A stretch of 64,000 nt of DNA from Curvibacter sp. CHRR-16 (GTDB lineage Bacteria > Pseudomonadota > Gammaproteobacteria > Burkholderiales > Burkholderiaceae_C). The translations under genes and the position numbers were made by a program. This document shows positions 1-64,000 of this stretch, piece by piece; position 1 is the first letter of the stretch, and every line of letters begins with the position of its first letter. The stretch lies in NCBI RefSeq assembly GCF_018474005.1, contig NZ_JAHCSH010000002.1:124001-188000 (forward strand). Reading direction: 5' to 3'. The notes beneath the pieces were generated by a model that saw only the letters and a list, made by a program, of their open reading frames with translations, did no database searches and was not told the origin of the DNA.

Positions 1-384
1 AAAACGAATACGCTGACAGATTGCTATAACAACGACCCTGGAATTGCATATCTGAGGTATAGACGGGTAATTCGGAAAATCACTACCAAAGGCCGACAGG
101 CTGAGCGGCTGATAAGTAGCCATCAACCTTCCCGCATCGTAATTAACCTCTTCACATAAGGGACGCCAGAAATTGTTGGGGACAATTCGCCACTGATTCA
201 GGGCCTTATCAAATTGAGCTATCTCGTCATCCTGGGTTGCAAGGATCGGAGGCGGGACAAAGGTTGCATTAGCAGGCAACAGTGGTACACCTGTTTCCGG
301 ACAAATATTTGCTTTCCCAACCCATAAGAGAAACCGCTCTCGCGCTTCGTAGTGATACACCAGTGTTTCGCTATTGACACTCAT
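1..384 (-). CDS. Partial hypothetical protein, weakly tail-fibre-assembly-like
   Basis: An open frame of 128 codons reads on the minus strand from an ATG at 384 and runs off the left edge without a stop, so the C-terminus is missing. The product starts MSVNSETLVYHYEARERFLL. It has a proline-rich stretch (GVPLLPANATFVPPP) followed by a tryptophan-containing segment (KALNQWRIVPNNFW). That layout, a short Pro-rich lead and then a 'W-x-hydrophobic-VP' segment, recalls small phage tail-fibre assembly or host-specificity accessory proteins, but the resemblance is only impressionistic. No enzyme motif is visible. It lies divergent from brnT. Function unknown; that it is a gene is moderately likely from the long open frame in AT-richer DNA than the inositol region. 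Confidence 0.45.
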   Translation of the reverse strand, partial: MSVNSETLVYHYEARERFLLWVGKANICPETGVPLLPANATFVPPPILATQDDEIAQFDKALNQWRIVPNNFWRPLCEEVNYDAGRLMATYQPLSLSAFGSDFPNYPSIPQICNSRVVVIAICQRIRF

Positions 385-486
385 AGATACTTAGTAAGTT
401 TGGGTGGTAGTGAACCGTACTTCGCTTACTGATTTTCCAACAAATGCTGTGCCTATTTAAATATCTCTTCCAGTTGTGGCGGCTTA

Positions 487-515
487 TTGCTCACTTAAAT
501 TAACGTAGCTACAAT
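487..515 (+). promoter_or_regulatory. Probable sigma-70 promoter of brnTA
   Basis: A -35-like TTGCTC (487-492) and a -10-like TACAAT (510-515) are separated by 17 bases. Transcription would begin near 522, essentially at the brnT ATG (521), so the message would be almost leaderless if the annotated start is right. No strong ribosome binding site precedes that ATG. Confidence 0.45.
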
Positions 516-520
516 AAAGT

Positions 521-790
521 ATGCGCATTGAATTCGACCCAGCAAAAGATGCATCCAATCAAGAGAAGCACGGCCTGTCGCTTGCGCTAGCGGCGGAGCT
601 TGATTGGGATGAGGCTCTGGTCTGGGTGGATGATCGACGCGACTATGGCGAGCTGCGCATGATTGCGCTCGCACCGGAGACCGGGATTTTGTATTACGTG
701 GCGTTTGTGGAGCGCAATGATGCCCGCCGCATCATCAGCTTGCGCAAAGCCAATCGACGCGAGGTGAAGCACTATGTCCAAAGTTACTAA
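521..790 (+). CDS. brnT: BrnT family type II toxin
   Basis: An 89-residue protein with the family signature at its N-terminus (EFDPAKDASNQEKHGLSL) and a conserved C-terminal 'RIISLRKANRREVKHY' segment. BrnT toxins are small ribonucleases with a RelE-like fold that stop translation. The partner BrnA neutralises them and represses the operon as a complex. Length is that of the family. The toxin gene comes first and the antitoxin gene overlaps its last 17 bases, the usual brnTA order. The module lies in an accessory stretch next to an edge-truncated ORF and upstream of a second toxin-antitoxin pair. Identification rests on the motif and the gene pairing; activity is inferred. Confidence 0.9.
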   Translation: MRIEFDPAKDASNQEKHGLSLALAAELDWDEALVWVDDRRDYGELRMIALAPETGILYYVAFVERNDARRIISLRKANRREVKHYVQSY

Positions 791-1073
791 ACGACCAGCT
801 GTTGTCATGCCCACCGTGGCTGAAGACAGGGCCATTACCGCTGCTGCCAAGGCCGATCCTGATGCACAACCGCTAACGCCCAAGCAGCTACAAGCCATGG
901 TGCCGCTCAAAACGGTGCGCGGTCGCCCGAAGTCTGCCAGCAAAAAACTACTGGTCTCTGTGCGCTACAGCCCGGAGGTGGTGGCGTATTTCAAATCCAC
1001 TGGCGAGGGCTGGCAATCGCGCATGGATGGCGTACTGCAGCAGTATGTTGCCGAGCATTCGCGCAGAGCGTGA
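774..1073 (+). CDS. brnA: BrnA family antitoxin
   Basis: A 99-residue protein. The C-terminal half (from about residue 48) carries the BrnA signature: RGRPKSASKK, then a ribbon-helix-helix-like segment (VSVRYSPEVVAYFKSTGEGW) and a terminal helix. The N-terminal half is low-complexity and probably flexible, and would wrap the toxin. BrnA proteins bind DNA through the ribbon-helix-helix and neutralise BrnT. The gene overlaps brnT by 17 bases, so the two are translationally coupled. Autoregulation of the promoter just upstream of brnT is expected from the family but not shown here. Confidence 0.88.
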   Translation: MSKVTKRPAVVMPTVAEDRAITAAAKADPDAQPLTPKQLQAMVPLKTVRGRPKSASKKLLVSVRYSPEVVAYFKSTGEGWQSRMDGVLQQYVAEHSRRA

Positions 1074-1087
1074 CGGGCTCCCCAGTC

Positions 1088-1146
1088 CAGCACGTGCTGC
1101 ATGGCAGCCAATACCACCGCTGACGGAAAGCTATCGGCTTCCGTCA
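1088..1146. repeat. Two palindromes between brnA and the RpiR regulator
   Basis: CAGCACGTGCTG at 1088-1099 is a perfect 12-bp palindrome. TGACGGAA (1121-1128) and TTCCGTCA (1139-1146) form perfect inverted arms with a 10-base spacer, and GC/GC pairing can extend the stem. No T-run follows, so an intrinsic terminator for brnTA is unlikely. They may be operators in the control region of the regulator gene, or a structured RNA end. Confidence 0.4.
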
Positions 1147-1270
1147 CAAATACAGACGTTTTCCCGTTTCTGCCCCGCCAGAATTCTTGGAGAATGGGCA
1201 CAGACCGTATCTGTAACCAGCCCCACCGCCCAAGGCCTGCCTGGCGGTGCACTTCGGAGTGTTCTGCCCC

Positions 1271-2131
1271 GTGAGTTCCGCCCCACCGTCGTCTGTGGAC
1301 GACCTGATCCAGCGCATTGCCAGTGACTACAACGCGCTGAGCAAGCAGCTCAAAATCATCGCCCGCTATGTGGAGCAGCACCGCGACCACATAGGGCTGG
1401 AGGGCATTTTGGATGTGGCGCGCAACTGCGGCGTGCAGCCTTCGGCCATCGTGCGCTTTGCCAAGCACTTTGGCTTTTCGGGCTTTAGCCAGCTGCAGGC
1501 GGTGTTCCGCGAAGGGCTGTCGCGCCAGTTGGTGCCGGGGCGCAATTACCAGGCCCGCATTCGCGAGGTCATCGAGTCGGCCAACAAGCCGCTGGATGCG
1601 GCGGACATTGCGCGGGAATTCATCAGCGGCTGCCAAGCGGGCATGCAGGAGCTGCAGCAGGCGCTGGATCCGGTGGCGCTGGACAAAGCGGTAACGCTGC
1701 TGCAGCAGGCCGACAGTATTTGGATTTGCGGCTCGCGCCGTTCGCTGCCCATAGCAGCCTACCTGGACTACGCGCTGCAGCACACCGACAAGCGCGTGGG
1801 CCTGATCTCGGCGCTGGGCAATATGCACTTGGGCCAAACGCGCTCGGTGCGCGCGGGGGATGTGCTCATCGCCATCTCCTTCGCGCCCTACGCCAACGAG
1901 ACAGTGCAAGTGACCGAACTGGCGCACGAGCGCGGCGCGCACATCATCGCCATCACCGACAGCCTGATGAGCCCCCTGTCCACCCACGCCCACACCACGC
2001 TGGTGGTGCAAGACCACTCCACCTTTGGCTTCAGGTCGCTGAGCAGCACCATGTGCCTGGCGCAAAGCCTGTTCATCGCCCTGGCCTATCGGCTGGAGCT
2101 GCCCTACCAGCCGACGACGGGGAAGGTCTAG
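1271..2131 (+). CDS. RpiR family transcriptional regulator, probable inositol repressor
   Basis: The protein has an N-terminal helix-turn-helix of the RpiR type (about residues 5-80, with GILDVARNCGVQPSAIVRFA) and a C-terminal SIS sugar-isomerase domain (about 130-270, with SIWICGSRRS and DVLIAISFAPY). RpiR regulators sense phosphosugars through the SIS domain, and several proteobacterial ones control inositol catabolism. The position next to iolG and the palindromes in both iol control regions support that role. The open frame extends upstream to a GTG at 1247. I place the start at the GTG at 1271 (MSSAPPSSVDDL, 286 residues), where family similarity begins, but 1247 or 1259 cannot be excluded. 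The specific name iolR is not assigned because the ligand is inferred. Confidence 0.85.
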   Translation: MSSAPPSSVDDLIQRIASDYNALSKQLKIIARYVEQHRDHIGLEGILDVARNCGVQPSAIVRFAKHFGFSGFSQLQAVFREGLSRQLVPGRNYQARIREVIESANKPLDAADIAREFISGCQAGMQELQQALDPVALDKAVTLLQQADSIWICGSRRSLPIAAYLDYALQHTDKRVGLISALGNMHLGQTRSVRAGDVLIAISFAPYANETVQVTELAHERGAHIIAITDSLMSPLSTHAHTTLVVQDHSTFGFRSLSSTMCLAQSLFIALAYRLELPYQPTTGKV

Positions 2132-2158
2132 CCTAGTAGCTTGGATGAGCATATTTTA

Positions 2159-2174
2159 TTTCCCAAACAGGAAA
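2159..2174. promoter_or_regulatory. Candidate HipB operator O1
   Basis: TTTCC-CAAACA-GGAAA is a perfect inverted repeat with a 6-base spacer, extendable to ATTTCC/GGAAAT (2158-2175). It lies just upstream of the predicted -35 box of hipBA. E. coli HipB binds TATCC-N8-GGATA pairs, so half-site and architecture fit, with a shorter spacer here. Confidence 0.55.
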
Positions 2175-2179
2175 TTTTG

Positions 2180-2208
2180 TTGCGCAAAGGTCTGTTGCAC
2201 ACCATAAT
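2180..2208 (+). promoter_or_regulatory. Predicted hipBA promoter
   Basis: A -35-like TTGCGC (2180-2185) and a -10-like CATAAT (2203-2208) are separated by 17 bases. Operator O1 lies immediately upstream and O2 overlaps the end of the -10 and the expected start point, the arrangement expected for autorepression. Confidence 0.5.
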
Positions 2209-2223
2209 TTCCCGTACGGGATA
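2208..2223. promoter_or_regulatory. Candidate HipB operator O2
   Basis: TTTCC-CGTACG-GGATA has the same half-site and 6-base spacing as O1, and its centre CCCGTACGGG is itself palindromic. Centre-to-centre distance to O1 is 49 bp. It ends 11 bases before the hipB ATG (2235) and covers the predicted transcription start. Confidence 0.55.
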
Positions 2224-2234
2224 TTCAACAGACC

Positions 2235-2492
2235 ATGACAACCATCCAATCGCCCCAGCAACTGGGCCAGGCCTTGCGTGCCGCACGCAAGCAACTGGCG
2301 TTGACACAACCCCAGCTAGCACTGGCAGCGGGGGTGGGTGTGCGCTTTATCGTGGATTTGGAGGCTGGCAAACCGACGGTGAGGCTGGAAAACGTGTTGC
2401 GCGTTATCGATGCGTTGGGCGGTGTAGTGCAGTTGATTGGACTTCCATTGGCTACCAACAGCACAGACGAAGGTGGCGCACATGGCGCATGA
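2235..2492 (+). CDS. hipB: HipB-like antitoxin, XRE family
   Basis: An 85-residue protein with a helix-turn-helix of the Cro/XRE type at about residues 8-62 (LGQALRAARKQLALTQPQLA, then the recognition helix around GVRFIVDLEAGK). This is the classic HipB layout: DNA-binding dimer plus a short C-terminal tail. HipB proteins neutralise the kinase toxin HipA and repress hipBA. The hipA reading frame starts 11 bases inside the hipB end, so they are translationally coupled. Two inverted repeats flank the predicted promoter and are the likely autoregulatory sites. Confidence 0.85.
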   Translation: MTTIQSPQQLGQALRAARKQLALTQPQLALAAGVGVRFIVDLEAGKPTVRLENVLRVIDALGGVVQLIGLPLATNSTDEGGAHGA

Positions 2493-3774
2493 ACTGCAAG
2501 TTTGGCTTTTTTCCCAGCGCGTGGGCACGCTGGCACTGGTGGATGGGCGACTCCATTTTGCGTATGCCCCTGACTGGCTGTTGCGGCAAGATGCGGTGGC
2601 CTTGTCAGCTTCGCTTCCTCTGCAAGCTGCGCCGTTTGACGACAAGCAGACACGGCCTTTCTTTGCGGGCTTGTTGCCCGAGGGGCAAATGCGCCGCCTG
2701 ATTGCGCAACAGTTTCAAGTCTCTGGCCAAAATGACTTTGCCCTGCTGGATCTCATAGGGGGCGAGTGTGCAGGGGCGGTTACCTTTCTGGAACCGGAGC
2801 AAGCGTTGCCTGCCACTGTGGGCCAGCCCAGCAACACGGATGTGCAGTGGCTCAGTGATGAAGAAGTGGTAGCCATTCTGGAGGAGTTACCACGCCGCCC
2901 GATGCTGGCCGGCAAAGACGGTTTGCGGCTTTCATTGGCCGGTGCACAGGACAAACTGCCTGTGGTCTTCGACGGTGTACGGATTGGCTTACCTCTGCGT
3001 GGAACGCCTAGCTCCCACATCTTGAAACCAGCTATCCATTCGGTTGCGGACAGTGTGGTGAATGAAGGATTTTGCATGGCATTGGCACAAGTCATGCAGC
3101 TACAACCTGCCAAGGCCGCCGTGCACAAGGTGTTCGACCGTTCATTTCTGCTGGTAGAGCGTTATGACCGACTGGTGGATAAGCAAGGGCTGCTGCAACG
3201 CTTGCACCAAGAGGACTTTTGTCAGGCATTGGGCGTAGTGCCGGAGATGAAGTACCAAAACGAAGGGGGGCCTGACTTGGCCCAGTGTTTTGATTTGGTA
3301 CGCCGCGCCACGCGCCCCAGTGCCCCCCATGTGCTGCGGCTGCTGGACTGCGTGGTATTCAACGCCCTGATTGGCAACAACGATGCGCATGCTAAAAATT
3401 TCTCGTTGCTCTACACAGCAAAGACACCCGTTTTGGCACCGCTGTATGACACGCTGTCCACCGCTATCTGCCCGAGCCTAACTCCCAAGATGGCGATGAA
3501 AATCGGCAGCAAATACAAGTTCAGCGAGGTGGAAAAGCGGCACTGGGAGCAATTTGCTCAGAACGTAGGTGTGACCAAAGCCCAAGCCAAAAGGCGCATT
3601 GTGGAGTGGGCCAAATCACTGCCTGCAGCAGCACGCAAACTGCAAGCAGACACAGTACAAGGCTTTGCTGGCAACACGGTGGTGGAGCAAATCACTGCAC
3701 TGATTGAACAGCGGTGTGCGTTGACAATTCGGCGGCTCACAGAGGCCGACAGCGACACCTCAAGACAAGAATAA
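2482..3774 (+). CDS. hipA: HipA family serine/threonine kinase toxin
   Basis: A 430-residue protein, close to the 440 of E. coli HipA. HipA phosphorylates glutamyl-tRNA synthetase in E. coli and arrests growth; the target here is unknown. Visible motifs: SLAGAQDKLP (151-160), whose serine aligns with the autophosphorylated Ser150 of E. coli HipA; the catalytic loop GNNDAHAKNF (298-307; Asp301); and the metal-binding aspartate in LYDTLS (Asp323). All key residues are present, so the kinase appears intact. The open frame runs upstream to 2437, but the ATG at 2482 follows a good ribosome binding site (AAGGTGG) and begins the family homology (MAHELQVWLF). It sits between the RpiR regulator and iolG, which hints at insertion of the module there. 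Confidence 0.92.
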   Translation: MAHELQVWLFSQRVGTLALVDGRLHFAYAPDWLLRQDAVALSASLPLQAAPFDDKQTRPFFAGLLPEGQMRRLIAQQFQVSGQNDFALLDLIGGECAGAVTFLEPEQALPATVGQPSNTDVQWLSDEEVVAILEELPRRPMLAGKDGLRLSLAGAQDKLPVVFDGVRIGLPLRGTPSSHILKPAIHSVADSVVNEGFCMALAQVMQLQPAKAAVHKVFDRSFLLVERYDRLVDKQGLLQRLHQEDFCQALGVVPEMKYQNEGGPDLAQCFDLVRRATRPSAPHVLRLLDCVVFNALIGNNDAHAKNFSLLYTAKTPVLAPLYDTLSTAICPSLTPKMAMKIGSKYKFSEVEKRHWEQFAQNVGVTKAQAKRRIVEWAKSLPAAARKLQADTVQGFAGNTVVEQITALIEQRCALTIRRLTEADSDTSRQE

Positions 3775-3797
3775 AAATTTATTTAGCGTAAACCATA

Positions 3798-3815
3798 ATA
3801 GAAAAATATTTCTAT
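3798..3815. promoter_or_regulatory. Candidate RpiR operator upstream of iolG
   Basis: ATAGAAA-AATA-TTTCTAT is a perfect 7-bp inverted repeat with a 4-base centre, 65 bases before the iolG ATG. The same TAGAAA-N4-TTTCTA sequence occurs at 11994-12009 between iolC and the transporter genes. It is therefore the best candidate binding site of the RpiR regulator encoded at 1271. Confidence 0.55.
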
Positions 3816-3880
3816 TGCTAGTTATGCTCCCCGGGTCGCGCAGCGTGCTGCGCACCAGAACCAACGACCCGAGGACACGC

Positions 3881-4876
3881 ATGAAAAAAGTAGCCGTATT
3901 CGGTGCTGGCCGCATTGGCCGCATCCACGCCACCAACCTGGCCGCCCTGAGCGGTGTGCAGCTCGCCTATGTGTGCGACGCCATGCCCCAAGCCGCTGCC
4001 GACCTGGCCCAGACGCTGGGTGCTGCAGCGGTAGACATAGACACCGTGCTGGCCGACCGCAGTGTGGACGCGGTGGCCATTTGCTCGCCCACCACCACGC
4101 ACAGCGACCTGATTGCGCGCAGCGCAGCGGCGGGCAAACACATCTTTTGCGAAAAGCCGGTGGACTTGTCCGTGCCCCGCGCCGAGGCCGTGGCACAAAC
4201 CGTGGCCCAAGCGGGTGTGGGCTGCATGATTGGCTTTCAGCGCCGCTTTGACCCCACCTTCAACGAAGCGCGCACGCGCATGGACAAGGGTGAAATTGGC
4301 ACGCCGGAGATGCTGGTCATCACCAGCCGCGACCCCGGCGCGCCGCCGGTGGAGTACATCAAACAGTCGGGCGGCATTTTCCGCGACATGCTGATCCACG
4401 ACTTTGACGTGTTCCGCTGGATTTTGTGTGCCGACGGTGACGAAGCCGCTTGGCTGAGCGCCACCGGCTCGGTGCTGACCAACCCCGCCGTGGGCGAGGC
4501 GGGCGACTTTGACTGCACCGCCGTGACCATCCGCACGCGCAAGGGGCGGCTGTGCCAGATCAACACCACGCGCCGCGCCGCTTATGGCTACGACCAGCGC
4601 TTTGAAGTGCTGGGCTCGCAAGGCATGCTGCAGTGTGGCAACCACGCGCCCAGCCAGGTGCAACAGTGGGATGCGAACGGCATCAAGGCCGACAAGCCAG
4701 AGGCTTTCTTCCTGCAGCGCTACGCAGCGGCATACCGCCTGGAAATAGAGCACTTCTTTGACTGCCTGCAGGCGGGCAAGCCCTTTAAAACCACGGTGCA
4801 CGACGGCGTGCAGGCGCAAAAGCTGGCCGATGCGGCCACCCAAAGCGCCACCACGGGGCAGCCGATTAGCCTATGA
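3881..4876 (+). CDS. iolG: Inositol 2-dehydrogenase
   Basis: A 331-residue Gfo/Idh/MocA-family oxidoreductase. It oxidises myo-inositol to scyllo-inosose with NAD+, the first catabolic step. An N-terminal Rossmann fold carries GAGRIG (8-13), the family EKP motif is at 91-93, and the catalytic D-x3-H pair is in FRDMLIHDFD (Asp169, His173). Although the frame is open from 3815, the ATG at 3881 has a GAGGA ribosome binding site and starts directly at the Rossmann strand (MKKVAVFGAG). It is the only plus-strand catabolic gene of the cluster and ends 7 bases before the convergent SDR gene. A palindrome at 3798-3815 is a likely operator. Confidence 0.9.
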   Translation: MKKVAVFGAGRIGRIHATNLAALSGVQLAYVCDAMPQAAADLAQTLGAAAVDIDTVLADRSVDAVAICSPTTTHSDLIARSAAAGKHIFCEKPVDLSVPRAEAVAQTVAQAGVGCMIGFQRRFDPTFNEARTRMDKGEIGTPEMLVITSRDPGAPPVEYIKQSGGIFRDMLIHDFDVFRWILCADGDEAAWLSATGSVLTNPAVGEAGDFDCTAVTIRTRKGRLCQINTTRRAAYGYDQRFEVLGSQGMLQCGNHAPSQVQQWDANGIKADKPEAFFLQRYAAAYRLEIEHFFDCLQAGKPFKTTVHDGVQAQKLADAATQSATTGQPISL

Positions 4877-4883
4877 ACAGGCC

Positions 4884-5726
4884 TCAGCGCCGCAGTCGCG
4901 TGAGGCCAAATAGCGATGCCAACTTGGTATCCAAGGTGCGAGTGGGCAGTAAGCGCTTGAGCCAGATGAGCTTGGCGCTATTGGTACCCGCCCGGTACAG
5001 TGGGCCTGGCTGCGCTTGCACCAAGTGGTCTGCTAAGCCCCGCGCAAACACATCGGCAGGGGTGGCGGTGGCCTGCGAAGCGCGTGCTCGCTGCAGAACC
5101 GAATCTGCTATGGCGCTGTAGAGCGAATCTGCAGGCAGTTGCACCTGCTCACTGCCCGCATCGCCAAAGCGCGATGCCACACCACCGGGCTGCACGGTAA
5201 CGACATGAATCCCCAATGGCAACAGTTCCATGCGCATGGCATCGGCCATAGCGTGCAAAGCAGCTTTACTAGCGCAATACGCTCCAGCAAAGGGCGTCGT
5301 GACCACCCCCGACACACTGCCTATATGCGCCACGCATGCGCGGGGTGCAGCGGCAAGCAAACACGGCAGCAAGGCCTGTGTCACGACAAGTGGTGCCAGC
5401 ACATTGGTATCGAACTGCTGGCGTATGGCGGCAGGACTGATGTCCAGCATGGCGCCAAACTGGCCGTAGCCCGCGTTGTTGACCAACAGGTGCAACGCTA
5501 CTTTTTCTGTTTGCAGTGTGGATGCCAGTGCAGCGATTGACTGTGCGTCGCTCACATCCAGCGCCATAACTCTGGCCCCCGCTGCAGCCAAGGCCTGCAA
5601 GCGCTCTGGTCTGCGTGCGGTAGCGATTACCTGCCAACCGCGCTGCAGCAACTCGACTGCCAAAGCCGCTCCAATGCCACTAGAGCAGCCAGTGATAAGG
5701 GCAGTAAAAGGTGTTGATGAAGTCAT
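4884..5726 (-). CDS. Short-chain dehydrogenase/reductase
   Basis: A 280-residue classical SDR. The cofactor motif TGCSSGIG lies at 12-19, NNAG at 83-86, the catalytic serine at about 137 (GSVSG) and the Y-x3-K pair at Tyr150/Lys154. The early arginines (ARRPERL, 37-43) suggest NADP(H) use. The start ATG at 5726 overlaps the stop of the thioesterase gene by four bases (ATGA), so the two are coupled; the frame is open further upstream to 6200 but that part is the antisense/other-frame shadow of the thioesterase. It is the last gene of the minus-strand inositol set. It is not one of the standard iol genes; substrate unknown. Similar proteins are often annotated only as SDR family oxidoreductases. 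Confidence 0.85.
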   Translation of the reverse strand: MTSSTPFTALITGCSSGIGAALAVELLQRGWQVIATARRPERLQALAAAGARVMALDVSDAQSIAALASTLQTEKVALHLLVNNAGYGQFGAMLDISPAAIRQQFDTNVLAPLVVTQALLPCLLAAAPRACVAHIGSVSGVVTTPFAGAYCASKAALHAMADAMRMELLPLGIHVVTVQPGGVASRFGDAGSEQVQLPADSLYSAIADSVLQRARASQATATPADVFARGLADHLVQAQPGPLYRAGTNSAKLIWLKRLLPTRTLDTKLASLFGLTRLRR

Positions 5727-6142
5727 ATTGATGCAAGATGTATGGAATACGTGCCCACCGCATGCGCCACAGGCTCGCTCTGGCCTTGGGAGTAGAGGTA
5801 GACCTCGCCCACCACCAGGCTGCGGCCTACTTTGAGCAGGCGGCATTCCCCCACGATGCGGGCATCGGCACTGGGTTTGCGCAGAAAGTTGATGTTCAGG
5901 CTGGTGGTGACCGCCAGCGGCACGATGCCTATGCGGCCCAGTATGGCAACGTACAGCGCCACATCGGCCACGGCCATGAGCACGGGGCCAGAGACGGTGC
6001 CACCGGGGCGGAGCTGCTCTGGCCCGACAGGGTGGGACACCGTGGCGCAGTCCGGGCCGATGGACTCGACCACGCACTGCGTTTGCGGAAATTGGGCGGC
6101 CAAAAAGGCCGCTACTTCGTGTTGGCTGGCAGGCATGCCCAC
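5723..6142 (-). CDS. PaaI-type hotdog-fold thioesterase
   Basis: A 139-residue single hotdog domain of the PaaI/4HBT type. The characteristic central segment is PEQLRPGGTVSGPVLMAVAD, which forms the long helix and lines the acyl-CoA site, followed by AVTTSLNINFLRKPSADARI. Such enzymes hydrolyse acyl-CoA esters; the natural substrate cannot be told. Start is the GTG at 6142 or the ATG at 6136. It follows iolB by 32 bases and overlaps the SDR gene, so it is probably co-transcribed with the inositol genes. A role in this pathway, which ends in acetyl-CoA and a semialdehyde, is possible but unproven. Confidence 0.8.
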   Translation of the reverse strand: MGMPASQHEVAAFLAAQFPQTQCVVESIGPDCATVSHPVGPEQLRPGGTVSGPVLMAVADVALYVAILGRIGIVPLAVTTSLNINFLRKPSADARIVGECRLLKVGRSLVVGEVYLYSQGQSEPVAHAVGTYSIHLASI

Positions 6143-6174
6143 AGCTTACTGCCTTAGTGCCGGATTGGGCAGCC

Positions 6175-6984
6175 CTACTTTGGAGCCAGCATCCACTCAT
6201 GCGCGGGGTCGTTTTTGAACACCCAAAAACGGTTGGGCCCAGCCATGACGTTGAGGTAGTAGGACTCGTAGCCGTGCGGAGCCACCACGGGGTGGTAGCC
6301 GCGCGGCACCATCACCACGTCGTGGTTTTCCACCGCGCAGGCTTCGTCTAGGCTGCGGTCGTCGGTGTACACGCGCTGGAAGGCAAAGCCTTGCGGCGGG
6401 TGCAGGCGGTGGTAGTAGGTTTCTTCCAACTGCGTTTCCACGGGCGGCTGCTCCAGGTCGTGCTTGTGCGGCGGGTAGCTGCTGCTGTGGCTGGCGGGGG
6501 TGCGCACCTCCACCACCAGCAGATGGGCGGCCAGCGGGTTGTCGTGCGGCAAGATGTCGCACACATAGCGGGTGTTGGTGCCCTGCCCGCGCACGCTGCG
6601 GCGCATGGTGGCGGGGTCTAGCAGGGTCACGGGGCGGGGCTTGTCGTCACCGGGGGCGCTGCACAGGGCCACCTCGGCATTGCCATGGGCGCGAATGACC
6701 ACCTGCTTGCCCGGCGGCACATACAGCGCAGCAGGGGCTACGGGGTCGAACACCGACAAGCGGGTGCCCATGCGCTCAAATACTTGGCCGTCTACCTCCA
6801 TGTCCACCACACCGGTGAGCACCACCACGCAATGCTCCCGCGTGAGGGTGGGGACGTGCTCGACATCGCCCGCGACCAAGCGCACGGCCCGAAAGCCCAC
6901 ATAAGTCCACCCAGCCCGCTCGGGCGTGATGTGGACGATTTCGCGGCCTGTGGGGGTGGCCTTTACGTGCAGTGGGCTGACCAT
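6175..6984 (-). CDS. iolB: 5-deoxy-glucuronate isomerase
   Basis: A 269-residue bicupin. It converts 5-deoxy-D-glucuronate to 5-dehydro-2-deoxy-D-gluconate (DKG). The C-terminal cupin carries the metal ligands: SSYPPHKHD (two histidines, about 170), a glutamate in EETYYH and a histidine in VPRGYHPVVAPHGYES. The length matches the family. The ATG at 6984 is preceded by GGAGG at a good distance. It lies 24 bases downstream of iolE in the iolC-D-E-B order. Confidence 0.93.
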   Translation of the reverse strand: MVSPLHVKATPTGREIVHITPERAGWTYVGFRAVRLVAGDVEHVPTLTREHCVVVLTGVVDMEVDGQVFERMGTRLSVFDPVAPAALYVPPGKQVVIRAHGNAEVALCSAPGDDKPRPVTLLDPATMRRSVRGQGTNTRYVCDILPHDNPLAAHLLVVEVRTPASHSSSYPPHKHDLEQPPVETQLEETYYHRLHPPQGFAFQRVYTDDRSLDEACAVENHDVVMVPRGYHPVVAPHGYESYYLNVMAGPNRFWVFKNDPAHEWMLAPK

Positions 6985-7008
6985 GGGTGCCTCCTGTGCT
7001 GGTGCGGT

Positions 7009-7947
7009 TTAAGGGTGTTCTGCGTTGATGCGGCTCACGATGCCTTGCAGGGTTTGGAAGCCTTTTTCAGCGTACTGGTAGCTGGGGGCGACCGCGGGGT
7101 CTTGCTCGGCCTCCACCACCAGCCAGCCCTCGTAGCCTGCGGCGTGCAGGGTGCGCAGCACGGCGTCGTAGTCGATCACGCCATCGCCGGGCACGGTAAA
7201 CGTCCCATTGAGCACACCGTGCAAAAAGCTCCAGCCGTCGTTGCGGGCTTGGGCTATGACTGGGGCGCGCACGTCTTTGCAGTGCACGTGGGCCACGCGC
7301 TGCACATGCTTGGCCAGCAAGTCCACCGGGTTGCTGGCCCCGCCAAAGTAGGCGTGGCCCGTGTCGTAGAGCAGGAACACGGCGGCTGGGTCGGTCAGCG
7401 CCATGAGCTTGTCGATGTCGGCCGGGGACTCCACATACGCGCCCATGTGGTGGTGGTACGCGAGCTTGATGCCGTAGGTAGCCAACAAGTGGCGGCCAAA
7501 CAGGTTGAGCCGCTCGGCATAGTCCTGCCATAGCTGTTCACTGGCAAAGCGCGGGCGCTTGCCCACGGGGGTGTCTATCTGGCCTTGGATGGTGCCTGCG
7601 CATTCACCGTAGACGACCACCTGCACGCCGTTGTACTGCAGCTTGCTCATGTGGGCGTGGCAGCGCTCTATCTCGGCCTGCACGGCCTGGGCGTTGGTCT
7701 GGTGGGCTTCCTTTTCTGCCAAAAAGCCCGAGTACCAACCCGACACGCACACCAAGCCGAACTCGGCCAGTTTGGCCTTGAGCGCGGGGCCTTCTTGGGG
7801 GAATTTGTTGCCCAGTTCAAACCCGGCGTAGCCGATTTGCTGGCCTTCAGCCAGCGCGGTTTCCAGCGGGGTTTCGCCACCCAGGGATGGCAGGTCATCG
7901 TTCATCCAGGACAGGGGGTTGATGCCGATGCGGACGTTCCAAGTCAT
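7009..7947 (-). CDS. iolE: Myo-inosose-2 dehydratase
   Basis: A 312-residue xylose-isomerase-like TIM-barrel protein beginning NVRIGINPLSWMNDD, the signature of the family. IolE dehydrates scyllo-inosose to a trihydroxycyclohexanedione. Metal-binding acidic and histidine residues are seen in AYHHHMGAYV, LYDTGHAYFGG, HVHCKDV and the C-terminal EAEQDPAV. The length is typical (about 300). It is preceded by iolD with a 41-base gap and followed by iolB. Confidence 0.93.
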   Translation of the reverse strand: MTWNVRIGINPLSWMNDDLPSLGGETPLETALAEGQQIGYAGFELGNKFPQEGPALKAKLAEFGLVCVSGWYSGFLAEKEAHQTNAQAVQAEIERCHAHMSKLQYNGVQVVVYGECAGTIQGQIDTPVGKRPRFASEQLWQDYAERLNLFGRHLLATYGIKLAYHHHMGAYVESPADIDKLMALTDPAAVFLLYDTGHAYFGGASNPVDLLAKHVQRVAHVHCKDVRAPVIAQARNDGWSFLHGVLNGTFTVPGDGVIDYDAVLRTLHAAGYEGWLVVEAEQDPAVAPSYQYAEKGFQTLQGIVSRINAEHP

Positions 7948-7988
7948 AAAACAGGTCTCTCTCTTTGTAGGTGTTGTGCGTGGTTACT

Positions 7989-9920
7989 TCAAATGCGTTG
8001 CTGTTGCTTGGCCGTGGTGTAGCGCTGGTGGGCTTGCTGCACTTCGGCGCGGGTGGACACCTCGGGGATGGCAACTTCCCACCAGCAACCGCCGTCGTCG
8101 GTGGTGCGGGTGTGCGTGGTGTTGATGACCAGCACCTGCGTGCGCTGCGCCTTGCGGGCTTGGGCCATGGCGCGGCGCAGCTCGGCCACATCGGCCACGT
8201 GCACGGCATCAGCGCCCATGCTGCGGGCGTGTTGGGCAAAGTCGATGCGGCTGGGCTCGCCACCTGCGGGGATGCAGTCATCCAGCAGGTTGTTGAACCG
8301 GGGGCTGCCACTGGCCAACTGCAGGCGCTGGATGCAGCCGTAGCCCCGGTTGTCCAGCACCACGACGATGAGCTTGAGGCCCAGCATGACGGAGGAGGCT
8401 ATTTCCGAATTCATCATCATGTAAGAGCCATCGCCCACCATGACGATGACCTCTTGCTGGGGCCGTGCCAGCTTGACGCCCAAGCCCCCCGCTATCTCAT
8501 AGCCCATGCAGGAGTAGCCGTATTCCATGTGGTAGTTGCCGGGCAGGCTGGCGCGCCAGAGTTTGTGCAGTTCGGCAGGCAAGGTGCCAGCGGCGCAGAC
8601 CACTACGTCGTGCGCGGGGCTGCTCAGGCCTACATCGGTGGCGGAGTCGCGCACGGCGCCGATCACCTCGGCGTCGTACGGCAACTCGTTCTGCGGCAAT
8701 GGATGGTGTGGTGCAGTGGTGGTGAGGGCTTGCACGCGGTCGCGCCATGCTTGCGCGGCTTGGGTGGCTTGCTGCGTCCAACCAGCTGGGGCTGTGTAGG
8801 CGGGAGTTGTGCCATCACCCGCCAAGCCTGCAGCCAACTCTTGCAGCGCGGTGCGGGCATCGGCCACCAGCGACTGGGCGTGCCACTTGTGCGCGTCCAG
8901 CGCTTGCACGTTGATAGACAGCAGCTTGGCCTGCCCAAACAGGCTGTGCGAGCCGGTGGTGAAGTCTTGCAAGCGCGTGCCCACGGCCAGCACCACGTCG
9001 GCTTGGCGGGCTAATGCATTGGCGGCGGGCGAGCCGGTCACACCGATGGCACCGAGGTTGAGCGGGTGGTCCCACGGCAGGCTGCTTTTACCCGCTTGGG
9101 TTTCGGCCACGGGCACGCCGTGGGCGCTGGCCCACTGGTCCAATGCAGCACCGGCCAGGCTGTAGAGCACCCCGCCGCCGGCGACGATGAGCGGGCGCTG
9201 CGCTTGGCGCACCAGCGCCAGCGCTTGCTGCAGCTCGTGCGCATCGGGTCGGGGGCGGCGCAGGCGCAGCACGGGCGGGTGCAAAAACTCCACCGGGCAG
9301 TCAAACGCCTGCGTCTGCACGTCTTGCGGCAAGGCCAGGCACACGGGGCCGCACAGCGCCGGGTCGGTCAGGATGGCGATGGCGCGTGGCAGTGCGGTGA
9401 GGATTTGCTCCGGGCTGGTGATGCGGTCGAAGTAGCGCGTGACGGGGCGGAAGCAGTCGTTGGCACTGACATCGCCGTGGTGGAAGTCCTCCACCTGCTG
9501 CAGCACAGGGTCAGGGGCGCGGGACACAAAGGTGTCGCCGGGCAGCAGCAAGAGCGGCAGGCGATTGACATGCGCCAGCGCGGCTGCAGTGACCATGTTG
9601 GTAGCGCCGGGGCCAATGCTGCTGGTGGCCGCCATGATGCGCTGGCGACCATGGGCTTTGGCGTAGGCAATGGCGGCATGGGCCATGCCCTGCTCGTTGT
9701 GGGCGCGCAAGGTGGGCAACTGCTCGCGCTGCGCCCAGAGGGCCTCGCCCAAGCCGGCTACGTTGCCATGGCCAAAGATGGCGAACACGCCCGCGCAGTA
9801 GGGCACGGTGCTGCCATCGTCCAGTTGCACGCGCAGTGCCGCTAGGTGCTGCACCAGCGCTTGCGCCATGGTCAGGCGCACATGGGACGCCGTGGAAGAA
9901 GGGGTTGGCTGAATACTCAT
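7989..9920 (-). CDS. iolD: Trihydroxycyclohexane-1,2-dione hydrolase, TPP-dependent
   Basis: A 643-residue thiamine-diphosphate enzyme that opens the ring to 5-deoxyglucuronate. The three-domain acetolactate-synthase-like layout is visible: an N-terminal PYR domain (about 1-200, with GAGATNMVTAAALAHVNRLP region), a central domain (about 225-380), and a C-terminal PP domain with the GDGSYMMMNSEI metal/TPP motif near residue 495 and LDNRGYGCIQ shortly after. Length fits IolD (about 620-645). It starts 2 bases after the iolC stop codon. Confidence 0.93.
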   Translation of the reverse strand: MSIQPTPSSTASHVRLTMAQALVQHLAALRVQLDDGSTVPYCAGVFAIFGHGNVAGLGEALWAQREQLPTLRAHNEQGMAHAAIAYAKAHGRQRIMAATSSIGPGATNMVTAAALAHVNRLPLLLLPGDTFVSRAPDPVLQQVEDFHHGDVSANDCFRPVTRYFDRITSPEQILTALPRAIAILTDPALCGPVCLALPQDVQTQAFDCPVEFLHPPVLRLRRPRPDAHELQQALALVRQAQRPLIVAGGGVLYSLAGAALDQWASAHGVPVAETQAGKSSLPWDHPLNLGAIGVTGSPAANALARQADVVLAVGTRLQDFTTGSHSLFGQAKLLSINVQALDAHKWHAQSLVADARTALQELAAGLAGDGTTPAYTAPAGWTQQATQAAQAWRDRVQALTTTAPHHPLPQNELPYDAEVIGAVRDSATDVGLSSPAHDVVVCAAGTLPAELHKLWRASLPGNYHMEYGYSCMGYEIAGGLGVKLARPQQEVIVMVGDGSYMMMNSEIASSVMLGLKLIVVVLDNRGYGCIQRLQLASGSPRFNNLLDDCIPAGGEPSRIDFAQHARSMGADAVHVADVAELRRAMAQARKAQRTQVLVINTTHTRTTDDGGCWWEVAIPEVSTRAEVQQAHQRYTTAKQQQRI

Positions 9921-9922
9921 GG

Positions 9923-11923
9923 TTAGCGAGAGAGTGGTTGGCGTGTGGCTTGTTGGCGCTGGGCCCAGGCGTGGATCAGGGTGTCAAAGTTGCGGGCCAC
10001 GGTGGCGACCAGCGTGGCGTCGTCTATCAGACCGCTGAGCCACTGCTGCGACGCATCGGCCCACAGGCTGCGCCCCACCATAAAGCCTTTGACCACGGGG
10101 TTGCAAGCCTGGGTAAAACTGCTTGCCAAATAGTCCAAAGGCTGGTTAAGCCCCAAGATGACTGCGCCACGGCAATGCGGGTCACGTACTTGGAGCAACT
10201 GCTCCAGCGCCGCCCACCCCGCGGGCTGCATGGGGGCGAGCTTCCACCACTCGGGCTTGACGCCTAGGTTGTAAAAGCGCTGGATGGCGCGCAGCACCAA
10301 CTGATCGGCCAAGGCATCAGCCCCGCTGTGCTGCACCTGCAAGCCAGGCAAGCTGGCTTGGTGCGGCGCTTTGGGCACGATGATTTCCAGCAGCAGTTCG
10401 TTGCCGCTGACGCGGGTGGCTTCCCACAACTCCAGCACGCGCTGCTCTTGCTCCAGCCGCAGCGCGGTGCTGTCGTCGGGGTGGTAGTGCACCAAGCACT
10501 TGACCACCTGCTCAGTAGGCCACTGCACCAGTGCCGTGCCTACGGAGCGGGTGCCGTCAAAACGCAGCGGGCGTGAGCCGGGCAGCTCCACCGGGCGGCC
10601 CACCCACCAGCCCCGGCCCGTGGCATGGGCCAAGGCACTGCGGCCATAGTCGCCACCATCAACCAGCACCCCCAGCTGGGTGCCCAGCGCTTGGCTGCGC
10701 GGCTGCACCTGCTCGACGGCCTGCAGCAGCAATTGCTTGAGGACGGGAATGCGCGCTTCACTGGCCCCGGCGTTGCGCGCCAGTTCGTAAAACTGGCTGC
10801 GGTGGTCAAACGCCAGCACGCACAAGTTGCCCCACTGGGCACGGTTGGGGGTGACGCGGTGCAGGTGGGCCAACTGGGTGTCGGCATCGACCTTGGGGTT
10901 GCGCTGACCGCTGAACCAGTGGTCTAACTCGGCCATGGTGGGCATGGCTGCAGAGCAGGCGTGGCGCGACACGACGATGGCGCCGCAGGCATTGGCCACG
11001 CGGGTGGCCTCGGCCCAGCCGTGGCCGCGCAGCAAGCTGGCCAACAGGCCGGACAAGAAAGCATCGCCCGCGCCCAAGACGTTGAGCACTTCGACCTGCT
11101 CTCCTGCGTAGGTGGGCGCATGGTCTAGGCTGGCTGGTACTGCGCCTTCTAGGACGGTGCACCCCAGCGGGCCGCGCTTGACCACCAACACAGCCAGCGT
11201 GATAGCGCGCACGGCTTGCAGGCTGGCCAGCAAGTTGCCCTCTACCCCACCGGCGATGAGGAATTCCTCTTCAGTGCCTACCAGCAGGTCGAACTGGGGC
11301 AGCACAGCTTGCAGTTGCTGGGTCACTGCGGCATCGGGCACGTAGCGGTTTTCGCCCGCGCCGCGGCTGGTCAGGCCCCAGAGCACGGGGCGGTAGTCGA
11401 TGTCGAGCACGCGCACAACGCCGTGTTTTTTGGCGTAACCCAAGGCCGTGAGGGCAGCAGAGCGCGTGCCGGGGGTGGACAGGTGGGTGCCGGTAATGGA
11501 CAGCGCCCGGCACTGGCGGATGAAGTCTTCGCTGATGGCGGCGGCGTCCAAGGCCATGTCGGCGCAGTTCTCGCGCACAAAGAGCAGTGGGAAGGTGTCT
11601 TGGTCTTTGATGCCCAGCAGCACCAAGGCGGTCAGGCGCTGGGGGTCGATCTGGATTTGCGAGGTGTCGCAGCCTTCGCGCTCCAGCGTTTGCCGCAAAA
11701 AGCGGCCCATTTGCTCGTTGCCCACGCGGGTGATCATGGCGCTGCGCAGTCCCAAGCGGGCCACGCCAAAAGCCAAGTTGCCCGAGCTGCCGCCCAAGTA
11801 CATGGCCATGCTGCGGGCGTTTTCAAGGGCGCTGCCAATTTGCTGCGCGTACAGATCGACCGCGAGGCGGCCTAGGCATGCCAGGTCTATGCGCCGGGCT
11901 GGGGGAAATGGAAGAACGGTCAT
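9923..11923 (-). CDS. iolC: 5-dehydro-2-deoxygluconokinase fused to DUF2090 aldolase-like domain
   Basis: A 666-residue two-domain protein. Residues about 10-335 are a PfkB-family kinase (LACLGRLAVDLY at the start; GGSSGNLAFGVARLG substrate strip; GAGDAFLSGLLASLL catalytic motif). It phosphorylates 5-dehydro-2-deoxygluconate. Residues about 345-666 are a DUF2090 domain (LCVLAFDHRSQFYELA start), assigned in other proteobacteria to cleavage of the phosphorylated product, replacing a separate IolJ aldolase. Start ATG at 11923 (MTVLPFPPARR) is chosen over the upstream TTG/GTG frame to 11992, which runs into the operator region; its ribosome site is weak. First gene of the minus-strand iol set. 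Confidence 0.9.
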   Translation of the reverse strand: MTVLPFPPARRIDLACLGRLAVDLYAQQIGSALENARSMAMYLGGSSGNLAFGVARLGLRSAMITRVGNEQMGRFLRQTLEREGCDTSQIQIDPQRLTALVLLGIKDQDTFPLLFVRENCADMALDAAAISEDFIRQCRALSITGTHLSTPGTRSAALTALGYAKKHGVVRVLDIDYRPVLWGLTSRGAGENRYVPDAAVTQQLQAVLPQFDLLVGTEEEFLIAGGVEGNLLASLQAVRAITLAVLVVKRGPLGCTVLEGAVPASLDHAPTYAGEQVEVLNVLGAGDAFLSGLLASLLRGHGWAEATRVANACGAIVVSRHACSAAMPTMAELDHWFSGQRNPKVDADTQLAHLHRVTPNRAQWGNLCVLAFDHRSQFYELARNAGASEARIPVLKQLLLQAVEQVQPRSQALGTQLGVLVDGGDYGRSALAHATGRGWWVGRPVELPGSRPLRFDGTRSVGTALVQWPTEQVVKCLVHYHPDDSTALRLEQEQRVLELWEATRVSGNELLLEIIVPKAPHQASLPGLQVQHSGADALADQLVLRAIQRFYNLGVKPEWWKLAPMQPAGWAALEQLLQVRDPHCRGAVILGLNQPLDYLASSFTQACNPVVKGFMVGRSLWADASQQWLSGLIDDATLVATVARNFDTLIHAWAQRQQATRQPLSR

Positions 11924-11964
11924 GGCTTGGTCATGGGATGGTGTGCTGCAAGTGTAGTGACAAG

Positions 11965-11980
11965 AGAAATAAATATTTCT
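11965..11980. promoter_or_regulatory. Candidate RpiR operator A between iolC and transporter
   Basis: AGAAAT-AAAT-ATTTCT is a perfect 6-bp inverted repeat. Counted as AGAAA/TTTCT it has a 6-base centre, two more than the other two sites, so it is a spacing variant. It lies in the 149-base divergent region between iolC (start 11923) and the binding-protein gene (start 12073). Confidence 0.45.
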
Positions 11981-11993
11981 AAGTAAAACCACC

Positions 11994-12009
11994 TAGAAAT
12001 AAATTTCTA
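11994..12009. promoter_or_regulatory. Candidate RpiR operator B between iolC and transporter
   Basis: TAGAAA-TAAA-TTTCTA has the same arms and the same 4-base spacing as the palindrome upstream of iolG. Sites A and B lie 29 bp apart centre to centre, so one protein could silence both divergent promoters. Confidence 0.55.
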
Positions 12010-12072
12010 TTTTGGTTCTACAGTTGCTCCGTCCCAGCGGACAAACACAGACCAACAAACAGGAGACACGGT

Positions 12073-13002
12073 ATGAAACAGATTGCTCTGGTGGCAGCGC
12101 TTGCGACTGCCATGCTGGCCCCCGTGGCCGCACATGCAGAAAAAGTGGGCTTGGCGATGGCGCAGCAGGACACGTTTCTGACGATTTTGAAAAACGGCAC
12201 GCTCGATGCAGCCAAGAAGCACAACGTGACGGTGCAAGTGGAAGACGCGCAGGGGGATGTGGGCAAGCAGTTGAGCCAGATCCAAAACCTGATCGCGCAG
12301 AAGGTGGACGCCATCATCGTCAACCCAGTGGATACGGACGCAACGCCCAAGATCACCAAGATGGTGACCGACGCCAAGATTCCGCTGGTCTACGTGAACC
12401 GCAAGCCGGTGGACTTTGACAAACTGCCCGCAGGCGTGGCGTTTGTGGCGTCGGACGAAAAGGTGTCGGGCACCATCCAAACCCAAGAGGTGTGCCGTTT
12501 ACTCAAGGGCAAAGGCAACCTGCTGGTGCTGATGGGCGACCTGTCCAACGAGGGGGCACGCACCCGCACCAAAGACATCGAGGAAGTGGTGGCGACCAAA
12601 GAGTGCTCTGGCTTGAAGATTGTGGACAAGCGCGAAGGCAAGTGGGACCGCACGCAAGGGCAAGACATCACCACCAACTGGCTGTCCTCGGGCGTGAAGT
12701 TTGACGCCATCATCGCCAACAACGATGAGATGGCCATTGGCGCTATCAACGCTTTGAAGGCAGCCAAGAAGTGGACAGCCCAATCCATCGTGGCAGGCAT
12801 TGACGCCACCCCCGATGCGCTGGCTTCTATGAAGGCAGGCGACCTGAAGGTGACCGTGTTCCAAAACGCCGCTGGCCAGGGTTCTGGCTCTATCGACGCT
12901 GCGCTCAAGCTGATCAAAAAGCAGCCAGTGGATCGCTTCGTGAACATTCCGTTTGAACTGGTGACCCCAGCCAACCTGAGCAAGTACGCAGGCAAGAACT
13001 GA
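12073..13002 (+). CDS. Sugar ABC transporter periplasmic binding protein, probably for inositol
   Basis: A 309-residue type I periplasmic binding protein (RbsB/IbpA-like) with a clear signal peptide (residues 1-22, cleaved after AAHA). The mature part has two lobes; typical strand-loop motifs are [20 protein letters not shown] and [14 protein letters not shown]. The family delivers monosaccharides to CUT2 ABC importers. Genomic position opposite iolC and similarity of layout to Caulobacter ibpA-iatA-iatP point to myo-inositol. A strong ribosome site (AGGAGA) precedes the ATG. The ATPase gene overlaps the stop by one base (TGATG). Confidence 0.88.
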
Positions 13003-14540
13003 TGAGCACGACGCTGACCAGCAGCGAAGCCCCTGCCCAGCAGGGGCATGAGCAGACCGTTGCTCTGCTGCAAGTGGATGGGGTGCGCAAAACCTTCCCC
13101 GGCGTCGTGGCGCTGGAGAAGGTGCACCTGACACTCAAAGCAGGCACGGTGCATGCACTGATGGGTGAGAACGGCGCGGGCAAGTCCACGCTGATGAAAA
13201 TCATCGCTGGCATTTACACCCCCGACGAGGGCGCGGTGCGCCTGCACGGGCAGGCGCTGAAACTGCGCTCGCCCAAAGATGCGCTGGAGCATGGCATTGC
13301 CATGATCCACCAAGAGCTGAACCTGATGCCCTACATGACGGTGGCGGAGAACGTGTGGATTACCCGCGAACCGCGCAACCGCTTAGGGCTGGTAGACCAC
13401 AGCGCGCTGCGCCGCCAAACGCAAGCGCTGTTTGATGAACTCCATATCCAGATAGACCCGGATGAGGAAGTACAAAACCTGTCTGTGGCTAGCCGCCAGA
13501 TGGTGGAAATTGCCAAGGCGGTGTCGTACAACTCGGACGTGCTGATCATGGATGAGCCGACCTCGGCGCTGACCGAGGCAGAGGTGGAGCATTTGTTCCG
13601 CATCATCCGCGACTTGCGCTCGCGGGGCAAAGGCATCATCTACATCACGCACAAGATGAACGAGCTGTTCGAGATTGCGGACGAGTTTTCGGTGTTCCGC
13701 GATGGGCGCTACATCGCCACCCATGCCTCGCATGACGTGACGCGCGACGACATCATCCGCATGATGGTGGGGCGTGAGATCACGCAGATGTTCCCCAAAG
13801 AAGCAGTGCCTATCGGTGACGTGGTGCTGTCGGTGCGCGACCTGGGACTGGAAGGCGTTTTCGGCGGTGTGAGCTTTGACATCCGCGCCGGCGAAATACT
13901 GGGCCTAGCGGGCTTGGTGGGATCGGGCCGCTCCAACGTGGCCGAGACGCTGTTTGGCATCACCCCTGCCACCAGCGGGACGATTGCGATTCACGGCCAG
14001 ACCGTGCTCATGAGTACCCCCACACAAGCCATGGCGGCAGGCATGGCCTTCCTGACCGAAGACCGCAAGCAAACAGGCTGTTTCTTGTGTCTGGACATTG
14101 AGGACAACATGGACAGCGCGGTGCTGAGCCAGCGCTATGTGCGCGCTGGCTTTTTGCAGCGCAAAGCCTTGCGCCAAGACTGCGAGGCGATGGCGCGCCG
14201 CCTGCGCGTGAAAACGCCGCACATGCAGGAGGTGATCCAGAACCTGTCGGGGGGCAACCAGCAAAAGGTACTGGTAGGCCGTTGGCTGCTGACCAATCCG
14301 CGCATCCTGATTTTGGACGAGCCCACACGCGGCATTGACGTGGGAGCCAAGGCAGAGATTCACCGCTTGGTGACCGAGCTGGCACGCCAAGGCGTGGCGA
14401 TTTTGATGATTTCTTCTGAACTGCCCGAAGTGCTGGGTATGAGTGACCGCGTGATGGTGATGCACGCAGGCCGCATGACGGGCATTCTGAACCGGGCCGA
14501 GGCCACCCAAGTGGCCGTGATGGATTTGGCAGCCAAATAA
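13002..14540 (+). CDS. Sugar ABC transporter ATP-binding protein, CUT2 type
   Basis: A 512-residue protein with two fused ATPase domains, as usual for CUT2 importers. The first (about 22-255) has Walker [10 protein letters not shown] and Walker [11 protein letters not shown], with the signature region [15 protein letters not shown]. The second (about 265-505) has a degenerate Walker A (GLVGSGRSN) and an intact signature LSGGNQQK plus [10 protein letters not shown]. This asymmetry is normal for the RbsA/MglA/IatA group. It energises uptake with the permease encoded next. It overlaps the binding-protein gene by one base. Confidence 0.92.
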
Positions 14541-14551
14541 CTTTAGCCGCT

Positions 14552-15589
14552 ATGCATGCTATGAACTCTACGCTTTCTACCCCTACTGCTTCTTCCACTG
14601 CCGCTATAGCGCAGCGGCGTTTTAAGCTGCCGCCTGAGGCCAGCATCTTCATGGTGTTGGTGGGCATTTGCCTGTTTTTCGAGGCGCTAGGCTGGTACGT
14701 GAACGGCCAGAGCTTTTTGCTCAACTGGGAACGCATCCAAATCATCGTGCTGCAGATGGCGGTGATCGGCATCATCGCGGTGGGTGTGAACATCGTCATC
14801 ATCACCGGCGGTATCGACCTGTCATCGGGCTCGGTGGTGGCCGCTGCGGCGGTGGTATCGGCCAGCCTAGCGCAGGTGTCGGACTTTCCGCGGGCTGTCT
14901 TTCCGCAACTGACCGATTTACCCATCGTCTGGCCCGTGCTGGCAGGCACGGTGGTGGGCGTGGTGGTGGGGCTAATCAACGGTGCGCTGATCGCGTACAC
15001 GGCGATTCCGGCCTTTATCGCCTCGCTGGGCACCATGGTGGCGGCGCGCGGTTTTGCCAAGTGGTTCACTGGAGGCATGCCCGTTTCCATGTTGACGGAC
15101 GACTTTGCCGCCATCGGCTCGGGTGCCACACCGGTCTACATTTTCCTGACCGTGGCCTTGGTCTTTCACATCGTGCTGCGCTACACGCGCTTTGGCAAAT
15201 TCACCTACGCCATTGGGGCCAACCGCCAGGCGGCGGTGGTGTCGGGCATCAACGTGGGCAAGCACCTGATTTGGGTCTATGCCATCGCGGGTTTTTTGAG
15301 CGGAATTGCTGGCACGGTCACGGCGGCCCGCGCCATCTCGGGCCAGTCGGGCATGGGCGTGATGTACGAGCTTGATGCGATTGCCGCCGTGGTGATTGGC
15401 GGCACCTCACTCACGGGGGGCTTGGGGCGCATTACCGGCACCGTCATTGGGGTGCTGATACTGGGCGTGATGATGTCGGGCTTTACCTTCATCCGCATTG
15501 ATGCGTACTACCAAGAGATGGTCAAGGGCGCCATCATCGTGGTAGCCGTGGTAGCTGACCAGATGCGCAACCGCAAGCGCCGCGGCTAA
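14552..15589 (+). CDS. Sugar ABC transporter permease, CUT2 type
   Basis: A 345-residue membrane protein of the RbsC/IatP (BPD_transp_2) family with about eight to ten hydrophobic segments, starting at about residue 30. The family marker NIVIITGGIDLSSGSVVAA is near residues 88-107, and GGTSLTGGLGRITGTVIG near 282. It would form the membrane channel for inositol with the two preceding products. Start is the ATG at 14552 or at 14561 (MNSTLSTP). The gene ends 6 bases before the convergent cheB stop, with no room for a separate terminator. Confidence 0.9.
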   Translation: MHAMNSTLSTPTASSTAAIAQRRFKLPPEASIFMVLVGICLFFEALGWYVNGQSFLLNWERIQIIVLQMAVIGIIAVGVNIVIITGGIDLSSGSVVAAAAVVSASLAQVSDFPRAVFPQLTDLPIVWPVLAGTVVGVVVGLINGALIAYTAIPAFIASLGTMVAARGFAKWFTGGMPVSMLTDDFAAIGSGATPVYIFLTVALVFHIVLRYTRFGKFTYAIGANRQAAVVSGINVGKHLIWVYAIAGFLSGIAGTVTAARAISGQSGMGVMYELDAIAAVVIGGTSLTGGLGRITGTVIGVLILGVMMSGFTFIRIDAYYQEMVKGAIIVVAVVADQMRNRKRRG

Positions 15590-15595
15590 ACGCCA

Positions 15596-16687
15596 TCAGA
15601 CCCGGTAGCGGTCGCCCGATTCGGCGCGCAGCTTTTGTAGCAAAGCAGGGGCGATTTCGGTTAATGGCAGCACCTCATCAGCCGCACCTGCCAAAATGGC
15701 TTCGCGTGGCATTCCGAAGACGACACACGAAGCCTCGTCTTGGCAGTAGTTGTAGCTGCCGGCATCGCGCATTTCTTTCATGGCCTTGGCACCATCGTTG
15801 CCCATGCCAGTGAGCATGATGGCGTAGGCATTGCGCCCCACCACTTTGGCACCGGATTTGAACAGCACTTCTACCGAAGGACGATGGCGATTGACCAACT
15901 CGCCATCTTCCACCACGCACACGTAGTTGGCACCGCTGCGGTTCACGCTGAATTGTTTGCCACCCGGGGCAATGTAAGCGTGACCGGGCAGAATACGCGC
16001 ACCGTTAACGGCCTCTTGCACGGTGATTTGACACAGGCTATTGAGGCGTGCGGCAAAGCTGGAGGTAAAGCCTGGTGGCATGTGCTGGGTAATGACGACC
16101 CCAGGAGCATCCGCTGGCAGGCGTGTGAGGATTTCTTTGATCGCCTCGGTACCGCCGGTAGAAGCGCCAATGAAAACCAGCTTTTCGGTGGACAAACGGC
16201 CCACACTGGCAATGGCGCTATCGCCTCCGGCGGGCTTGGTGGCTCCAGGCGCTGCGGGTTTGGCCACATGGCGGCGCAGTTGGGCTTTGGCTGCGATGCG
16301 GATTTTGTCCACTATGTCGGTAGCCAATTCGCGCACCCCATCAGCCACGCCAATGCGGGGTTTGGCCACGAAATCGACCGCACCCAACTCCAAAGCTCGA
16401 ATAGTCACATCGGCACCTTGTTGGGTCAGGGTGGAAATCATGACCACAGGCATGGGGCGCAGGCGCATCAAGCGCTCTAGGAAATCAAGCCCGTCCATGC
16501 GGGGCATTTCCACGTCCAAGGTAATCACATCGGGATTGAGCTCGCGAATCATCTCGCGTGCCACCAAAGGATCGTTGGCAGCGCCAATGCATTGCATATC
16601 AGGCTGTTTGTTGATGATTTCAGCCAACAAACCGCGTATGAGTGCAGAGTCGTCCACTACGACGACTGTAATTTTTGTACTTGTCAT
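15596..16687 (-). CDS. cheB: Chemotaxis response regulator / protein-glutamate methylesterase
   Basis: A 363-residue CheB. The receiver domain (about 5-125) has the acidic pair at 12-13 and the phospho-acceptor Asp58 ([12 protein letters not shown]). The methylesterase domain (about 175-360) has the catalytic triad in GASTGGTEA (Ser), TQHMPPGF (His) and [11 protein letters not shown] (Asp). It removes methyl groups from chemoreceptors, and CheA phosphorylation activates it. The ATG directly follows the cheD stop with no gap. It is the last gene of the minus-strand chemotaxis operon. Confidence 0.96.
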
Positions 16688-17314
16688 TTAAAAAAGATCC
16701 ACAGAACCGCCTGCCGTTTTGGTAGCGACTACAGCGGCATTGCCGCGTCGCTCTTCGACAACCAAGCTTTCTGGATGTGCATGTGCCAGCCGTTTGACCA
16801 GCGCTTTTCCCAAAACAGGGAAGAAGCATACTTTACGCGGATGGATGTCCATCACATCACGCGAAACAATCGGGATACGCTCCGTAGCGAGATAGTCCAA
16901 AACAAAATTGGTGTTGCGCTCCCCCACATTCATGGTGGTAAAGCCCGCCATCACTTGACCACCACCAAAAATCTTTGCCTGCAAAGTCTCGCGGGTGGCC
17001 CCCATTTTGAGCATTTCGTTGATGAGCAACTCCATGGCGTAAGAGCCAAAACGACCACTGCCCTGCCCACCTCCATCACCATCAGGCAGCATGAAGTGAT
17101 TCATACCACCGACACGGGCCCGTGAGTCCCACAAGCACGCTGCGATGCAAGAGCCCAGCACCGTCATGATCACGATGTCTTGATTGGCCACGAAATACTC
17201 ACCCGGTAGCACTTTGACCGCATCGTACTGAAAGTGGTGGTCGAAATAAAAAAACGAAGCCTCCCCTGGCTTGCGCGGCTGGGCTTTGAGCTGGTCAATT
17301 CTCGAATTGCTCAC
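16688..17314 (-). CDS. cheD: Chemoreceptor glutamine deamidase
   Basis: A 208-residue CheD. The conserved core is TVLGSCIAACLWD (catalytic cysteine in GSC) and GGMNHFMLPD (catalytic histidine), followed by KIFGGGQVMAGF and NVGERNTNF. CheD deamidates glutamines in chemoreceptors and can be docked by CheC or CheY-P elsewhere. The start is a GTG at 17314 with AAAGGTG upstream. The C-terminal tail GGSVDLF resembles the last residues of the CheZ-like protein at the head of this operon (AGSIELF). Confidence 0.95.
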   Translation of the reverse strand: MSNSRIDQLKAQPRKPGEASFFYFDHHFQYDAVKVLPGEYFVANQDIVIMTVLGSCIAACLWDSRARVGGMNHFMLPDGDGGGQGSGRFGSYAMELLINEMLKMGATRETLQAKIFGGGQVMAGFTTMNVGERNTNFVLDYLATERIPIVSRDVMDIHPRKVCFFPVLGKALVKRLAHAHPESLVVEERRGNAAVVATKTAGGSVDLF

Positions 17315-17349
17315 ACAACACCTTTATGGGTTACAGCGGTCAAAGGCCG

Positions 17350-18186
17350 TTAGCCTCCAACTCGGGAATACACGGTTTTTCCTCTCAGATGGAAAAGGTC
17401 GCGGGAATCGCTGAAGTTCTCAGCATGCCCAACGAACAGCAAACCACCTGGCTTCATCACTCGATGGATCTTGGCCAATACCTTGCGCTGGGTTTCCGCA
17501 TCAAAGTAAATCATCACGTTGCGGCAGAAAACGACATCAAATGCCTCACGAAATGGCCAGTTGTCTTCTATCAAATTCACAATCATGAAATCGATAGAGT
17601 CACGCAACTCGGGCTTCGCACGCACCAAACCCGAGTTGCTTCCCTTGCCGCGCAAAAAGTATTTTTTCGCCATGCCATCGGGCACGGTTTTGAGAGCATC
17701 AAAGTTATAGATTCCATTTTTGGCAGTGGCCAAAACCTTGGAATCGATGTCACTGGCGGTGAGTTTGAAATGGTCACGCCCCAGCATTTCGGTCGCTGTC
17801 ATGGCCAACGAATAAGGCTCTTCACCAGTAGAAGCCGCGCTGCACCAGATTTTGCAAACACCACGGTCGAAAGACTCTGTGTGCAAGTAGTCACGCAACA
17901 CATCAAAGTGGTGGTTTTCTCGGAAAAAGGAAGTGAGGTTGGTAGTCAGTGCATTGATGAACTCTTGCCACTCAGCACCACCCGAAGACTCCAACCAACC
18001 CAAGTATGCACTGAAGCTTTTATGGCCTGTCTCTCGCAATCGTCGAGACAGGCGACTGTAGACCATGGCTTTTTTGCCATCGTGCAGACTGATCCCAGCC
18101 TTCTGGTAGATCAATTTCTGCACATGGGTGAAATCAGCCCCCGTCCATGCGAACTCATGCTCCTGCAAGTCGGTATCAGAAAGCAT
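17350..18186 (-). CDS. cheR: Chemotaxis protein methyltransferase
   Basis: A 278-residue CheR. The N-terminal helical domain (about 15-80) begins at DFTHVQKLIYQKAGISL. The SAM-dependent methyltransferase domain follows, with the SAM motif CKIWCSAASTGEEPYSLAM near residue 105-125 and DVVFCRNVMIYFD near 220. It methylates glutamates of chemoreceptors. No TPR extension is present. It lies 35 bases upstream of cheD and 30 bases downstream of cheW. Confidence 0.95.
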   Translation of the reverse strand: MLSDTDLQEHEFAWTGADFTHVQKLIYQKAGISLHDGKKAMVYSRLSRRLRETGHKSFSAYLGWLESSGGAEWQEFINALTTNLTSFFRENHHFDVLRDYLHTESFDRGVCKIWCSAASTGEEPYSLAMTATEMLGRDHFKLTASDIDSKVLATAKNGIYNFDALKTVPDGMAKKYFLRGKGSNSGLVRAKPELRDSIDFMIVNLIEDNWPFREAFDVVFCRNVMIYFDAETQRKVLAKIHRVMKPGGLLFVGHAENFSDSRDLFHLRGKTVYSRVGG

Positions 18187-18216
18187 TGGCTGATTCCGAA
18201 AGATGGATAAAACCCA

Positions 18217-18702
18217 TTACTCGCCCAGAGTCACGAGACCCATGCCAGGGTCATCCATCAATTTTTCGATATCGAGCAGAATCAGCATGCGCTCACCAAT
18301 AGAACCCAGGCCCATGACAACAGAGCTGTCAATCACGCTGTCAATTTCGGGAGCGGGTTTGAGTCCGTCAGTGGGAATTTCCATCACATCGCTCACAGAG
18401 TCCACTACGACGCCAACGATGCGACTGCGCAGATTGAGCACGATCACTACGGTGAACGTGTTGTACTCTGCTTTGGGACAATGGAACTTCAGGCGCATGT
18501 CAACAATAGGAACAATCGTTCCACGCAGGTTAACAACGCCTTTGATGAATTCGGGGGCATTGGCGACACGGGTTGGTGGTTCGTACCCTCGAATTTCCTG
18601 TACTTTCAGGATGTCAATGCCGTACTCTTCTTGATCAAGTTTGAAGGTCAGGTACTCGCGTACACCACCTGCATTCGCTACTGTTTCATTTGCTTTTTCC
18701 AT
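18217..18702 (-). CDS. cheW: Chemotaxis coupling protein
   Basis: A 161-residue single CheW domain (SH3-like) with EYLTFKLDQEEYGIDILKVQEIRGY at the start of the fold, and GVVNLRGTIVPIVDMRLKF, which is the family hallmark. It bridges chemoreceptors and CheA. The ATG at 18702 is preceded by GAGGAG; the TTG one codon upstream is not needed. It lies 20 bases after cheA. No chemoreceptor gene separates cheW from cheR, so the receptors are encoded elsewhere. Confidence 0.95.
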   Translation of the reverse strand: MEKANETVANAGGVREYLTFKLDQEEYGIDILKVQEIRGYEPPTRVANAPEFIKGVVNLRGTIVPIVDMRLKFHCPKAEYNTFTVVIVLNLRSRIVGVVVDSVSDVMEIPTDGLKPAPEIDSVIDSSVVMGLGSIGERMLILLDIEKLMDDPGMGLVTLGE

Positions 18703-18722
18703 CAAGCACTCCTCGTCTTGAA

Positions 18723-20876
18723 TTAGTGACGTGTGCGGCGAACCAAAGCACCGGTATCCAAAATCAACGCGACCTTGCCATCACCCAAGATGGTGGCACC
18801 CGACACGTTGGGCACTTTTTTGTAGTTGGTTTCCAAGTTCTTCACTACAACTTGCTGTTGTCCCAACAGCTCATCGACTAGCAAAGCCACTCGCCCGCCC
18901 TCTGCCTCAACCACCACCATGATGTCGCTTGAACGCTCGAAATCAAAGCGAGGGATTTGGAAGACTTTCTCCAATTCAATCACTGGCATGTACTCTTCAC
19001 GCACTTTGACCAACTGGGAACCTTGGCCCACAGTAGACAAGGCATCAGACTTGACTTGGAAGGATTCAACCACAGAGGACAAGGGCAAGATGTAAACCTC
19101 TTCACCTACACCCACAGACATACCATCCATAATGGCCAAAGTCAGTGGCAAGCGCACAGAAACTTTGGTGCCATAGCCCTCGGCAGAGTCAATTTCTACC
19201 GTGCCATTCATGGCTGTGATGTTTCGTTTGACAACATCCATGCCTACTCCACGGCCAGAAATATCAGTCACAACATCTGCAGTCGAAAAGCCTGGTGCAA
19301 AGATGAGTTGCCAAACCTCTTGGTCGGACATCTGATCGGATACTTCTAATCCACGTTCACGAGCCTTGCTCAAAATTTTGTTACGTGAAAGGCCACGACC
19401 ATCGTCGCGCACCTCAATCACGATGGAACCACCTTGGTGTGAGGCTGACAGAGTGATAGTGCCAGTTTCGGCTTTGCCTGCAGTCAATCGGTCTGCAGGC
19501 AATTCAATTCCATGGTCACAGCTATTGCGTACCAAATGGGTCAATGGGTCAGTAATTTTTTCCACCAAGCCTTTGTCCAATTCGGTCGCTTCACCGTGTG
19601 TCACAAAGTCCACTTTTTTGCCCAACTTGCCAGCCAAGTCGCGCAGCATGCGGGGGAAGCGGCTGAACACGATAGACATGGGGATCATGCGAATCGACAT
19701 TACAGACTCTTGCAAGTCGCGTGTATTGCGATCCAAATCTGCCAAGCCCGCCAAGAGTTGCTGGTGCACTGCAGGATCCAAAGCACGGCTGTTTTGAGCC
19801 AACATCGCTTGGGTAATAACCAATTCACCAACCAAGTTAATCAGCTGATCAACCTTGCTGATTGCAACGCGGATGGTGGCGGCTTCCGGCTGCGCAGCTG
19901 GGGGCACATTAACACCAGCAGTTTTGGCTGCAACTGGTGGAGCCTTCACCTCTACTGCGACTTCAGTAGCAACGGGCACCGCTACGGGGGCCGCAGGTAC
20001 TACAGCTGGGGAGGCCGCAGCGGTCACTGGCGCCCCAGGCAAACCGGGGGATCCATCAAAGAAACCATAACCAGCCTCTTCCCCAGCAGCAGCAGTTTGA
20101 GAAGCCGTAACTGGCGCTGCGACCGAGGCAGCAAGATCCTCAATGGCCACCTTTTCACGTGCCACGTGAAAGGCGAACAGATCCAATAAATCGTCGTTGG
20201 TAGAACTTGTTTTAGCCTGGAAAATGCGGGATGTGGCCGATGACTCTAACGGCTCAATCGTTCCAAGACCAGGTATGTCACGGAACAAGTCCTGAATTGC
20301 ATCTGCTAGCTGCGGCTTTTCCAAGGGCCCAATGGTGATGCGAATGGTGCGCACCCCACCAACTGCGACAGGTGCCACAGGAGCTGCCTGCACCTGCGGC
20401 GCTGCGACCTTGGCTTCCACTTTAGCTTCTGCTTTGGGTGCAGAAGGCTCTAGAGCACCACCGCTGGCCAACACGCTGATGCGCTTAACCAAGTCTTCGG
20501 TAGCTGGAGCTTCACCTTCATCTCCAGCTTGGTGGCGCGCTAGCAAACTACGAGATATGTCTGCAGACTCCAGCAACACATCGACCATGCTAGCGTTGGC
20601 TTGCAACTCGTGGCGCCGCAGCTTGTCAAGCAGCGATTCCATATGGTGCGTCAACTCTGCGACATCAGCAAACCCGAAGGTCGCTGCACCGCCCTTGATA
20701 GAGTGAGCGCAACGGAAAATGCCATTGAGCTCTTCGTCATCGGCGGTTTCCAAGTTCAGATTCAAGAGCATGTGCTCCATCTGATCAAGGTTTTCTCCAG
20801 CTTCCTCAAAAAAGATTTGATAAAACTGACTGAGATCGAAATCTCCACCGGCGCTTTCTTGGTGCATATCTGCCAT
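18723..20876 (-). CDS. cheA: Chemotaxis histidine kinase
   Basis: A 717-residue CheA with the normal domain order. P1 HPt (1-110) has the phospho-acceptor His58 in CAHSIKGGAATFGF. An alanine/proline-rich linker contains the short P2-like region (about 170-250). P3 dimerisation begins near 335 (RVAISKVDQLINLVGELVI). The P4 ATPase has the N-box LVRNSCDHGIE and G-boxes EVRDDGRGLS and SGRGVGMDVV. P5, CheW-like, is at the C-terminus. The GTG two codons upstream is too close to the GGAG site, so the ATG at 20876 is chosen. Confidence 0.96.
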   Translation of the reverse strand: MADMHQESAGGDFDLSQFYQIFFEEAGENLDQMEHMLLNLNLETADDEELNGIFRCAHSIKGGAATFGFADVAELTHHMESLLDKLRRHELQANASMVDVLLESADISRSLLARHQAGDEGEAPATEDLVKRISVLASGGALEPSAPKAEAKVEAKVAAPQVQAAPVAPVAVGGVRTIRITIGPLEKPQLADAIQDLFRDIPGLGTIEPLESSATSRIFQAKTSSTNDDLLDLFAFHVAREKVAIEDLAASVAAPVTASQTAAAGEEAGYGFFDGSPGLPGAPVTAAASPAVVPAAPVAVPVATEVAVEVKAPPVAAKTAGVNVPPAAQPEAATIRVAISKVDQLINLVGELVITQAMLAQNSRALDPAVHQQLLAGLADLDRNTRDLQESVMSIRMIPMSIVFSRFPRMLRDLAGKLGKKVDFVTHGEATELDKGLVEKITDPLTHLVRNSCDHGIELPADRLTAGKAETGTITLSASHQGGSIVIEVRDDGRGLSRNKILSKARERGLEVSDQMSDQEVWQLIFAPGFSTADVVTDISGRGVGMDVVKRNITAMNGTVEIDSAEGYGTKVSVRLPLTLAIMDGMSVGVGEEVYILPLSSVVESFQVKSDALSTVGQGSQLVKVREEYMPVIELEKVFQIPRFDFERSSDIMVVVEAEGGRVALLVDELLGQQQVVVKNLETNYKKVPNVSGATILGDGKVALILDTGALVRRTRH

Positions 20877-20911
20877 AGTCACTCTCCGTATTACTTGCGG
20901 CTGAAGGCTTG

Positions 20912-21274
20912 TTAGCCAATCACCTTCTTGATCACATCAATCAAGCGCGCCGGATCAAAAGGTTTTACCAGCCAACCTGTTGCACCTGCCGCGCGCCCTG
21001 CCTGCTTCATCAAATCACTGGATTCGGTAGTCAGCATCAGGATGGGAATCGTTTTGAATTGCTCATGTTCTCGCAATTTGCGTGTCAAACCCAAGCCATC
21101 CAAACGCGGCATATTTTGGTCCGTCAACACCAAATCGAATTTCTGTGCGAGAGCTTTCTCGTAGGCATCCTGCCCATCGACGGCTTCCACAACTTGATAG
21201 CCAGCGCCAGTCAAGGTAAAGGAAACCATTTTTCTCATGGATGGAGAGTCATCGACTGCGAGTATCACTGGCAT
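20912..21274 (-). CDS. CheY-like single-domain response regulator
   Basis: A 120-residue receiver domain. The acidic pair is at Asp8-Asp9, the phospho-acceptor at Asp52 (VLTDQNMPRLDG), the conserved Thr in MLTTES and the Lys in LVKPFDP. It sits immediately upstream of cheA in the same operon, while a second CheY (43859) sits with cheZ. Sequence does not settle which one binds the motor; this one may act as a phosphate sink or adaptor. The gene follows the CheZ-like gene by 32 bases. Confidence 0.92.
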   Translation of the reverse strand: MPVILAVDDSPSMRKMVSFTLTGAGYQVVEAVDGQDAYEKALAQKFDLVLTDQNMPRLDGLGLTRKLREHEQFKTIPILMLTTESSDLMKQAGRAAGATGWLVKPFDPARLIDVIKKVIG

Positions 21275-21306
21275 GGATTGCTCCGAATAATCTGTAGATC
21301 AATTAG

Positions 21307-21756
21307 TTAGAAAAGCTCAATTGAGCCTGCGTCCATTTCATCTTGTGTAACAGGATTTGGTCTTTCCGGCACCTGTTCTACAAAAGGAACTGCTTCCCCA
21401 TCTTCACGCCCCATGCTTTCTGAGGCAAGTCTGTAGGCGCAACCTTGCAATATTTTCGAAGTATGAACGATAAGCTGAGATGCCATATCTTGGAACTGCA
21501 ATTCCGTGACTGCAGCACGCAAAATTTCTTTTGCCTTTTCAATTTCCTCTATATCCGCTGCCAACTGGGAAGCAGCAGCCAAACGAGAGCTGGCTGTTGT
21601 AAAGCGCTCCATCAAATTTTCCATGGTGTGCGCTAACAAGCCATCCAAGCGAGCCAAGTCATGCACAACCACCAACAGTGAATCTTGTACCTCGGCCACC
21701 AGCATTACGGGCAATTGCACCGCAGGCGGGGAAGAATTGGTCTGTGTTGGATCCAT
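21307..21756 (-). CDS. CheZ-like small helical protein, putative CheY-P phosphatase
   Basis: A 149-residue, almost wholly helical protein with no clear family name. Residues about 20-110 form two long amphipathic helices. The second contains LQFQDMASQLIVHT (87-100). Its Asp90-x3-Gln94 spacing equals the catalytic Asp/Gln pair of CheZ (AQDFHDLTGQ in the true CheZ at 44251, Asp138/Gln142). A flexible acidic tail ends in AGSIELF, resembling the CheD tail and in the place where CheZ has its CheY-binding tail. Start ATG at 21756 has a good AGGAG site; the frame opens at a TTG at 21771. First gene of the che operon. Phosphatase activity is inferred; similar QFQD motifs occur in other chemotaxis-related helical proteins. 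Confidence 0.75.
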   Translation of the reverse strand: MDPTQTNSSPPAVQLPVMLVAEVQDSLLVVVHDLARLDGLLAHTMENLMERFTTASSRLAAASQLAADIEEIEKAKEILRAAVTELQFQDMASQLIVHTSKILQGCAYRLASESMGREDGEAVPFVEQVPERPNPVTQDEMDAGSIELF

Positions 21757-21818
21757 TAGTTCGCTCCTCAATGCGTACGTTTATACCAACTCAAAGTAAG
21801 CTTGTGAACCACCATCAT

Positions 21819-21835
21819 TGCTATCGACGATAGCA
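21819..21835. promoter_or_regulatory. Perfect 17-bp palindrome between divergent che and kinase genes
   Basis: TGCTATCG-A-CGATAGCA is a perfect inverted repeat around a single central base, 51 bases before the kinase start (21887) and 62 bases before the CheZ-like start (21756). It is a plausible operator for a dimeric regulator, possibly the NarL-type protein encoded at 23016. No T-run follows on either strand, so it is unlikely to be a terminator. Confidence 0.45.
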
Positions 21836-21886
21836 GACGATCGAATAAACGCCACATGGAGCATCCTCTTTGAAGCGAGATGTTTT

Positions 21887-23023
21887 ATGCTGCTACATGA
21901 TAGCGACAAATATCCTCCTATAGATCGTTCGATAAAGCTCGTGAACATCCTCCATATCGAAGACTCTGCGTTAGATCATGCTCTATTTAAGCGTGCGTTA
22001 GCCGCTTATGGAATCAATGCAATTGTCATGCATGCCAGCACATTAGATGCTGCCTGCACCTCTTTACAAAAAAACCATTGTGATGTCGTCGTTGTCGATT
22101 ACAGGCTGGGGGATTTCAATGCCATTGATGTGTGGAATGAAGCCACATCAATGGCATGTACAGCCCCATTCATTTTGCTATCAGGCGCCATTGGTGAAAC
22201 AGCCGTAGCCCAAGCCCTGCGAACAGGGATTCACGACTTCGTTCACAAAGATGATTTGCACACCATTGGTCGTGTAATTGAACGCACGCTGGCTTGGCAA
22301 AAATTACAAACCGAAAAGAAAAAAACAGATGCAGCGCTGCAGCAGTCACAACAACAAATTGCAGAACTGGTGCAGCACTTACAAAAAATTGCTGAAGACG
22401 AGCGCACAGCATTCGCTCGAGACCTGCATGACGAAATAGGTGGCACCCTGACCGCGACGCGATTAGAGCTTGCATGGTTGCAGCGCCACGTGAATGATGC
22501 GCAATTCAAAGCGCATGTGGATGCAGCCTGTCTGCTGGTGCAAAACGCCACCTTGGCCTGCCAACGCATCATGCAAGAGCTACGCCCCCCTGTGTTGGAC
22601 GATGGCCTAACCACCGCTGTGGAGTGGCTTGCACGTGGCCATGAGCAGCGCAATAGCAGTCCTGTTCACTTGCGTGTACCACCATCACTCGCCACACTGC
22701 CCGAAAACGTCATGCTCGCGGTCTACCGCACTGTGCAAGAAGCACTGACGAATGTGAGCAAATATGCCTATGGCTCCAGTGTGCAAATTGACCTAGAAAA
22801 CAGTGGTGGAGCACTGACCGTTGAGATTTCGGATAACGGTCCAGGCTTCAGCCCCGAAGCGCGCAGCAAACCCTCTTCATATGGCCTGCGTGGCTTGCAA
22901 GAACGCGCCCAAGCGGTGGGTGGATGGCTAGACATTCACTCCACACTCGGTCGCGGAACCTGTTTGACCTTGACGATTCCATTGAGTATGGCGAACGATA
23001 ACTTGGAGGGTTTGGATGATTGA
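21887..23023 (+). CDS. Soluble hybrid: receiver domain fused to NarL-type histidine kinase
   Basis: A 378-residue protein without signal peptide or membrane segment. Residues about 17-135 are a receiver domain with Asp71 as likely acceptor (VVVVDYRLGDFN), acidic residues in HIEDS and Lys in HKDD. A short coiled coil follows (140-175). The HisKA_3 dimerisation domain has His181 in RDLHDEIGGTLTATRLEL, and the HATPase domain has TVQEALTNVSKYA and EISDNGPGF. Such kinases phosphorylate NarL/FixJ regulators, and one overlaps it by 8 bases downstream. Receiver first and no sensor suggests input from another phosphorelay. Start at 21887 (MLLHDSDK) is chosen for a GCGAGA site; the frame is open from 21818. 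Confidence 0.88.
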   Translation: MLLHDSDKYPPIDRSIKLVNILHIEDSALDHALFKRALAAYGINAIVMHASTLDAACTSLQKNHCDVVVVDYRLGDFNAIDVWNEATSMACTAPFILLSGAIGETAVAQALRTGIHDFVHKDDLHTIGRVIERTLAWQKLQTEKKKTDAALQQSQQQIAELVQHLQKIAEDERTAFARDLHDEIGGTLTATRLELAWLQRHVNDAQFKAHVDAACLLVQNATLACQRIMQELRPPVLDDGLTTAVEWLARGHEQRNSSPVHLRVPPSLATLPENVMLAVYRTVQEALTNVSKYAYGSSVQIDLENSGGALTVEISDNGPGFSPEARSKPSSYGLRGLQERAQAVGGWLDIHSTLGRGTCLTLTIPLSMANDNLEGLDD

Positions 23024-23645
23024 TGTCATCATCTGTGATGACCACGCAATGATCCGGCGTGGCATTCGAGACACTTTGACAGAAGCCGTGGATTTGCGCG
23101 TTCTGGCTGAGGCAGGCAACTACGGCGAACTGAAAGAACAACTACGCCAACACCCATGCCATGTGGTGGTATTGGACATCAACTTACCTGGGCGCAGTGG
23201 CTTGGAGACACTGAGCAGCATCCGAGAAAGCTATCCAGAGGTCAAAGTGCTGATCGTCTCCATGTACCCTGAAGAGCAATACGCCATCAAAGCACTCAAG
23301 CTGGGAGCCTTTGGCTATCTCAACAAAGCAGATGATCCTGCTCAATTAATCGATGCCGTGCGCACCGTGGCGCAAGGTCGCAAATTCCTCACGCCCGCGC
23401 TATCAGAACTGCTGGTGACGCAGCTGTCCTCCCCCGTTCCACAAGCCCCACACGATGCACTGTCCGATCGAGAAATGCAAACGCTATTGCTTATCGCCCA
23501 AGGCAAAAAACTCTCCGATATTGCCGATGAATTGGCTTTGAGTCCCAAGACAGTCAGCGTCTATCGCGCCCGTCTGCTGGAAAAACTGCATCTTTCCAGC
23601 AATGCAGAATTGGCCGTGTACGCGATTCGGAACCAGCTAGTGTGA
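23016..23645 (+). CDS. NarL/FixJ-type response regulator
   Basis: A 209-residue regulator. The N-terminal receiver (1-120) has Asp8-Asp9 and acceptor Asp54 (VVVLDINLPGRSG). The C-terminal LuxR-type helix-turn-helix (about 145-205) has LSDREMQTLLLIAQGKKLSD and LSPKTVSVYRARLLEKL. It overlaps the kinase gene by 8 bases, so the two form a cognate pair. Its targets are not known. Location between the chemotaxis and export-gate operons makes motility genes plausible targets. It converges on fliR with a 7-base gap. Confidence 0.92.
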   Translation: MIDVIICDDHAMIRRGIRDTLTEAVDLRVLAEAGNYGELKEQLRQHPCHVVVLDINLPGRSGLETLSSIRESYPEVKVLIVSMYPEEQYAIKALKLGAFGYLNKADDPAQLIDAVRTVAQGRKFLTPALSELLVTQLSSPVPQAPHDALSDREMQTLLLIAQGKKLSDIADELALSPKTVSVYRARLLEKLHLSSNAELAVYAIRNQLV

Positions 23646-23652
23646 AGCAACA

Positions 23653-24429
23653 CTAAGCCCCAAACATGGCCACCAGCTTGCCCATCAAAATATTGAAGGG
23701 ATCAAGCATGTCAGGCAACACCAGTGCGATAGCCAGCATTCCCACCACCAAGGTAATAGGAAAACCAATCGCAAAAATATTCATTTGAGGGGCTACACGA
23801 GAAATAACGCCTAAGGCCATATTGGTAAACATCAGAACCCCGACCACAGGCAGTGCAATCCAAAAGGCCGAGGCAAACAACTCTGCCCCAAGTTTGTAGA
23901 TTTCAAGCCCCTGCAGACGGGGCAAAAAATCCACTCCTACAGGGATGTAGGCAAAGCTATTGGCTACAGCCCCTAGCACTAGCACATGGCCATTGAGCAC
24001 TACAAAAAGCAAGGCGGTGAGTTGCGTGAACATGCGTGCAACAGCACTGGACTGGCTATTCATGGCCGGATCAAAGAAGGCTGCGAAATTGAGTCCCATC
24101 TGGAATCCAATGATTTCCCCAGCCAGCTCCATCACCCCAAACAACAATCGAACCACAAACCCAATCGCCAAACCCACCACCACCTGCTGCGTAGCAATCG
24201 CCACTGCACTGGGGTCATTCAGGCCATATACCGGGGCACTGGGCAAAATAGGAGCAATGGCCACAGCCACCAAAAAGGACAAGCCTATGCGCACCCTTAT
24301 GGGCACAGAACGTGATGACAACACCGGAGCCGAGGTAAAAACGGCCAAAATGCGCAAAAAAGGCCAGAAGATAGGCGCCACCCAAGCCGCTATCTGCGCC
24401 TCATCAAAAGTGAATGGTGGCACGCGCAA
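23653..24429 (-). CDS. fliR: Flagellar export gate protein FliR
   Basis: A 258-residue integral membrane protein of the FliR/SpaR/YscT family with about six hydrophobic segments (for example ILAVFTSAPVLSS, IGLSFLVAVAIAPIL, VVVGLAIGFVVRLLFG). It forms the export gate core with FliP and FliQ. The start is a TTG at 24429 or, in frame, a GTG at 24423; upstream GGGG may serve as the ribosome site. Last gene of the long fliF-R run, ending near the convergent response-regulator gene. Confidence 0.93.
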   Translation of the reverse strand: MRVPPFTFDEAQIAAWVAPIFWPFLRILAVFTSAPVLSSRSVPIRVRIGLSFLVAVAIAPILPSAPVYGLNDPSAVAIATQQVVVGLAIGFVVRLLFGVMELAGEIIGFQMGLNFAAFFDPAMNSQSSAVARMFTQLTALLFVVLNGHVLVLGAVANSFAYIPVGVDFLPRLQGLEIYKLGAELFASAFWIALPVVGVLMFTNMALGVISRVAPQMNIFAIGFPITLVVGMLAIALVLPDMLDPFNILMGKLVAMFGA

Positions 24430-24444
24430 TACCCCAAAGGGCCA

Positions 24445-24714
24445 TCAGAGCAGCATGCTGGGAATGGCCTCAATCATGCGCTTGAGGTACTCGACCAGCA
24501 TGGTCAACATCCATGGCCCGGCTATCGCAAATACAGCCACTACAGCGATCAATTTGGGGACGAAGGCCAAAGTCGCTTCATGGATTTGGGTCACGGCTTG
24601 AAACAAACTCACCAACAATCCCACCAACAGGGCAACACCCAAGATAGGGGCGGAAATCATCAGCATCATCAACAGGGCTTGCTGCCCCAGTGTCAAAACC
24701 ATCTGAGCATTCAT
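24445..24714 (-). CDS. fliQ: Flagellar export gate protein FliQ
   Basis: An 89-residue protein of two transmembrane helices, typical of FliQ: TLGQQALLMMLMISAPILGV and a second near KLIAVVAVFAIAGPWML, with FQAVTQIHEATLAFVPK between them, which is the family marker. The ATG at 24714 is preceded by AAGGAG and gives the standard length; the frame opens further upstream (24780) but that would overlap fliP and add an unrelated N-terminus. Confidence 0.95.
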   Translation of the reverse strand: MNAQMVLTLGQQALLMMLMISAPILGVALLVGLLVSLFQAVTQIHEATLAFVPKLIAVVAVFAIAGPWMLTMLVEYLKRMIEAIPSMLL

Positions 24715-24734
24715 GGCGACTCCTTGCTGCAGCG

Positions 24735-25547
24735 CTACTGCACAAAACTGGCGACCAATGAGCCAACCAATAGATTCCACCCATCGGCCAGTACAAACAA
24801 CATCAGCTTGATGGGCAAAGCCACCAGTACGGGTGACAACATCATCATCCCCAAAGACATCAGCACACTGGCCACCACGATATCGATGACCAAAAAGGGA
24901 ATGAAGATCATGAAACCAATTTGGAAAGCTGACTTGAGCTCACTGATCACAAAAGCGGGCACCAACACCCGCATAGGCGCAGTGTCGGACTTCACATCGG
25001 ATGGCAACTTGGCCAAACGGGCAAACAGCATGAAATCTGACTGCCGAGTTTGTTTGATCATGAAAGCCCGCATAGGTACTTCGGCTTTTTGAATAGCCAC
25101 TTCAAATGGCATTTGACCCTGGCTGTATGGCAGATAGGCATCCTCGTACACCTTGTCCAAGGTAGGCCCCATAACAAACAGTGTGAGGAACAAAGACAAA
25201 CCAATCACAACTTGGTTAGGAGGAGCTGATTGGGTTCCCAATGCTTGGCGCAGCAAAGACAACACAATGACGATGCGAGTGAAGCTCGTCATCATCAGTA
25301 CCACCGCAGGAATGAAAGACAGTGCTGTGAAAAACAGCAGTGTCTGAATAGGGACTGAGAAATTCAGTCCGCCATTGCCCGAACCCACCAACAAGGGCAA
25401 TTGGCCTTGGTTTGGCACACCTGTCTGAGCTTGTGCCCATGCCACGCCAGCTATGCCGCATAGCAACAACGACAGCAACACTGCGCGAGAGCCTGTGCGG
25501 CTATAAGCCCCCATTTTTTTCAACAATACGGTCAAGCTACGTCCCAT
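24735..25547 (-). CDS. fliP: Flagellar export gate protein FliP
   Basis: A 270-residue FliP with an N-terminal signal-like segment (about 20-40, ending AWAQA) and four further membrane helices. The family signatures are [26 protein letters not shown] and [11 protein letters not shown]. It pairs with FliQ, FliR and FlhB in the export gate. An alternative ATG (MGAYSRTG) lies 33 bases in. It overlaps fliO by 11 bases. Confidence 0.95.
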
Positions 25548-25818
25548 GATCAGTCTGAGTGGACACAGGGATAGAGCTTAACAAAGCGATGGACTGCGGG
25601 GTCACACCCACCGTGAGCCATTGGCGCGCATGGGCAGGCCCCACCTCCACCGTGACGATGCGCTGTTGCGGCCCCACTGCCACTGCAGAAATGAATTTGG
25701 AGGCGCCAACAGCGGCATCCTGAGGCACAAAACGCTGCTTCCACAACTTGAGCAGCCACGGCACACATGCCAGCACCGTGACAAACCCAACCATCCAGAG
25801 CAAAGAACTGCTCATCAT
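25537..25818 (-). CDS. fliO: Flagellar biosynthesis protein FliO
   Basis: A 93-residue protein with one N-terminal membrane helix (about 5-23, [19 protein letters not shown]) and a small soluble domain ([24 protein letters not shown]), the FliO pattern. It is short and divergent, as FliO often is. FliO helps assemble FliP. It overlaps the fliN stop by four bases (ATGA) and fliP by 11. Confidence 0.88.
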
Positions 25819-26261
25819 CCACCCTTGCTGATACGACGCAGGCGCTCGGACGGAGTCACCACATCGGTCAATCGAATACCGAACTTGTCATTAACCACCA
25901 CCACCTCACCTTGGGCGATCAAATAGCCATTCACTAGCACATCCATGGGTTCACCCGCAAGGGCATCCAACTCCACCACAGAGCCTTGCCCGAGTTGGAG
26001 AATGTGCTTGATAGGTACTTTAGTGCGCCCCAATTCCACCGATAGCTGGACTGGAATATCGAGCACCATACTGATGTCATTGGCATGCGCTTCACCACCT
26101 GGCGTATGGGCAGAGAAAGGTTTGGGAGCGTCGCCGCCCGATAACGGACCACCGCTGGGCTCAGGAGCAGCCTCGGCGGTTTTTTGCTCCATCAGGGCTT
26201 CCGCCCAATCCGCCATACCGTCATCGGCAGGCAATACGTCATCGGTTTGTTCTTCAGCCAT
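25815..26261 (-). CDS. fliN: Flagellar motor switch protein FliN
   Basis: A 148-residue protein with an acidic, proline-rich N-terminus (1-65) and the C-terminal SpoA domain (about 70-145: LDIPVQLSVELGRTKVPIKH, then VNGYLIAQGEVVVVNDKFGI). FliN forms most of the C-ring base and binds FliM and FliH. Start at the ATG at 26261 lies inside the last codons of fliM (8-base overlap); the GTG at 26270 is the alternative. Confidence 0.94.
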   Translation of the reverse strand: MAEEQTDDVLPADDGMADWAEALMEQKTAEAAPEPSGGPLSGGDAPKPFSAHTPGGEAHANDISMVLDIPVQLSVELGRTKVPIKHILQLGQGSVVELDALAGEPMDVLVNGYLIAQGEVVVVNDKFGIRLTDVVTPSERLRRISKGG

Positions 26262-27255
26262 TGCGTTCACCTATCCAGTTCAAATCATTTCCACGTAGCA
26301 ACTTCTCAATACGGATGGCGTATTTGGAATTATGGGTACCGTACTGGCACTCAAAAATCGGCACACCATCCACCGTGGCCTCTATGCGAGGCTGCCGATT
26401 GAGCTCAATAAAGTCACCTGGTTTCAACGCCAATAAATCCTCTACCGTGGCACGGGCTGTTGCCAGTTCTGCCACCAATGTCACCTCCGCCGCTTGGATT
26501 TCCCGTGTCAGTACATTCACCCACCGACGGTCCACTTCAATCGAGTCGCCCTGTGTCGAGGAATACAGCACATCACGGATAGGCTCTAGCGTGGAGTACG
26601 GAAAACAGAAATGGATAGTTCCCGAAATATCGCCAATTTCCAACTGGAACGATGTTGCAATCACAATCTCACTGGGCGTGGCGATGTTGGCAAACTGGGG
26701 CTGCATTTCCGAGCGTTGGTATTCCAACTCCAGCGGGTAAATACCCTTCCACGCTTTTTTGTATTCCTCGGTAATGACATCGACCAAACGATTGATCACA
26801 CGCTGCTCTGTGGCCGAGAAGTCACGCCCTTCGATACGGGTTTGGAATTTGCCAATACCACCGTACAAGGTGTCAATCACACCAAATACCAAAGACGGTT
26901 CACACACGATCAGCCCACTGCCCCGCAAAGGACGAATGGCCACGATGTTGAAGTTGGTGGGCACCGCCAACTCACGCAAAAAAGCGCTATAGCGTTGCAC
27001 CGCGACAGGACCGACCGAAATTTCCGGGCTGCGACGAATGAAGTTAAACAAACCCACCCGCATGTTGCGGGCAAAGCGCTCGTTGACGATTTCCATCGTG
27101 GGCATACGCCCACGCACGATGCGCTCTTGGCTAGAGATGTTGTAGGCACGAACCTCCCCGTTCTCCGGGGCTTCTTCAACGGTTTTCTGACTCTCGCCCG
27201 TTACGCCCTCGAGGAGCGCATCCACCTCTTCCTGAGAAAGAAACGACTCACTCAT
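26254..27255 (-). CDS. fliM: Flagellar motor switch protein FliM
   Basis: A 333-residue FliM. The N-terminal CheY-P binding peptide LSQEEVDALL is at residues 6-15. The middle CheC-like domain (about 45-230) and the C-terminal SpoA domain (about 255-325) are visible; the family phrase IVRGRMPTMEIVNERFARNM starts near residue 47. It transmits CheY-P binding to FliG for rotation reversal. A GAGGTG site precedes the ATG. It follows fliL by 11 bases. Confidence 0.96.
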   Translation of the reverse strand: MSESFLSQEEVDALLEGVTGESQKTVEEAPENGEVRAYNISSQERIVRGRMPTMEIVNERFARNMRVGLFNFIRRSPEISVGPVAVQRYSAFLRELAVPTNFNIVAIRPLRGSGLIVCEPSLVFGVIDTLYGGIGKFQTRIEGRDFSATEQRVINRLVDVITEEYKKAWKGIYPLELEYQRSEMQPQFANIATPSEIVIATSFQLEIGDISGTIHFCFPYSTLEPIRDVLYSSTQGDSIEVDRRWVNVLTREIQAAEVTLVAELATARATVEDLLALKPGDFIELNRQPRIEATVDGVPIFECQYGTHNSKYAIRIEKLLRGNDLNWIGERNG

Positions 27256-27266
27256 GGTTCACCTCA

Positions 27267-27848
27267 TTACTGAACTATGAAACTCGAAAACAGCACGCCC
27301 ACCACGGGGTACTGGACTTGTACTTTCTTCTTTTTGGAAGTGGTCTCATTGCCATGACCACCACCAAAAGGCTCAGCAGCAGCCTCCACGATATCGTCTG
27401 CCAGTTTTTGCTTGCCTTCAGCTTTGAGCAATTCATCGGCCGTACGTTGCGAAATCAGCATCAAGATACTGCTGCGAATTGCAGGCAAATACGCCTTCAC
27501 GGTATCGATCATGTGGGCGTCTTCCAACTCCAAAGTCACCCCGATCTGGGCCACACGCTCACCACCTTCATCGGCCAAATTGACCACCATAGGATCCAAT
27601 GGCAAATAGGCTGGCACAGCTTTGGGATCGACTTTGACTGGTACTTTGGCAGGCTCGGCATGCGTTGCAGCAGACGTTTCCTCTTCTTCGGCACTGCTGG
27701 AGTGCTTTTTCAAGAGAAAAAACGCAGCCCCTCCGGCTAGCAGCAACAGCACCAATACCGCCACCAAAATGATGATCAGCAGCTTCTTACTCTTAGGAGG
27801 CGCTCCATCCGCGGCAGCGGCTTCTTCTTTTTCAGGCTTGGCTGACAC
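27267..27848 (-). CDS. fliL: Flagellar basal body-associated protein FliL
   Basis: A 193-residue single-pass protein: a short charged cytoplasmic N-terminus, a membrane helix at about 25-48 (LLIIILVAVLVLLLLAGGAAF), an acidic linker, and a periplasmic domain with MVNLADEGGERVAQIGVTLE. It ends in the typical IVQ. FliL rings surround stators and support torque. The frame is open to a TTG at 27878, but the GTG at 27848 follows AAAGGAG at ideal spacing and yields the usual length. Confidence 0.93.
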   Translation of the reverse strand: MSAKPEKEEAAAADGAPPKSKKLLIIILVAVLVLLLLAGGAAFFLLKKHSSSAEEEETSAATHAEPAKVPVKVDPKAVPAYLPLDPMVVNLADEGGERVAQIGVTLELEDAHMIDTVKAYLPAIRSSILMLISQRTADELLKAEGKQKLADDIVEAAAEPFGGGHGNETTSKKKKVQVQYPVVGVLFSSFIVQ

Positions 27849-27950
27849 TTGGACTCCTTTGACTAATACAGTTTGCAATTATTGGACAACTTAGTCCCGT
27901 GCAAACGATAAATAAGACCATTGCACACGGCGAGTTTGTGCCATTGCTGA

Positions 27951-29138
27951 TTAAACATACAGATCCAAACCACTACCCGTGCGTGGCGTTGGGCTGCGTG
28001 TGGACAAACCGGCTTGAGGACTGAGCGCCGCCACTTGCGCCTTGCGCCCTGAATCGGATGATCGTGAACGGCCATCCGAAGGCCCGTCCCCACCAGCACC
28101 TGATTGCCCAAACTGCCCCACAGAGACCCCCGCCAACCCCATTCCATGGGCATTGAGTGTTTCGCGCAATTGGTGGTTCGAGGCCTCCAAAGCTGAGCGC
28201 ACCTCCGGCACATCGGTGCGGAAAGCCACTTGGGCTTCATTTCCCTGCATAGATACAGTGATCCCCAAAGGATCGCCATCCATTCCCATGACGGTAACGT
28301 CGGCATTTTGTACATCCCCGTTACCCCAAAAAACCACATCCTCTTGCTGGTAACGATCCAATTCGAGTACGGCTCCTGTAGCCACTATCCCATCAACCCC
28401 CATGATGCCGCCATTGTGTGCATCTTGGCCGACCATCCCAGCGTCTGGCATAGGACTTGCCGCATCTTGCTTCTTGACCCACTCGGGGTCTCGCGACAAG
28501 GGTTTGTGCAACAAAGTAGCCTCTGCCACCACCGTTTGGGTGACTTGCATGGGAACCATCTCTGGCAGAGGATGAACTCCTGCTTGTTTTCGCTCTTGCA
28601 TCCAGAGAGCATCCTCTTTGCGCTGCAGGGCATCCGCCACACCCGCCACAGCGACCGCACCCGCCAGCAATGCTTCATTGGCTTTTTTGGCTTTGCTCGC
28701 AGCAGCCTTGGAGCCGCCCAATACATCGGCACCAGCATCCTTGCCCAAACTTAAGGTTGAGGTACCACCTGCAGAGGCGGCGCTGGTGCTGGCATTGGGA
28801 ATGCCGTCCGCAGCACGCGGGGTAACTGCAGCCATAGCAGCCCAGGCGCTGGGGTCTAAGCTTGCTACAGGAGCCGTTGTTGCATCTTGTGCAAGCAGCG
28901 CAGTGCTATCGTCAGCCACCACTGCCGCAGAATCATCCACTGGTAAAGCCGCATCGGCCATTGACAGCAAAGCCAAAAAATCCAGTGCAGCAGCATTGCC
29001 AGCAGCACCCGATGTGTCGGCGTTGCCGCTATTGGCCGTCTCCGTGCTGGCTTTTTTCTCTGGCGCGCTCTTTTTGTCAGCAGCCGGACGATTGGAGGCG
29101 TGTTGTGGGGCAGGTGGTACAGGGCTCATCGTGCTCAT
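27951..29138 (-). CDS. fliK: Flagellar hook-length control protein FliK
   Basis: A 395-residue protein with a long low-complexity Ala/Ser/Lys-rich N-terminal region (the secreted ruler part) and a compact C-terminal domain (about 285-350) carrying LGITVSMQGNEAQVAFRTD and EVRSALEASNHQLRETLNAH, the Flg_hook motif. It measures hook length and flips FlhB specificity. It overlaps fliJ by four bases (ATGA). About 100 bases separate it from fliL. Confidence 0.88.
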   Translation of the reverse strand: MSTMSPVPPAPQHASNRPAADKKSAPEKKASTETANSGNADTSGAAGNAAALDFLALLSMADAALPVDDSAAVVADDSTALLAQDATTAPVASLDPSAWAAMAAVTPRAADGIPNASTSAASAGGTSTLSLGKDAGADVLGGSKAAASKAKKANEALLAGAVAVAGVADALQRKEDALWMQERKQAGVHPLPEMVPMQVTQTVVAEATLLHKPLSRDPEWVKKQDAASPMPDAGMVGQDAHNGGIMGVDGIVATGAVLELDRYQQEDVVFWGNGDVQNADVTVMGMDGDPLGITVSMQGNEAQVAFRTDVPEVRSALEASNHQLRETLNAHGMGLAGVSVGQFGQSGAGGDGPSDGRSRSSDSGRKAQVAALSPQAGLSTRSPTPRTGSGLDLYV

Positions 29139-29602
29139 ACGTGTTCTCCATTGAGTGCCAAACGGCGCATGCTCAGTTGCATCGCCATTTCATCCATGGC
29201 TTTTTGTTCGTAACGAGCTTGCTGCTGCTGCGCTTGTAGCTGACGTTGTTGCCAAACTTTTTGCAAAACCGTCAGGCGCTGCTCAGCCTGCACCAAGGTT
29301 TGCCGTGCAGTATCTTCATGACGCCGCATTTGTGCTACCACCCCCTCTTGCATGCCGGTGGCTTGCTGCAAGCGGGACATGAATTGATTTTGGTGCGTTA
29401 CCCAATCCACCGACACCCCAGCCATGCCTTGGCGTGCCCAACGCGCATCCATTTCGGCGGCGTAGCTTTGCAACTGCTCAAGCTGCTGCATGGCTGCTGC
29501 CGTCTGTTGACGGCGTGCCATCAAGGCTTTGGCGCAAGCATCGCGTTGGCGTTGGGCTTGTTCAATCGCCAATTGCAGGGCGCGGTGCGGGGTGTTAGCC
29601 AT
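29135..29602 (-). CDS. fliJ: Flagellar export chaperone FliJ
   Basis: A 155-residue, highly helical coiled-coil protein rich in Gln, Arg and Ala, with no cysteine cluster. FliJ is a central stalk of the FliI ATPase and escorts chaperones. Identification rests on position between fliI and fliK, size and coiled-coil composition; sequence conservation in FliJ is always low. It starts 1 base after the fliI stop and overlaps fliK by four bases. Confidence 0.85.
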   Translation of the reverse strand: MANTPHRALQLAIEQAQRQRDACAKALMARRQQTAAAMQQLEQLQSYAAEMDARWARQGMAGVSVDWVTHQNQFMSRLQQATGMQEGVVAQMRRHEDTARQTLVQAEQRLTVLQKVWQQRQLQAQQQQARYEQKAMDEMAMQLSMRRLALNGEHV

Positions 29603-29603
29603 C

Positions 29604-31028
29604 TCAACCTCCTGCCTTCACCCACAACGCTTGTTGCATGGTCTGCAAAGCGTGGGGCATATCCGCACATTCGTGCATGTCTTGTTGCAGGAATTGCTCT
29701 AGTGCGGGAAAAACGGCAATCGCCTCATCCAACTGCGGATCACTCCCCGCAGCATAAGCACCGATCTGGATGAGATCGCGCCCGCGCTGGTAGCGGGCGT
29801 ACAGACTGCGAAAACGCCGCGCCAGCTCCCAGTGGTCTTTTTCCACCACGCTGTGCATCACGCGGGAAGCCGATTGCTCAATATCAATCGCCGGGTAATG
29901 ACCCGACTCCGCCAAACGGCGCGATAGCACGATATGGCCATCCAAAATGGCACGGGCTGCATCGGCAATCGGGTCTTGCTGGTCATCGCCTTCGGACAGA
30001 ACGGTGTAAAACGCAGTGATGGACCCAACCCCATGCAAACCATTGCCACTGCGCTCCACCAGTTGGGGCAACTTGGCAAAACACGATGGTGGATAGCCTT
30101 TGGTAGCCGGAGGCTCGCCCACAGCCAACGCAATCTCGCGCTGAGCCATGGCATAGCGGGTGAGCGAATCCATAAGCAAAAGGACATGCAGACCTTGGTC
30201 GCGAAAATGCTCAGCAATGGCAGTGGCGTAGTTGGCACCTTGCATGCGCAGCAAAGGCGGCGCATCGGCAGGTGCGGCCACCACTACTGAGCGGTGGCGA
30301 CCATCCTCACCCAAGATGTCCTCGATGAACTCCTTCACTTCGCGGCCCCGCTCGCCGATCAACCCAACCACGATCACATCGGCCTGGGTGTAGCGGGCCA
30401 TCATGCCCAACAACACGCTCTTACCAACGCCCGAGCCAGCAAACAACCCCAGACGCTGGCCTCGCCCTACGGTCAGCAAGGCGTTGATGGAGCGCACCCC
30501 GGTATCGAGCACGTCACGCACAGGTGCTCTGTCCATGGCGTTGATGGGTTTGCGATTCAAGGGTTTGGCGCCCACATCTTGCAGTGGGCCTTGGTGATCC
30601 AAGGGAATGCCTTGTGGATCAACCACGCGACCCAACAACCCCGCCCCCAAAGGCAAGCACAGCAAGCCCGCTGGGCTGGTTTCTTCTTGGCTCACATCGC
30701 CCAGTCGAGGACGAGGCACATAAGCGGGTGCCACCTTGACGGCAGCGCCACTAGAGAGGCCCTGCACATCACCCGCAGGCATGAGGTAAGCCCTGTCGCC
30801 TGCAAATCCCACCACCTCGGCCAACACCTGTTCACCCTGCAACGAGGTGATTTCACATTGCGCCCCCACGGGCACGCGCAAGCCCGTGGCCTCCAGCACC
30901 AAGCCGGTAAGCTTGGACAAACTGCCACGGACTTCTAGCTCTGGCTGTGCCGGCAATTGCTGGTGCAAGCGTTGAAAAAATTGCGACCAAGCTGCGGTGT
31001 CTGGTGTCGACTCAATCGTGTTCGTCAT
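29604..31028 (-). CDS. fliI: Flagellum-specific ATPase FliI
   Basis: A 474-residue F1-beta-like ATPase. Walker [10 protein letters not shown] is near residue 175, Walker B in [17 protein letters not shown], and the family stretch [15 protein letters not shown] lies between them. It unfolds or delivers export substrates with FliH and FliJ. The ATG at 31028 has an AGGAGG site; the frame is open to 31109 but that part overlaps fliH. The gene overlaps the end of fliH by 17 bases. Confidence 0.96.
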
Positions 31029-31743
31029 GCGCCACCTCCTCGTCCCACTGCTGCCCAATGCCCCATGCAGCCACCGCCTTTTGCCAACGGCGCGAAACCG
31101 ATGCATCAATCACCATACCCGCCGCTTGCACCACGCAGCCACCGCGATCCAAACTGACATCCGCCACAAAACGCATGTCTAGTGCCGGGTAATGGGCACG
31201 CAAATCGTCGGCCACCAGCGCCAAGTCCTCTGGGTGCAGTTTGACTTGCGCCAGCTTGGTATCGGTGGTGAGCATGTCCAATGCCTCTTTGACCACAGGC
31301 AGCACCGCATCGGGGGTGAGGGTAAGCTCTTGGCGAACAACCTGCTTGGCCAAGGCGCACACCAGTTGCAGCACTTGGTCTGCCAGCAGCTTTTCGACTG
31401 CTGCGTGTTGGCTGCTTATGCCCTGCACCACTTGGGCAATCGCCTGTGCAGCCTCTTGGGCTGTATGGGCCTGGAATTGGGCCAGCATGGCATCGGCAGC
31501 CGCTTGGGTACGCTCGGTGGCTTCGGCCTCGCCTTTGGCTTGGCCTGCAGCAAAACCTTCGGCGTAGCCTTGTGCATAGCCCAGTTGGTGCGCTTGCTGA
31601 TCGCGCTCTTGGCTTTCTGCCTCTTCCTGTGCTTTGAGTTTGGCGGCAAAACGCGCCGCCCGCTGGTCTACTTCTTCAAAAGTCCACGGTGAGACTTGGC
31701 TACCAGCCACTTGGGGAATGAAAGCAGATGCACTCTTGCTCAT
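31012..31743 (-). CDS. fliH: Flagellar assembly protein FliH
   Basis: A 243-residue protein with a glutamine/alanine-rich coiled-coil middle that includes the glycine-repeat segment [20 protein letters not shown] (G-x3-G helix packing, typical of FliH), and a C-terminal V-ATPase E-subunit-like domain (about 120-230) with [13 protein letters not shown]. FliH holds FliI and docks it on FliN. Overlaps fliG by one base and fliI by 17. Confidence 0.92.
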
Positions 31744-32747
31744 CAGATCATGGCGTCGTCGCCACCTCCAGTTGCAATCACAATTTGTCCTTCGTCAGCC
31801 AAACGGCGCACGGTTTTGAGAATGTCTTTTTGCTGCGCCTCCACTTCGGACAAGCGCATGGGCCCACGCGATTCGAGGTCTTCGCGCAGACTCTCGGCTG
31901 CACGCGAAGACATGTTGGCCAGGATTTTTTCTTTGAGATCGGGCTGTGCGCCCTTGAGAGCCACCACCAACTGATCGCTCGATACTTCCTTGAGCACGGT
32001 CTGGATGGCTTTGTCATCGAGTTTGATGAGATCATCAAAGACAAACATCTTGTCCATGATTTTTTGCGCCAAATCGGCATCGTGGCTGCGGATGGACTCA
32101 ACCACCGTACCCTCGATGACTGTCCCCATCATGTTGATGATTTCGGCTGCGGTTTTGACACCGCCCAAGGACGACTTGCGAATCTTGTCGCCACCAGCCA
32201 GCACATTGAACAGCACCTCGTTCAAGTCCTTCAAGGCAGTGGGCTGGATACCTTCCATGGTGGCAATACGCAGCATCACCTCGTTGCGCTGGCGCTCGCT
32301 CAGTTGCTTCAAGATGTCGGCCACTTGGTCATATTCCAAGTGCACCAAAATTGCCGCCACGATCTGCGGGTGTTCATTGCGCAGCAATTCAGCCACCGAG
32401 AGCGGATCCATCCATTTCAAGCTCTCAATGCCGGAAACATCGCCGCCTTGCAAAATCCGGTCAATCAGCAAGGCCGCCTTGTCATCCCCCAAGGCCAGCT
32501 TGAGCACCGAACGCACGTATTCGCTGGAGTTGGACACCAGCAAGCTTTGCGATGCCGCCACAGCGGTGAACTTGGAAATCACCTCATCGACCCGCTCTTT
32601 GGACAGGTTGGTGGTTTTAGCAATTGCCTCACCCAAGCGCTGCACCTCTTTGGGTGACAGGTGCTTGAATACCTCCGATGCCTCGGCTTCCCCCAAGGAC
32701 ATCATGAGGATTGCAGCGTCTTTGATTCCGTCTTCGTTATTGGCCAT
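31743..32747 (-). CDS. fliG: Flagellar motor switch protein FliG
   Basis: A 334-residue FliG with the three-domain layout: N-terminal FliF-binding domain, middle domain with the EHPQ motif (LLRNEHPQIVAAILVHL), and C-terminal torque domain with the charged ridge EKILANMSSRAAESLREDLE and RGPMRLSEVEAQQ. It couples stator MotA to the rotor. It follows fliF by 13 bases. Confidence 0.97.
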   Translation of the reverse strand: MANNEDGIKDAAILMMSLGEAEASEVFKHLSPKEVQRLGEAIAKTTNLSKERVDEVISKFTAVAASQSLLVSNSSEYVRSVLKLALGDDKAALLIDRILQGGDVSGIESLKWMDPLSVAELLRNEHPQIVAAILVHLEYDQVADILKQLSERQRNEVMLRIATMEGIQPTALKDLNEVLFNVLAGGDKIRKSSLGGVKTAAEIINMMGTVIEGTVVESIRSHDADLAQKIMDKMFVFDDLIKLDDKAIQTVLKEVSSDQLVVALKGAQPDLKEKILANMSSRAAESLREDLESRGPMRLSEVEAQQKDILKTVRRLADEGQIVIATGGGDDAMI

Positions 32748-32760
32748 GGTTCATTGTGCG

Positions 32761-34467
32761 TCAAGCAGTTGCTGGCGCATCTTCTCCGTTGATCCAGGCT
32801 TTGACAATATTGGCCACGGCCGCAGGGTTATCGCGGGTAAGTTGGCGAGCCTCATTCAAGCGCTTCTCAGCCTCACTCATTTCAGCGCTCATCTCCTCGT
32901 AGCTAGCGCCGTTGGTCAGGGCTGGGCGATCCGGTTGTTCGGCCTCCAGCGCATCCAACTGACCACCTTGCAAGACCTCGGCCAACTCGGCAGATGAGGT
33001 GGTTTCTACCGGCTTGAACATGGCTTTCATCACAGGTCGCACCACCCCAAAGAGCACCAGTGCAGCCAAGGCCAAGGTACCCAGTGGCCAAGCCGAGTTT
33101 TTGGCCAACTCAAGCATCTCGGGCTTTTGCCACATTGGCAGAGCTTCCACAGGTTTTTCAGGGGCAAACGCTGCATTGATAACGTTGACCGAGTCCCCAC
33201 GGTCTTGGCTATAGCCCACAGCCTCACGAACCAAGGTCGTCAGTTTTTCCAGCTGGGCATCGCTCAGCGGCTCATTGGTCGTTTTGCCTTCGGCATTGGT
33301 CACCGGTTGGTGATTCACTACCACGGCTGCGGTAATGCGTTTGATGACACCCGATGCACCGCGCACCACCTTGACAGTTTTGTCCACCTCGTAGTTGGTG
33401 ATGCTTTCTTTCTTGCTGGTGGAATTCGCACCCCCGGCAGCTTGCCCCGTTGCTGCTAGAGTTTGGGCCTGTCCATTGATGGGGGCTGCACTCTGAGCAG
33501 GTGGTTGGTTGGTGGTAGCACCCGGAATACCCGTCGGTGGCGTGGGTTGCGCACCGCTGCCACTTTCCACAATCTGCTGGCTGCGTACGGCAGCCGTATC
33601 AGGCGTTTGGTTGGGGTTGTGCGACTCGGTGGTCGATTCGGTTTGGGAGAAATCCAAATCCGCTGTCACTTGGGCACGCACATTTTCCTTGCCCAAAACA
33701 GGCTCCAAGATGTCCAAGATGCGTTTGTTGTACAGCTGTTCTACCTGCTGCACATACTGCAATCGCTCTTCATCCACACCACTGGCATCGGGCTTTTGAG
33801 ACAGCAACTTGCCGCTGTCATCGAGCACGCTCACGGCATCGGGCGAGAGCTCAGGTACGCTGGAAGACACCAAATGGATGATGCCGGCAATCTGGTTGCG
33901 GTCTAGGAAATAGCCACGTTTGAGGCCAATCAGCACCGAAGCCGATGGTTTTTGCTGCTCACGAAAAAAACCATTCTGATTGGGAATAGCCAAGTGCACG
34001 CGGGCACTCTCTACCGCCGCCATGGACTGAATTGAGCGCGTCAGCTCCCCTTCCAAACCACGCTGAAATGTCAACCGCTCTTGGAACTGCGTCATGCCAA
34101 AGCGATTGGATTCCAACATTTCAAAGCCAGACACCGATCCCTTGGGCAAACCTTGGGAGGCGAGCTTGAGGCGTACTTCGTGCACTTTGTCGGCAGGAAC
34201 CAAGATGGCACCGCCACCCTCACTGTACTTGTAGGGCACGTTCATGGCCGACAACTGGGCTATGACAGCACCACCATCTTTATCAGACAGGCTGGCATAC
34301 AGCGTGCGCCACTCCGTCTGGCGTCCCATGATGACGCCGACGATGACGATGACAACGAACAGCACTACCCCGACCGCCAAGCGCATGCGCTTGGGGCGCT
34401 CCAATTCTGCAAAGCGTTGCAGCAAATTGGGGGTGGTGGGAATGGTGGCAACGGTATTCGTATCCAT
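32761..34467 (-). CDS. fliF: Flagellar MS-ring protein FliF
   Basis: A 568-residue FliF. The first membrane helix (about 28-48, MRLAVGVVLFVVIVIVGVI) is followed by the ring-building motifs with YASLSDKDGGAVIAQLSAMN and ESARVHLAIPNQNGF. A variable Pro/Gln/Thr-rich loop (about 295-350) precedes the second membrane helix (about 460). The C-terminal FliG-binding tail ends ARQLTRDNPAAVANIVKAWI. First gene of the minus-strand run fliF to fliR; divergent from fliE with a 132-base control region. Confidence 0.97.
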   Translation of the reverse strand: MDTNTVATIPTTPNLLQRFAELERPKRMRLAVGVVLFVVIVIVGVIMGRQTEWRTLYASLSDKDGGAVIAQLSAMNVPYKYSEGGGAILVPADKVHEVRLKLASQGLPKGSVSGFEMLESNRFGMTQFQERLTFQRGLEGELTRSIQSMAAVESARVHLAIPNQNGFFREQQKPSASVLIGLKRGYFLDRNQIAGIIHLVSSSVPELSPDAVSVLDDSGKLLSQKPDASGVDEERLQYVQQVEQLYNKRILDILEPVLGKENVRAQVTADLDFSQTESTTESHNPNQTPDTAAVRSQQIVESGSGAQPTPPTGIPGATTNQPPAQSAAPINGQAQTLAATGQAAGGANSTSKKESITNYEVDKTVKVVRGASGVIKRITAAVVVNHQPVTNAEGKTTNEPLSDAQLEKLTTLVREAVGYSQDRGDSVNVINAAFAPEKPVEALPMWQKPEMLELAKNSAWPLGTLALAALVLFGVVRPVMKAMFKPVETTSSAELAEVLQGGQLDALEAEQPDRPALTNGASYEEMSAEMSEAEKRLNEARQLTRDNPAAVANIVKAWINGEDAPATA

Positions 34468-34599
34468 GCAGCCGATTATTCAAATCAGCTCACAGAACTT
34501 GAGGGGAAAAAGACCGACTTTTACCGTCTATTTCGCATCTATGGTGGCAAGGGGCTCCACCTAGGATTGCGCCACATTGCAACCGTACAGGTGCCCACT

Positions 34600-34911
34600 A
34601 TGGACGTCAAACTAAGCCCGGTATCTTCACCCCTGCGAACCAGCAGCACCACTGCCACTCGCCCTATGACCAATGCGCAAGGCACTGGCACAGGGTTTGC
34701 CACGGCTTTTCGCGATGCTCTACAAAATGTCAGCGCCCAACAAAATGAATCAACGCGGCTGCAAGAGCAAGTGCAGTTGGAAAACCCGAACGTGAGTTTG
34801 GAAGAAACCATGGTTTCCATCCAAAAAGCCCAAATCGGCTTTCAATCCACTCTGCACGTTCGCAACCGACTGGTGCAGGCTTACACCGACATCATGAACA
34901 TGCAGGTGTAA
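34600..34911 (+). CDS. fliE: Flagellar hook-basal body protein FliE
   Basis: A 103-residue FliE. The C-terminal half bears the family signature: NVSLEETMVSIQKAQIGFQS and LVQAYTDIMNMQV. FliE links the MS ring to the rod. The long frame opening at 34081 is mostly antisense to fliF; the ATG at 34600 (MDVKLSPVSS) gives the standard size. It is the only plus-strand gene here, divergent from fliF and convergent with fliT (15-base gap). No recognisable promoter found in the 132-base region 34468-34599. Confidence 0.94.
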   Translation: MDVKLSPVSSPLRTSSTTATRPMTNAQGTGTGFATAFRDALQNVSAQQNESTRLQEQVQLENPNVSLEETMVSIQKAQIGFQSTLHVRNRLVQAYTDIMNMQV

Positions 34912-34926
34912 CCCTGTCCCTCTCAC

Positions 34927-35226
34927 TCAATGCAAAAACGCTGGTGTACTTTCTGGATACTCATCCAACTGCGCCAACCACGGCTCTGCCAAATTGCGTA
35001 TCTGTGCATCGTTGCGCAATATGCGCTGCATGATGCGCGTCTTCTCCACCCGCTCCAAAGGGCCTAGCTCCTCTGTTTTGGCTCGGTGACGCAACTGCTC
35101 AATGAGCACTGCACACGCCCCCTCACAGCGCATGACCCCCTCCCAATCTTGGGCTTTAGCGGCTTCCAGCATCCGCAAGCTACTAGCCTCTATCGCCCGG
35201 TAAAAGTCAATCAAAACGCCAGTCAT
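34927..35226 (-). CDS. fliT: Flagellar chaperone FliT
   Basis: A 99-residue helical protein (IEASSLRMLEAAKAQDWEGV, RIMQRILRNDAQIRNL) in the expected place after fliS. FliT chaperones FliD and, in enterics, binds FlhDC to repress class II genes. Sequence is short and divergent, so identity rests on size, helix pattern and position. A strong GAGGAGG site precedes the ATG. It ends 15 bases from the convergent fliE. Confidence 0.82.
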   Translation of the reverse strand: MTGVLIDFYRAIEASSLRMLEAAKAQDWEGVMRCEGACAVLIEQLRHRAKTEELGPLERVEKTRIMQRILRNDAQIRNLAEPWLAQLDEYPESTPAFLH

Positions 35227-35236
35227 GGTGACCTCC

Positions 35237-35656
35237 TCAGGCTGCGCGCACCAGCTGGGTAGAGGGTACTTTCATTTCTTTCCACCCCGACGCAACGGGG
35301 GCAATTAATTGGCTGACCTCATCCAAACCTGCTTCATCGTTTTTGGCATTGGCCAAAACCAAGCGACGGATGCAGTAGTCGTACAAGGCATTGAGGTTTT
35401 TGGCGATTTCACCACCACGCTCCATATCCAAAGGGGCTTTCAAGCCTTCCTCCAAAATACGCAGCGCTGCGTTGACTTGGTAGCACTTGCCTGTGATGTC
35501 TTGGGCTTGCAGAGCAAGCTTGGCACAAGCAAGGTGGCGTTGCAGGGCTTCAAACAGCAGTGTCACCAACTGGTGTGGATCAGCCATGGCTACGCTGGCT
35601 TCCACACTGGCTCGTTTGTAGGCGGCGGCAGAACGGGTATTGACTGAGCTGTACAT
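35237..35656 (-). CDS. fliS: Flagellin export chaperone FliS
   Basis: A 139-residue FliS. The family pattern is clear: AAAYKRASVEASVAMADPHQ near the start, LVTLLFEALQRHLACAKLAL and GEIAKNLNALYDYCIRRLV. It caps unfolded flagellin in the cytoplasm before export. The ATG at 35656 (MYSSVNTRS) follows GAGGA; the upstream frame to 35695 lacks a better site. It precedes fliT by 10 bases. Confidence 0.93.
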   Translation of the reverse strand: MYSSVNTRSAAAYKRASVEASVAMADPHQLVTLLFEALQRHLACAKLALQAQDITGKCYQVNAALRILEEGLKAPLDMERGGEIAKNLNALYDYCIRRLVLANAKNDEAGLDEVSQLIAPVASGWKEMKVPSTQLVRAA

Positions 35657-35736
35657 ATCTCGATCCTCGGTTGCTTGTGAACTAGGTATCGGCATGCTGG
35701 CCAGAAACTAAAGGGGCAATTTGCAGCCCCTGTGCA

Positions 35737-37209
35737 TCAGTCTTTGGATTTGTTCCAATTGGTCACTTGCTGGGACACATAAGCATTCAAAGCATTGAGG
35801 CTGCCCATCTTTTTGTCCAGCTGGGTGTACTGCTTGCGCAGGCGGGCTTCGGTCATGGCCACGCGGTCATTGAGACGCTTTTGATCGTCTTGGTTGTGCT
35901 CCATGTCTTTGTCCAAGGCTTTGCTTTTGCTGCTAACCACCCCATCGGCAGCGATAGCTCCGCGCGCGAAGTCTCGAAACTTGAGTGCAAAGCCATTGGT
36001 CTGCGGATTCTTGTTGTCTGCCGTGAAGAGTTTTTTCAATTCCTGCCCATTGTTGGCTGCTTGGCCAAACTTGGCTGTATTCATGGACAAAGAGCCATCC
36101 AGTTGGCGCTCGACCCCCACCTCGGACAAAGTGTGGTACTGCCCCCCTTCGCTGCTGGAACCCGCAATGGTGCGCAGCAAATTGAGCATGCCAACCACGC
36201 CCGAGTCACCCTGAAAAGTACCTGCCTGCTTGCTTTCAGGATCGTATTTGGTCACTTCAGTCAAGGTTTGCGACAGAGTGTTGTATGCAGTAATGAAGTT
36301 CTGCACATTCTTCACTGCCACAGTCACGTCCTCACTCACCGTGATAGTGACAGATCCACTGGCAGCATCTTCAGCCTTACTGGGGGTCAACAAAGCGATG
36401 CTGACGCCTGGAATGTTGTCATCCAAGTTGTTGTTCTTGGAGCTAACTTCCACACCGTTGATCAGCGCTTTGGTATCACTGGCTAGCTGGATATCACCCG
36501 CATCGGATCCCGCCATCCCCACTGCACCGTATGCGGGATCAAAAACCAAGCGCGACAAATCTGCCCCTGCAGGGTCAAGTTTCTCATCAGGAATATCCGC
36601 TTGGATGCGAAAGCCCGCCTCTGCGCCCATGTCTTTGGAACGCATGAGCAAGCGCTCTTTGTCGCCATCGCGCAAAACGGTGGCCACCACCCCGGCATTG
36701 GCAGCATTGATCTTGCTCGCCACCGCGGACAAGGTATCTGATGCCGTGACCTTGATGTCTATGTCTTTCCCTGATGGTGCAGGCTTGAAACTGTAGCCCT
36801 GCTGCCCCTGATTCCAAGAACCCAAGCGCACGGTCAACGTTCCCTCACCCACGGGTTGACCGGAATCAATAGCCGGAGATGCCACCGATTGCTGCTTGGC
36901 CAGTGAGAGCACCTCTAGGTTGAATGAGGTTGGAGCCGCATTGGGCTTGACCGTCACTGTCGCCACACTTTCATTGGATGATGTGCCTTTGCGCGCGCCC
37001 CAGCCTTCAGGGCTATTCATGGCGTTGGCGGCATCAGCCAAGGCGGAAAACTGGGATTTTATTTGTCCAAAATCCGAAATTTGGGTTTTGATGGACTCGG
37101 CCTTCTTCTGCATCCCCTGCAGCGGAGCCTTCTCCACCGTCACCAGTTTGGTGATGATGCCTTCGGCATCCAGGCCACTGCCCACACCCACTGATGAGAT
37201 GGTTGCCAT
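35737..37209 (-). CDS. fliD: Flagellar filament cap protein FliD
   Basis: A 490-residue FliD. The N-terminal domain starts SSVGVGSGLDAEGIITKLVT, the hallmark of the family. A variable central part follows, and the C-terminal coiled coil ends KQYTQLDKKMGSLNALNAYV. FliD pentamers cap the filament and fold flagellin into place. A GGAGGAG site precedes the ATG. It lies 156 bases downstream of flagellin fliC1, separated by a strong terminator. Confidence 0.95.
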   Translation of the reverse strand: MATISSVGVGSGLDAEGIITKLVTVEKAPLQGMQKKAESIKTQISDFGQIKSQFSALADAANAMNSPEGWGARKGTSSNESVATVTVKPNAAPTSFNLEVLSLAKQQSVASPAIDSGQPVGEGTLTVRLGSWNQGQQGYSFKPAPSGKDIDIKVTASDTLSAVASKINAANAGVVATVLRDGDKERLLMRSKDMGAEAGFRIQADIPDEKLDPAGADLSRLVFDPAYGAVGMAGSDAGDIQLASDTKALINGVEVSSKNNNLDDNIPGVSIALLTPSKAEDAASGSVTITVSEDVTVAVKNVQNFITAYNTLSQTLTEVTKYDPESKQAGTFQGDSGVVGMLNLLRTIAGSSSEGGQYHTLSEVGVERQLDGSLSMNTAKFGQAANNGQELKKLFTADNKNPQTNGFALKFRDFARGAIAADGVVSSKSKALDKDMEHNQDDQKRLNDRVAMTEARLRKQYTQLDKKMGSLNALNAYVSQQVTNWNKSKD

Positions 37210-37293
37210 TCACTCCTCCAAGTCGCACGTAGCAGCGGATTGTGGAGATGGACAACGTCAGCAAAGGGCGGAAAAGCATGGCTTTTCCATGGC

Positions 37294-37325
37294 AAAAAGC
37301 GGCAGATGCTTGCGCATCCGCCGCT
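37294..37325 (-). terminator. Rho-independent terminator of flagellin 1
   Basis: On the minus strand a 12-bp stem (AGCGGCGGATGC/GCATCTGCCGCT, one G-T pair) closes a GCAA tetraloop and is followed by TTTTTG. It starts 41 bases after the flagellin stop. A second hairpin (GGAAAAGC/GCTTTTCC, loop of three) lies at 37270-37288 further downstream. Confidence 0.85.
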
Positions 37326-37365
37326 GAGATGCCCTGCAAAGCGGGGCTAATCCGACTGACTGCGA

Positions 37366-38847
37366 TTAACGCAGCAAGGACAGCACGCTCTGTGGCATTT
37401 GGTTGGCCTGAGCCACCATCGCTGTGCCAGCCTGCGACAGCACTTGCGAGCGCGACAGGTTGGCAGTTTCTTGCGCAAAGTCGGCATCTTGAATACGCGA
37501 GCGGGAGGCGCTCATGTTTTCCGAACTGACTTGCAAGTTGGAGATGGTGTTCTCAAAGCGGGACTGGATCGCACCGAACTTCGCACGTTGGCCGTTGATC
37601 ACTTGCAAAGCAGCGTCCACGGTCTTGAGCGCATCGGTAGCACCGTCAACTGTACTGATATCCAGTTCAGCAACCGACTTCAGCGTAGAAGTGGTGGACT
37701 TCAGTGCTGTGGTGTCGGTATCGGCCACCACGGCAAACGACTTGTCCGAGTTGAGTTCCAAATGGCCCGATGTGACGCTGTCGCTAGTCGTGACACCATT
37801 GGATGTACCCAAAACCACCGCAGAACCCACTGCAGTACCAGTGCTGTCCATTTTGGTCACACTGACATTGCCAGCGCTAGGGGTATCAGTCAGGCTGACG
37901 GCCAAGTCATTACCAGTAGCATTGTTCAAATCAATGCCACTGCCATCCTTGTTCACCATGGCGGTGACACCTGTCTTACCAGCTTGGTCATTGATAGCCT
38001 GCACTGCTGCAGCCAAACCATCTTTGGTGTTGACTGATGTCAGCGTGAAGTTCACGCTCACGGCGGTGCCGTTGTCGGAACGCAAAGCCAAGTTGTACGA
38101 GCCAGTGGTATCGAACTTCAACTGGGCATCAGTACGGGCTGTAGCCTTCACACCAGTAGAGCCTGCCTTGTCATTGATCGCCTCGGCCACAGCTTTGGCT
38201 GTGGCGTTGGCTTCCACATCCACACTGGCTGTACCTACGCTGCCCGCAATATTGATCTTGCCAGCGCTCATACCGTTATTGCCCCATGCTGCTGCAGCGC
38301 TAGCCACACCAGCATTGGCACCACCCACTTGGTTATTGCCGTACTTATTGGTACTGAAGTTGGCTGTTTGGGTAGTAATCGTCTGGTTGGCATTGGCACC
38401 CACTTGGAAAGTGGCGGAGCCCATGCTGCCATCGAGTAAGGTCTGACCGTTGAACTGGGTAGTTTTGGCAACACGATCCAATTCAGAAGTCAGCTGACCG
38501 ACTTCAGCGTTCAGCGCAGCACGGTCACTGGCACTGTTGGTCGCGTTAGCGGCCTGCACAGACAGTTCGCGGATACGCTGGAGCATGTTGCCCATAGAGC
38601 CCAATGCGCCTTCAGCGGTTTGCGACATGGAGATACCGTCGTTAGCGTTGCGGCTAGCTTGGTTCAAACCGCGAATCTGCGACGTGAAACGCTCGCTGAT
38701 AGCAAGGCCTGCAGCATCGTCCTTGGCACTGTTAATGCGCAAGCCCGAAGACAGACGTTGCATCGATGTGCCCAGGGAGCTTTGGCTGGCTGTCAAATTC
38801 CGCTGAGCCGTCAACGAGTTGACATTGGTGTTGATGATGGCTGACAT
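37366..38847 (-). CDS. fliC: Flagellin 1
   Basis: A 493-residue flagellin. The D0/D1 N-terminus ([40 protein letters not shown]) and C-terminus ([20 protein letters not shown], ending LSLLR) are canonical, and the middle (about 170-400) is variable, Thr/Ser/Val-rich. The true start is the ATG at 38847, with AGGAG upstream; the longer frame to 38922 lies in the leader. A sigma-28-like promoter at 38987-39013 and a terminator at 37294-37325 make it a monocistronic late gene. It is divergent from a second flagellin with near-identical ends. Confidence 0.96.
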
Positions 38848-39280
38848 TTCGATCACTCCTGTAAAACTCAAAATTTCCGGCGAAATTGCCGATCCCAACG
38901 CCAGTGTTACCACTGGCACCATGACCGGCGCGCCACAACCTTGACGCCCTCCGGACGACGGATCCTCTGAGCATCCGTTGGACTAGTTTTCGGGTGTCTT
39001 GAAGAAAACTTTAGGCTTTTTTTGCAAGGTCGCTAACACGGCTTGAAAAGCACCAAATCAGCAAATGCGGGGTATTTACCCGCCATTTCTGCAAACCTAG
39101 GGTTTACCCCTATTAAGAAATTTCCCTCACCAGCAATTTGGCGGGTTTTTCCACGCTTTATCCCCGTTATAGAAAAGTTGGCGATCTCCAGAATTCGGTC
39201 ATCGAAATCCAAAGCCTGCAATGTATGCAGGCGTTGCCATCAGCCATTTCGCTGATGTTTGTCTAACTAGGAGTTACGCA
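38848..39280. promoter_or_regulatory. Divergent control region between the two flagellin genes
   Basis: This 433-base gene-free stretch carries the fliC1 promoter (38987-39013). Toward flagellin 2 it has two nested inverted repeats: GGGTATTTACCC within a larger stem around 39061-39092, and AAACC-TAG-GGTTT at 39093-39105, which overlaps a GGGTTTACCC. I found no convincing sigma-28 box for flagellin 2. A candidate TAAGAAAT-N11-GCAATTTG (39114-39140) is weak. No open frame of note. Confidence 0.5.
38987..39013 (-). promoter_or_regulatory. Sigma-28-like promoter of flagellin 1
   Basis: On the minus strand TAAAGTTT, 11 bases, then CCCGAAAA, against the consensus TAAAGTTT-N11-GCCGATAA. The -35 matches at all eight positions; the -10 keeps the CCGA core. 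It predicts an untranslated leader of about 130 bases before the ATG at 38847. Confidence 0.8.
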
Positions 39281-40798
39281 ATGGCCTCAACGATTAACAC
39301 CAATGTGCAGTCGCTGAATGCGCAGAGAAATCTGGCAGCTTCGCAAAGCTCGCTGGGTACGTCCATGCAGCGCTTGTCGTCGGGCTTGCGTATCAACAGC
39401 GCCAAGGACGATGCAGCAGGTTTGGCGATCGCTGAACGCATGACCTCGCAAGTACGCGGGCTGAACCAAGCGAGCCGCAACGCCAACGATGGCATATCTC
39501 TAGCGCAAGTGGCCGAAGGCGCCTTGGGTAGTGCATCATCTACCTTGCAACGCATTCGCGAACTGGCAGTTCAATCGGCCAACGCCACTAACAGCGCCAG
39601 CGACCGCGCAGCGTTGAACGCCGAAGTAAACCAGCTCAACGCCGAATTACAACGCATCGCACAAACCGCGCAGTTCAACGGGCAGAACATTTTGGATGGC
39701 AGCTTCACCTCTGCTACCTTCCAAGTGGGTGCCAATGCCAACCAAACCATCATCGCCACTACGGGTGACTTCCGTACCAGCAAGTACGGTAACTTCCGCA
39801 TCGGTTCGGATGTCGCTGCCACTGCTGGCGGCCCCGGTGATTTGGTTATGGGCTCGGTAGCTGGCTTGCGCAAAACACAAAGCACTGCCGTCGCAGACAT
39901 AAACGGCGCAAGTCCAATGGTTGCAGACCCCACCTTCCGCATTGATGGTGGTGCAGGTAGTGCGGTCATCGGCATCACAGAAGGTCAATCGGCTCGGTCA
40001 TTGGCAGCTGCTATCAATAGCAAAGCGGGTACAACAGGCGTTACAGCGTCAGCGCATACACAAACTGACCTGACCAACTTCCAAGCGCACTCAAGCTATA
40101 CCTTGCAGTTACGCTCCAATAACGGCACACCTACATCCATCTCCTTCAGCGTGGGCAACCTCACACCCGATGGTCTGTCTGCAGCCGTTTCCGCATTCAA
40201 TGACAAGAGCTCATCTACCGGAGTTTCTGCACGCATCAACTCCGATGGCAACGGGGTTACCTTGGTCAACGAGTCGGGTGAAGACATTGTGCTGGCCAAT
40301 ACCGATGGAGGCAGCACGCTGAACGTTGGTGAAACAACCATTCCCAATGGTGGCAATCTCGCTGCCTACGTAACAGGTAGCTTGACCTTGGATTCGGATC
40401 GATCATTCGGTATCGCCGCTGCCGATCCGGGCGGTTCAGGAGCCAGCTTTTTCTTAGCTGCATCTGCAGCCAGCCAACTGCAACCAGTCGACACGCTGGA
40501 TGTGACCACGGTGGAGTCATCGACCCGTACATTGAGCACGGTTGATGCAGCGATCTCCGTGATCGCAGCCCAACGCGCCAAATTCGGTGCTCTGCAATCA
40601 CGGTTTGAAAGCACCATCACCAGCTTGCAAACCATGTCGGAAAACGTCAGTGCATCGCGCTCACGCATTCAAGATGCCGACTTTGCCCAAGAAACAGCCA
40701 ACTTGTCACGTACCCAAATCTTGCAACAAGCAGGGACAGCTATGGTGGCGCAGGCGAACCAGTTGCCACAAGGGGTGCTGGCACTGCTCAAGCAATAA
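39281..40798 (+). CDS. Flagellin 2
   Basis: A 505-residue flagellin with the same D0/D1 ends as flagellin 1 ([41 protein letters not shown]-terminal [20 protein letters not shown]). The central region differs and includes a flagellin 'IN' type segment ([20 protein letters not shown]). The ATG at 39281 follows TAGGAG; the upstream part of the frame (from 39221) is leader. Two divergently transcribed paralogues suggest a mixed or switched filament. A weak hairpin follows the stop. Confidence 0.95.
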
Positions 40799-40802
40799 GC
40801 TT

Positions 40803-40822
40803 GGGCGGTAATGCCCTCTTTT
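40803..40822 (+). terminator. Weak putative terminator after flagellin 2
   Basis: GGGC-GGTAAT-GCCC is a 4-bp stem followed by TCTTTT, 5 bases after the stop codon. Short stem; low confidence. Confidence 0.35.
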
Positions 40823-40884
40823 CTGATCTTGTAAGACTTTTTCCGACACACATTACCGGAATACTGACACGAGGATTAGCTTTC

Positions 40885-40945
40885 TTCTGATTTCAGCCAA
40901 CAGGGTGAAAAATCAGAATTCAGTTCATGGCGATTCATTCGAATC
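40885..40945 (+). promoter_or_regulatory. Inverted repeats in the flhDC control region
   Basis: Perfect 9-bp arms TTCTGATTT (40885-40893) and AAATCAGAA (40910-40918) with a 16-base spacer, and a second repeat GATTC-ATTC-GAATC (40932-40945), lie between flagellin 2 and the flhD ATG (40970). flhDC promoters integrate many regulators, so these may be protein sites or leader RNA structure. Confidence 0.45.
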
Positions 40946-40969
40946 ACCTCCAACCACAAGGAGTCCACC

Positions 40970-41296
40970 ATGAACAACGAGCAACTTTTGGCAGAGATCC
41001 GCGAAGCCAACATGACCTACCTCATGCTGGCGCAAAACCTCATCCGCCGCGACAAGGCTGAGGCCCTGTTCCGCTTGGGCATGTCCGAAGAGGCAGCCGA
41101 CCTGATCGCCGCCCTCTCCCCTGCACAAATCGTTCGTATCGCTTCTATCAATATGTTGCTGTGCCGCTTCCGAGTGGACGACGACATGGTTTGGAGTCTT
41201 CTGACCAACCACTCTCCCAGCAAAGTGGACAACGACGCCACGACCAAGCTGCACGCCAGCATTCTGATGGCTGGCCGCTACGGAGAAGCTGTCTAA
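40970..41296 (+). CDS. flhD: Flagellar master regulator subunit FlhD
   Basis: A 108-residue FlhD (EIREANMTYLMLAQNLIRRD; GMSEEAADLIAALSPAQIVR). With FlhC it forms the hexameric activator of class II flagellar promoters. An AAGGAG site precedes the ATG. It is followed by flhC after 39 bases and then by motAB, cheY and cheZ on the same strand. Its presence supports an FlhDC-type hierarchy rather than a FleQ/sigma-54 one. Confidence 0.95.
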   Translation: MNNEQLLAEIREANMTYLMLAQNLIRRDKAEALFRLGMSEEAADLIAALSPAQIVRIASINMLLCRFRVDDDMVWSLLTNHSPSKVDNDATTKLHASILMAGRYGEAV

Positions 41297-41335
41297 GCCA
41301 CTCCCCACTGCAACGATTGAATAGGAAGAAGCACC

Positions 41336-41875
41336 ATGGCAACCGCAAAAAGCGTCCTCAACGACTCCAAACAAATCGAACGCGCAGTCGGCCTGATCCA
41401 ATTAGGCGCACGCCTGCAAGTATTGGAAAGCGAAACCGACCTGTCCTACGAGCGCCTTTTGCGTCTGTACAAGGAAGTGGCGGGACGCTCTCCCAGCAAA
41501 GGCCAACTGCCCTTCTCCACCGAATGGTTCTTGACGTGGCAACCCAATATCCATGCCTCCCTGTTCCAAAACATCTATGAGTACCTGACCAAGGTCAGCG
41601 CCATGGAAGACATCGATGCCATCATGGCGGCCTACCGCTTGTATAGCGAGCAAATCACCGCCTGCGCTTTAGAACCATTGTTGTCGGTGACACGGGCTTG
41701 GCGACTGGTGAAATTCATTGACAACAACATGCTGTCCATGACCAAGTGCTGCAAATGCGGTGGTCATTTTGTCAGTGAGCCATACGAGACATCTCGCCAC
41801 TTTGAATGCGGTTTGTGCAATCCTCCTGCACGTGCAGGCAAAGGCGGTACAAGCTCAGGCATTCTGTTGCATTAA
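41336..41875 (+). CDS. flhC: Flagellar master regulator subunit FlhC
   Basis: A 179-residue FlhC, with the four zinc-binding cysteines in the C-terminal part (KCCKCGGHF and FECGLC). It supplies most DNA contacts of the FlhD4C2 complex. A GGAAGAA site precedes the ATG. The final 20 residues are Gly/Ser-rich and probably disordered. Confidence 0.96.
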   Translation: MATAKSVLNDSKQIERAVGLIQLGARLQVLESETDLSYERLLRLYKEVAGRSPSKGQLPFSTEWFLTWQPNIHASLFQNIYEYLTKVSAMEDIDAIMAAYRLYSEQITACALEPLLSVTRAWRLVKFIDNNMLSMTKCCKCGGHFVSEPYETSRHFECGLCNPPARAGKGGTSSGILLH

Positions 41876-41884
41876 ATCACCACC

Positions 41885-41911
41885 TCAAGCTGGCCGTGTA
41901 AGTGACGATAT
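41885..41911 (+). promoter_or_regulatory. Sigma-28-like promoter of motAB
   Basis: TCAAGCTG, 11 bases, then GACGATAT, compared with TAAAGTTT-N11-GCCGATAA. The spacing is exact and the CGAT core is kept. It lies just after the flhC stop, 72 bases before the motA ATG, so motA can be fired separately by FliA. Confidence 0.7.
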
Positions 41912-41982
41912 GGTAGAAAAGGCCTGAAAAACCATTCTTCATCGTTATTAGGGAGTCGGGCACAGCCTGACACAATGAATCC

Positions 41983-42840
41983 ATGTTCGTCATCATTGGC
42001 TGGCTCATCTGTCTTGGTTGTGTTTTTGGTGTCTTTATTGCCCACGGCGGCAATATAGGCGTGGTGCTATACGCCCTCCCGTTTGAGTTGATCACCATTG
42101 GGGGTGCCACCATTGGTGCCTTTGTGGCCAACAACCAGATGAAGGTCATCAAAAAAACCTTGGCTGGTCTGGGCGCTTGCTTCAAAGGTAGCAAATACAC
42201 CAAAGACCGCTACATGGAACTGCTGGCCTTGCTGTTTGACATTTTGCAAAAGGCCCGTAAAGAAGGCCTGATGGCCATCGAAAAAGACGTGGAAGAACCC
42301 GAGCAATCGGAAATCTTCAAAAAATATTCCACGGTGGGTTCAGACCACCATGTCGTTGAATTCATCACTGACTACCTGCGCATGATGGTCTCAGGCAACC
42401 TCAATGCCCACGAAATCGAGTCATTGATGGACAGTGAAATCGAAACCCACCACCACGAAGAACATGCTGCAGTGGCAGCAATCCAGCGCATAGCAGGTGG
42501 CTTGCCTGCTTTTGGCATTGTGGCTGCGGTGCTGGGAGTGGTGAACACCATGGGTTCAGTGGGGCAACCACCTGCTGTACTGGGCGGCATGATTGGCTCG
42601 GCACTCGTTGGTACCTTCTTGGGCATTTTGCTGGCCTATGCCTTTGCTGAACCACTGGCCGGTTTGTTAGAGCAAAAGGTCGAAGAATCTGGCAAAGAAT
42701 TCCAGTGCATCAAGTCCACCTTGCTTGCAAGTATGCAGGGCTACAACCCTTCTACAGCTATTGAATTTGGCCGCAAAGTGCTCTACTCCACCGAACGTCC
42801 CACATTCGTCGAGCTAGAAGCCCACGTGAAGAAAAAATAA
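41983..42840 (+). CDS. motA: Flagellar stator protein MotA
   Basis: A 285-residue membrane protein with four hydrophobic segments (from FVIIGWLICLGCVFGVFIAH; later GGLPAFGIVAAVLGVVNTMG and MIGSALVGTFLGILLAYAFA) and a large cytoplasmic loop rich in charged residues that touches FliG. The conserved prolines of the proton channel are in the PAFG and VGQPPAVLGG segments. It forms the ion-driven stator with MotB, whose gene follows after 27 bases. Confidence 0.96.
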   Translation: MFVIIGWLICLGCVFGVFIAHGGNIGVVLYALPFELITIGGATIGAFVANNQMKVIKKTLAGLGACFKGSKYTKDRYMELLALLFDILQKARKEGLMAIEKDVEEPEQSEIFKKYSTVGSDHHVVEFITDYLRMMVSGNLNAHEIESLMDSEIETHHHEEHAAVAAIQRIAGGLPAFGIVAAVLGVVNTMGSVGQPPAVLGGMIGSALVGTFLGILLAYAFAEPLAGLLEQKVEESGKEFQCIKSTLLASMQGYNPSTAIEFGRKVLYSTERPTFVELEAHVKKK

Positions 42841-42867
42841 GCGCCAAACACAGAGGGAATACAGACG

Positions 42868-43794
42868 GTGGCAGACGGCAAAAAACTACAGCCCATCATC
42901 ATCAAGCGGGTCAAAAAAGGCGGCCACGCTGCGCATGGTGGTGCGTGGAAAATCGCCTATGCCGACTTTGTAACAGCCATGATGGCGTTTTTTCTCTTGA
43001 TGTGGCTGCTGGGCAGCACCTCTGAAGGGGACAAAAAGGGCATTTCCGACTTTTTCCAAGCCCCCATCAAAGTGGCCTTAATGGGCGGCCCAGGAGCAGG
43101 TGCCAGCAGTTCCCTCATCCCTGGCGGCGGTAAAGACATCACCGAAACCGTTGGTCAATGTAAAAAAACGGAAAATGCCGACAAACGCGGGCGCGACTCT
43201 GAACAAGAAAAAAAACGCAGCTTGCGTGCCCAGCGCGATTCGCAAAACTTATCCAAACTCGCATCCAAAATTGCAGCCAGCTTCTCCAACAATCCCAAAA
43301 TGGCGGAGTTTTTGTCGCAAATTCGCTTGCAAATCACCCCCGATGGTTTGTTAATTCAAATCGTGGATGACCAAAAACGCCCCATGTTCGACAGCGGCAG
43401 TGCCACGGTTAAGCCGTATATGCAAGCGATCCTGCAGGAAATCGGTTCTGCATTGGCTGAAGTGGATAACCGCATCAGTCTCGATGGACACACAGACAAG
43501 GCAGGTTATGCTAACGCATCACGCGGTTATAGCAACTGGGAGCTATCGTCTGATCGCGCCAACGCGTCACGTCGTGAATTGATCGTCGGTGGCATGCCAT
43601 TGGAAAAAATTGCCCGCGTGGTTGGTATGGGCGATAGCCAACTTTTAGAACCCCATGATCCCTTGGCGCCTGTTAATAGGCGTATCAGTATTTTGGTGAT
43701 GACAAAAGAAGCAGAGGAAAGGCTACTAGGCCGACCTGTAGACTATGCAATAAATGATACTTCCAGCAACCAAACTGCAGAGAAGAAACCATAA
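42868..43794 (+). CDS. motB: Flagellar stator protein MotB
   Basis: A 308-residue protein: one membrane helix near the N-terminus carrying the proton-binding aspartate (Asp33 in YADFVTAMMAFFLLMWLLGS), a plug/linker, and a C-terminal OmpA-like peptidoglycan-binding domain (ISLDGHTDKAGYANASRGYS, LSSDRANASRREL). The start is a GTG at 42868, beginning MADGKK. It anchors the stator to the wall. The D-x-F proton channel type points to H+ rather than Na+ drive, though that is inference. Confidence 0.95.
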   Translation: MADGKKLQPIIIKRVKKGGHAAHGGAWKIAYADFVTAMMAFFLLMWLLGSTSEGDKKGISDFFQAPIKVALMGGPGAGASSSLIPGGGKDITETVGQCKKTENADKRGRDSEQEKKRSLRAQRDSQNLSKLASKIAASFSNNPKMAEFLSQIRLQITPDGLLIQIVDDQKRPMFDSGSATVKPYMQAILQEIGSALAEVDNRISLDGHTDKAGYANASRGYSNWELSSDRANASRRELIVGGMPLEKIARVVGMGDSQLLEPHDPLAPVNRRISILVMTKEAEERLLGRPVDYAINDTSSNQTAEKKP

Positions 43795-43858
43795 CAAGAT
43801 CAATTTTCCGTCATACTAGACACGTTACACCTTCAATCACTGGTTAGAGGCTACTTTT

Positions 43859-44248
43859 ATGTCCAAAGAACTGCGCTTTCTCATTGTTGATGACTTCTCA
43901 ACCATGCGAAGAATTGTGCGGAATCTGCTCAAAGAGAGTGGCTATGCCGATGCAGACGAAGCAGAAGACGGAGTCGCTGCACTCCAAAAGCTGCGCAATA
44001 GCAACTTCGATTTTGTCGTCAGCGACATCAACATGCCCAACATGAATGGTTTTCAGTTGCTGGCAGAAATCAAAAAAGACGACAAACTCAAACACATTCC
44101 CGTTCTGATGGTGACTGCTGAAGCACGTAAAGAAGACATCGTTCTCGCGGCCCAGCAAGGCGCATCAGGCTACATCGTCAAACCGTTTACCAAAGCCACG
44201 TTGGAAGACAAGGTCAACCATATCTTGACCAAGTTGGGGCTGAAATAA
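43859..44248 (+). CDS. cheY: Chemotaxis response regulator CheY
   Basis: A 129-residue receiver domain. It has Asp11-Asp12, phospho-acceptor Asp56 ([12 protein letters not shown]), the switch Thr in MVTAEA and Lys in YIVKPF. It is followed by cheZ after 2 bases and is closer to enteric CheY ([20 protein letters not shown]) than the copy at 20912, so this is the likely motor-binding form. The 64-base gap after motB holds no clear promoter. Confidence 0.95.
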
Positions 44249-44250
44249 CC

Positions 44251-44898
44251 ATGACCAGTCCGGCAGACAACCCATCTCAGCTGTCACCCACCGAAATTCA
44301 CCAACAACTGGGAGCGCTGACTCGCCAGTTGCATGACTCTTTGATGGGGTTGGGTGTAGCTGGTCTGGCCGACAAGGTGCGCGATTGGGCTGATGAGTTG
44401 CCCGACGCAAAAAGCCGTCTCTCGTACATTGCAAAACTCACTGGGCAAGCCGCCGAAACCGTGCTAAACAAGGTCGATGAGGCCAAAAACCAGCAAGAAT
44501 TTATCGCCGCCGAAACCAAACGCATGCAAGAGCTGCTGGTCAAAGACCCGGTGGCTGCGGTTGCCAAAGGCGAGGTGATGAATTACCTGCAGAGCATGGC
44601 GGACATTAACGCCAAGGTGGACGCCAATCTCACCGACATCATGATGGCCCAAGACTTCCATGACTTGACCGGCCAAGTGATTGCCAAGGTGGTTCAATTG
44701 GCCTCTACTATCGAAGAGCAGTTGGTGCATATGCTTGTGCAAACAGCACCTCCAGAAGCCCAACTCAAAGCGAGCGCAGCCACTGGTGGGGAAATCGTTC
44801 CTGCACTGGCTGGTCCCGTGGTCGATGGGCAAACCTACCAAGAAGTCGTTACCGACCAATCGCAGGTGGACGACCTCTTGGCAAGCCTAGGCTTCTAA
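44251..44898 (+). CDS. cheZ: CheY-P phosphatase CheZ
   Basis: A 215-residue CheZ. The long helical hairpin contains the catalytic pair in AQDFHDLTGQ (Asp138 and Gln142). The C-terminal CheY-binding tail is SQVDDLLASLGF. It removes the signal from CheY-P. It follows cheY directly and is closed by a strong terminator (44913-44940). Confidence 0.96.
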   Translation: MTSPADNPSQLSPTEIHQQLGALTRQLHDSLMGLGVAGLADKVRDWADELPDAKSRLSYIAKLTGQAAETVLNKVDEAKNQQEFIAAETKRMQELLVKDPVAAVAKGEVMNYLQSMADINAKVDANLTDIMMAQDFHDLTGQVIAKVVQLASTIEEQLVHMLVQTAPPEAQLKASAATGGEIVPALAGPVVDGQTYQEVVTDQSQVDDLLASLGF

Positions 44899-44912
44899 GC
44901 TCCGCAAACCCT

Positions 44913-44940
44913 AAAAAGCGCTGGAAACCCAGCGCTTTTT
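44913..44940 (+). terminator. Rho-independent terminator after cheZ
   Basis: AAAAAGCGCTGG and CCAGCGCTTTTT form a perfect 12-bp stem with a 4-base loop, ending in TTTTT. It closes the flhDC-motAB-cheYZ region, and because the arms end in A- and T-runs it could act on both strands. Confidence 0.88.
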
Positions 44941-44975
44941 GCACTTTAGAAAAACAACCTGCTGGCCACAATGGT

Positions 44976-44994
44976 AAGAACTTTGAGAGTTCTT
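44976..44994 (+). promoter_or_regulatory. Hairpin just upstream of flhB start
   Basis: AAGAACT (44976-44982), 5 bases, AGTTCTT (44988-44994) can pair perfectly, ending 4 bases before the flhB ATG. No clear Shine-Dalgarno lies outside it. It could limit translation initiation of flhB or be part of an operator. Confidence 0.35.
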
Positions 44995-44998
44995 CACC

Positions 44999-46180
44999 AT
45001 GGAATCAGGCAGTCAGGATCGCAATTTACCGGCATCGCAGCGCAAGCTGCGCAAAGCCCGTGAAGAGGGCAACATCAGCCGCTCGCAAGACCTGTCCCAC
45101 GCCGCAGTGCTGGGGGCTGGTGCAGTGGGCTTGCTCCTGCTCACACCCCAAATTTTGGAAGAACTGCAAAAAATCCTGCAGTACGGCCTGTCCTTTGATG
45201 CCCAAACCATCCAGCAAGCACCACGCATGCTGGAACGCCTGAGCACCGCCAGTTGGGTCGGTTTGGCCTTGTGCGGCGTGTTCGCGGCCGTCACCATGCT
45301 CTCAAGCATTTTGTCGGCGTTGGCCAGCAGTGGTTGGATCTACAGCCTGCACCCCATCATGCCAGACTTCAGCCGCGTCAGCCCCTTGAGCGGCTTTGGC
45401 AACCTTTTTTCCAAAAAGAAGTTGATTGATACCGCCAAGATGACAGCCATTGCGATCATCTTGCTATTAATCGGTGCCTTGTATTTGCACACTGGCATGC
45501 CTGAAATGGCAGCCACCTTGCGCCAACCCTCTGCAGCAGCGCTCACCACCTTGGTCAACTGGTTGATTGCCGGTTTGGGTCTGTTGTTGCTGGTGGTGAT
45601 TGGTGCGGCACTCATTGACGTGCCCTTGCAAAGCTTTCTGCACAAAGAAAGCCTGAAGATGAGTCAACAAGAACTCAAACAAGAGCACAAAGAGTCGGAC
45701 GGCAACCCACAAATCAAAAGCAAGATTCGCCAAAAGCAGCGCGAATTGGCCCAAAAAAGCAGCGTCACCGCCGTGCCTAAGGCCGACTTTGTGGTCATGA
45801 ACCCCACCCACTTTGCAGTAGCCGTGCGCTACGACGAAAAAACCATGACAGCCCCACGCGTCATCTCCAAGGGTGCTGATTTGCTGGCGCTCAAGATCCG
45901 CGATGTGGCCAAGCAGCACGACATCCCCGTGCTGCAGTCCCCCATGCTGGCACGTGCTCTGTACGCCAACGCTGAACTGGATCAAGACATTCCCACCGCG
46001 CTGTACACCGCCGTAGCCCAAGTGCTGGCCTATGTCTACCGCCTGCGCGCTGCTCTGCGCGGCCAAGGTGCCATGCCACGCGATGTGCCCCAACCACAGG
46101 TGCCCGAGGAACTCGATCCGCATTCGCCCCAGTTTGGCAAGACATCCAACCAACGTACTAACAAGGAAGCAATGGCATGA
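44999..46180 (+). CDS. flhB: Flagellar export gate protein FlhB
   Basis: A 393-residue FlhB. Four membrane helices span about residues 35-205. The cytoplasmic domain has the self-cleavage site Asn268-Pro-Thr-His, typical of the substrate-specificity switch. It changes export from hook to filament proteins on a cue from FliK. The C-terminal extension past about 355 is Pro-rich and poorly conserved. First gene of the flhB-A-F-G-fliA run; it overlaps flhA by four bases (ATGA). Confidence 0.96.
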   Translation: MESGSQDRNLPASQRKLRKAREEGNISRSQDLSHAAVLGAGAVGLLLLTPQILEELQKILQYGLSFDAQTIQQAPRMLERLSTASWVGLALCGVFAAVTMLSSILSALASSGWIYSLHPIMPDFSRVSPLSGFGNLFSKKKLIDTAKMTAIAIILLLIGALYLHTGMPEMAATLRQPSAAALTTLVNWLIAGLGLLLLVVIGAALIDVPLQSFLHKESLKMSQQELKQEHKESDGNPQIKSKIRQKQRELAQKSSVTAVPKADFVVMNPTHFAVAVRYDEKTMTAPRVISKGADLLALKIRDVAKQHDIPVLQSPMLARALYANAELDQDIPTALYTAVAQVLAYVYRLRAALRGQGAMPRDVPQPQVPEELDPHSPQFGKTSNQRTNKEAMA

Positions 46181-48258
46181 ACGCATCGCTCAAAACCTGG
46201 CAACAGTGGCTGGGCAAGAACGCTGCCCTGATCCACGGTGCAGCCGCCCCCATTTTGGTCGTGGCCATTTTGGCCATGATGGTGCTGCCCCTGCCCGCCT
46301 TCTTGCTGGACACCTTCTTCACGCTCAACATCGCCATCGCGCTGATGGTAATGATGGTGGCCGCCTACATGGTGCGCCCACTGGACTTCGCGGCCTTTCC
46401 TACCGTCTTGCTGCTCACCACCTTGCTGCGCTTGTCGCTCAACGTAGCATCCACCCGCGTGGTGCTGCTACACGGTCATACAGGCCCCGGCGCTGCAGGC
46501 GCGGTGATTGAGGCCTTTGGCCACTTCTTGATCGGAGGCAACTTTGCCGTCGGTTTGATCGTTTTCGCCATCTTGGTGGTCATCAACTTCGTGGTGGTGA
46601 CCAAGGGTTCCGAGCGCATTGCCGAAGTCTCTGCCCGATTCACCTTGGATGCCATGCCCGGCAAGCAAATGGCCGTGGATGCGGACTTGAACGCGGGCGT
46701 AATTGACGACAAAGAAGCCAAACGCCGCCGCGCCGAGATTGGCGAAGAAGCCGAGTTCTTCGGCTCCATGGATGGTGCTTCCAAGTTCGTGCGCGGCGAC
46801 GCGATTGCTGGCATTTTGATTTTGCTCATCAACATCTTCGGCGGCTTTGCCATCGGCATCTTGCAGCACGACCTGAGTGCTGGCGAAGCGGCTAACAGCT
46901 ACATCTTGCTGGCAGTTGGTGACGCGCTGGTGGCCCAAATCCCCGGCTTGTTGATCTCAGTGGCGGCTGCCATGGTGGTGTCCCGGGTAGGTAAAGAGAC
47001 TGACATTGGCAAACAGATCATGGGCCAGATGTTTGTGTCGCCCCGTGCATTGGGCATCACAGCAGGCATCCTTGGCGTCGTGGGGCTGATTCCCAATATG
47101 CCCCATGTGGTGTTTTTGAGTATTGCTTCCATCTTGGGCTATGCCGCATGGGCCATGGCCCACCGCCCCCCCCCCAAAGCAGAGGCACCAGCCCCTGTCA
47201 CCAACCCCAATGATGGCGAAGCCAGTTGGGATGACCTGCAACCCGTGGATCAATTGGGCTTGGAGTTGGGTTATCGCCTCATCGTGCTAGTGGACAAAAA
47301 CCGCCAAGGCGATTTGCTCAATCGCATCAAAGGCGTACGCCGCAAATTCGCCCAAGAAGTGGGATTCCTGCCCCCTGCCGTGCACGTGCGTGACAACCTG
47401 GAACTGCGTCCCAGCATGTACCGCATCACCCTGCGCGGTGTGGTAGTCGGTGAAGGTGAAGCCTTCCCCGGCATGTACTTGGCCATCAACCCCGGCGGCA
47501 TCACCACCCCGCTCATTGGCACCCCCACCACCGACCCCGCTTTCGGTTTGCCCGCCCACTGGATCGACGAACGCCAGAAGGAAGCCGCACAAATGGCCGG
47601 TTTTACCGTGGTTGATTCTGAGACTGTCATGGCGACCCATTTGTCACACTTGATGCAAGTCCAAGCCGCCAAGTTGCTGAGCCGGACAGAGACCCAACAG
47701 TTGTTGGATCACGTAGCCAAAGTGGCCCCCAAATTGATCGAGGAAGTAGTACCCAAAATGGTTTCTGTTGCTGTATTCCAGAAAGTACTGCAACTGCTGC
47801 TCGAAGAATCGGTGCCTATCCGCGATATCCGCACCATCATCGAATCGGTTGCTGAGCATGCTGCCAGCACCACAGACCCTGTGGAATTGGCCAAGCGCAC
47901 CCGCGTAGCGCTGAGCCCTGCCATCGTGCAGCAGATCTATGGCCCGACCAAAGAGCTCAACGTGATTGCCATCGACCCCCCATTGGAGCGACTGCTCATG
48001 CAAGCCCTGACCAACAGCCAAGGCCCCGCTCTGGATCCGAACGTAGCCGACATGCTGACCCGCACCGCGGCCGAAACTGCGCTCAAGCAAGAAGAAATTG
48101 GCATTCCTGCCTGCTTGCTGGTTCCAGACCCCATCCGCAATTCCATTGCCAAGCTGGTGCGCCGTGTGGCACCCCGCCTGCAAGTGCTCTCGCACAGTGA
48201 AATTCCTGAAACCCACTCTATTCGCATAGGCCCCATCCTTAAAGGAGCTGCAGCATGA
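46177..48258 (+). CDS. flhA: Flagellar export gate protein FlhA
   Basis: A 693-residue FlhA. The N-terminal part (about 20-330) has several membrane helices and the FHIPEP-family stretch (LRLSLNVASTRVVLLHGHTG and DAMPGKQMAVDADLNAG). The C-terminal cytoplasmic domain forms the nonameric ring that receives chaperone-substrate complexes. Overlaps both flhB and flhF by four bases. Confidence 0.97.
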   Translation: MNASLKTWQQWLGKNAALIHGAAAPILVVAILAMMVLPLPAFLLDTFFTLNIAIALMVMMVAAYMVRPLDFAAFPTVLLLTTLLRLSLNVASTRVVLLHGHTGPGAAGAVIEAFGHFLIGGNFAVGLIVFAILVVINFVVVTKGSERIAEVSARFTLDAMPGKQMAVDADLNAGVIDDKEAKRRRAEIGEEAEFFGSMDGASKFVRGDAIAGILILLINIFGGFAIGILQHDLSAGEAANSYILLAVGDALVAQIPGLLISVAAAMVVSRVGKETDIGKQIMGQMFVSPRALGITAGILGVVGLIPNMPHVVFLSIASILGYAAWAMAHRPPPKAEAPAPVTNPNDGEASWDDLQPVDQLGLELGYRLIVLVDKNRQGDLLNRIKGVRRKFAQEVGFLPPAVHVRDNLELRPSMYRITLRGVVVGEGEAFPGMYLAINPGGITTPLIGTPTTDPAFGLPAHWIDERQKEAAQMAGFTVVDSETVMATHLSHLMQVQAAKLLSRTETQQLLDHVAKVAPKLIEEVVPKMVSVAVFQKVLQLLLEESVPIRDIRTIIESVAEHAASTTDPVELAKRTRVALSPAIVQQIYGPTKELNVIAIDPPLERLLMQALTNSQGPALDPNVADMLTRTAAETALKQEEIGIPACLLVPDPIRNSIAKLVRRVAPRLQVLSHSEIPETHSIRIGPILKGAAA

Positions 48259-49703
48259 CCATCCAACGCTTCATCGCCCCCACCTCTCGAGAAGCCTTGG
48301 CCAAAGCCCGCATGGCTTTTGGAGAGGGCACCCTGATTTTGTCCAACCGCCAAACCGAACATGGCGTCGAAGTAGTTGCCACGGCAGAAGACACGCTCGA
48401 CGGATTGGATGCCAGCCTGCGCCAAAGCCATGCGCCTGCCAGCAGCAACGGTGGCAAAACACGCCCTGCGCCCGGCAGCTACCAAGAAACTGCTCAGCAA
48501 GTGGAAGCCGATGTGGAAAAACTCTCCATGAGTACCCTGTCTTTCCAAGACTACGTACGCGAGCGCATGGCACGCCGCAAGCAAGAGCAAGAGGTCGCTA
48601 GCGTCGCCAGCGACACACCCTCGCTGCCAAACACCGTTGCACCACGCGCCCCACAGCGCCAAGCCCCGGCCAACGCACGCAACACCGCCAGCCACGAAGT
48701 GCACACCCCGCAGCGTGCAGCGCGGGCACCCGCGCCTATCCAGGTTGCACCCAATATGCCCGATGGCGTGATGCAAGAGCTGCAATCCATGCGCGAACTG
48801 ATTGAAGACCGCTTCAACACCCTGACTTGGTTGGGCCAAGCGCGCAAGAACCCCATCCACTCCAACCTGATGCTCAAGCTCATCCGCGCTGGCTACTCCC
48901 CCTCACTGGCACGCGCAGTCTTGGAGCGTCTGCCAGAAGAGATGGATGCCCCCGAATCGCTACGCTGGGTCATGGACGTTTTGGAGCGCAACATCCGCAC
49001 CGATGCCACAGCCCAAAACCTGCACGAAGAAGGCGGCGTATTTGCCCTCGTGGGCTCTACCGGCGTAGGAAAAACCACCACCGCTGCCAAACTGGCTGGC
49101 TTGTGTGCCCAGACCTATGGCCCCAGCAGCGTGGGCCTCATCACCCTGGATACCTACCGCGTAGGAGCCCATGAGCAACTGCGCACCTACGGCAAGATGC
49201 TCGGTGTGGTAGCCCACATGGCCCACGACAAAGCCGCCCTACAAGACCTGCTGGGCTTGCTGTCCAACAAGAAAATGGTGCTCATCGACACCACTGGCAT
49301 TGCGCCACGCGACCCACGCAAACAAGAGCTGCTGGACTTGATCGACCTGCCCCGCATCAAACGTATCTTGGTACTCAATGCAGGCAGCCATGGCGACACG
49401 CTGGACGAAGCCGTGCAGTGCTTCAAAACCGGTGCGATCCAGCACGCGGTACTGTCCAAAATTGACGAGGCCGTCAAACTCGGCCCCGCTATCGATGCGG
49501 TGATTCGCCACCAACTGTTGCTGCGCGGTGTAACCACAGGCCAGCGCGTGCCCGAAGACTGGGAAAGCGCCTCGGCTGCCAAGTTGGTGCAACTGTCCAT
49601 GCGTTCCAGTGGCAACTCGGCCCACGACCCCAAAGACATGGATTTGGGCTTTTTCTTCAGCCACGCCAACAACCAAAACCTGCAAGGGGTGCTGCATGCT
49701 TGA
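48255..49703 (+). CDS. flhF: Flagellar SRP-type GTPase FlhF
   Basis: A 482-residue protein: an N-terminal basic region, a low-complexity linker, and an NG domain (about 185-455) with P-loop VGSTGVGKTTTAAKLAG, LITLDTYRVGAHEQL and DTTGIAPRD (the G3 loop has Thr where many have Ala). It places and times flagellar assembly at the pole with FlhG. The next gene, an FlhG homologue, starts inside its last codons (8-base overlap). Confidence 0.94.
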   Translation: MTIQRFIAPTSREALAKARMAFGEGTLILSNRQTEHGVEVVATAEDTLDGLDASLRQSHAPASSNGGKTRPAPGSYQETAQQVEADVEKLSMSTLSFQDYVRERMARRKQEQEVASVASDTPSLPNTVAPRAPQRQAPANARNTASHEVHTPQRAARAPAPIQVAPNMPDGVMQELQSMRELIEDRFNTLTWLGQARKNPIHSNLMLKLIRAGYSPSLARAVLERLPEEMDAPESLRWVMDVLERNIRTDATAQNLHEEGGVFALVGSTGVGKTTTAAKLAGLCAQTYGPSSVGLITLDTYRVGAHEQLRTYGKMLGVVAHMAHDKAALQDLLGLLSNKKMVLIDTTGIAPRDPRKQELLDLIDLPRIKRILVLNAGSHGDTLDEAVQCFKTGAIQHAVLSKIDEAVKLGPAIDAVIRHQLLLRGVTTGQRVPEDWESASAAKLVQLSMRSSGNSAHDPKDMDLGFFFSHANNQNLQGVLHA

Positions 49704-50508
49704 AGCCCCTCTCCACCAAGCTGCTGGGTTGATCCGACTGGGCGTGCACCACTCGCCCAAGCTGCTGGCCATGGTGAGCCACGGTGACGAGAATGCCGAA
49801 CTACCACTGCTGCTGCGCCTGTGCACCAACATGGTTGAGCTGGGTTACCCCGTGGTAGTGCTCGATGGCACCGCCATGGAAAGCAACGACAACCCCGGCC
49901 TAGAACAAGCCCTGCAAGGCTTAGAAAGCGGTTGGTCCAGCTTAGAAACCCCGGGCTGGAACATCATCCCCGCGGGCTTGGGCCTGCTCAGCTTGGCCGC
50001 CCGCAACCGCGGTGTGCTGGGTTGGAACGGTGTGCATGCCCTGTTTGGCCACCACGCAGTGGTCGTCGTCTACGCCACCGCCACGGTGCTTACCCCGCTC
50101 TTTACGGGCAGTGAAGTACGCCCCGTAATCGCGCTGTCGCGCGCCAAAACCTCGCTCCTGACAAGCTACGTGGCCCTCAAACGCGTCTTGACCAAAGGCC
50201 ATTTGCAACCCTTGGTGGTACATGTGCGCCAAGCCACGCCTGATAACAGCCCCAGCCCCGTAACTGGTTTGCAGGAATACACCCGCCAATTTTTGCAGTA
50301 CGAGTTTTCGGCTATTGAGCTGGACATTGACAGCGCTGAAGACAACAGCGCCGACACCGATGTGCAACGCCTCGCCCTGGGCTTGCTGGAAACAGCCCAC
50401 ACCATGGCCAGTGGCAGCCATGAAGCAAGCCATTGGCTGCCCCCCCTGGTGCCCACTAACATGGCCAGCCCAGCCGTACCTGTTTCTTCGTCCGTCGGGA
50501 GACACTGA
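49696..50508 (+). CDS. flhG: FlhG-like protein with degenerate P-loop
   Basis: A 270-residue protein in the place of FlhG (FleN), the ParA/MinD-type ATPase that controls flagellar number. The N-terminal FlhF-activating motif is kept in altered form (HQAAGLIRL, residues 7-15; family DQAxxLR). The P-loop position, where the family has KGGVGKT, reads VSHGDENAEL (27-36) and lacks the glycines, lysine and threonine needed for nucleotide. The later ParA-like beta strand and helix remain (YPVVVLDG; ALSRAKTSLLTSYVALKRVL). So the fold is probably kept without ATP hydrolysis. The frame opens at 49609, but the ATG at 49696 begins the homology. It overlaps flhF by 8 bases and fliA by one. Confidence 0.8.
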   Translation: MLEAPLHQAAGLIRLGVHHSPKLLAMVSHGDENAELPLLLRLCTNMVELGYPVVVLDGTAMESNDNPGLEQALQGLESGWSSLETPGWNIIPAGLGLLSLAARNRGVLGWNGVHALFGHHAVVVVYATATVLTPLFTGSEVRPVIALSRAKTSLLTSYVALKRVLTKGHLQPLVVHVRQATPDNSPSPVTGLQEYTRQFLQYEFSAIELDIDSAEDNSADTDVQRLALGLLETAHTMASGSHEASHWLPPLVPTNMASPAVPVSSSVGRH

Positions 50509-51221
50509 TGTACACCGCCAAAGGACAACTGGATCGCAGTTCGCTCATCAAACAGTACCAGCCGCTGGTACGGCGTCTGGCCCATCACATGATGGCCAAA
50601 CTCCCCCCCAGTGTGGATGTGGAAGACCTGATACAGGTTGGCCTCATTGGGTTGTCCGATGCGCTCTCGCGCTACGAAGCCTCGCAAGGCGTGCAGTTTG
50701 AAACCTTTGCCACCCAGCGCATTCGCGGTGCCATGCTCGATGAACTGCGCGAAAACGACTGGATGTCGCGCGGTTCACGCAAGAGCCAAAAGGAAATCGA
50801 ATCGGCCGTTCGCAAGCTGGAGCACAAATTTGGCCGCAGCCCCAGTGAGTCGGAAATTGCCACCGAACTGGGCATGAAACTGGCCGACTACCAAGCCTTG
50901 CTGAGCAAAGTGCGCGGCACGCAGTTGGTCTACTTGGAAGACATGGCCAGCCACGACGACGATGACGGTTACCTAGACCGCCACTCCGTGGACAAAGATG
51001 CCGACCCCATGAATCTGCTGCGCAACCAGCGTCTGCGCGAATCGTTGGTCGAAGCCATCAAAGCCTTGCCCGAGCGCGAGCAGTACATCATGAGCATGTA
51101 CTACGAGCACGACATGAACCTGAAAGAAATTGCCGCTGTACTGGAAGTGACCGAATCGCGCATCTGCCAACTACACAGCCAAGCGATTGCCCGCTTGCGC
51201 GCCAAGATGCGCTCCCATTGA
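50508..51221 (+). CDS. fliA: Flagellar sigma factor FliA (sigma-28)
   Basis: A 237-residue sigma factor of the FliA group. Region 2 has YQPLVRRLAHHMMAKLPPSV and VEDLIQVGLIGLSDALSRYE; region 3 follows, and region 4 has REQYIMSMYYEHDMNLKEIA with its helix-turn-helix. It directs late genes from TAAAGTTT-N11-GCCGATAA promoters, four of which are visible in this window, and FlgM holds it in check. It starts on the flhG stop (TGATG). Confidence 0.97.
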   Translation: MYTAKGQLDRSSLIKQYQPLVRRLAHHMMAKLPPSVDVEDLIQVGLIGLSDALSRYEASQGVQFETFATQRIRGAMLDELRENDWMSRGSRKSQKEIESAVRKLEHKFGRSPSESEIATELGMKLADYQALLSKVRGTQLVYLEDMASHDDDDGYLDRHSVDKDADPMNLLRNQRLRESLVEAIKALPEREQYIMSMYYEHDMNLKEIAAVLEVTESRICQLHSQAIARLRAKMRSH

Positions 51222-51249
51222 AAGCTGGCTGCGGTGGCTTCTCAGCCAC

Positions 51250-52008
51250 TCAAACCATGCTTTTGGGTTCGTCCACCATTTTTTGGTAGACAAAGCTCTT
51301 GAGCAGCACTTCTTGCTCACTGGTCAGATTGACAAACTCCACCCCAAAGTGACACAGGTCTTGGCCATTTTGGAGCGCGGTAGAACTGGGCGTCATGACC
51401 CGCACGACAGCCTGCACCGTGAGGGGCGTTTTCACCCCATGCAGTGGCAGCTGCAACTGCAACTGCAAGGTATCCCCCACACCCCCAATTGCCTCGCGCC
51501 CATCAACCAAGGCGCCGCTGGCACTGATGTTAGAGATCACCGCCACGGAGGGCAGCGCTTGTCCCATCTGGCTGGCAGTCACCGAAAACACATCGGCCAC
51601 CAGCTTGCAGCGCACCCGGGGGTATTTGCGAATCAGTGAACTGGTGACTTTGCTGGGATAAGTCAGGTGCAAATACGGGTACGGTGCTCTGCATACACGC
51701 AAAATATCCGCGGCAAAAGCAAACGCTGCTTGGCGCACAAACGCACGCATCACCAGGGTTTCGTTTTCTAGCAGAGGAATCAACTCACCACGCGGTCCAC
51801 GGGGCATGGTGATCAGCAAAGACAGTCCTTCCCAGTACCCCAGCAAGGATGCAAACACCCGTGGCAGCTTCAAGCTAGCTGGCGGTTCAATTTGGATTTT
51901 GGAGCCTATGGGCAAACCGATGTCCGCGAATGCAAGCGCTTTGGCCCCAGCGGTTTGGGCTGCGGCGTCATCGTTCTCGGGTGACAACGGTTGATCTGGG
52001 ACACTCAT
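51250..52008 (-). CDS. PilZ-domain flagellar brake-like protein (YcgR type)
   Basis: A 252-residue protein with an N-terminal YcgR-like domain (about 30-125) and a C-terminal PilZ domain (about 140-240). The cyclic-di-GMP ligands are visible: R-x3-R (RKYPR) and N-x-S-x2-G (SNISASGALVDG). YcgR proteins bind cyclic-di-GMP and slow or bias the motor. Start is the ATG at 52008 (MSVPDQPL). It converges on fliA, with its own promoter region. Confidence 0.88.
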   Translation of the reverse strand: MSVPDQPLSPENDDAAAQTAGAKALAFADIGLPIGSKIQIEPPASLKLPRVFASLLGYWEGLSLLITMPRGPRGELIPLLENETLVMRAFVRQAAFAFAADILRVCRAPYPYLHLTYPSKVTSSLIRKYPRVRCKLVADVFSVTASQMGQALPSVAVISNISASGALVDGREAIGGVGDTLQLQLQLPLHGVKTPLTVQAVVRVMTPSSTALQNGQDLCHFGVEFVNLTSEQEVLLKSFVYQKMVDEPKSMV

Positions 52009-52070
52009 ACAAGGCAATAGGCGCAGATAGGCTCACACTGCGCTCGACCTTACCAGAAAAGGCTACACGC

Positions 52071-52097
52071 CCTTGCCCTGCTGAAAGCAGGACAAGG
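52071..52097 (-). terminator. Hairpin downstream of flgN
   Basis: CCTTG-c-CCTGC and GCAGG-a-CAAGG form a strong stem with a 5-base loop, 10 bases past the flgN stop. No T-run directly follows on the minus strand, so termination is uncertain. Confidence 0.4.
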
Positions 52098-52106
52098 ATA
52101 TGGGCG

Positions 52107-52484
52107 TCAGAGGGTTTGCACGTTGACTGGCTGCTGCGACTTGGCTGCCATGTTGTAAGTGTGCTGATTTTTCAATGCGGGGAAAAATAGCTGCACAGCC
52201 TGCTCTGCATAGGCCTGCTGGCGCAACAAATGCTCACGCACCATCGCAACGTCTTGGGCCAAAGCACTGACCTGCTCTGCAACCGCTTGGGCATCTACCA
52301 CCCTATAGGGCATGGACTGGCGCAAGGCCATGGCCAACTCTTGGGCCAACTGGGAAAACTTTTGCGACTGCTGCTGTACTGCATCCACATCGGCATCGCG
52401 CAGGGCTTGCTGCACATCGGCCACTTGGGTTTGCATCAGGCTCAGGACATCATCCAGACAAAACGACTCAGAATTTTCTGACAT
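52107..52484 (-). CDS. flgN: FlgN-like flagellar export chaperone
   Basis: A 125-residue helical protein located directly after flgM, in the usual flgM-flgN order. FlgN escorts the hook-filament junction proteins FlgK and FlgL. The sequence is only weakly conserved in the family; helices (MQTQVADVQQALRDADVDAV; VAEQVSALAQDVAMVREHLL) and a C-terminal motif (NQHTYNMAAKSQQPVNVQTL) fit. Identity rests on position and pattern. Confidence 0.8.
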   Translation of the reverse strand: MSENSESFCLDDVLSLMQTQVADVQQALRDADVDAVQQQSQKFSQLAQELAMALRQSMPYRVVDAQAVAEQVSALAQDVAMVREHLLRQQAYAEQAVQLFFPALKNQHTYNMAAKSQQPVNVQTL

Positions 52485-52502
52485 GGCACCGCCTTGTGGG
52501 TA

Positions 52503-52835
52503 TCAGTTCAGTGGCTGGTTGCCACGATCCATCATTTCTTGGGCGTTGGAGAGCATCTTGTCGGCAATCGCATCGGGATTGGCTTTGAAGCTTCCATCTT
52601 TGATGGATTGCTTCATCTGTGCGACTTTTTTCTGGTCAATTTCAGCACCATCCCCTGTTTTTTCCATCGACTTGGCATTGGAGGACATGGTCACCGCCAC
52701 GCCCGGAGACGCGGCAGTTTGCTTAGCCTGGGTGGCCGCAGCAGATGCAGCGGTGCCCTGAGCCGTTTTTTGCCCTGCACTGGCGGTGCTACTGGGCACC
52801 GCACTGCTGATATCTGTTGGTTGACCTATTTTCAT
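52503..52835 (-). CDS. flgM: Anti-sigma-28 factor FlgM
   Basis: A 110-residue FlgM: a disordered N-terminal half (MKIGQPTDISSAVPSSTASA, typical start) and a C-terminal half with the FliA-binding helices (DQKKVAQMKQSIKDGSFKAN, PDAIADKMLSNAQEMM). It holds FliA until the hook is complete and it is exported. A sigma-28-like promoter (52878-52904) lies upstream, so FliA drives its own inhibitor. Confidence 0.93.
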   Translation of the reverse strand: MKIGQPTDISSAVPSSTASAGQKTAQGTAASAAATQAKQTAASPGVAVTMSSNAKSMEKTGDGAEIDQKKVAQMKQSIKDGSFKANPDAIADKMLSNAQEMMDRGNQPLN

Positions 52836-52877
52836 TTCTTTCTCCCAGACGAAATCTGGTTAAGGCAGATGCATCCA

Positions 52878-52904
52878 ATATCGGCCCCATTGGGGTGAAC
52901 TTGA
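52878..52904 (-). promoter_or_regulatory. Sigma-28-like promoter of flgMN
   Basis: On the minus strand TCAAGTTC, 11 bases, then GCCGATAT, nearly identical to the consensus TAAAGTTT-N11-GCCGATAA. It ends 42 bases before the flgM ATG, within the short gap after the flgA stop. Confidence 0.8.
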
Positions 52905-52923
52905 GGTGCAAACATACTGTTAT

Positions 52924-53688
52924 TCACAAATCGATACGTACCGTGCGGCTATCCACTACCTGGGCCGATACCACCCGCCCATTGTCGAACTTGATTTTGG
53001 CCATCTGTCCCACCACACCGGAAGACACGGCCAAAGCCTCGCCCGAGACTTGGAAGCCATCGCCTTGGGCAATCACCCGCAGCGGTGTACCGGCTTGGAA
53101 CACTTCGCTGGCCTTGACCATGCCTTGACGCAAAGCCTGGCCTGCATTGAGCATACGGGTAGCCACTTGGCCGCGCCACGCATTGCGATCTTGCAACACT
53201 GCAGTGGGCTCTTCAGCCCAATCCACCTCAGCTTGCACTACATCGTCGTCAGACACAGTGCTACCACCTCGAATGCCATTGCGCACCACCCATGCTGGGC
53301 CAAAGGCTTTGACTTGGGTCGCAGCGGTCACATTCCAGCGAGCCACGCCATCGGTGCAACGCAAGCCCACGCGGCTACGTCCCCACAGACGGGTTCCCAC
53401 AGGCAAGTAGGCCTCTACCTGGGCGCAGGCGGGCAATTGCAAACGGGTATCCAACGGTGCCACCAACACTTCCATGCGCAAGCGCGGATCGGCACTTTCC
53501 GAAGTTTTGACCGCATCGTTGGCCCAACGTTGGGCTATTTGGCGCAAGGTATCCAAGTTAGCCAATGCTGGTTGCTGCGCAAACGCACTGCTGGCCAAAC
53601 AAAAGGCAAGCACTGCGAAAAGCACCACGATGCAATGCTGCAGCACAGTGCGAACAAGAGAAATACTTCTCCAATAACGCTGGTTCAT
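52924..53688 (-). CDS. flgA: P-ring assembly chaperone FlgA
   Basis: A 254-residue secreted protein. The signal peptide is about 1-37 (VLQHCIVVLFAVLAFCLASS, cleaved after AFA). The mature part carries a SAF domain (about 130-195; NGIRGGSTVSDDDVVQAEVD) and a C-terminal SAF-like segment (AGTPLRVIAQGDGFQVSGEA). FlgA is needed for polymerisation of FlgI. The ATG at 53688 follows AAAAAGGAGG. The upstream frame (to 53802) overlaps the divergent flgB control region and is not used. Confidence 0.93.
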   Translation of the reverse strand: MNQRYWRSISLVRTVLQHCIVVLFAVLAFCLASSAFAQQPALANLDTLRQIAQRWANDAVKTSESADPRLRMEVLVAPLDTRLQLPACAQVEAYLPVGTRLWGRSRVGLRCTDGVARWNVTAATQVKAFGPAWVVRNGIRGGSTVSDDDVVQAEVDWAEEPTAVLQDRNAWRGQVATRMLNAGQALRQGMVKASEVFQAGTPLRVIAQGDGFQVSGEALAVSSGVVGQMAKIKFDNGRVVSAQVVDSRTVRIDL

Positions 53689-53836
53689 ACAGCCTCCTTT
53701 TTGCATAGCCATGACTGTAGGCAGCCACCGCCCAGCAAAAGCCGCAATAAGCCCTGTCAACACCCCGCATTTCAGCCATTTGACGGCCTCAAGCATTTCC
53801 AATAATCGCCGTACCCCCTATTCCGCGAGGCTATTC

Positions 53837-54280
53837 ATGGTCGCTAACATCAACAACATACTGGACTTTCAATCCAAAGGCCTGGTATTGCGTTCTGAGC
53901 GCCAGCGCCTAATAGCCAGCAACATCGCCAACGCAGACACCCCCGGCTACATTGGCCGCGACCTCAATTTCAAAGAAGCCATGGCAGCCGCCTTGGGCGA
54001 AGGTGGCATGGAAATGGCCCCCCCCACTGATCGCGGCATGAATCGCAATGGCATGACGCATACCGGCCACATACCGCTACCCCCCATCCCCAGCGACCCC
54101 GAAAAAGGCCAACTTCCACTGGCCTACACCGTGCAGTCACAACCCTCTATGGATGGCAACAGCGTGGACATGGACCGTGAACGTGCCAACTTCGCAGACA
54201 ACTCGGTGCGCTACGAGGCTACTCTTCGCTTCATTAACGGCACTTCCAAGACAATCTTGAGTGCCATCCAAGGCCAGTAA
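53837..54280 (+). CDS. flgB: Proximal rod protein FlgB
   Basis: A 147-residue rod protein beginning MVANINNILDFQSKGLVLRS, with the family motif ASNIANADTPGYIGRD. The ATG at 53837 gives the standard length; the frame upstream to 53711 is leader. Start of the plus-strand run flgB-C-D-E-F-G; 148 bases separate it from flgA. No clear sigma-28 site there, in line with FlhDC control. Confidence 0.95.
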   Translation: MVANINNILDFQSKGLVLRSERQRLIASNIANADTPGYIGRDLNFKEAMAAALGEGGMEMAPPTDRGMNRNGMTHTGHIPLPPIPSDPEKGQLPLAYTVQSQPSMDGNSVDMDRERANFADNSVRYEATLRFINGTSKTILSAIQGQ

Positions 54281-54297
54281 GAAAACAGGAGTAAACC

Positions 54298-54702
54298 ATG
54301 TCCATGTTTTCCATCTTCAACGTCTCGGGCAGCGCCATCAGTTCGCAGTCCAAGCGGCTCAACGTGGTGGCCTCCAACATGGCCAACGCGGACGCCGTGG
54401 CAGGCCCCGATGGCAAAGCCTACAAAGCGCGCAACGTGGTGTTCCAGACAGTGGAGTTCGATGCCCCCGAGTCCAAGGGCGTGACCGTTAGCTCCATCAC
54501 CGAGAGCGACGCCCCATTCAAGCGCACCTATGCACCCGACCACCCTAGCGCCGATGCCAATGGCTATGTAGACCAAAGCAACGTCAACCCGGTGGAGGAA
54601 ATGGTCAACATGATTTCGGCTTCCCGCTCTTACCAAAACAACGTGGAAGTGATGAACACCGCCAAAACGCTGATGCTCAAAACGCTTCAGATGGGCCAAT
54701 GA
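54298..54702 (+). CDS. flgC: Proximal rod protein FlgC
   Basis: A 134-residue rod protein (IFNVSGSAISSQSKRLNVVA, SNMANADAVAGPDG) with the family C-terminus ending MNTAKTLMLKTLQMGQ. The start is the ATG at 54298 or, in frame, 54304. It lies 17 bases after flgB. Confidence 0.95.
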   Translation: MSMFSIFNVSGSAISSQSKRLNVVASNMANADAVAGPDGKAYKARNVVFQTVEFDAPESKGVTVSSITESDAPFKRTYAPDHPSADANGYVDQSNVNPVEEMVNMISASRSYQNNVEVMNTAKTLMLKTLQMGQ

Positions 54703-54727
54703 TGGGCCAACACCTAGGAGATAGACC

Positions 54728-55429
54728 ATGGTATCTGCCGTAAGCACCCCCCCCAGCAGTAGCAGTCAAACTGCGCCTGTCAATTTGGCAGGCAGCCCCG
54801 AGGGCCGCTCCATCAGCCCCAGCAAACAGCTAGACCCAGCGGCGCAACAAGACCGCTTCCTCAAGCTTTTGGTGGCGCAAATGAATAACCAAGACCCCAT
54901 GAACCCGGTGGACAACGCGCAAATGACCAGCCAAATGGCGCAGATCAACACCGTCTCAGGCATCCAGCAACTCAATGACACCATGAAAGGCATGTCCGGC
55001 CAATTCGGTGCCATGCAGTTGCTGCAAGGTGCCTCGCTGGTGGGCAAGGGGGTGCTGGTGGATTCGGACAAAGCCCACATCCGCAACGGCCAAGTCAAGG
55101 GGGCCATTCAGTTAGAAGCCAAAGCCGAGAACGTCCAAGTGGACGTGCTCAACAGCGCAGGCAAGGTGATAGGCCAAGTTGATTTGGGCAGCAAGAACGC
55201 GGGCACCCACGCCTTCCAGTGGGATGCCTCGCAATACCAAGGTAGCGAACCCCTGACTGGTCCTGTGCGCTTGCGCGCCAGTGCAGGCAGCGCCTCCAAC
55301 CCATTGCCTGTGGCCGTACTGGCCGAGGACGAGGTGGTCTCGGTCGGTGCCAACAAACAAGATGGACTGTCACTGGGCTTGGCCGAAAACGGCACCATGT
55401 CCTACAAAGACATCCAGGCCATTCAATAA
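54728..55429 (+). CDS. flgD: Hook scaffold protein FlgD
   Basis: A 233-residue FlgD. The conserved N-terminal part is LDPAAQQDRFLKLLVAQMNN, QDPMNPVDNAQMTSQMAQIN; a C-terminal tudor/FnIII-like part follows (about 110-200, with HAFQWDASQYQGSEPLTGPV). It caps the growing hook. TAGGAG precedes the ATG. Confidence 0.95.
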   Translation: MVSAVSTPPSSSSQTAPVNLAGSPEGRSISPSKQLDPAAQQDRFLKLLVAQMNNQDPMNPVDNAQMTSQMAQINTVSGIQQLNDTMKGMSGQFGAMQLLQGASLVGKGVLVDSDKAHIRNGQVKGAIQLEAKAENVQVDVLNSAGKVIGQVDLGSKNAGTHAFQWDASQYQGSEPLTGPVRLRASAGSASNPLPVAVLAEDEVVSVGANKQDGLSLGLAENGTMSYKDIQAIQ

Positions 55430-55456
55430 CCCCACACCGTTGGAAAGGAATACACC

Positions 55457-56662
55457 ATGGGCTTTCAAACAGGACTCTCCGGCCTGAACGCTTCCAGCAA
55501 AAACCTGGACGTTATTGGCAACAACATCGCCAACGCCAACACCGTGGGCATGAAAACTTCACGCGCTGAATTTGCCAACTTGGTCGCTGCGACTTTGGGT
55601 GCATCAGGCAGTTCATCAACCGAGGGGATTGGTGTGACCGTAGGCACCACATCCCAGCAGTTCACCCAAGGCAACCTCAACATCACAGGCAACACACTGG
55701 ATGTGGCCATCAACGGACGAGGGTTTTTCCAAACCACCGAGCGCGATGGATCTACCGCCTACACCCGTGATGGCCAGTTCAAACTGGACAAAGACGGAAA
55801 CGTCATCACCAACACTGGTGGTTTTGTGATGGCCTACCCCACTGACGTGAAAGGCAAAACCACCAGTCTGACGCCGCAAAAGTTGACCCTGCCGACAGCA
55901 GCACCGATTCCAGCCAAGGCCACCACCACCATCAACACCGAGATGAACTTGGATGCGCGGGCTGAGATCGATACATCACCAGCACCACCAGAAACAATCG
56001 CACGCTACGGCACCACCATCACGGCCTTTGACTCCCAAGGGCAAGAAGTGCCCGTGAGCCTGTACTTTGTCAAATCGGCCAACGACACATGGAATGTCTA
56101 TGACTCATTGAATGCAACAACACCTGCATTCAACATGACTTTCGATGCCAATGGTCAACTGACATCGCCAACAGGCCCCATGCCTCTGACAGTGCAATCG
56201 CCCAACCCCAACATCGGTGCCTTCACCGTCAATGTGGACGTGAGCAAAGCCACCCAGTACGGCGCACCGTATGCCGTCTCGAACCTGAGCCAAGACGGTT
56301 ATACCGCTGGTGAGTTGACTGGCATGAGCATTGACGAATCAGGCGTCATCATGACGCGCTACTCCAATGGCCAAAGCCAAGGACATGGTCAACTGGCGAT
56401 TGCCGATTTCCGCAACGTCCAAGGCCTGCGCCAAGGCAGCGGCGGCATTTATTTTGAAACCTTCTCTTCTGGCCAACCCATGCTGGGACAACCGGGCATT
56501 GGCAAATACGGCCAAGTGCGCTCCGGCGCATTGGAAGAGTCCAACGTCGACCTGACGGCAGAACTGGTCAACATGATGACCGCGCAGCGCAACTACCAAG
56601 CCAACGCGCAGACCATCAAGACACAAGACCAGATCATGTCCACGCTGGTCAATATCCGCTAA
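55457..56662 (+). CDS. flgE: Flagellar hook protein FlgE
   Basis: A 401-residue hook protein: N-terminal FQTGLSGLNASSKNLDVIGN, NIANANTVGMKTSRAEF, and C-terminal SNVDLTAELVNMMTAQRNYQ. The middle is variable, as in other species. The length is similar to enteric FlgE. Confidence 0.96.
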   Translation: MGFQTGLSGLNASSKNLDVIGNNIANANTVGMKTSRAEFANLVAATLGASGSSSTEGIGVTVGTTSQQFTQGNLNITGNTLDVAINGRGFFQTTERDGSTAYTRDGQFKLDKDGNVITNTGGFVMAYPTDVKGKTTSLTPQKLTLPTAAPIPAKATTTINTEMNLDARAEIDTSPAPPETIARYGTTITAFDSQGQEVPVSLYFVKSANDTWNVYDSLNATTPAFNMTFDANGQLTSPTGPMPLTVQSPNPNIGAFTVNVDVSKATQYGAPYAVSNLSQDGYTAGELTGMSIDESGVIMTRYSNGQSQGHGQLAIADFRNVQGLRQGSGGIYFETFSSGQPMLGQPGIGKYGQVRSGALEESNVDLTAELVNMMTAQRNYQANAQTIKTQDQIMSTLVNIR

Positions 56663-56684
56663 CGGATAACAGGGCCCACACGCC

Positions 56685-57425
56685 ATGGATCGCATCATCT
56701 ACACCGCCATGACAGGGGCATCGGCCGCCGCCAACCGGCAAGCCACCCTGTCCAACAACCTAGCCAACGCGTCCACCAACGGCTTTCGCGCCGAGTTGGA
56801 CACCTACCGGGCCGTACCGTTGCGCGGCGATGGTGCCACCACCCGCGTGTTTGCCTTGGAAGCCACTGCCACCTACTCCAACTTGGCAGGCCCGGCCATG
56901 CGCACGGATCGCAACTTGGATGCCATGAACATCGGCAACACATGGTTTGCCGTCAGTGGCTTGGATGGCAACGAGGGCTACACCCGCAACGGCCACTTTG
57001 AAGTGGGCAACGATGGCAGCTTGCAAACCGGCAACGGCCTGCAAGTGCTCTCCAGCGGTGGTGGGCCACTCATCATCCCGCAGGGAGCCGAAGTCACCAT
57101 CCAAGCCGATGGCAACGTCAGCGCCCGCGTAGGCAACCAGCCTGCCGAGGTGGTGGGCAAACTCAAAATCGTCTCCCCCCAAGGGGAAGACACCTTGCGC
57201 CGCAACCCCGATGGGCTGTTTCGCACCCCCACCAGCGACCCGCTACCCGACGACCCCAACGCCCGCGTACAAGTGGGCGTACTGGAAGGCTCCAACGTCA
57301 GCACGGTGGAGACCATGGTGGGCATGATCCAAACCGCGCGCCAATTTGAAGTACAGATGCGCATGCTGCAAACCGCTGAATCCAACGACCGCTCCGCCGG
57401 TCAACTACTGAGCTTGCAAGGATAA
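56685..57425 (+). CDS. flgF: Proximal rod protein FlgF
   Basis: A 246-residue rod protein ([20 protein letters not shown] start; [20 protein letters not shown]) with C-terminal [20 protein letters not shown]. FlgF forms part of the rod. It lies 22 bases after flgE. Confidence 0.95.
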
Positions 57426-57430
57426 GAGCC

Positions 57431-58213
57431 ATGATCAATTCCCTGTGGATATCCAAAACCGGCATGGAAGCCCAGCAAACCCAGCTGGACGTGATCGCCA
57501 ACAACTTGGCCAACTCCGCCACCAACGGCTACAAGCGTTCGCACGCCGTGTTCGAGGATCTGATGTACCAGAACCTGCGCCAAGTCGGCTCCAACACATC
57601 CGAGCAAAGCAGCATGCCCACAGGCTTGCAGTTGGGCTTGGGTGTGCGCACCGTGGCCACCAGCCGCACATTTAGCCAAGGGTCCCTACAGCAGTCCAAC
57701 AGCAATTTGGACGTGGCTATCCAAGGCAACGGCTTCTTCCAAGTCACCCTGCCCGATGGCACCACCGGCTACACCCGCGATGGGGCCTTTCAGATGGACA
57801 ACCAAGGCGTGTTGGTCACCTCCAGCGGCTACCCCGTACAGGGCGGCGTGACCGTCCCAGCCAACGCCACCAATCTTGCTATTTCGCAAGACGGTGTCGT
57901 CACGGCCCAAATCCCGGGTCAGGTCAACCCCCAGCAAATTGGCAACATCACGCTGGCCAGCTTCATCAACCCCGCTGGCCTAGAGCCACGTGGCCAAAAC
58001 GTGTACACCGAAACCGCTGCATCAGGCCAGCCCAACGCAGGCAACCCCGGCACCAACGGTTTGGGCACCGTGTTGCAAGGCTTCTTGGAAGCCTCCAACG
58101 TGAACGTGGTGCAAGAGCTGGTGACCATGATCCAAACCCAGCGTGCCTACGAAATGAACTCCAAGGCCATCCAGACGTCTGACCAAATGCTGCAAAAGCT
58201 CGGACAGCTTTAA
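57431..58213 (+). CDS. flgG: Distal rod protein FlgG
   Basis: A 260-residue distal rod protein ([41 protein letters not shown]-terminal [20 protein letters not shown]). Normally followed by flgH and flgI. Here a terminator and a sigma-28-like promoter separate it from flgI, and flgH is missing. Confidence 0.96.
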
Positions 58214-58243
58214 GCCATAGCGCCAGCCCCATAACCCACCAAT

Positions 58244-58275
58244 AAGCCCGATAAGCACAGCCTTTTCGGGCTTTT
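58244..58275 (+). terminator. Putative terminator after flgG
   Basis: AAGCCCGA (58244-58251) and TCGGGCTT (58266-58273) form a perfect 8-bp stem with a 14-base loop, ending in a run of four T residues, 30 bases after the flgG stop. It would end the flgB-G message. Confidence 0.6.
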
Positions 58276-58283
58276 GAATGGAC

Positions 58284-58310
58284 TAAAGAATTCCAGAATA
58301 GTGCCGACGG
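58284..58310 (+). promoter_or_regulatory. Sigma-28-like promoter upstream of flgI
   Basis: TAAAGAAT, 11 bases, then GCCGACGG, against TAAAGTTT-N11-GCCGATAA. Exact spacing, -35 good, -10 keeps GCCGA. The start point would be near 58317. It would make flgI-J-K-L a FliA-dependent unit, unlike the class II placement of flgI in enterics. Confidence 0.7.
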
Positions 58311-58352
58311 TAGCCCACCCTTCTTGGTGGGAACCACAGACCCATCGGCCCT

Positions 58353-59534
58353 ATGACACATTGCAACCCTCCTCTTTCCGAGCGCCCCACCGGGTGGTGG
58401 GCGCGCATGTCCCGGTGGATGCGCACCGGATTGCGCTGCATGACAGGCATGGCGGTAGCTGCAGCGCTGCTCAGTACGCCAGCCCATGCTGGTCGCATCA
58501 AAGAATTGGCCTCCATCGAAGGCGTGCGCAGCAACCAGTTGTCCGGCTTTGGCTTGGTCGTAGGCTTGGACGGCACGGGTGACTCCACCACCCAAATGCC
58601 CTACGCCACCCAAGGCCTGAAGAACTACATGGATCAACTGGGCCTGCCGCTGTCGGCAGCCGGTGCTGCGCAGCTGCAAATGAAAAACGTGGCAGCCGTG
58701 CTGGTCACAGCCCAGTTGCCAGCCTTTGCACGCCCTGGCCAGCTCATCGACATCAACGTGTCTTCGCTGGGCAACGCCAAATCGCTCAAAGGCGGCACCC
58801 TCATTGCAACCCCTCTGCGCGGCGCCGATGGCGAGATTTACGCCTTGGCCCAAGGCAACCTCATCGTGGCGGGTGCTGGCGCATCGGCGGGTGGCAGCAA
58901 GGTGCAGGTCAACCACTTGAGCGCAGGGCGTATTCCTGAAGGTGCACAGGTGGAACGCAGCGTTCCCACTCCACTGCAAGATGGGACAACCATCAGCCTA
59001 AGTCTGGATGCCACAGACTTCCAAACCGCCCGCAAGGTGGCCACCGCCATCAACCGCCGCTTTGGCAATGGCGTAGCCTTGGCCATGGATGGCCGCACCA
59101 TCCAAGTCAAAGCGCCCACCACCCCCAACGAGCGGGTGAACTTCATTGCTGAACTGGAAGAGTTGCCGGTAGAAGAGACCATTGCGGCGGCCAAGGTCAT
59201 CATCAATGCACGCACGGGCTCCATCGTCATGAACCAAGCCGTTACGCTGGGCCCTTGCGCGGTAGCCCACGGCAACTTGTCCATCAGCATTTCGTCTACT
59301 CCCGTGGTGAGCCAGCCCAACGCCTTCTCGGGCGGGCAAACGGTGGTGGGAGAGAAAACGTCCATAGACATCAAACAAGACACCGGCAAGATCGTGCAAC
59401 TGCCCGCTTCTGCCAAGCTGACTGATGTGGTCAAGGCGCTGAACTCCTTGGGTGCTACGCCACAAGATTTGCTGGCCATCCTGCAGGCTATCAAGTCTGC
59501 GGGTGCGCTCAATGCGGAGTTGGAGGTCATCTAA
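58353..59534 (+). CDS. flgI: Flagellar P-ring protein FlgI
   Basis: A 393-residue FlgI with a signal peptide ending near residue 46 (MAVAAALLSTPAHA). The mature part starts GRIKELASIEGVRSNQLSGF and carries NINVSSLGNAKSLKGGTL-like DIN motif and the C-terminal VKALNSLGATPQDLLAILQA. FlgI is the P ring in the peptidoglycan layer. The ATG at 58353 gives a long N-region; the ATG at 58407 (MSRWMRTGLR) has GGTGGTGGG upstream and a more usual signal length. It follows a sigma-28-like promoter and ends on the flgJ start (TAATG). The L-ring gene flgH is not present here. Confidence 0.93.
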   Translation: MTHCNPPLSERPTGWWARMSRWMRTGLRCMTGMAVAAALLSTPAHAGRIKELASIEGVRSNQLSGFGLVVGLDGTGDSTTQMPYATQGLKNYMDQLGLPLSAAGAAQLQMKNVAAVLVTAQLPAFARPGQLIDINVSSLGNAKSLKGGTLIATPLRGADGEIYALAQGNLIVAGAGASAGGSKVQVNHLSAGRIPEGAQVERSVPTPLQDGTTISLSLDATDFQTARKVATAINRRFGNGVALAMDGRTIQVKAPTTPNERVNFIAELEELPVEETIAAAKVIINARTGSIVMNQAVTLGPCAVAHGNLSISISSTPVVSQPNAFSGGQTVVGEKTSIDIKQDTGKIVQLPASAKLTDVVKALNSLGATPQDLLAILQAIKSAGALNAELEVI

Positions 59535-60532
59535 TGTCTGTTGGCATGACCCCTGGTTTTAGCGGCAGTCTGAACAACCGCGACATGCTGGCCACCGACG
59601 TACAGTCGCTGGACAAGCTCAAGTACGCGGCTGGTGCCAAGACGCCTGAAGCCATCCGGGAAACGGCCAAGCAGTTTGAATCGCTGTTCATGCGCGAACT
59701 GCTCAAGAGCATGCGCGATGCCAATGCCTCCATGAAGTCCGGCATGCTGGACAACGAAGGCACCAACTTGGGAAACGATTTGCTGGATCAGCAGTTTGCC
59801 GTCCAAATGTCAGGCCAACGCGGTGGCTTGGCCGACATCATTGCCAAACAACTGGCCCAGCAAGCCGGTGTTTCGCTGGATGGATCGTCCACGGGCGTAG
59901 GCAAAGCAGCACCTGCAGCATCGATGGGCCCCGCAGCGACAGGCAGTGTCGGTGCGGTCACTAGCACCACCAGCATCTACAGCCGCCAAACAACCACCAC
60001 CACTGCCGCCTTGAGTGCCAGTGCTTTGGCGGCTTACAACACCCGCACCACGCCAACCCAAGCCCAGCGCGACTTTGTGACCAAACACCAAAACACCGCC
60101 GCCCGCATTGAACGCGAAAGCGGCATACCCGCCAGCTTCATGCTGGGTCAAGCGGGGCACGAAACGGGCTGGGGCAAACGCGAGATTCGCACCCGCACAG
60201 GTGAAAACTCGCACAACCTGTTTGGCATCAAAGCCGGCCCGAACTGGAAAGGCCGTGTAGCCGAGGTGCACACCACCGAATACATCAACGGTGTACCCCA
60301 CCGCCAAGTGGCCCGCTTTCGGGCTTACAACTCGTTTGAAGAAGGGTTTCGCGATTACGCCCGCCTGATCAACGAAAGCCCCCGCTACGCCAAGGTGCGC
60401 AACCAAATGCATTCGGCCCAAGGCTTTGCCAACGGTCTGCAAAAAGCCGGTTACGCCACCGACCCAGCTTATGGCGCCAAGCTGAGCCGCGCCATCCACA
60501 CCACGCTGAATATTCAGCGCGTGCAGGTCTGA
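59534..60532 (+). CDS. flgJ: Rod-cap and peptidoglycan hydrolase FlgJ
   Basis: A 332-residue dual-domain FlgJ. The N-terminal rod-capping domain (about 25-110) has KQFESLFMRELLKSMRDANA. A low-complexity linker follows. The C-terminal glucosaminidase domain (about 190-325) has ESGIPASFMLGQAGHETGWG (catalytic Glu in GHETGWG) and NLFGIKAGPNWKG. It opens the cell wall for the rod. It overlaps the flgI stop by one base. Confidence 0.95.
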   Translation: MSVGMTPGFSGSLNNRDMLATDVQSLDKLKYAAGAKTPEAIRETAKQFESLFMRELLKSMRDANASMKSGMLDNEGTNLGNDLLDQQFAVQMSGQRGGLADIIAKQLAQQAGVSLDGSSTGVGKAAPAASMGPAATGSVGAVTSTTSIYSRQTTTTTAALSASALAAYNTRTTPTQAQRDFVTKHQNTAARIERESGIPASFMLGQAGHETGWGKREIRTRTGENSHNLFGIKAGPNWKGRVAEVHTTEYINGVPHRQVARFRAYNSFEEGFRDYARLINESPRYAKVRNQMHSAQGFANGLQKAGYATDPAYGAKLSRAIHTTLNIQRVQV

Positions 60533-60553
60533 TAGGACGACAAGGAAGACACC

Positions 60554-62647
60554 ATGGGACTTCTCAACGTCGGCACCCGCTCCCTGCAAGCCAACCAAGT
60601 GGCCCTGCAAACCACAGGGCACAACATTTCTAACGTCAACACGGTGGGCTACTCACGCCAAAACGCCGTGTTCAACCAAGTGGAAGGGCAGTTCACGGGC
60701 AACGGCTATATCGGCAAGGGCGCGGAAATCCGCACCATCCAGCGCAACTACAGCCAGTTCCTGACACGCCAGTCCAGCTTGGCCAGCTCCATCGAGTCGC
60801 AAGACGTGATGCGCGCTGACAAATTGCGCCAACTGGAAGAGCTCTTTCCCGGCGGCAACAGCGGCTTGGGCGCTTCGGTGAACGACATGCTCAACGCATT
60901 CAGCGATGTGGCCAATGCTCCTACCGACCTGACAGCCCGTACCGTGGCCCTGACGCGTGTGGATGAAACCGCTGCCCGCTTTCGGGCGGCCTCCCAATCG
61001 CTGGACGATCTGCAGCGCGGTGTACGCCAAGAATTGGGACAAAAGGTCGATGCCATCAACACCTTGGCCAAAGACATTGCCCAAGTGAACGAAGAAATTG
61101 CCCGCACCACCGGCTCTGGCCAACCGCCCAACGATTTGCTGGACCGCCGCGATCAGCTCATTAAGGAACTGAACCAGTACGTGCAAACCACGTCCATCTC
61201 TGCCGATGATGGCACCATCAGCCTGTTCGTTGCCCACAGCCAGCCGCTGATTTTGGGCACCCACGTCACCCCCATGACCTTGGTACCCGACGAGTACAAC
61301 GATCCACTCAAGAACAAGGTGGCCATGCAGATAGATGGTGCCACCATCATGCTCGATGACAACGCCTTGGGCGGTGGTGAGGTGGCAGGCTTGCTGCGCT
61401 TTCAGAACCGCGATATGACCGAAGCGCGTAACCTGCTGGGCCGCCTGACTTTGGCCGTGACCACGGCCATGAACGACCAGCATAAGCTGGGCTTGGACAT
61501 GGATGGCAATGCAGGCAAAGAGTTGTTCAGCCCCATCACGTTCAATGGGGAAAACATCCGCAGCCCCCAAGCACCTGCGAAATTGAACCGTGGCACTGGC
61601 GAGCTCAAAATGCAAGTCACCGATGTGACCAAGTTCGCCGCCTCTGACTATGAAATCCGCTTCACAGGCCCTTTGACCGGCACGGTCACACGCCTGAGCG
61701 ACAACAAAGTGGTCGCCTTCCCACAATCGCCCGCCCCGGCCTCTGGGGCTTTGGTCAATGTGGATGGATTGGACATCCAGCTCACTGGACTGCCAGCCGA
61801 TGGGGATCGCTTTTTGCTCAAACCCTTTAGCAGCTCCGCCAGCACCATCCAAGCCCAGTTCTCCACCCCACGGGGTTTGGCCGTAGCCAGTCCAATAGCT
61901 GGTGCCATGGGTACCAACAACCAAGGCAACCTCAAGGTAGTCAATGTGCGGGCGAACAGCCCCACGGCTACAGCCAATCTCCCTGTGACGTTCACATTCA
62001 CAGGAACCAACACCTACACCCGTAGCGATGACCCTACGGGCAAAGAGTACACCTATACCCCTGGTCAAGCCATTGGCTCTTTGGGCTCTATCACCATTCC
62101 TGCCCCCAGCTCTCCCCCACCAGGAGTGCCTGCTCTGCCCGAGAATTTGCCGGAACCTCCACCGGGAGCGCCTGCGCTTTCTGACCTAGCGCCGCCACCA
62201 CCACCGGATTTGACTATTCCTACGGGGCAGCCTGACAACCAGTGGAGCTTTGTGCTGCAAGGCGCGCCCAAAGCGGGCGACACCTTCACGGTTATCGACA
62301 TCAAAGACCCCAAATACGGCGCCGACTACCAGCTCAACGCCGGCAACGCCCAAGCCATGATGGATTTGCGCGATGTGAAGATGTTTGACAACGGCGTCAT
62401 GTCCGATGGCTACGCCAGCATGATTTCGCAAATTGGTATCCGCAGCCAAAGCGCCAAAAACGCCGCCGATGTGTCGGCCACCGTCGCAGCCAATGTGGAG
62501 CGTGACCGCACCCGTGTATCGGGCGTCAACCTCGACGAAGAAGCCGCCAAGATGCTGCAATACCAGCAGGCCTACCAGGCATCAGCCAAGATGATTCAGA
62601 TCGCTCAGAACATCTTTGACACCCTGATGCAGAACATGAACCGATAA
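60554..62647 (+). CDS. flgK: Hook-filament junction protein FlgK
   Basis: A 697-residue FlgK, longer than the enteric form (about 550). N-terminal LLNVGTRSLQANQVALQTTG and NISNVNTVGYSRQNAVF are typical; the C-terminus (NLDEEAAKMLQYQQAYQASA) is conserved. The central part is enlarged. Near residues 516-553 lies a proline-rich insert with repeated Pro-Pro-Gly and Pro5 runs. FlgK joins the hook and filament with FlgL, whose gene follows. Confidence 0.95.
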   Translation: MGLLNVGTRSLQANQVALQTTGHNISNVNTVGYSRQNAVFNQVEGQFTGNGYIGKGAEIRTIQRNYSQFLTRQSSLASSIESQDVMRADKLRQLEELFPGGNSGLGASVNDMLNAFSDVANAPTDLTARTVALTRVDETAARFRAASQSLDDLQRGVRQELGQKVDAINTLAKDIAQVNEEIARTTGSGQPPNDLLDRRDQLIKELNQYVQTTSISADDGTISLFVAHSQPLILGTHVTPMTLVPDEYNDPLKNKVAMQIDGATIMLDDNALGGGEVAGLLRFQNRDMTEARNLLGRLTLAVTTAMNDQHKLGLDMDGNAGKELFSPITFNGENIRSPQAPAKLNRGTGELKMQVTDVTKFAASDYEIRFTGPLTGTVTRLSDNKVVAFPQSPAPASGALVNVDGLDIQLTGLPADGDRFLLKPFSSSASTIQAQFSTPRGLAVASPIAGAMGTNNQGNLKVVNVRANSPTATANLPVTFTFTGTNTYTRSDDPTGKEYTYTPGQAIGSLGSITIPAPSSPPPGVPALPENLPEPPPGAPALSDLAPPPPPDLTIPTGQPDNQWSFVLQGAPKAGDTFTVIDIKDPKYGADYQLNAGNAQAMMDLRDVKMFDNGVMSDGYASMISQIGIRSQSAKNAADVSATVAANVERDRTRVSGVNLDEEAAKMLQYQQAYQASAKMIQIAQNIFDTLMQNMNR
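62098..62223 (+). other. Proline-rich insert within FlgK
   Basis: Codes for about 40 residues very rich in proline (SSPPPGVPALPENLPEPPPG and LAPPPPPDLTIPTGQ). It lies in the variable surface domain, between two folded parts. FlgK proteins of enterics have no such insert; it may be a linker. Confidence 0.6.
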
Positions 62648-62667
62648 GCCGCAGCTAGAGGTACCAC

Positions 62668-63924
62668 ATGGCCGTCACCCCCCTCACCCGCTTAGGCTCC
62701 AACAACGCATACGACAACTCGGTGCGCACTTTGGGCGCGCGCCAAAACAAGCTGGTCAACCTGCAAGAGAACCTGACCACTGGCAAAAAAGTGGTCCGCC
62801 CCAGCGACGACCCCACGGGTGCCGCCCAAGCCGAGCGGGCACAGGTGCGTATCTCGCGCATTGCCACCGACCAACGGGCACTGGAAAACCAAAAGAACTC
62901 CATCGCCATGGCTGAAAGCACGCTGGGCGACATCACCTCGGCGCTGCAGCGTTTTCGCGAACTGACCGTGGCCGCTGGCAGCGGCAGCGCCAGCCCCGCA
63001 GAGCGCCGCACACTGGCCATCGAAATGCAGCAACTGCGCGAGCAAGTGCTCTCGTATGCCAACCGCAAAGACACCAATGGTTTGCCACTGTTTGGTGCTT
63101 TGGGCAGTGCAGAAAACCCCTTCTCCGGCCCCAACCAACCACCGCAGGACTACCTGTTCTTGGGATTGCCCGGCCAACCCTCGTCCACCGAGCGCAGTAT
63201 TCCCAATACGGTCGATGGCGACAACGCCCTCATGCTCCAGCCCAAGCGCGATGGGGCCTACAACGTCAAGCTCTCTGACATTCCACCCGAACGCGCTCTG
63301 CGCACAGAACCGGTGAAGGTGGTGGATCCCAGCTTGGTCAACGGTTCGGGCTATACGGTCAAGATCGACAAACTCACTACCTTGGACGACGGCAGCACCG
63401 AGGTCGAATACACCCTGACCGAAGGCCCTCCAGTCAACGGCTTTACCAAAGCCGGCCTCAAGGCCAGCTACCCACCGGGCATCCCCCCTAGCATCACCAT
63501 CAGCGAGATGCCGGGCTTAAGCCTGACCCTCAGGGGCAAGATGGAAGCGGGCGACACCGTGGCCATTGATCCCAGCCCCAGCGTGTTCAGCGTCATGGAC
63601 GACGCTGTCAACGACATTGGTGATGCCGTTAATGACAACGCTGCTGCACAAGCCGTGGCCTTGGCGCTGTACAACTTGGACAAGAGCATCGAACGCGTCT
63701 CGGCCGTGCGTGGCCAAACCGGGGCTTTGCTCAACCGTGCCGACCGCATCAGCTCCAACCAAGAAGCCCGCAATGTGCAGCTTGAGGCGGATCGCTCGCG
63801 TGCCGAGGACTTGGACATGATCAAAGGTGTGGCCGAGTTCCAGAACCAGCAAACGGGCTATCAAGCCGCCTTGCAGTCCTACGCACAAACACAGAAACTC
63901 TCACTGTTTAACTACCTGAGTTGA
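62668..63924 (+). CDS. flgL: Hook-filament junction protein FlgL
   Basis: A 418-residue FlgL: N-terminal RLGSNNAYDNSVRTLGARQN, with LQENLTTGKKVVRPSDDPTG, the flagellin-like family core; C-terminal SNQEARNVQLEADRSRAEDL ending in LFNYLS. It is longer than the enteric protein (317) because of a larger central domain (about 140-320). It follows flgK after 20 bases and is probably the last flagellar structural gene in this cluster. Confidence 0.94.
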   Translation: MAVTPLTRLGSNNAYDNSVRTLGARQNKLVNLQENLTTGKKVVRPSDDPTGAAQAERAQVRISRIATDQRALENQKNSIAMAESTLGDITSALQRFRELTVAAGSGSASPAERRTLAIEMQQLREQVLSYANRKDTNGLPLFGALGSAENPFSGPNQPPQDYLFLGLPGQPSSTERSIPNTVDGDNALMLQPKRDGAYNVKLSDIPPERALRTEPVKVVDPSLVNGSGYTVKIDKLTTLDDGSTEVEYTLTEGPPVNGFTKAGLKASYPPGIPPSITISEMPGLSLTLRGKMEAGDTVAIDPSPSVFSVMDDAVNDIGDAVNDNAAAQAVALALYNLDKSIERVSAVRGQTGALLNRADRISSNQEARNVQLEADRSRAEDLDMIKGVAEFQNQQTGYQAALQSYAQTQKLSLFNYLS

Positions 63925-63928
63925 GACC

Positions 63929-64000
63929 ATGAACCACTCCGTGCTGGGCAGCATCACCATCTCCTACCAGCCCATTTGGAATGCGGTGCGCCAGCGCAGT
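63929..64000 (+). CDS. Partial unidentified protein at right edge
   Basis: Twenty-four codons from the ATG at 63929 remain open to the end of the window (MNHSVLGSITISYQPIWNAV, then RQRS). It starts four bases after the flgL stop, so it is probably in the same message. The start recalls EAL/HDOD signalling proteins that begin with a 'GY-x-P-I-W' strand, but the fragment is too short to name. Confidence 0.5.
   Translation, partial: MNHSVLGSITISYQPIWNAVRQRS

Follow-up and report, generated by a model that had tools for sequence, protein, structure and literature searches.

Absence of the L-ring gene flgH from an otherwise intact flagellar gene cluster in Curvibacter sp. CHRR-16

In cells with two membranes the L ring is regarded as necessary for the flagellum to reach the outside, and in the Salmonella scheme sigma-28 becomes active only once the hook-basal body is complete. 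Promoters read by sigma-28 (FliA) follow a consensus with a TAAAG-type -35 and a GCCGA-type -10 element at the proper spacing. Spirochaetes, whose filaments are periplasmic, have flagella that do not exit through an L ring; the locus of Curvibacter sp. CHRR-16 described here would resemble them in having no L-ring exit and differs from them in that their filaments are kept in the periplasm by design. In the sections of the literature drawn on here, Salmonella without FlgH arrests its basal body just past the P ring as a 'candlestick' (PMC8298488), and in strains without the P- and L-ring genes FlgM is not secreted and the sigma-28 genes are off (PMC13344023). The Curvibacter locus is like the former in having a P-ring gene, no L-ring gene and an encoded remaining flagellum; those strains, however, are laboratory mutants, whereas the present case is natural, or at least not engineered, and its flgI is preceded by a new hairpin and a promoter of its own. 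Salmonella mutants that combine loss of flhE with loss of flgH or flgHI are the other close comparison (PMC11247099, in the part considered here): flhE flgH double mutants make external filaments, and movement is seen in a few flhE flgHI cells, but induction of flagella sharply lowers viability and periplasmic filaments form as well. The likeness is that FlgH is absent, and FlhE undetected, here too; the difference is that the combination is harmful in Salmonella, with filaments partly periplasmic. Finally, a survey of Pseudomonadota lists flgH among the 12 of 53 genes that are rarer in host-associated bacteria (PMC13063649), in agreement with the view that flgH can be lost; the part of that survey used here is without gene neighbourhoods, whereas the present cluster is intact but for one gene. 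We found no description of a natural loss of flgH alone in the open-licence papers searched.

The window, that is, the whole stretch of 64 kb that was analysed, corresponds to bases 124001-188000 of a 702-kb contig in a genome of 3.45 Mb (26 contigs, 99.99% complete). Three features frame the place that flgH occupies in relatives:

57431-58213, forward strand: flgG, distal rod (Pfam FlgE/F/G domains; 60-84% identity to aligned relatives)
58214-58352, forward strand: the flgG-flgI gap, place of flgH in relatives (from aligned gene distances)
58353-59534, forward strand: flgI, P ring (Pfam FlgI, profile positions 1-343 of 343)

With flgG ending at 58213 and the flgI start codon ATG at 58353, the gap measures 139 bases and holds no FlgH coding. 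When loci are aligned, the distance from the end of flgG to the start of flgI is 142 bases here and at least 740 bases in each of 112 further loci where both genes aligned (some loci are overlapping fetches, and 19 of the 132 loci are without one of the two genes). The genome contigs were searched with the Pfam FlgH model and with our own 18-row FlgH profile made from relatives, and neither gave a match in the whole genome (the profile was read at E values up to 10 and run without a control genome); FlgH was likewise not found within the window, where the top tblastn hit had an E value of 1.4. The same Pfam model matches 80 of 100 genomes of the genus and 336 of 397 genomes of the family, each of the latter at least 98% complete. 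Hence, the sequence-only reading was right that flgH is missing between flgG and flgI, and its suggestion that the gene might have moved elsewhere is not supported by the genome-wide Pfam search that it had itself proposed, nor by the profile.

Two ways in which the absence might be only apparent can be weighed at this point. The L ring might be made of a protein that has diverged beyond the reach of the FlgH models, and such a protein could indeed escape a sequence search; nevertheless, the 18-row profile stayed empty even though its first row shares 56-91% identity with FlgH of relatives, and we regard this explanation as extremely improbable. Alternatively, flgH might be missing from the assembly only, or the junction might be an assembly error, and the draft state of the genome leaves some room for this. 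However, the assembly is nearly complete, and neither a gap between contigs nor a collapsed repeat is likely, because the junction lies deep inside the 702-kb contig and 70 of the bases in the gap (below) are unrepeated in the genome, with matches of only 14-25 bases and no second copy. We therefore consider an assembly artefact very improbable.

The absence is also rare. Among the 100 genus genomes, FlgI was found in 83, FlgH in 80, both in 78, and FlgH only in two. FlgI without FlgH occurred in five: Curvibacter sp. CHRR-16 and four genomes with flgI at a contig end, on contigs of 3.9-4.9 kb in which the upstream side of flgI is cut off. That is, FlgH is present in 78 of the 79 genus genomes whose assembly covers the region upstream of flgI, Curvibacter sp. 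CHRR-16 being the exception. A loss shared across the clade was rejected as well, given that a single DNA match spanning flgG and flgI appeared only in Curvibacter sp. CHRR-16 when 103 genus genomes were searched. At the family level, FlgI was found in 338 and FlgH in 336 of the 397 genomes, and by eye the difference consists of Curvibacter sp. CHRR-16 and one further genome (G321). This second genome was considered as a parallel loss of flgH and set aside as probably a remnant: flgIJKL are alone of the flagellar genes in the 40 kb examined, and its FlgG search, a weak one run without a control, gave no match. The absence of the single gene flgH from an otherwise intact flagellar cluster is thus confirmed as real and as rare in the family. 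As a separate observation, flgIJKL without flgG or flgH in the examined flank was seen in several records (L081, L082, L090, L100, L117, G321 and L175), which are titled Giesbergeria, Extensimonas and Acidovorax, and for this reason the flgH/flgI boundary is a natural break point.

The first half of the gap carries sequence that sets it apart from its relatives:

58214-58283, forward strand: 70 bases without counterpart in relatives (blastn-short)
58244-58275, forward strand: hairpin with TTTT, terminator-like (fold energy; absent from a stricter terminator scan)

Outside the own genome, the 70 bases gave a single 14-base match (E 0.31) against the compared loci of relatives, and no source for them was found in the genome or in these relatives; the region 57000-60000 holds no Rfam family at gathering scores. 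The hairpin stem (58244-58273) has a fold energy of -16.2 kcal/mol (z -4.4), with none of 200 shuffles equally good, and the arrangement AGCCCG, 3-25 bases, CGGGCTTT occurs in the window only at this hairpin (mean 0.00 in shuffles). The stem is followed by TTTT, ending at 58275, and then by GAAT, and the hairpin is not listed by a terminator scan that requires five T in eight bases. The hairpin terminator that had been proposed here accordingly stands as a stable hairpin, but with just four Ts it is best called terminator-like.

The second half of the gap is of another kind:

58284-58310, forward strand: sigma-28-like promoter of flgIJKL, TAAAGAAT, 11 bases, GCCGACGG (sole perfect match in the window; kept in relatives)
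58284-58286, forward strand: TAA, former flgH stop codon, within the promoter -35 (from flgH ends of relatives)

This element shows the -35, the -10 and the spacing of the sigma-28 consensus. Perfect TAAAG-N14-GCCGA occurs in the window at 58284-58310 only, and at most one mismatch is found at 7 sites vs. 2.4 expected. Of 2000 shuffled stretches of 320 bases, 171 scored at least 11 out of 16, so the score alone could be due to chance; the support for a sigma-28-like promoter comes instead from the element being conserved at the equivalent position in relatives. In 15 of 16 relatives the flgH stop codon forms the first three bases of a TAAAG -35 with a properly spaced GCCGA, and among 191 loci 91 carry the same 24-base core (a count that includes own loci and overlapping fetches; genus genomes with a more distant FlgI, scoring near 1e-123, left out). 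Among 101 distinct flgH ends, 54 have the exact stop-TAAAG...GCCGA arrangement, four have it with one -10 base changed and 43 are without it; two of the 43 come from records titled Rhodoferax, and the others carry other titles. The flgI start codon fits relatives as well, ATGACAC following soon after the promoter in several of the 16. One-mismatch sites also lie at 38990-39013 (reverse strand), upstream of a flagellin gene, and at 52881-52904 (reverse strand), upstream of flgM.

Homology to relatives restarts one base before the TAA of flgH, and the sigma-28-like promoter was, by comparison with them, left whole while the flgH coding sequence was lost. The sequence-only reading therefore identified the promoter ahead of flgI correctly, but was mistaken in placing it there instead of flgH: relatives that have the gene carry this element too, across the flgH stop codon. 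Its statement that no remnant of FlgH is left holds for the coding part; one trace of the gene seems to survive in the stop codon TAA, whose three bases also begin the -35. Because flgH-bearing relatives have the same element, a predicted second start for flgIJKL is, on this comparison, an old trait of these bacteria that is independent of the loss of flgH. Rhodoferax-type loci share the flgG-flgH-flgI order and the promoter over the flgH stop position with the present one, and differ from it in that flgH is present within 17 bases of flgG, leaving no room for a hairpin (flgH starts at -4 to +17 bases from the flgG end in 16 loci, with starts chosen mechanically). Thus, the comparison of gap content among relatives, which had also been suggested, leaves the 70 bases and the hairpin unmatched and the promoter element common, which is to say that, as far as these loci tell, the former are new and the latter is old. 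A puzzle is that a P-ring gene should have a sigma-28-like promoter, even though the P ring belongs to the structure that switches sigma-28 on.

What the loss means for the cell depends on the state of the other flagellar genes, of which the following are referred to below:

50508-51221, forward strand: fliA, sigma-28 (Pfam sigma-70 regions 2-4; name by gene context)
52503-52835, reverse strand: flgM, anti-sigma-28 (Pfam FlgM)
52924-53598, reverse strand: flgA, P-ring chaperone (Pfam ChapFlgA)
59534-60532, forward strand: flgJ, rod cap with glucosaminidase domain (Pfam)
60554-62647, forward strand: flgK (Pfam FlgK_D1)
62668-63924, forward strand: flgL (Pfam flagellin N and C domains; name by position after flgK)

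All 30 scanned proteins of the window match Pfam families fitting their names, namely FliE, FliF, FliG, FliM, FliN, FliP, FliQ, FliR, FlhA, FlhB and FliI; FlgB to FlgG, FlgI, FlgJ, FlgK, FlgL, FliD and two flagellins; and FlhD, FlhC, MotB, FliA, FlgM and FlgA (the families matched by FlgB, FlgC, FlgF, FlgG, FlgL, FliI, FliA and MotB cover more than the named protein). NCBIfam models matched seven of ten further proteins (FliJ, FliH, FliL, FliS, FlhF, MotA and CheZ, with FliH, FliL and CheZ scoring under the curated threshold), and the frames of FliK, FlhG and FlgN, without an NCBIfam match, are named by place, the one in the flhG position lying at 49696-50508 between flhF and fliA. Between fliP and fliN there is a frame of the size expected for fliO. 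The match of FliR begins at profile position 30, and its open frame extends back, its 263 residues being the full frame. The window hence has the genes for the secretion gate, the MS and C rings, the rod, hook, filament and stator; the P ring and its chaperone FlgA are present and the L ring is absent. No broken gene was found among the scanned flagellar genes; the 42 frames are open by the calling procedure, and the full-length family matches are the real sign of intactness. Two divergent flagellin genes with full flagellin domains lie at 37366-38922 (reverse strand) and 39281-40798 (forward strand), and what looks like a cluster for ABC uptake and for the breakdown of inositol or sugars (3881-15589, frames read only) adjoins the chemotaxis genes.

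FlgI matches solved P-ring chains, including 7bgl and 7clr (E 3e-118), and leaves unchanged all 131 positions that do not vary across 96 other rows when one divergent fragment is excluded (all 102 when it is included). The Salmonella P-ring residues near the rod, Lys-63 and Lys-95 (PMC8298488, in the part drawn on here), would on our reading fall in the motifs QMK and GNAK, which are kept here. Changes at otherwise invariant sites number two each in FlgG and FlgF and one each in FlgJ, FlgC, FlgE and FlgK, which places FlgG third of 75 rows and FlgF tied for first of 73, that is, on the high side without being outliers. Rates of evolution were estimated in two ways. A three-genome test gave 1.93 for the rod and 1.86 for the P ring and chaperone vs. 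1.88 for housekeeping proteins, with 2.34 for flgJ, 2.59 for the stator, 2.61 for two chemotaxis proteins and 1.39 for hook and cap (25 of 41 flagellar and chemotaxis genes used, the 16 missing in at least one genome being dropped). On a ten-genome tree, the flagellar sets stood at 1.37-2.37 times the median outgroup distance of the others, vs. 1.16 for three housekeeping proteins. Since the two designs gave differing answers, these rates are left out of the argument.

Had function been lost long ago, decay would be expected, and little is seen; hence, either the loss of flgH is young or the flagellum is still useful. A young loss might be a deletion that arose in the sequenced culture only, with wild members of the species having flgH. 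The little decay of the other flagellar genes and the presence of FlgH in all 78 other genus genomes whose assembly reaches upstream of flgI would fit such an event. The junction, however, is not clean, with its 70 unrelated bases and stable hairpin, and we hold a culture-only deletion to be improbable.

If instead the flagellum is still useful, it would have to work without an L ring, with hook and filament crossing the outer membrane by force or with the help of an unrecognised lipoprotein. The remaining flagellar cluster is intact where examined, and the external filaments and occasional movement of the Salmonella flhE mutants described above lend this idea some substance. FlhE (PF06366) has no match in any of the 103 genus genomes (the model matched just 1 of 14 control genomes, and a divergent FlhE could escape it), and flhF directly follows flhA in Curvibacter sp. 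CHRR-16. On the other side stand the lowered viability and periplasmic filaments of the same mutants, and the fact that the sole other family genome of the 397 with FlgI and without FlgH seems to be a remnant. A replacement lipoprotein was sought with a rough lipobox search across the window; its three hits all lie inside or antisense to flagellar frames and were rejected as spurious. We consider a working ring-less flagellum a minority possibility, and an unlikely one. A more specific version, an external working flagellum in a natural Gram-negative bacterium, with a P ring and no L ring in which flgI is purely sigma-28-driven and split off by the new terminator, appears doubtful to us.

The likeliest explanation, which the sequence-only reading had not put forward and which is in our view reasonably probable, is that flgH was lost naturally, in the lineage or the strain, that assembly halts after the P ring, and that the cells are non-motile or poorly motile. 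As the comparison with relatives shows, the segment from just past the flgG stop codon to just before that of flgH was removed, and 70 unrelated bases with the terminator-like hairpin took its place. Without FlgH, no L ring would form and assembly would halt at rod and P ring; FlgM would then hardly be exported and sigma-28 genes, including the flagellins, would stay low, with non-motile or poorly motile cells as the expected outcome. Should the hairpin terminate transcription, flgI would depend on sigma-28, closing a loop that would lock the block further. The stable new hairpin and the intact promoter, on the other hand, look maintained rather than scarred; this and the scarcity of decay in the other flagellar genes count against arrest.

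The order of steps by which motility is lost is a matter that one recent survey, in the part considered here, could not ascertain (PMC12199754). The loss of flgH alone in Curvibacter sp. CHRR-16 would be either a first step in the loss of motility or a test case for the crossing of the outer membrane by a flagellum without the ring.
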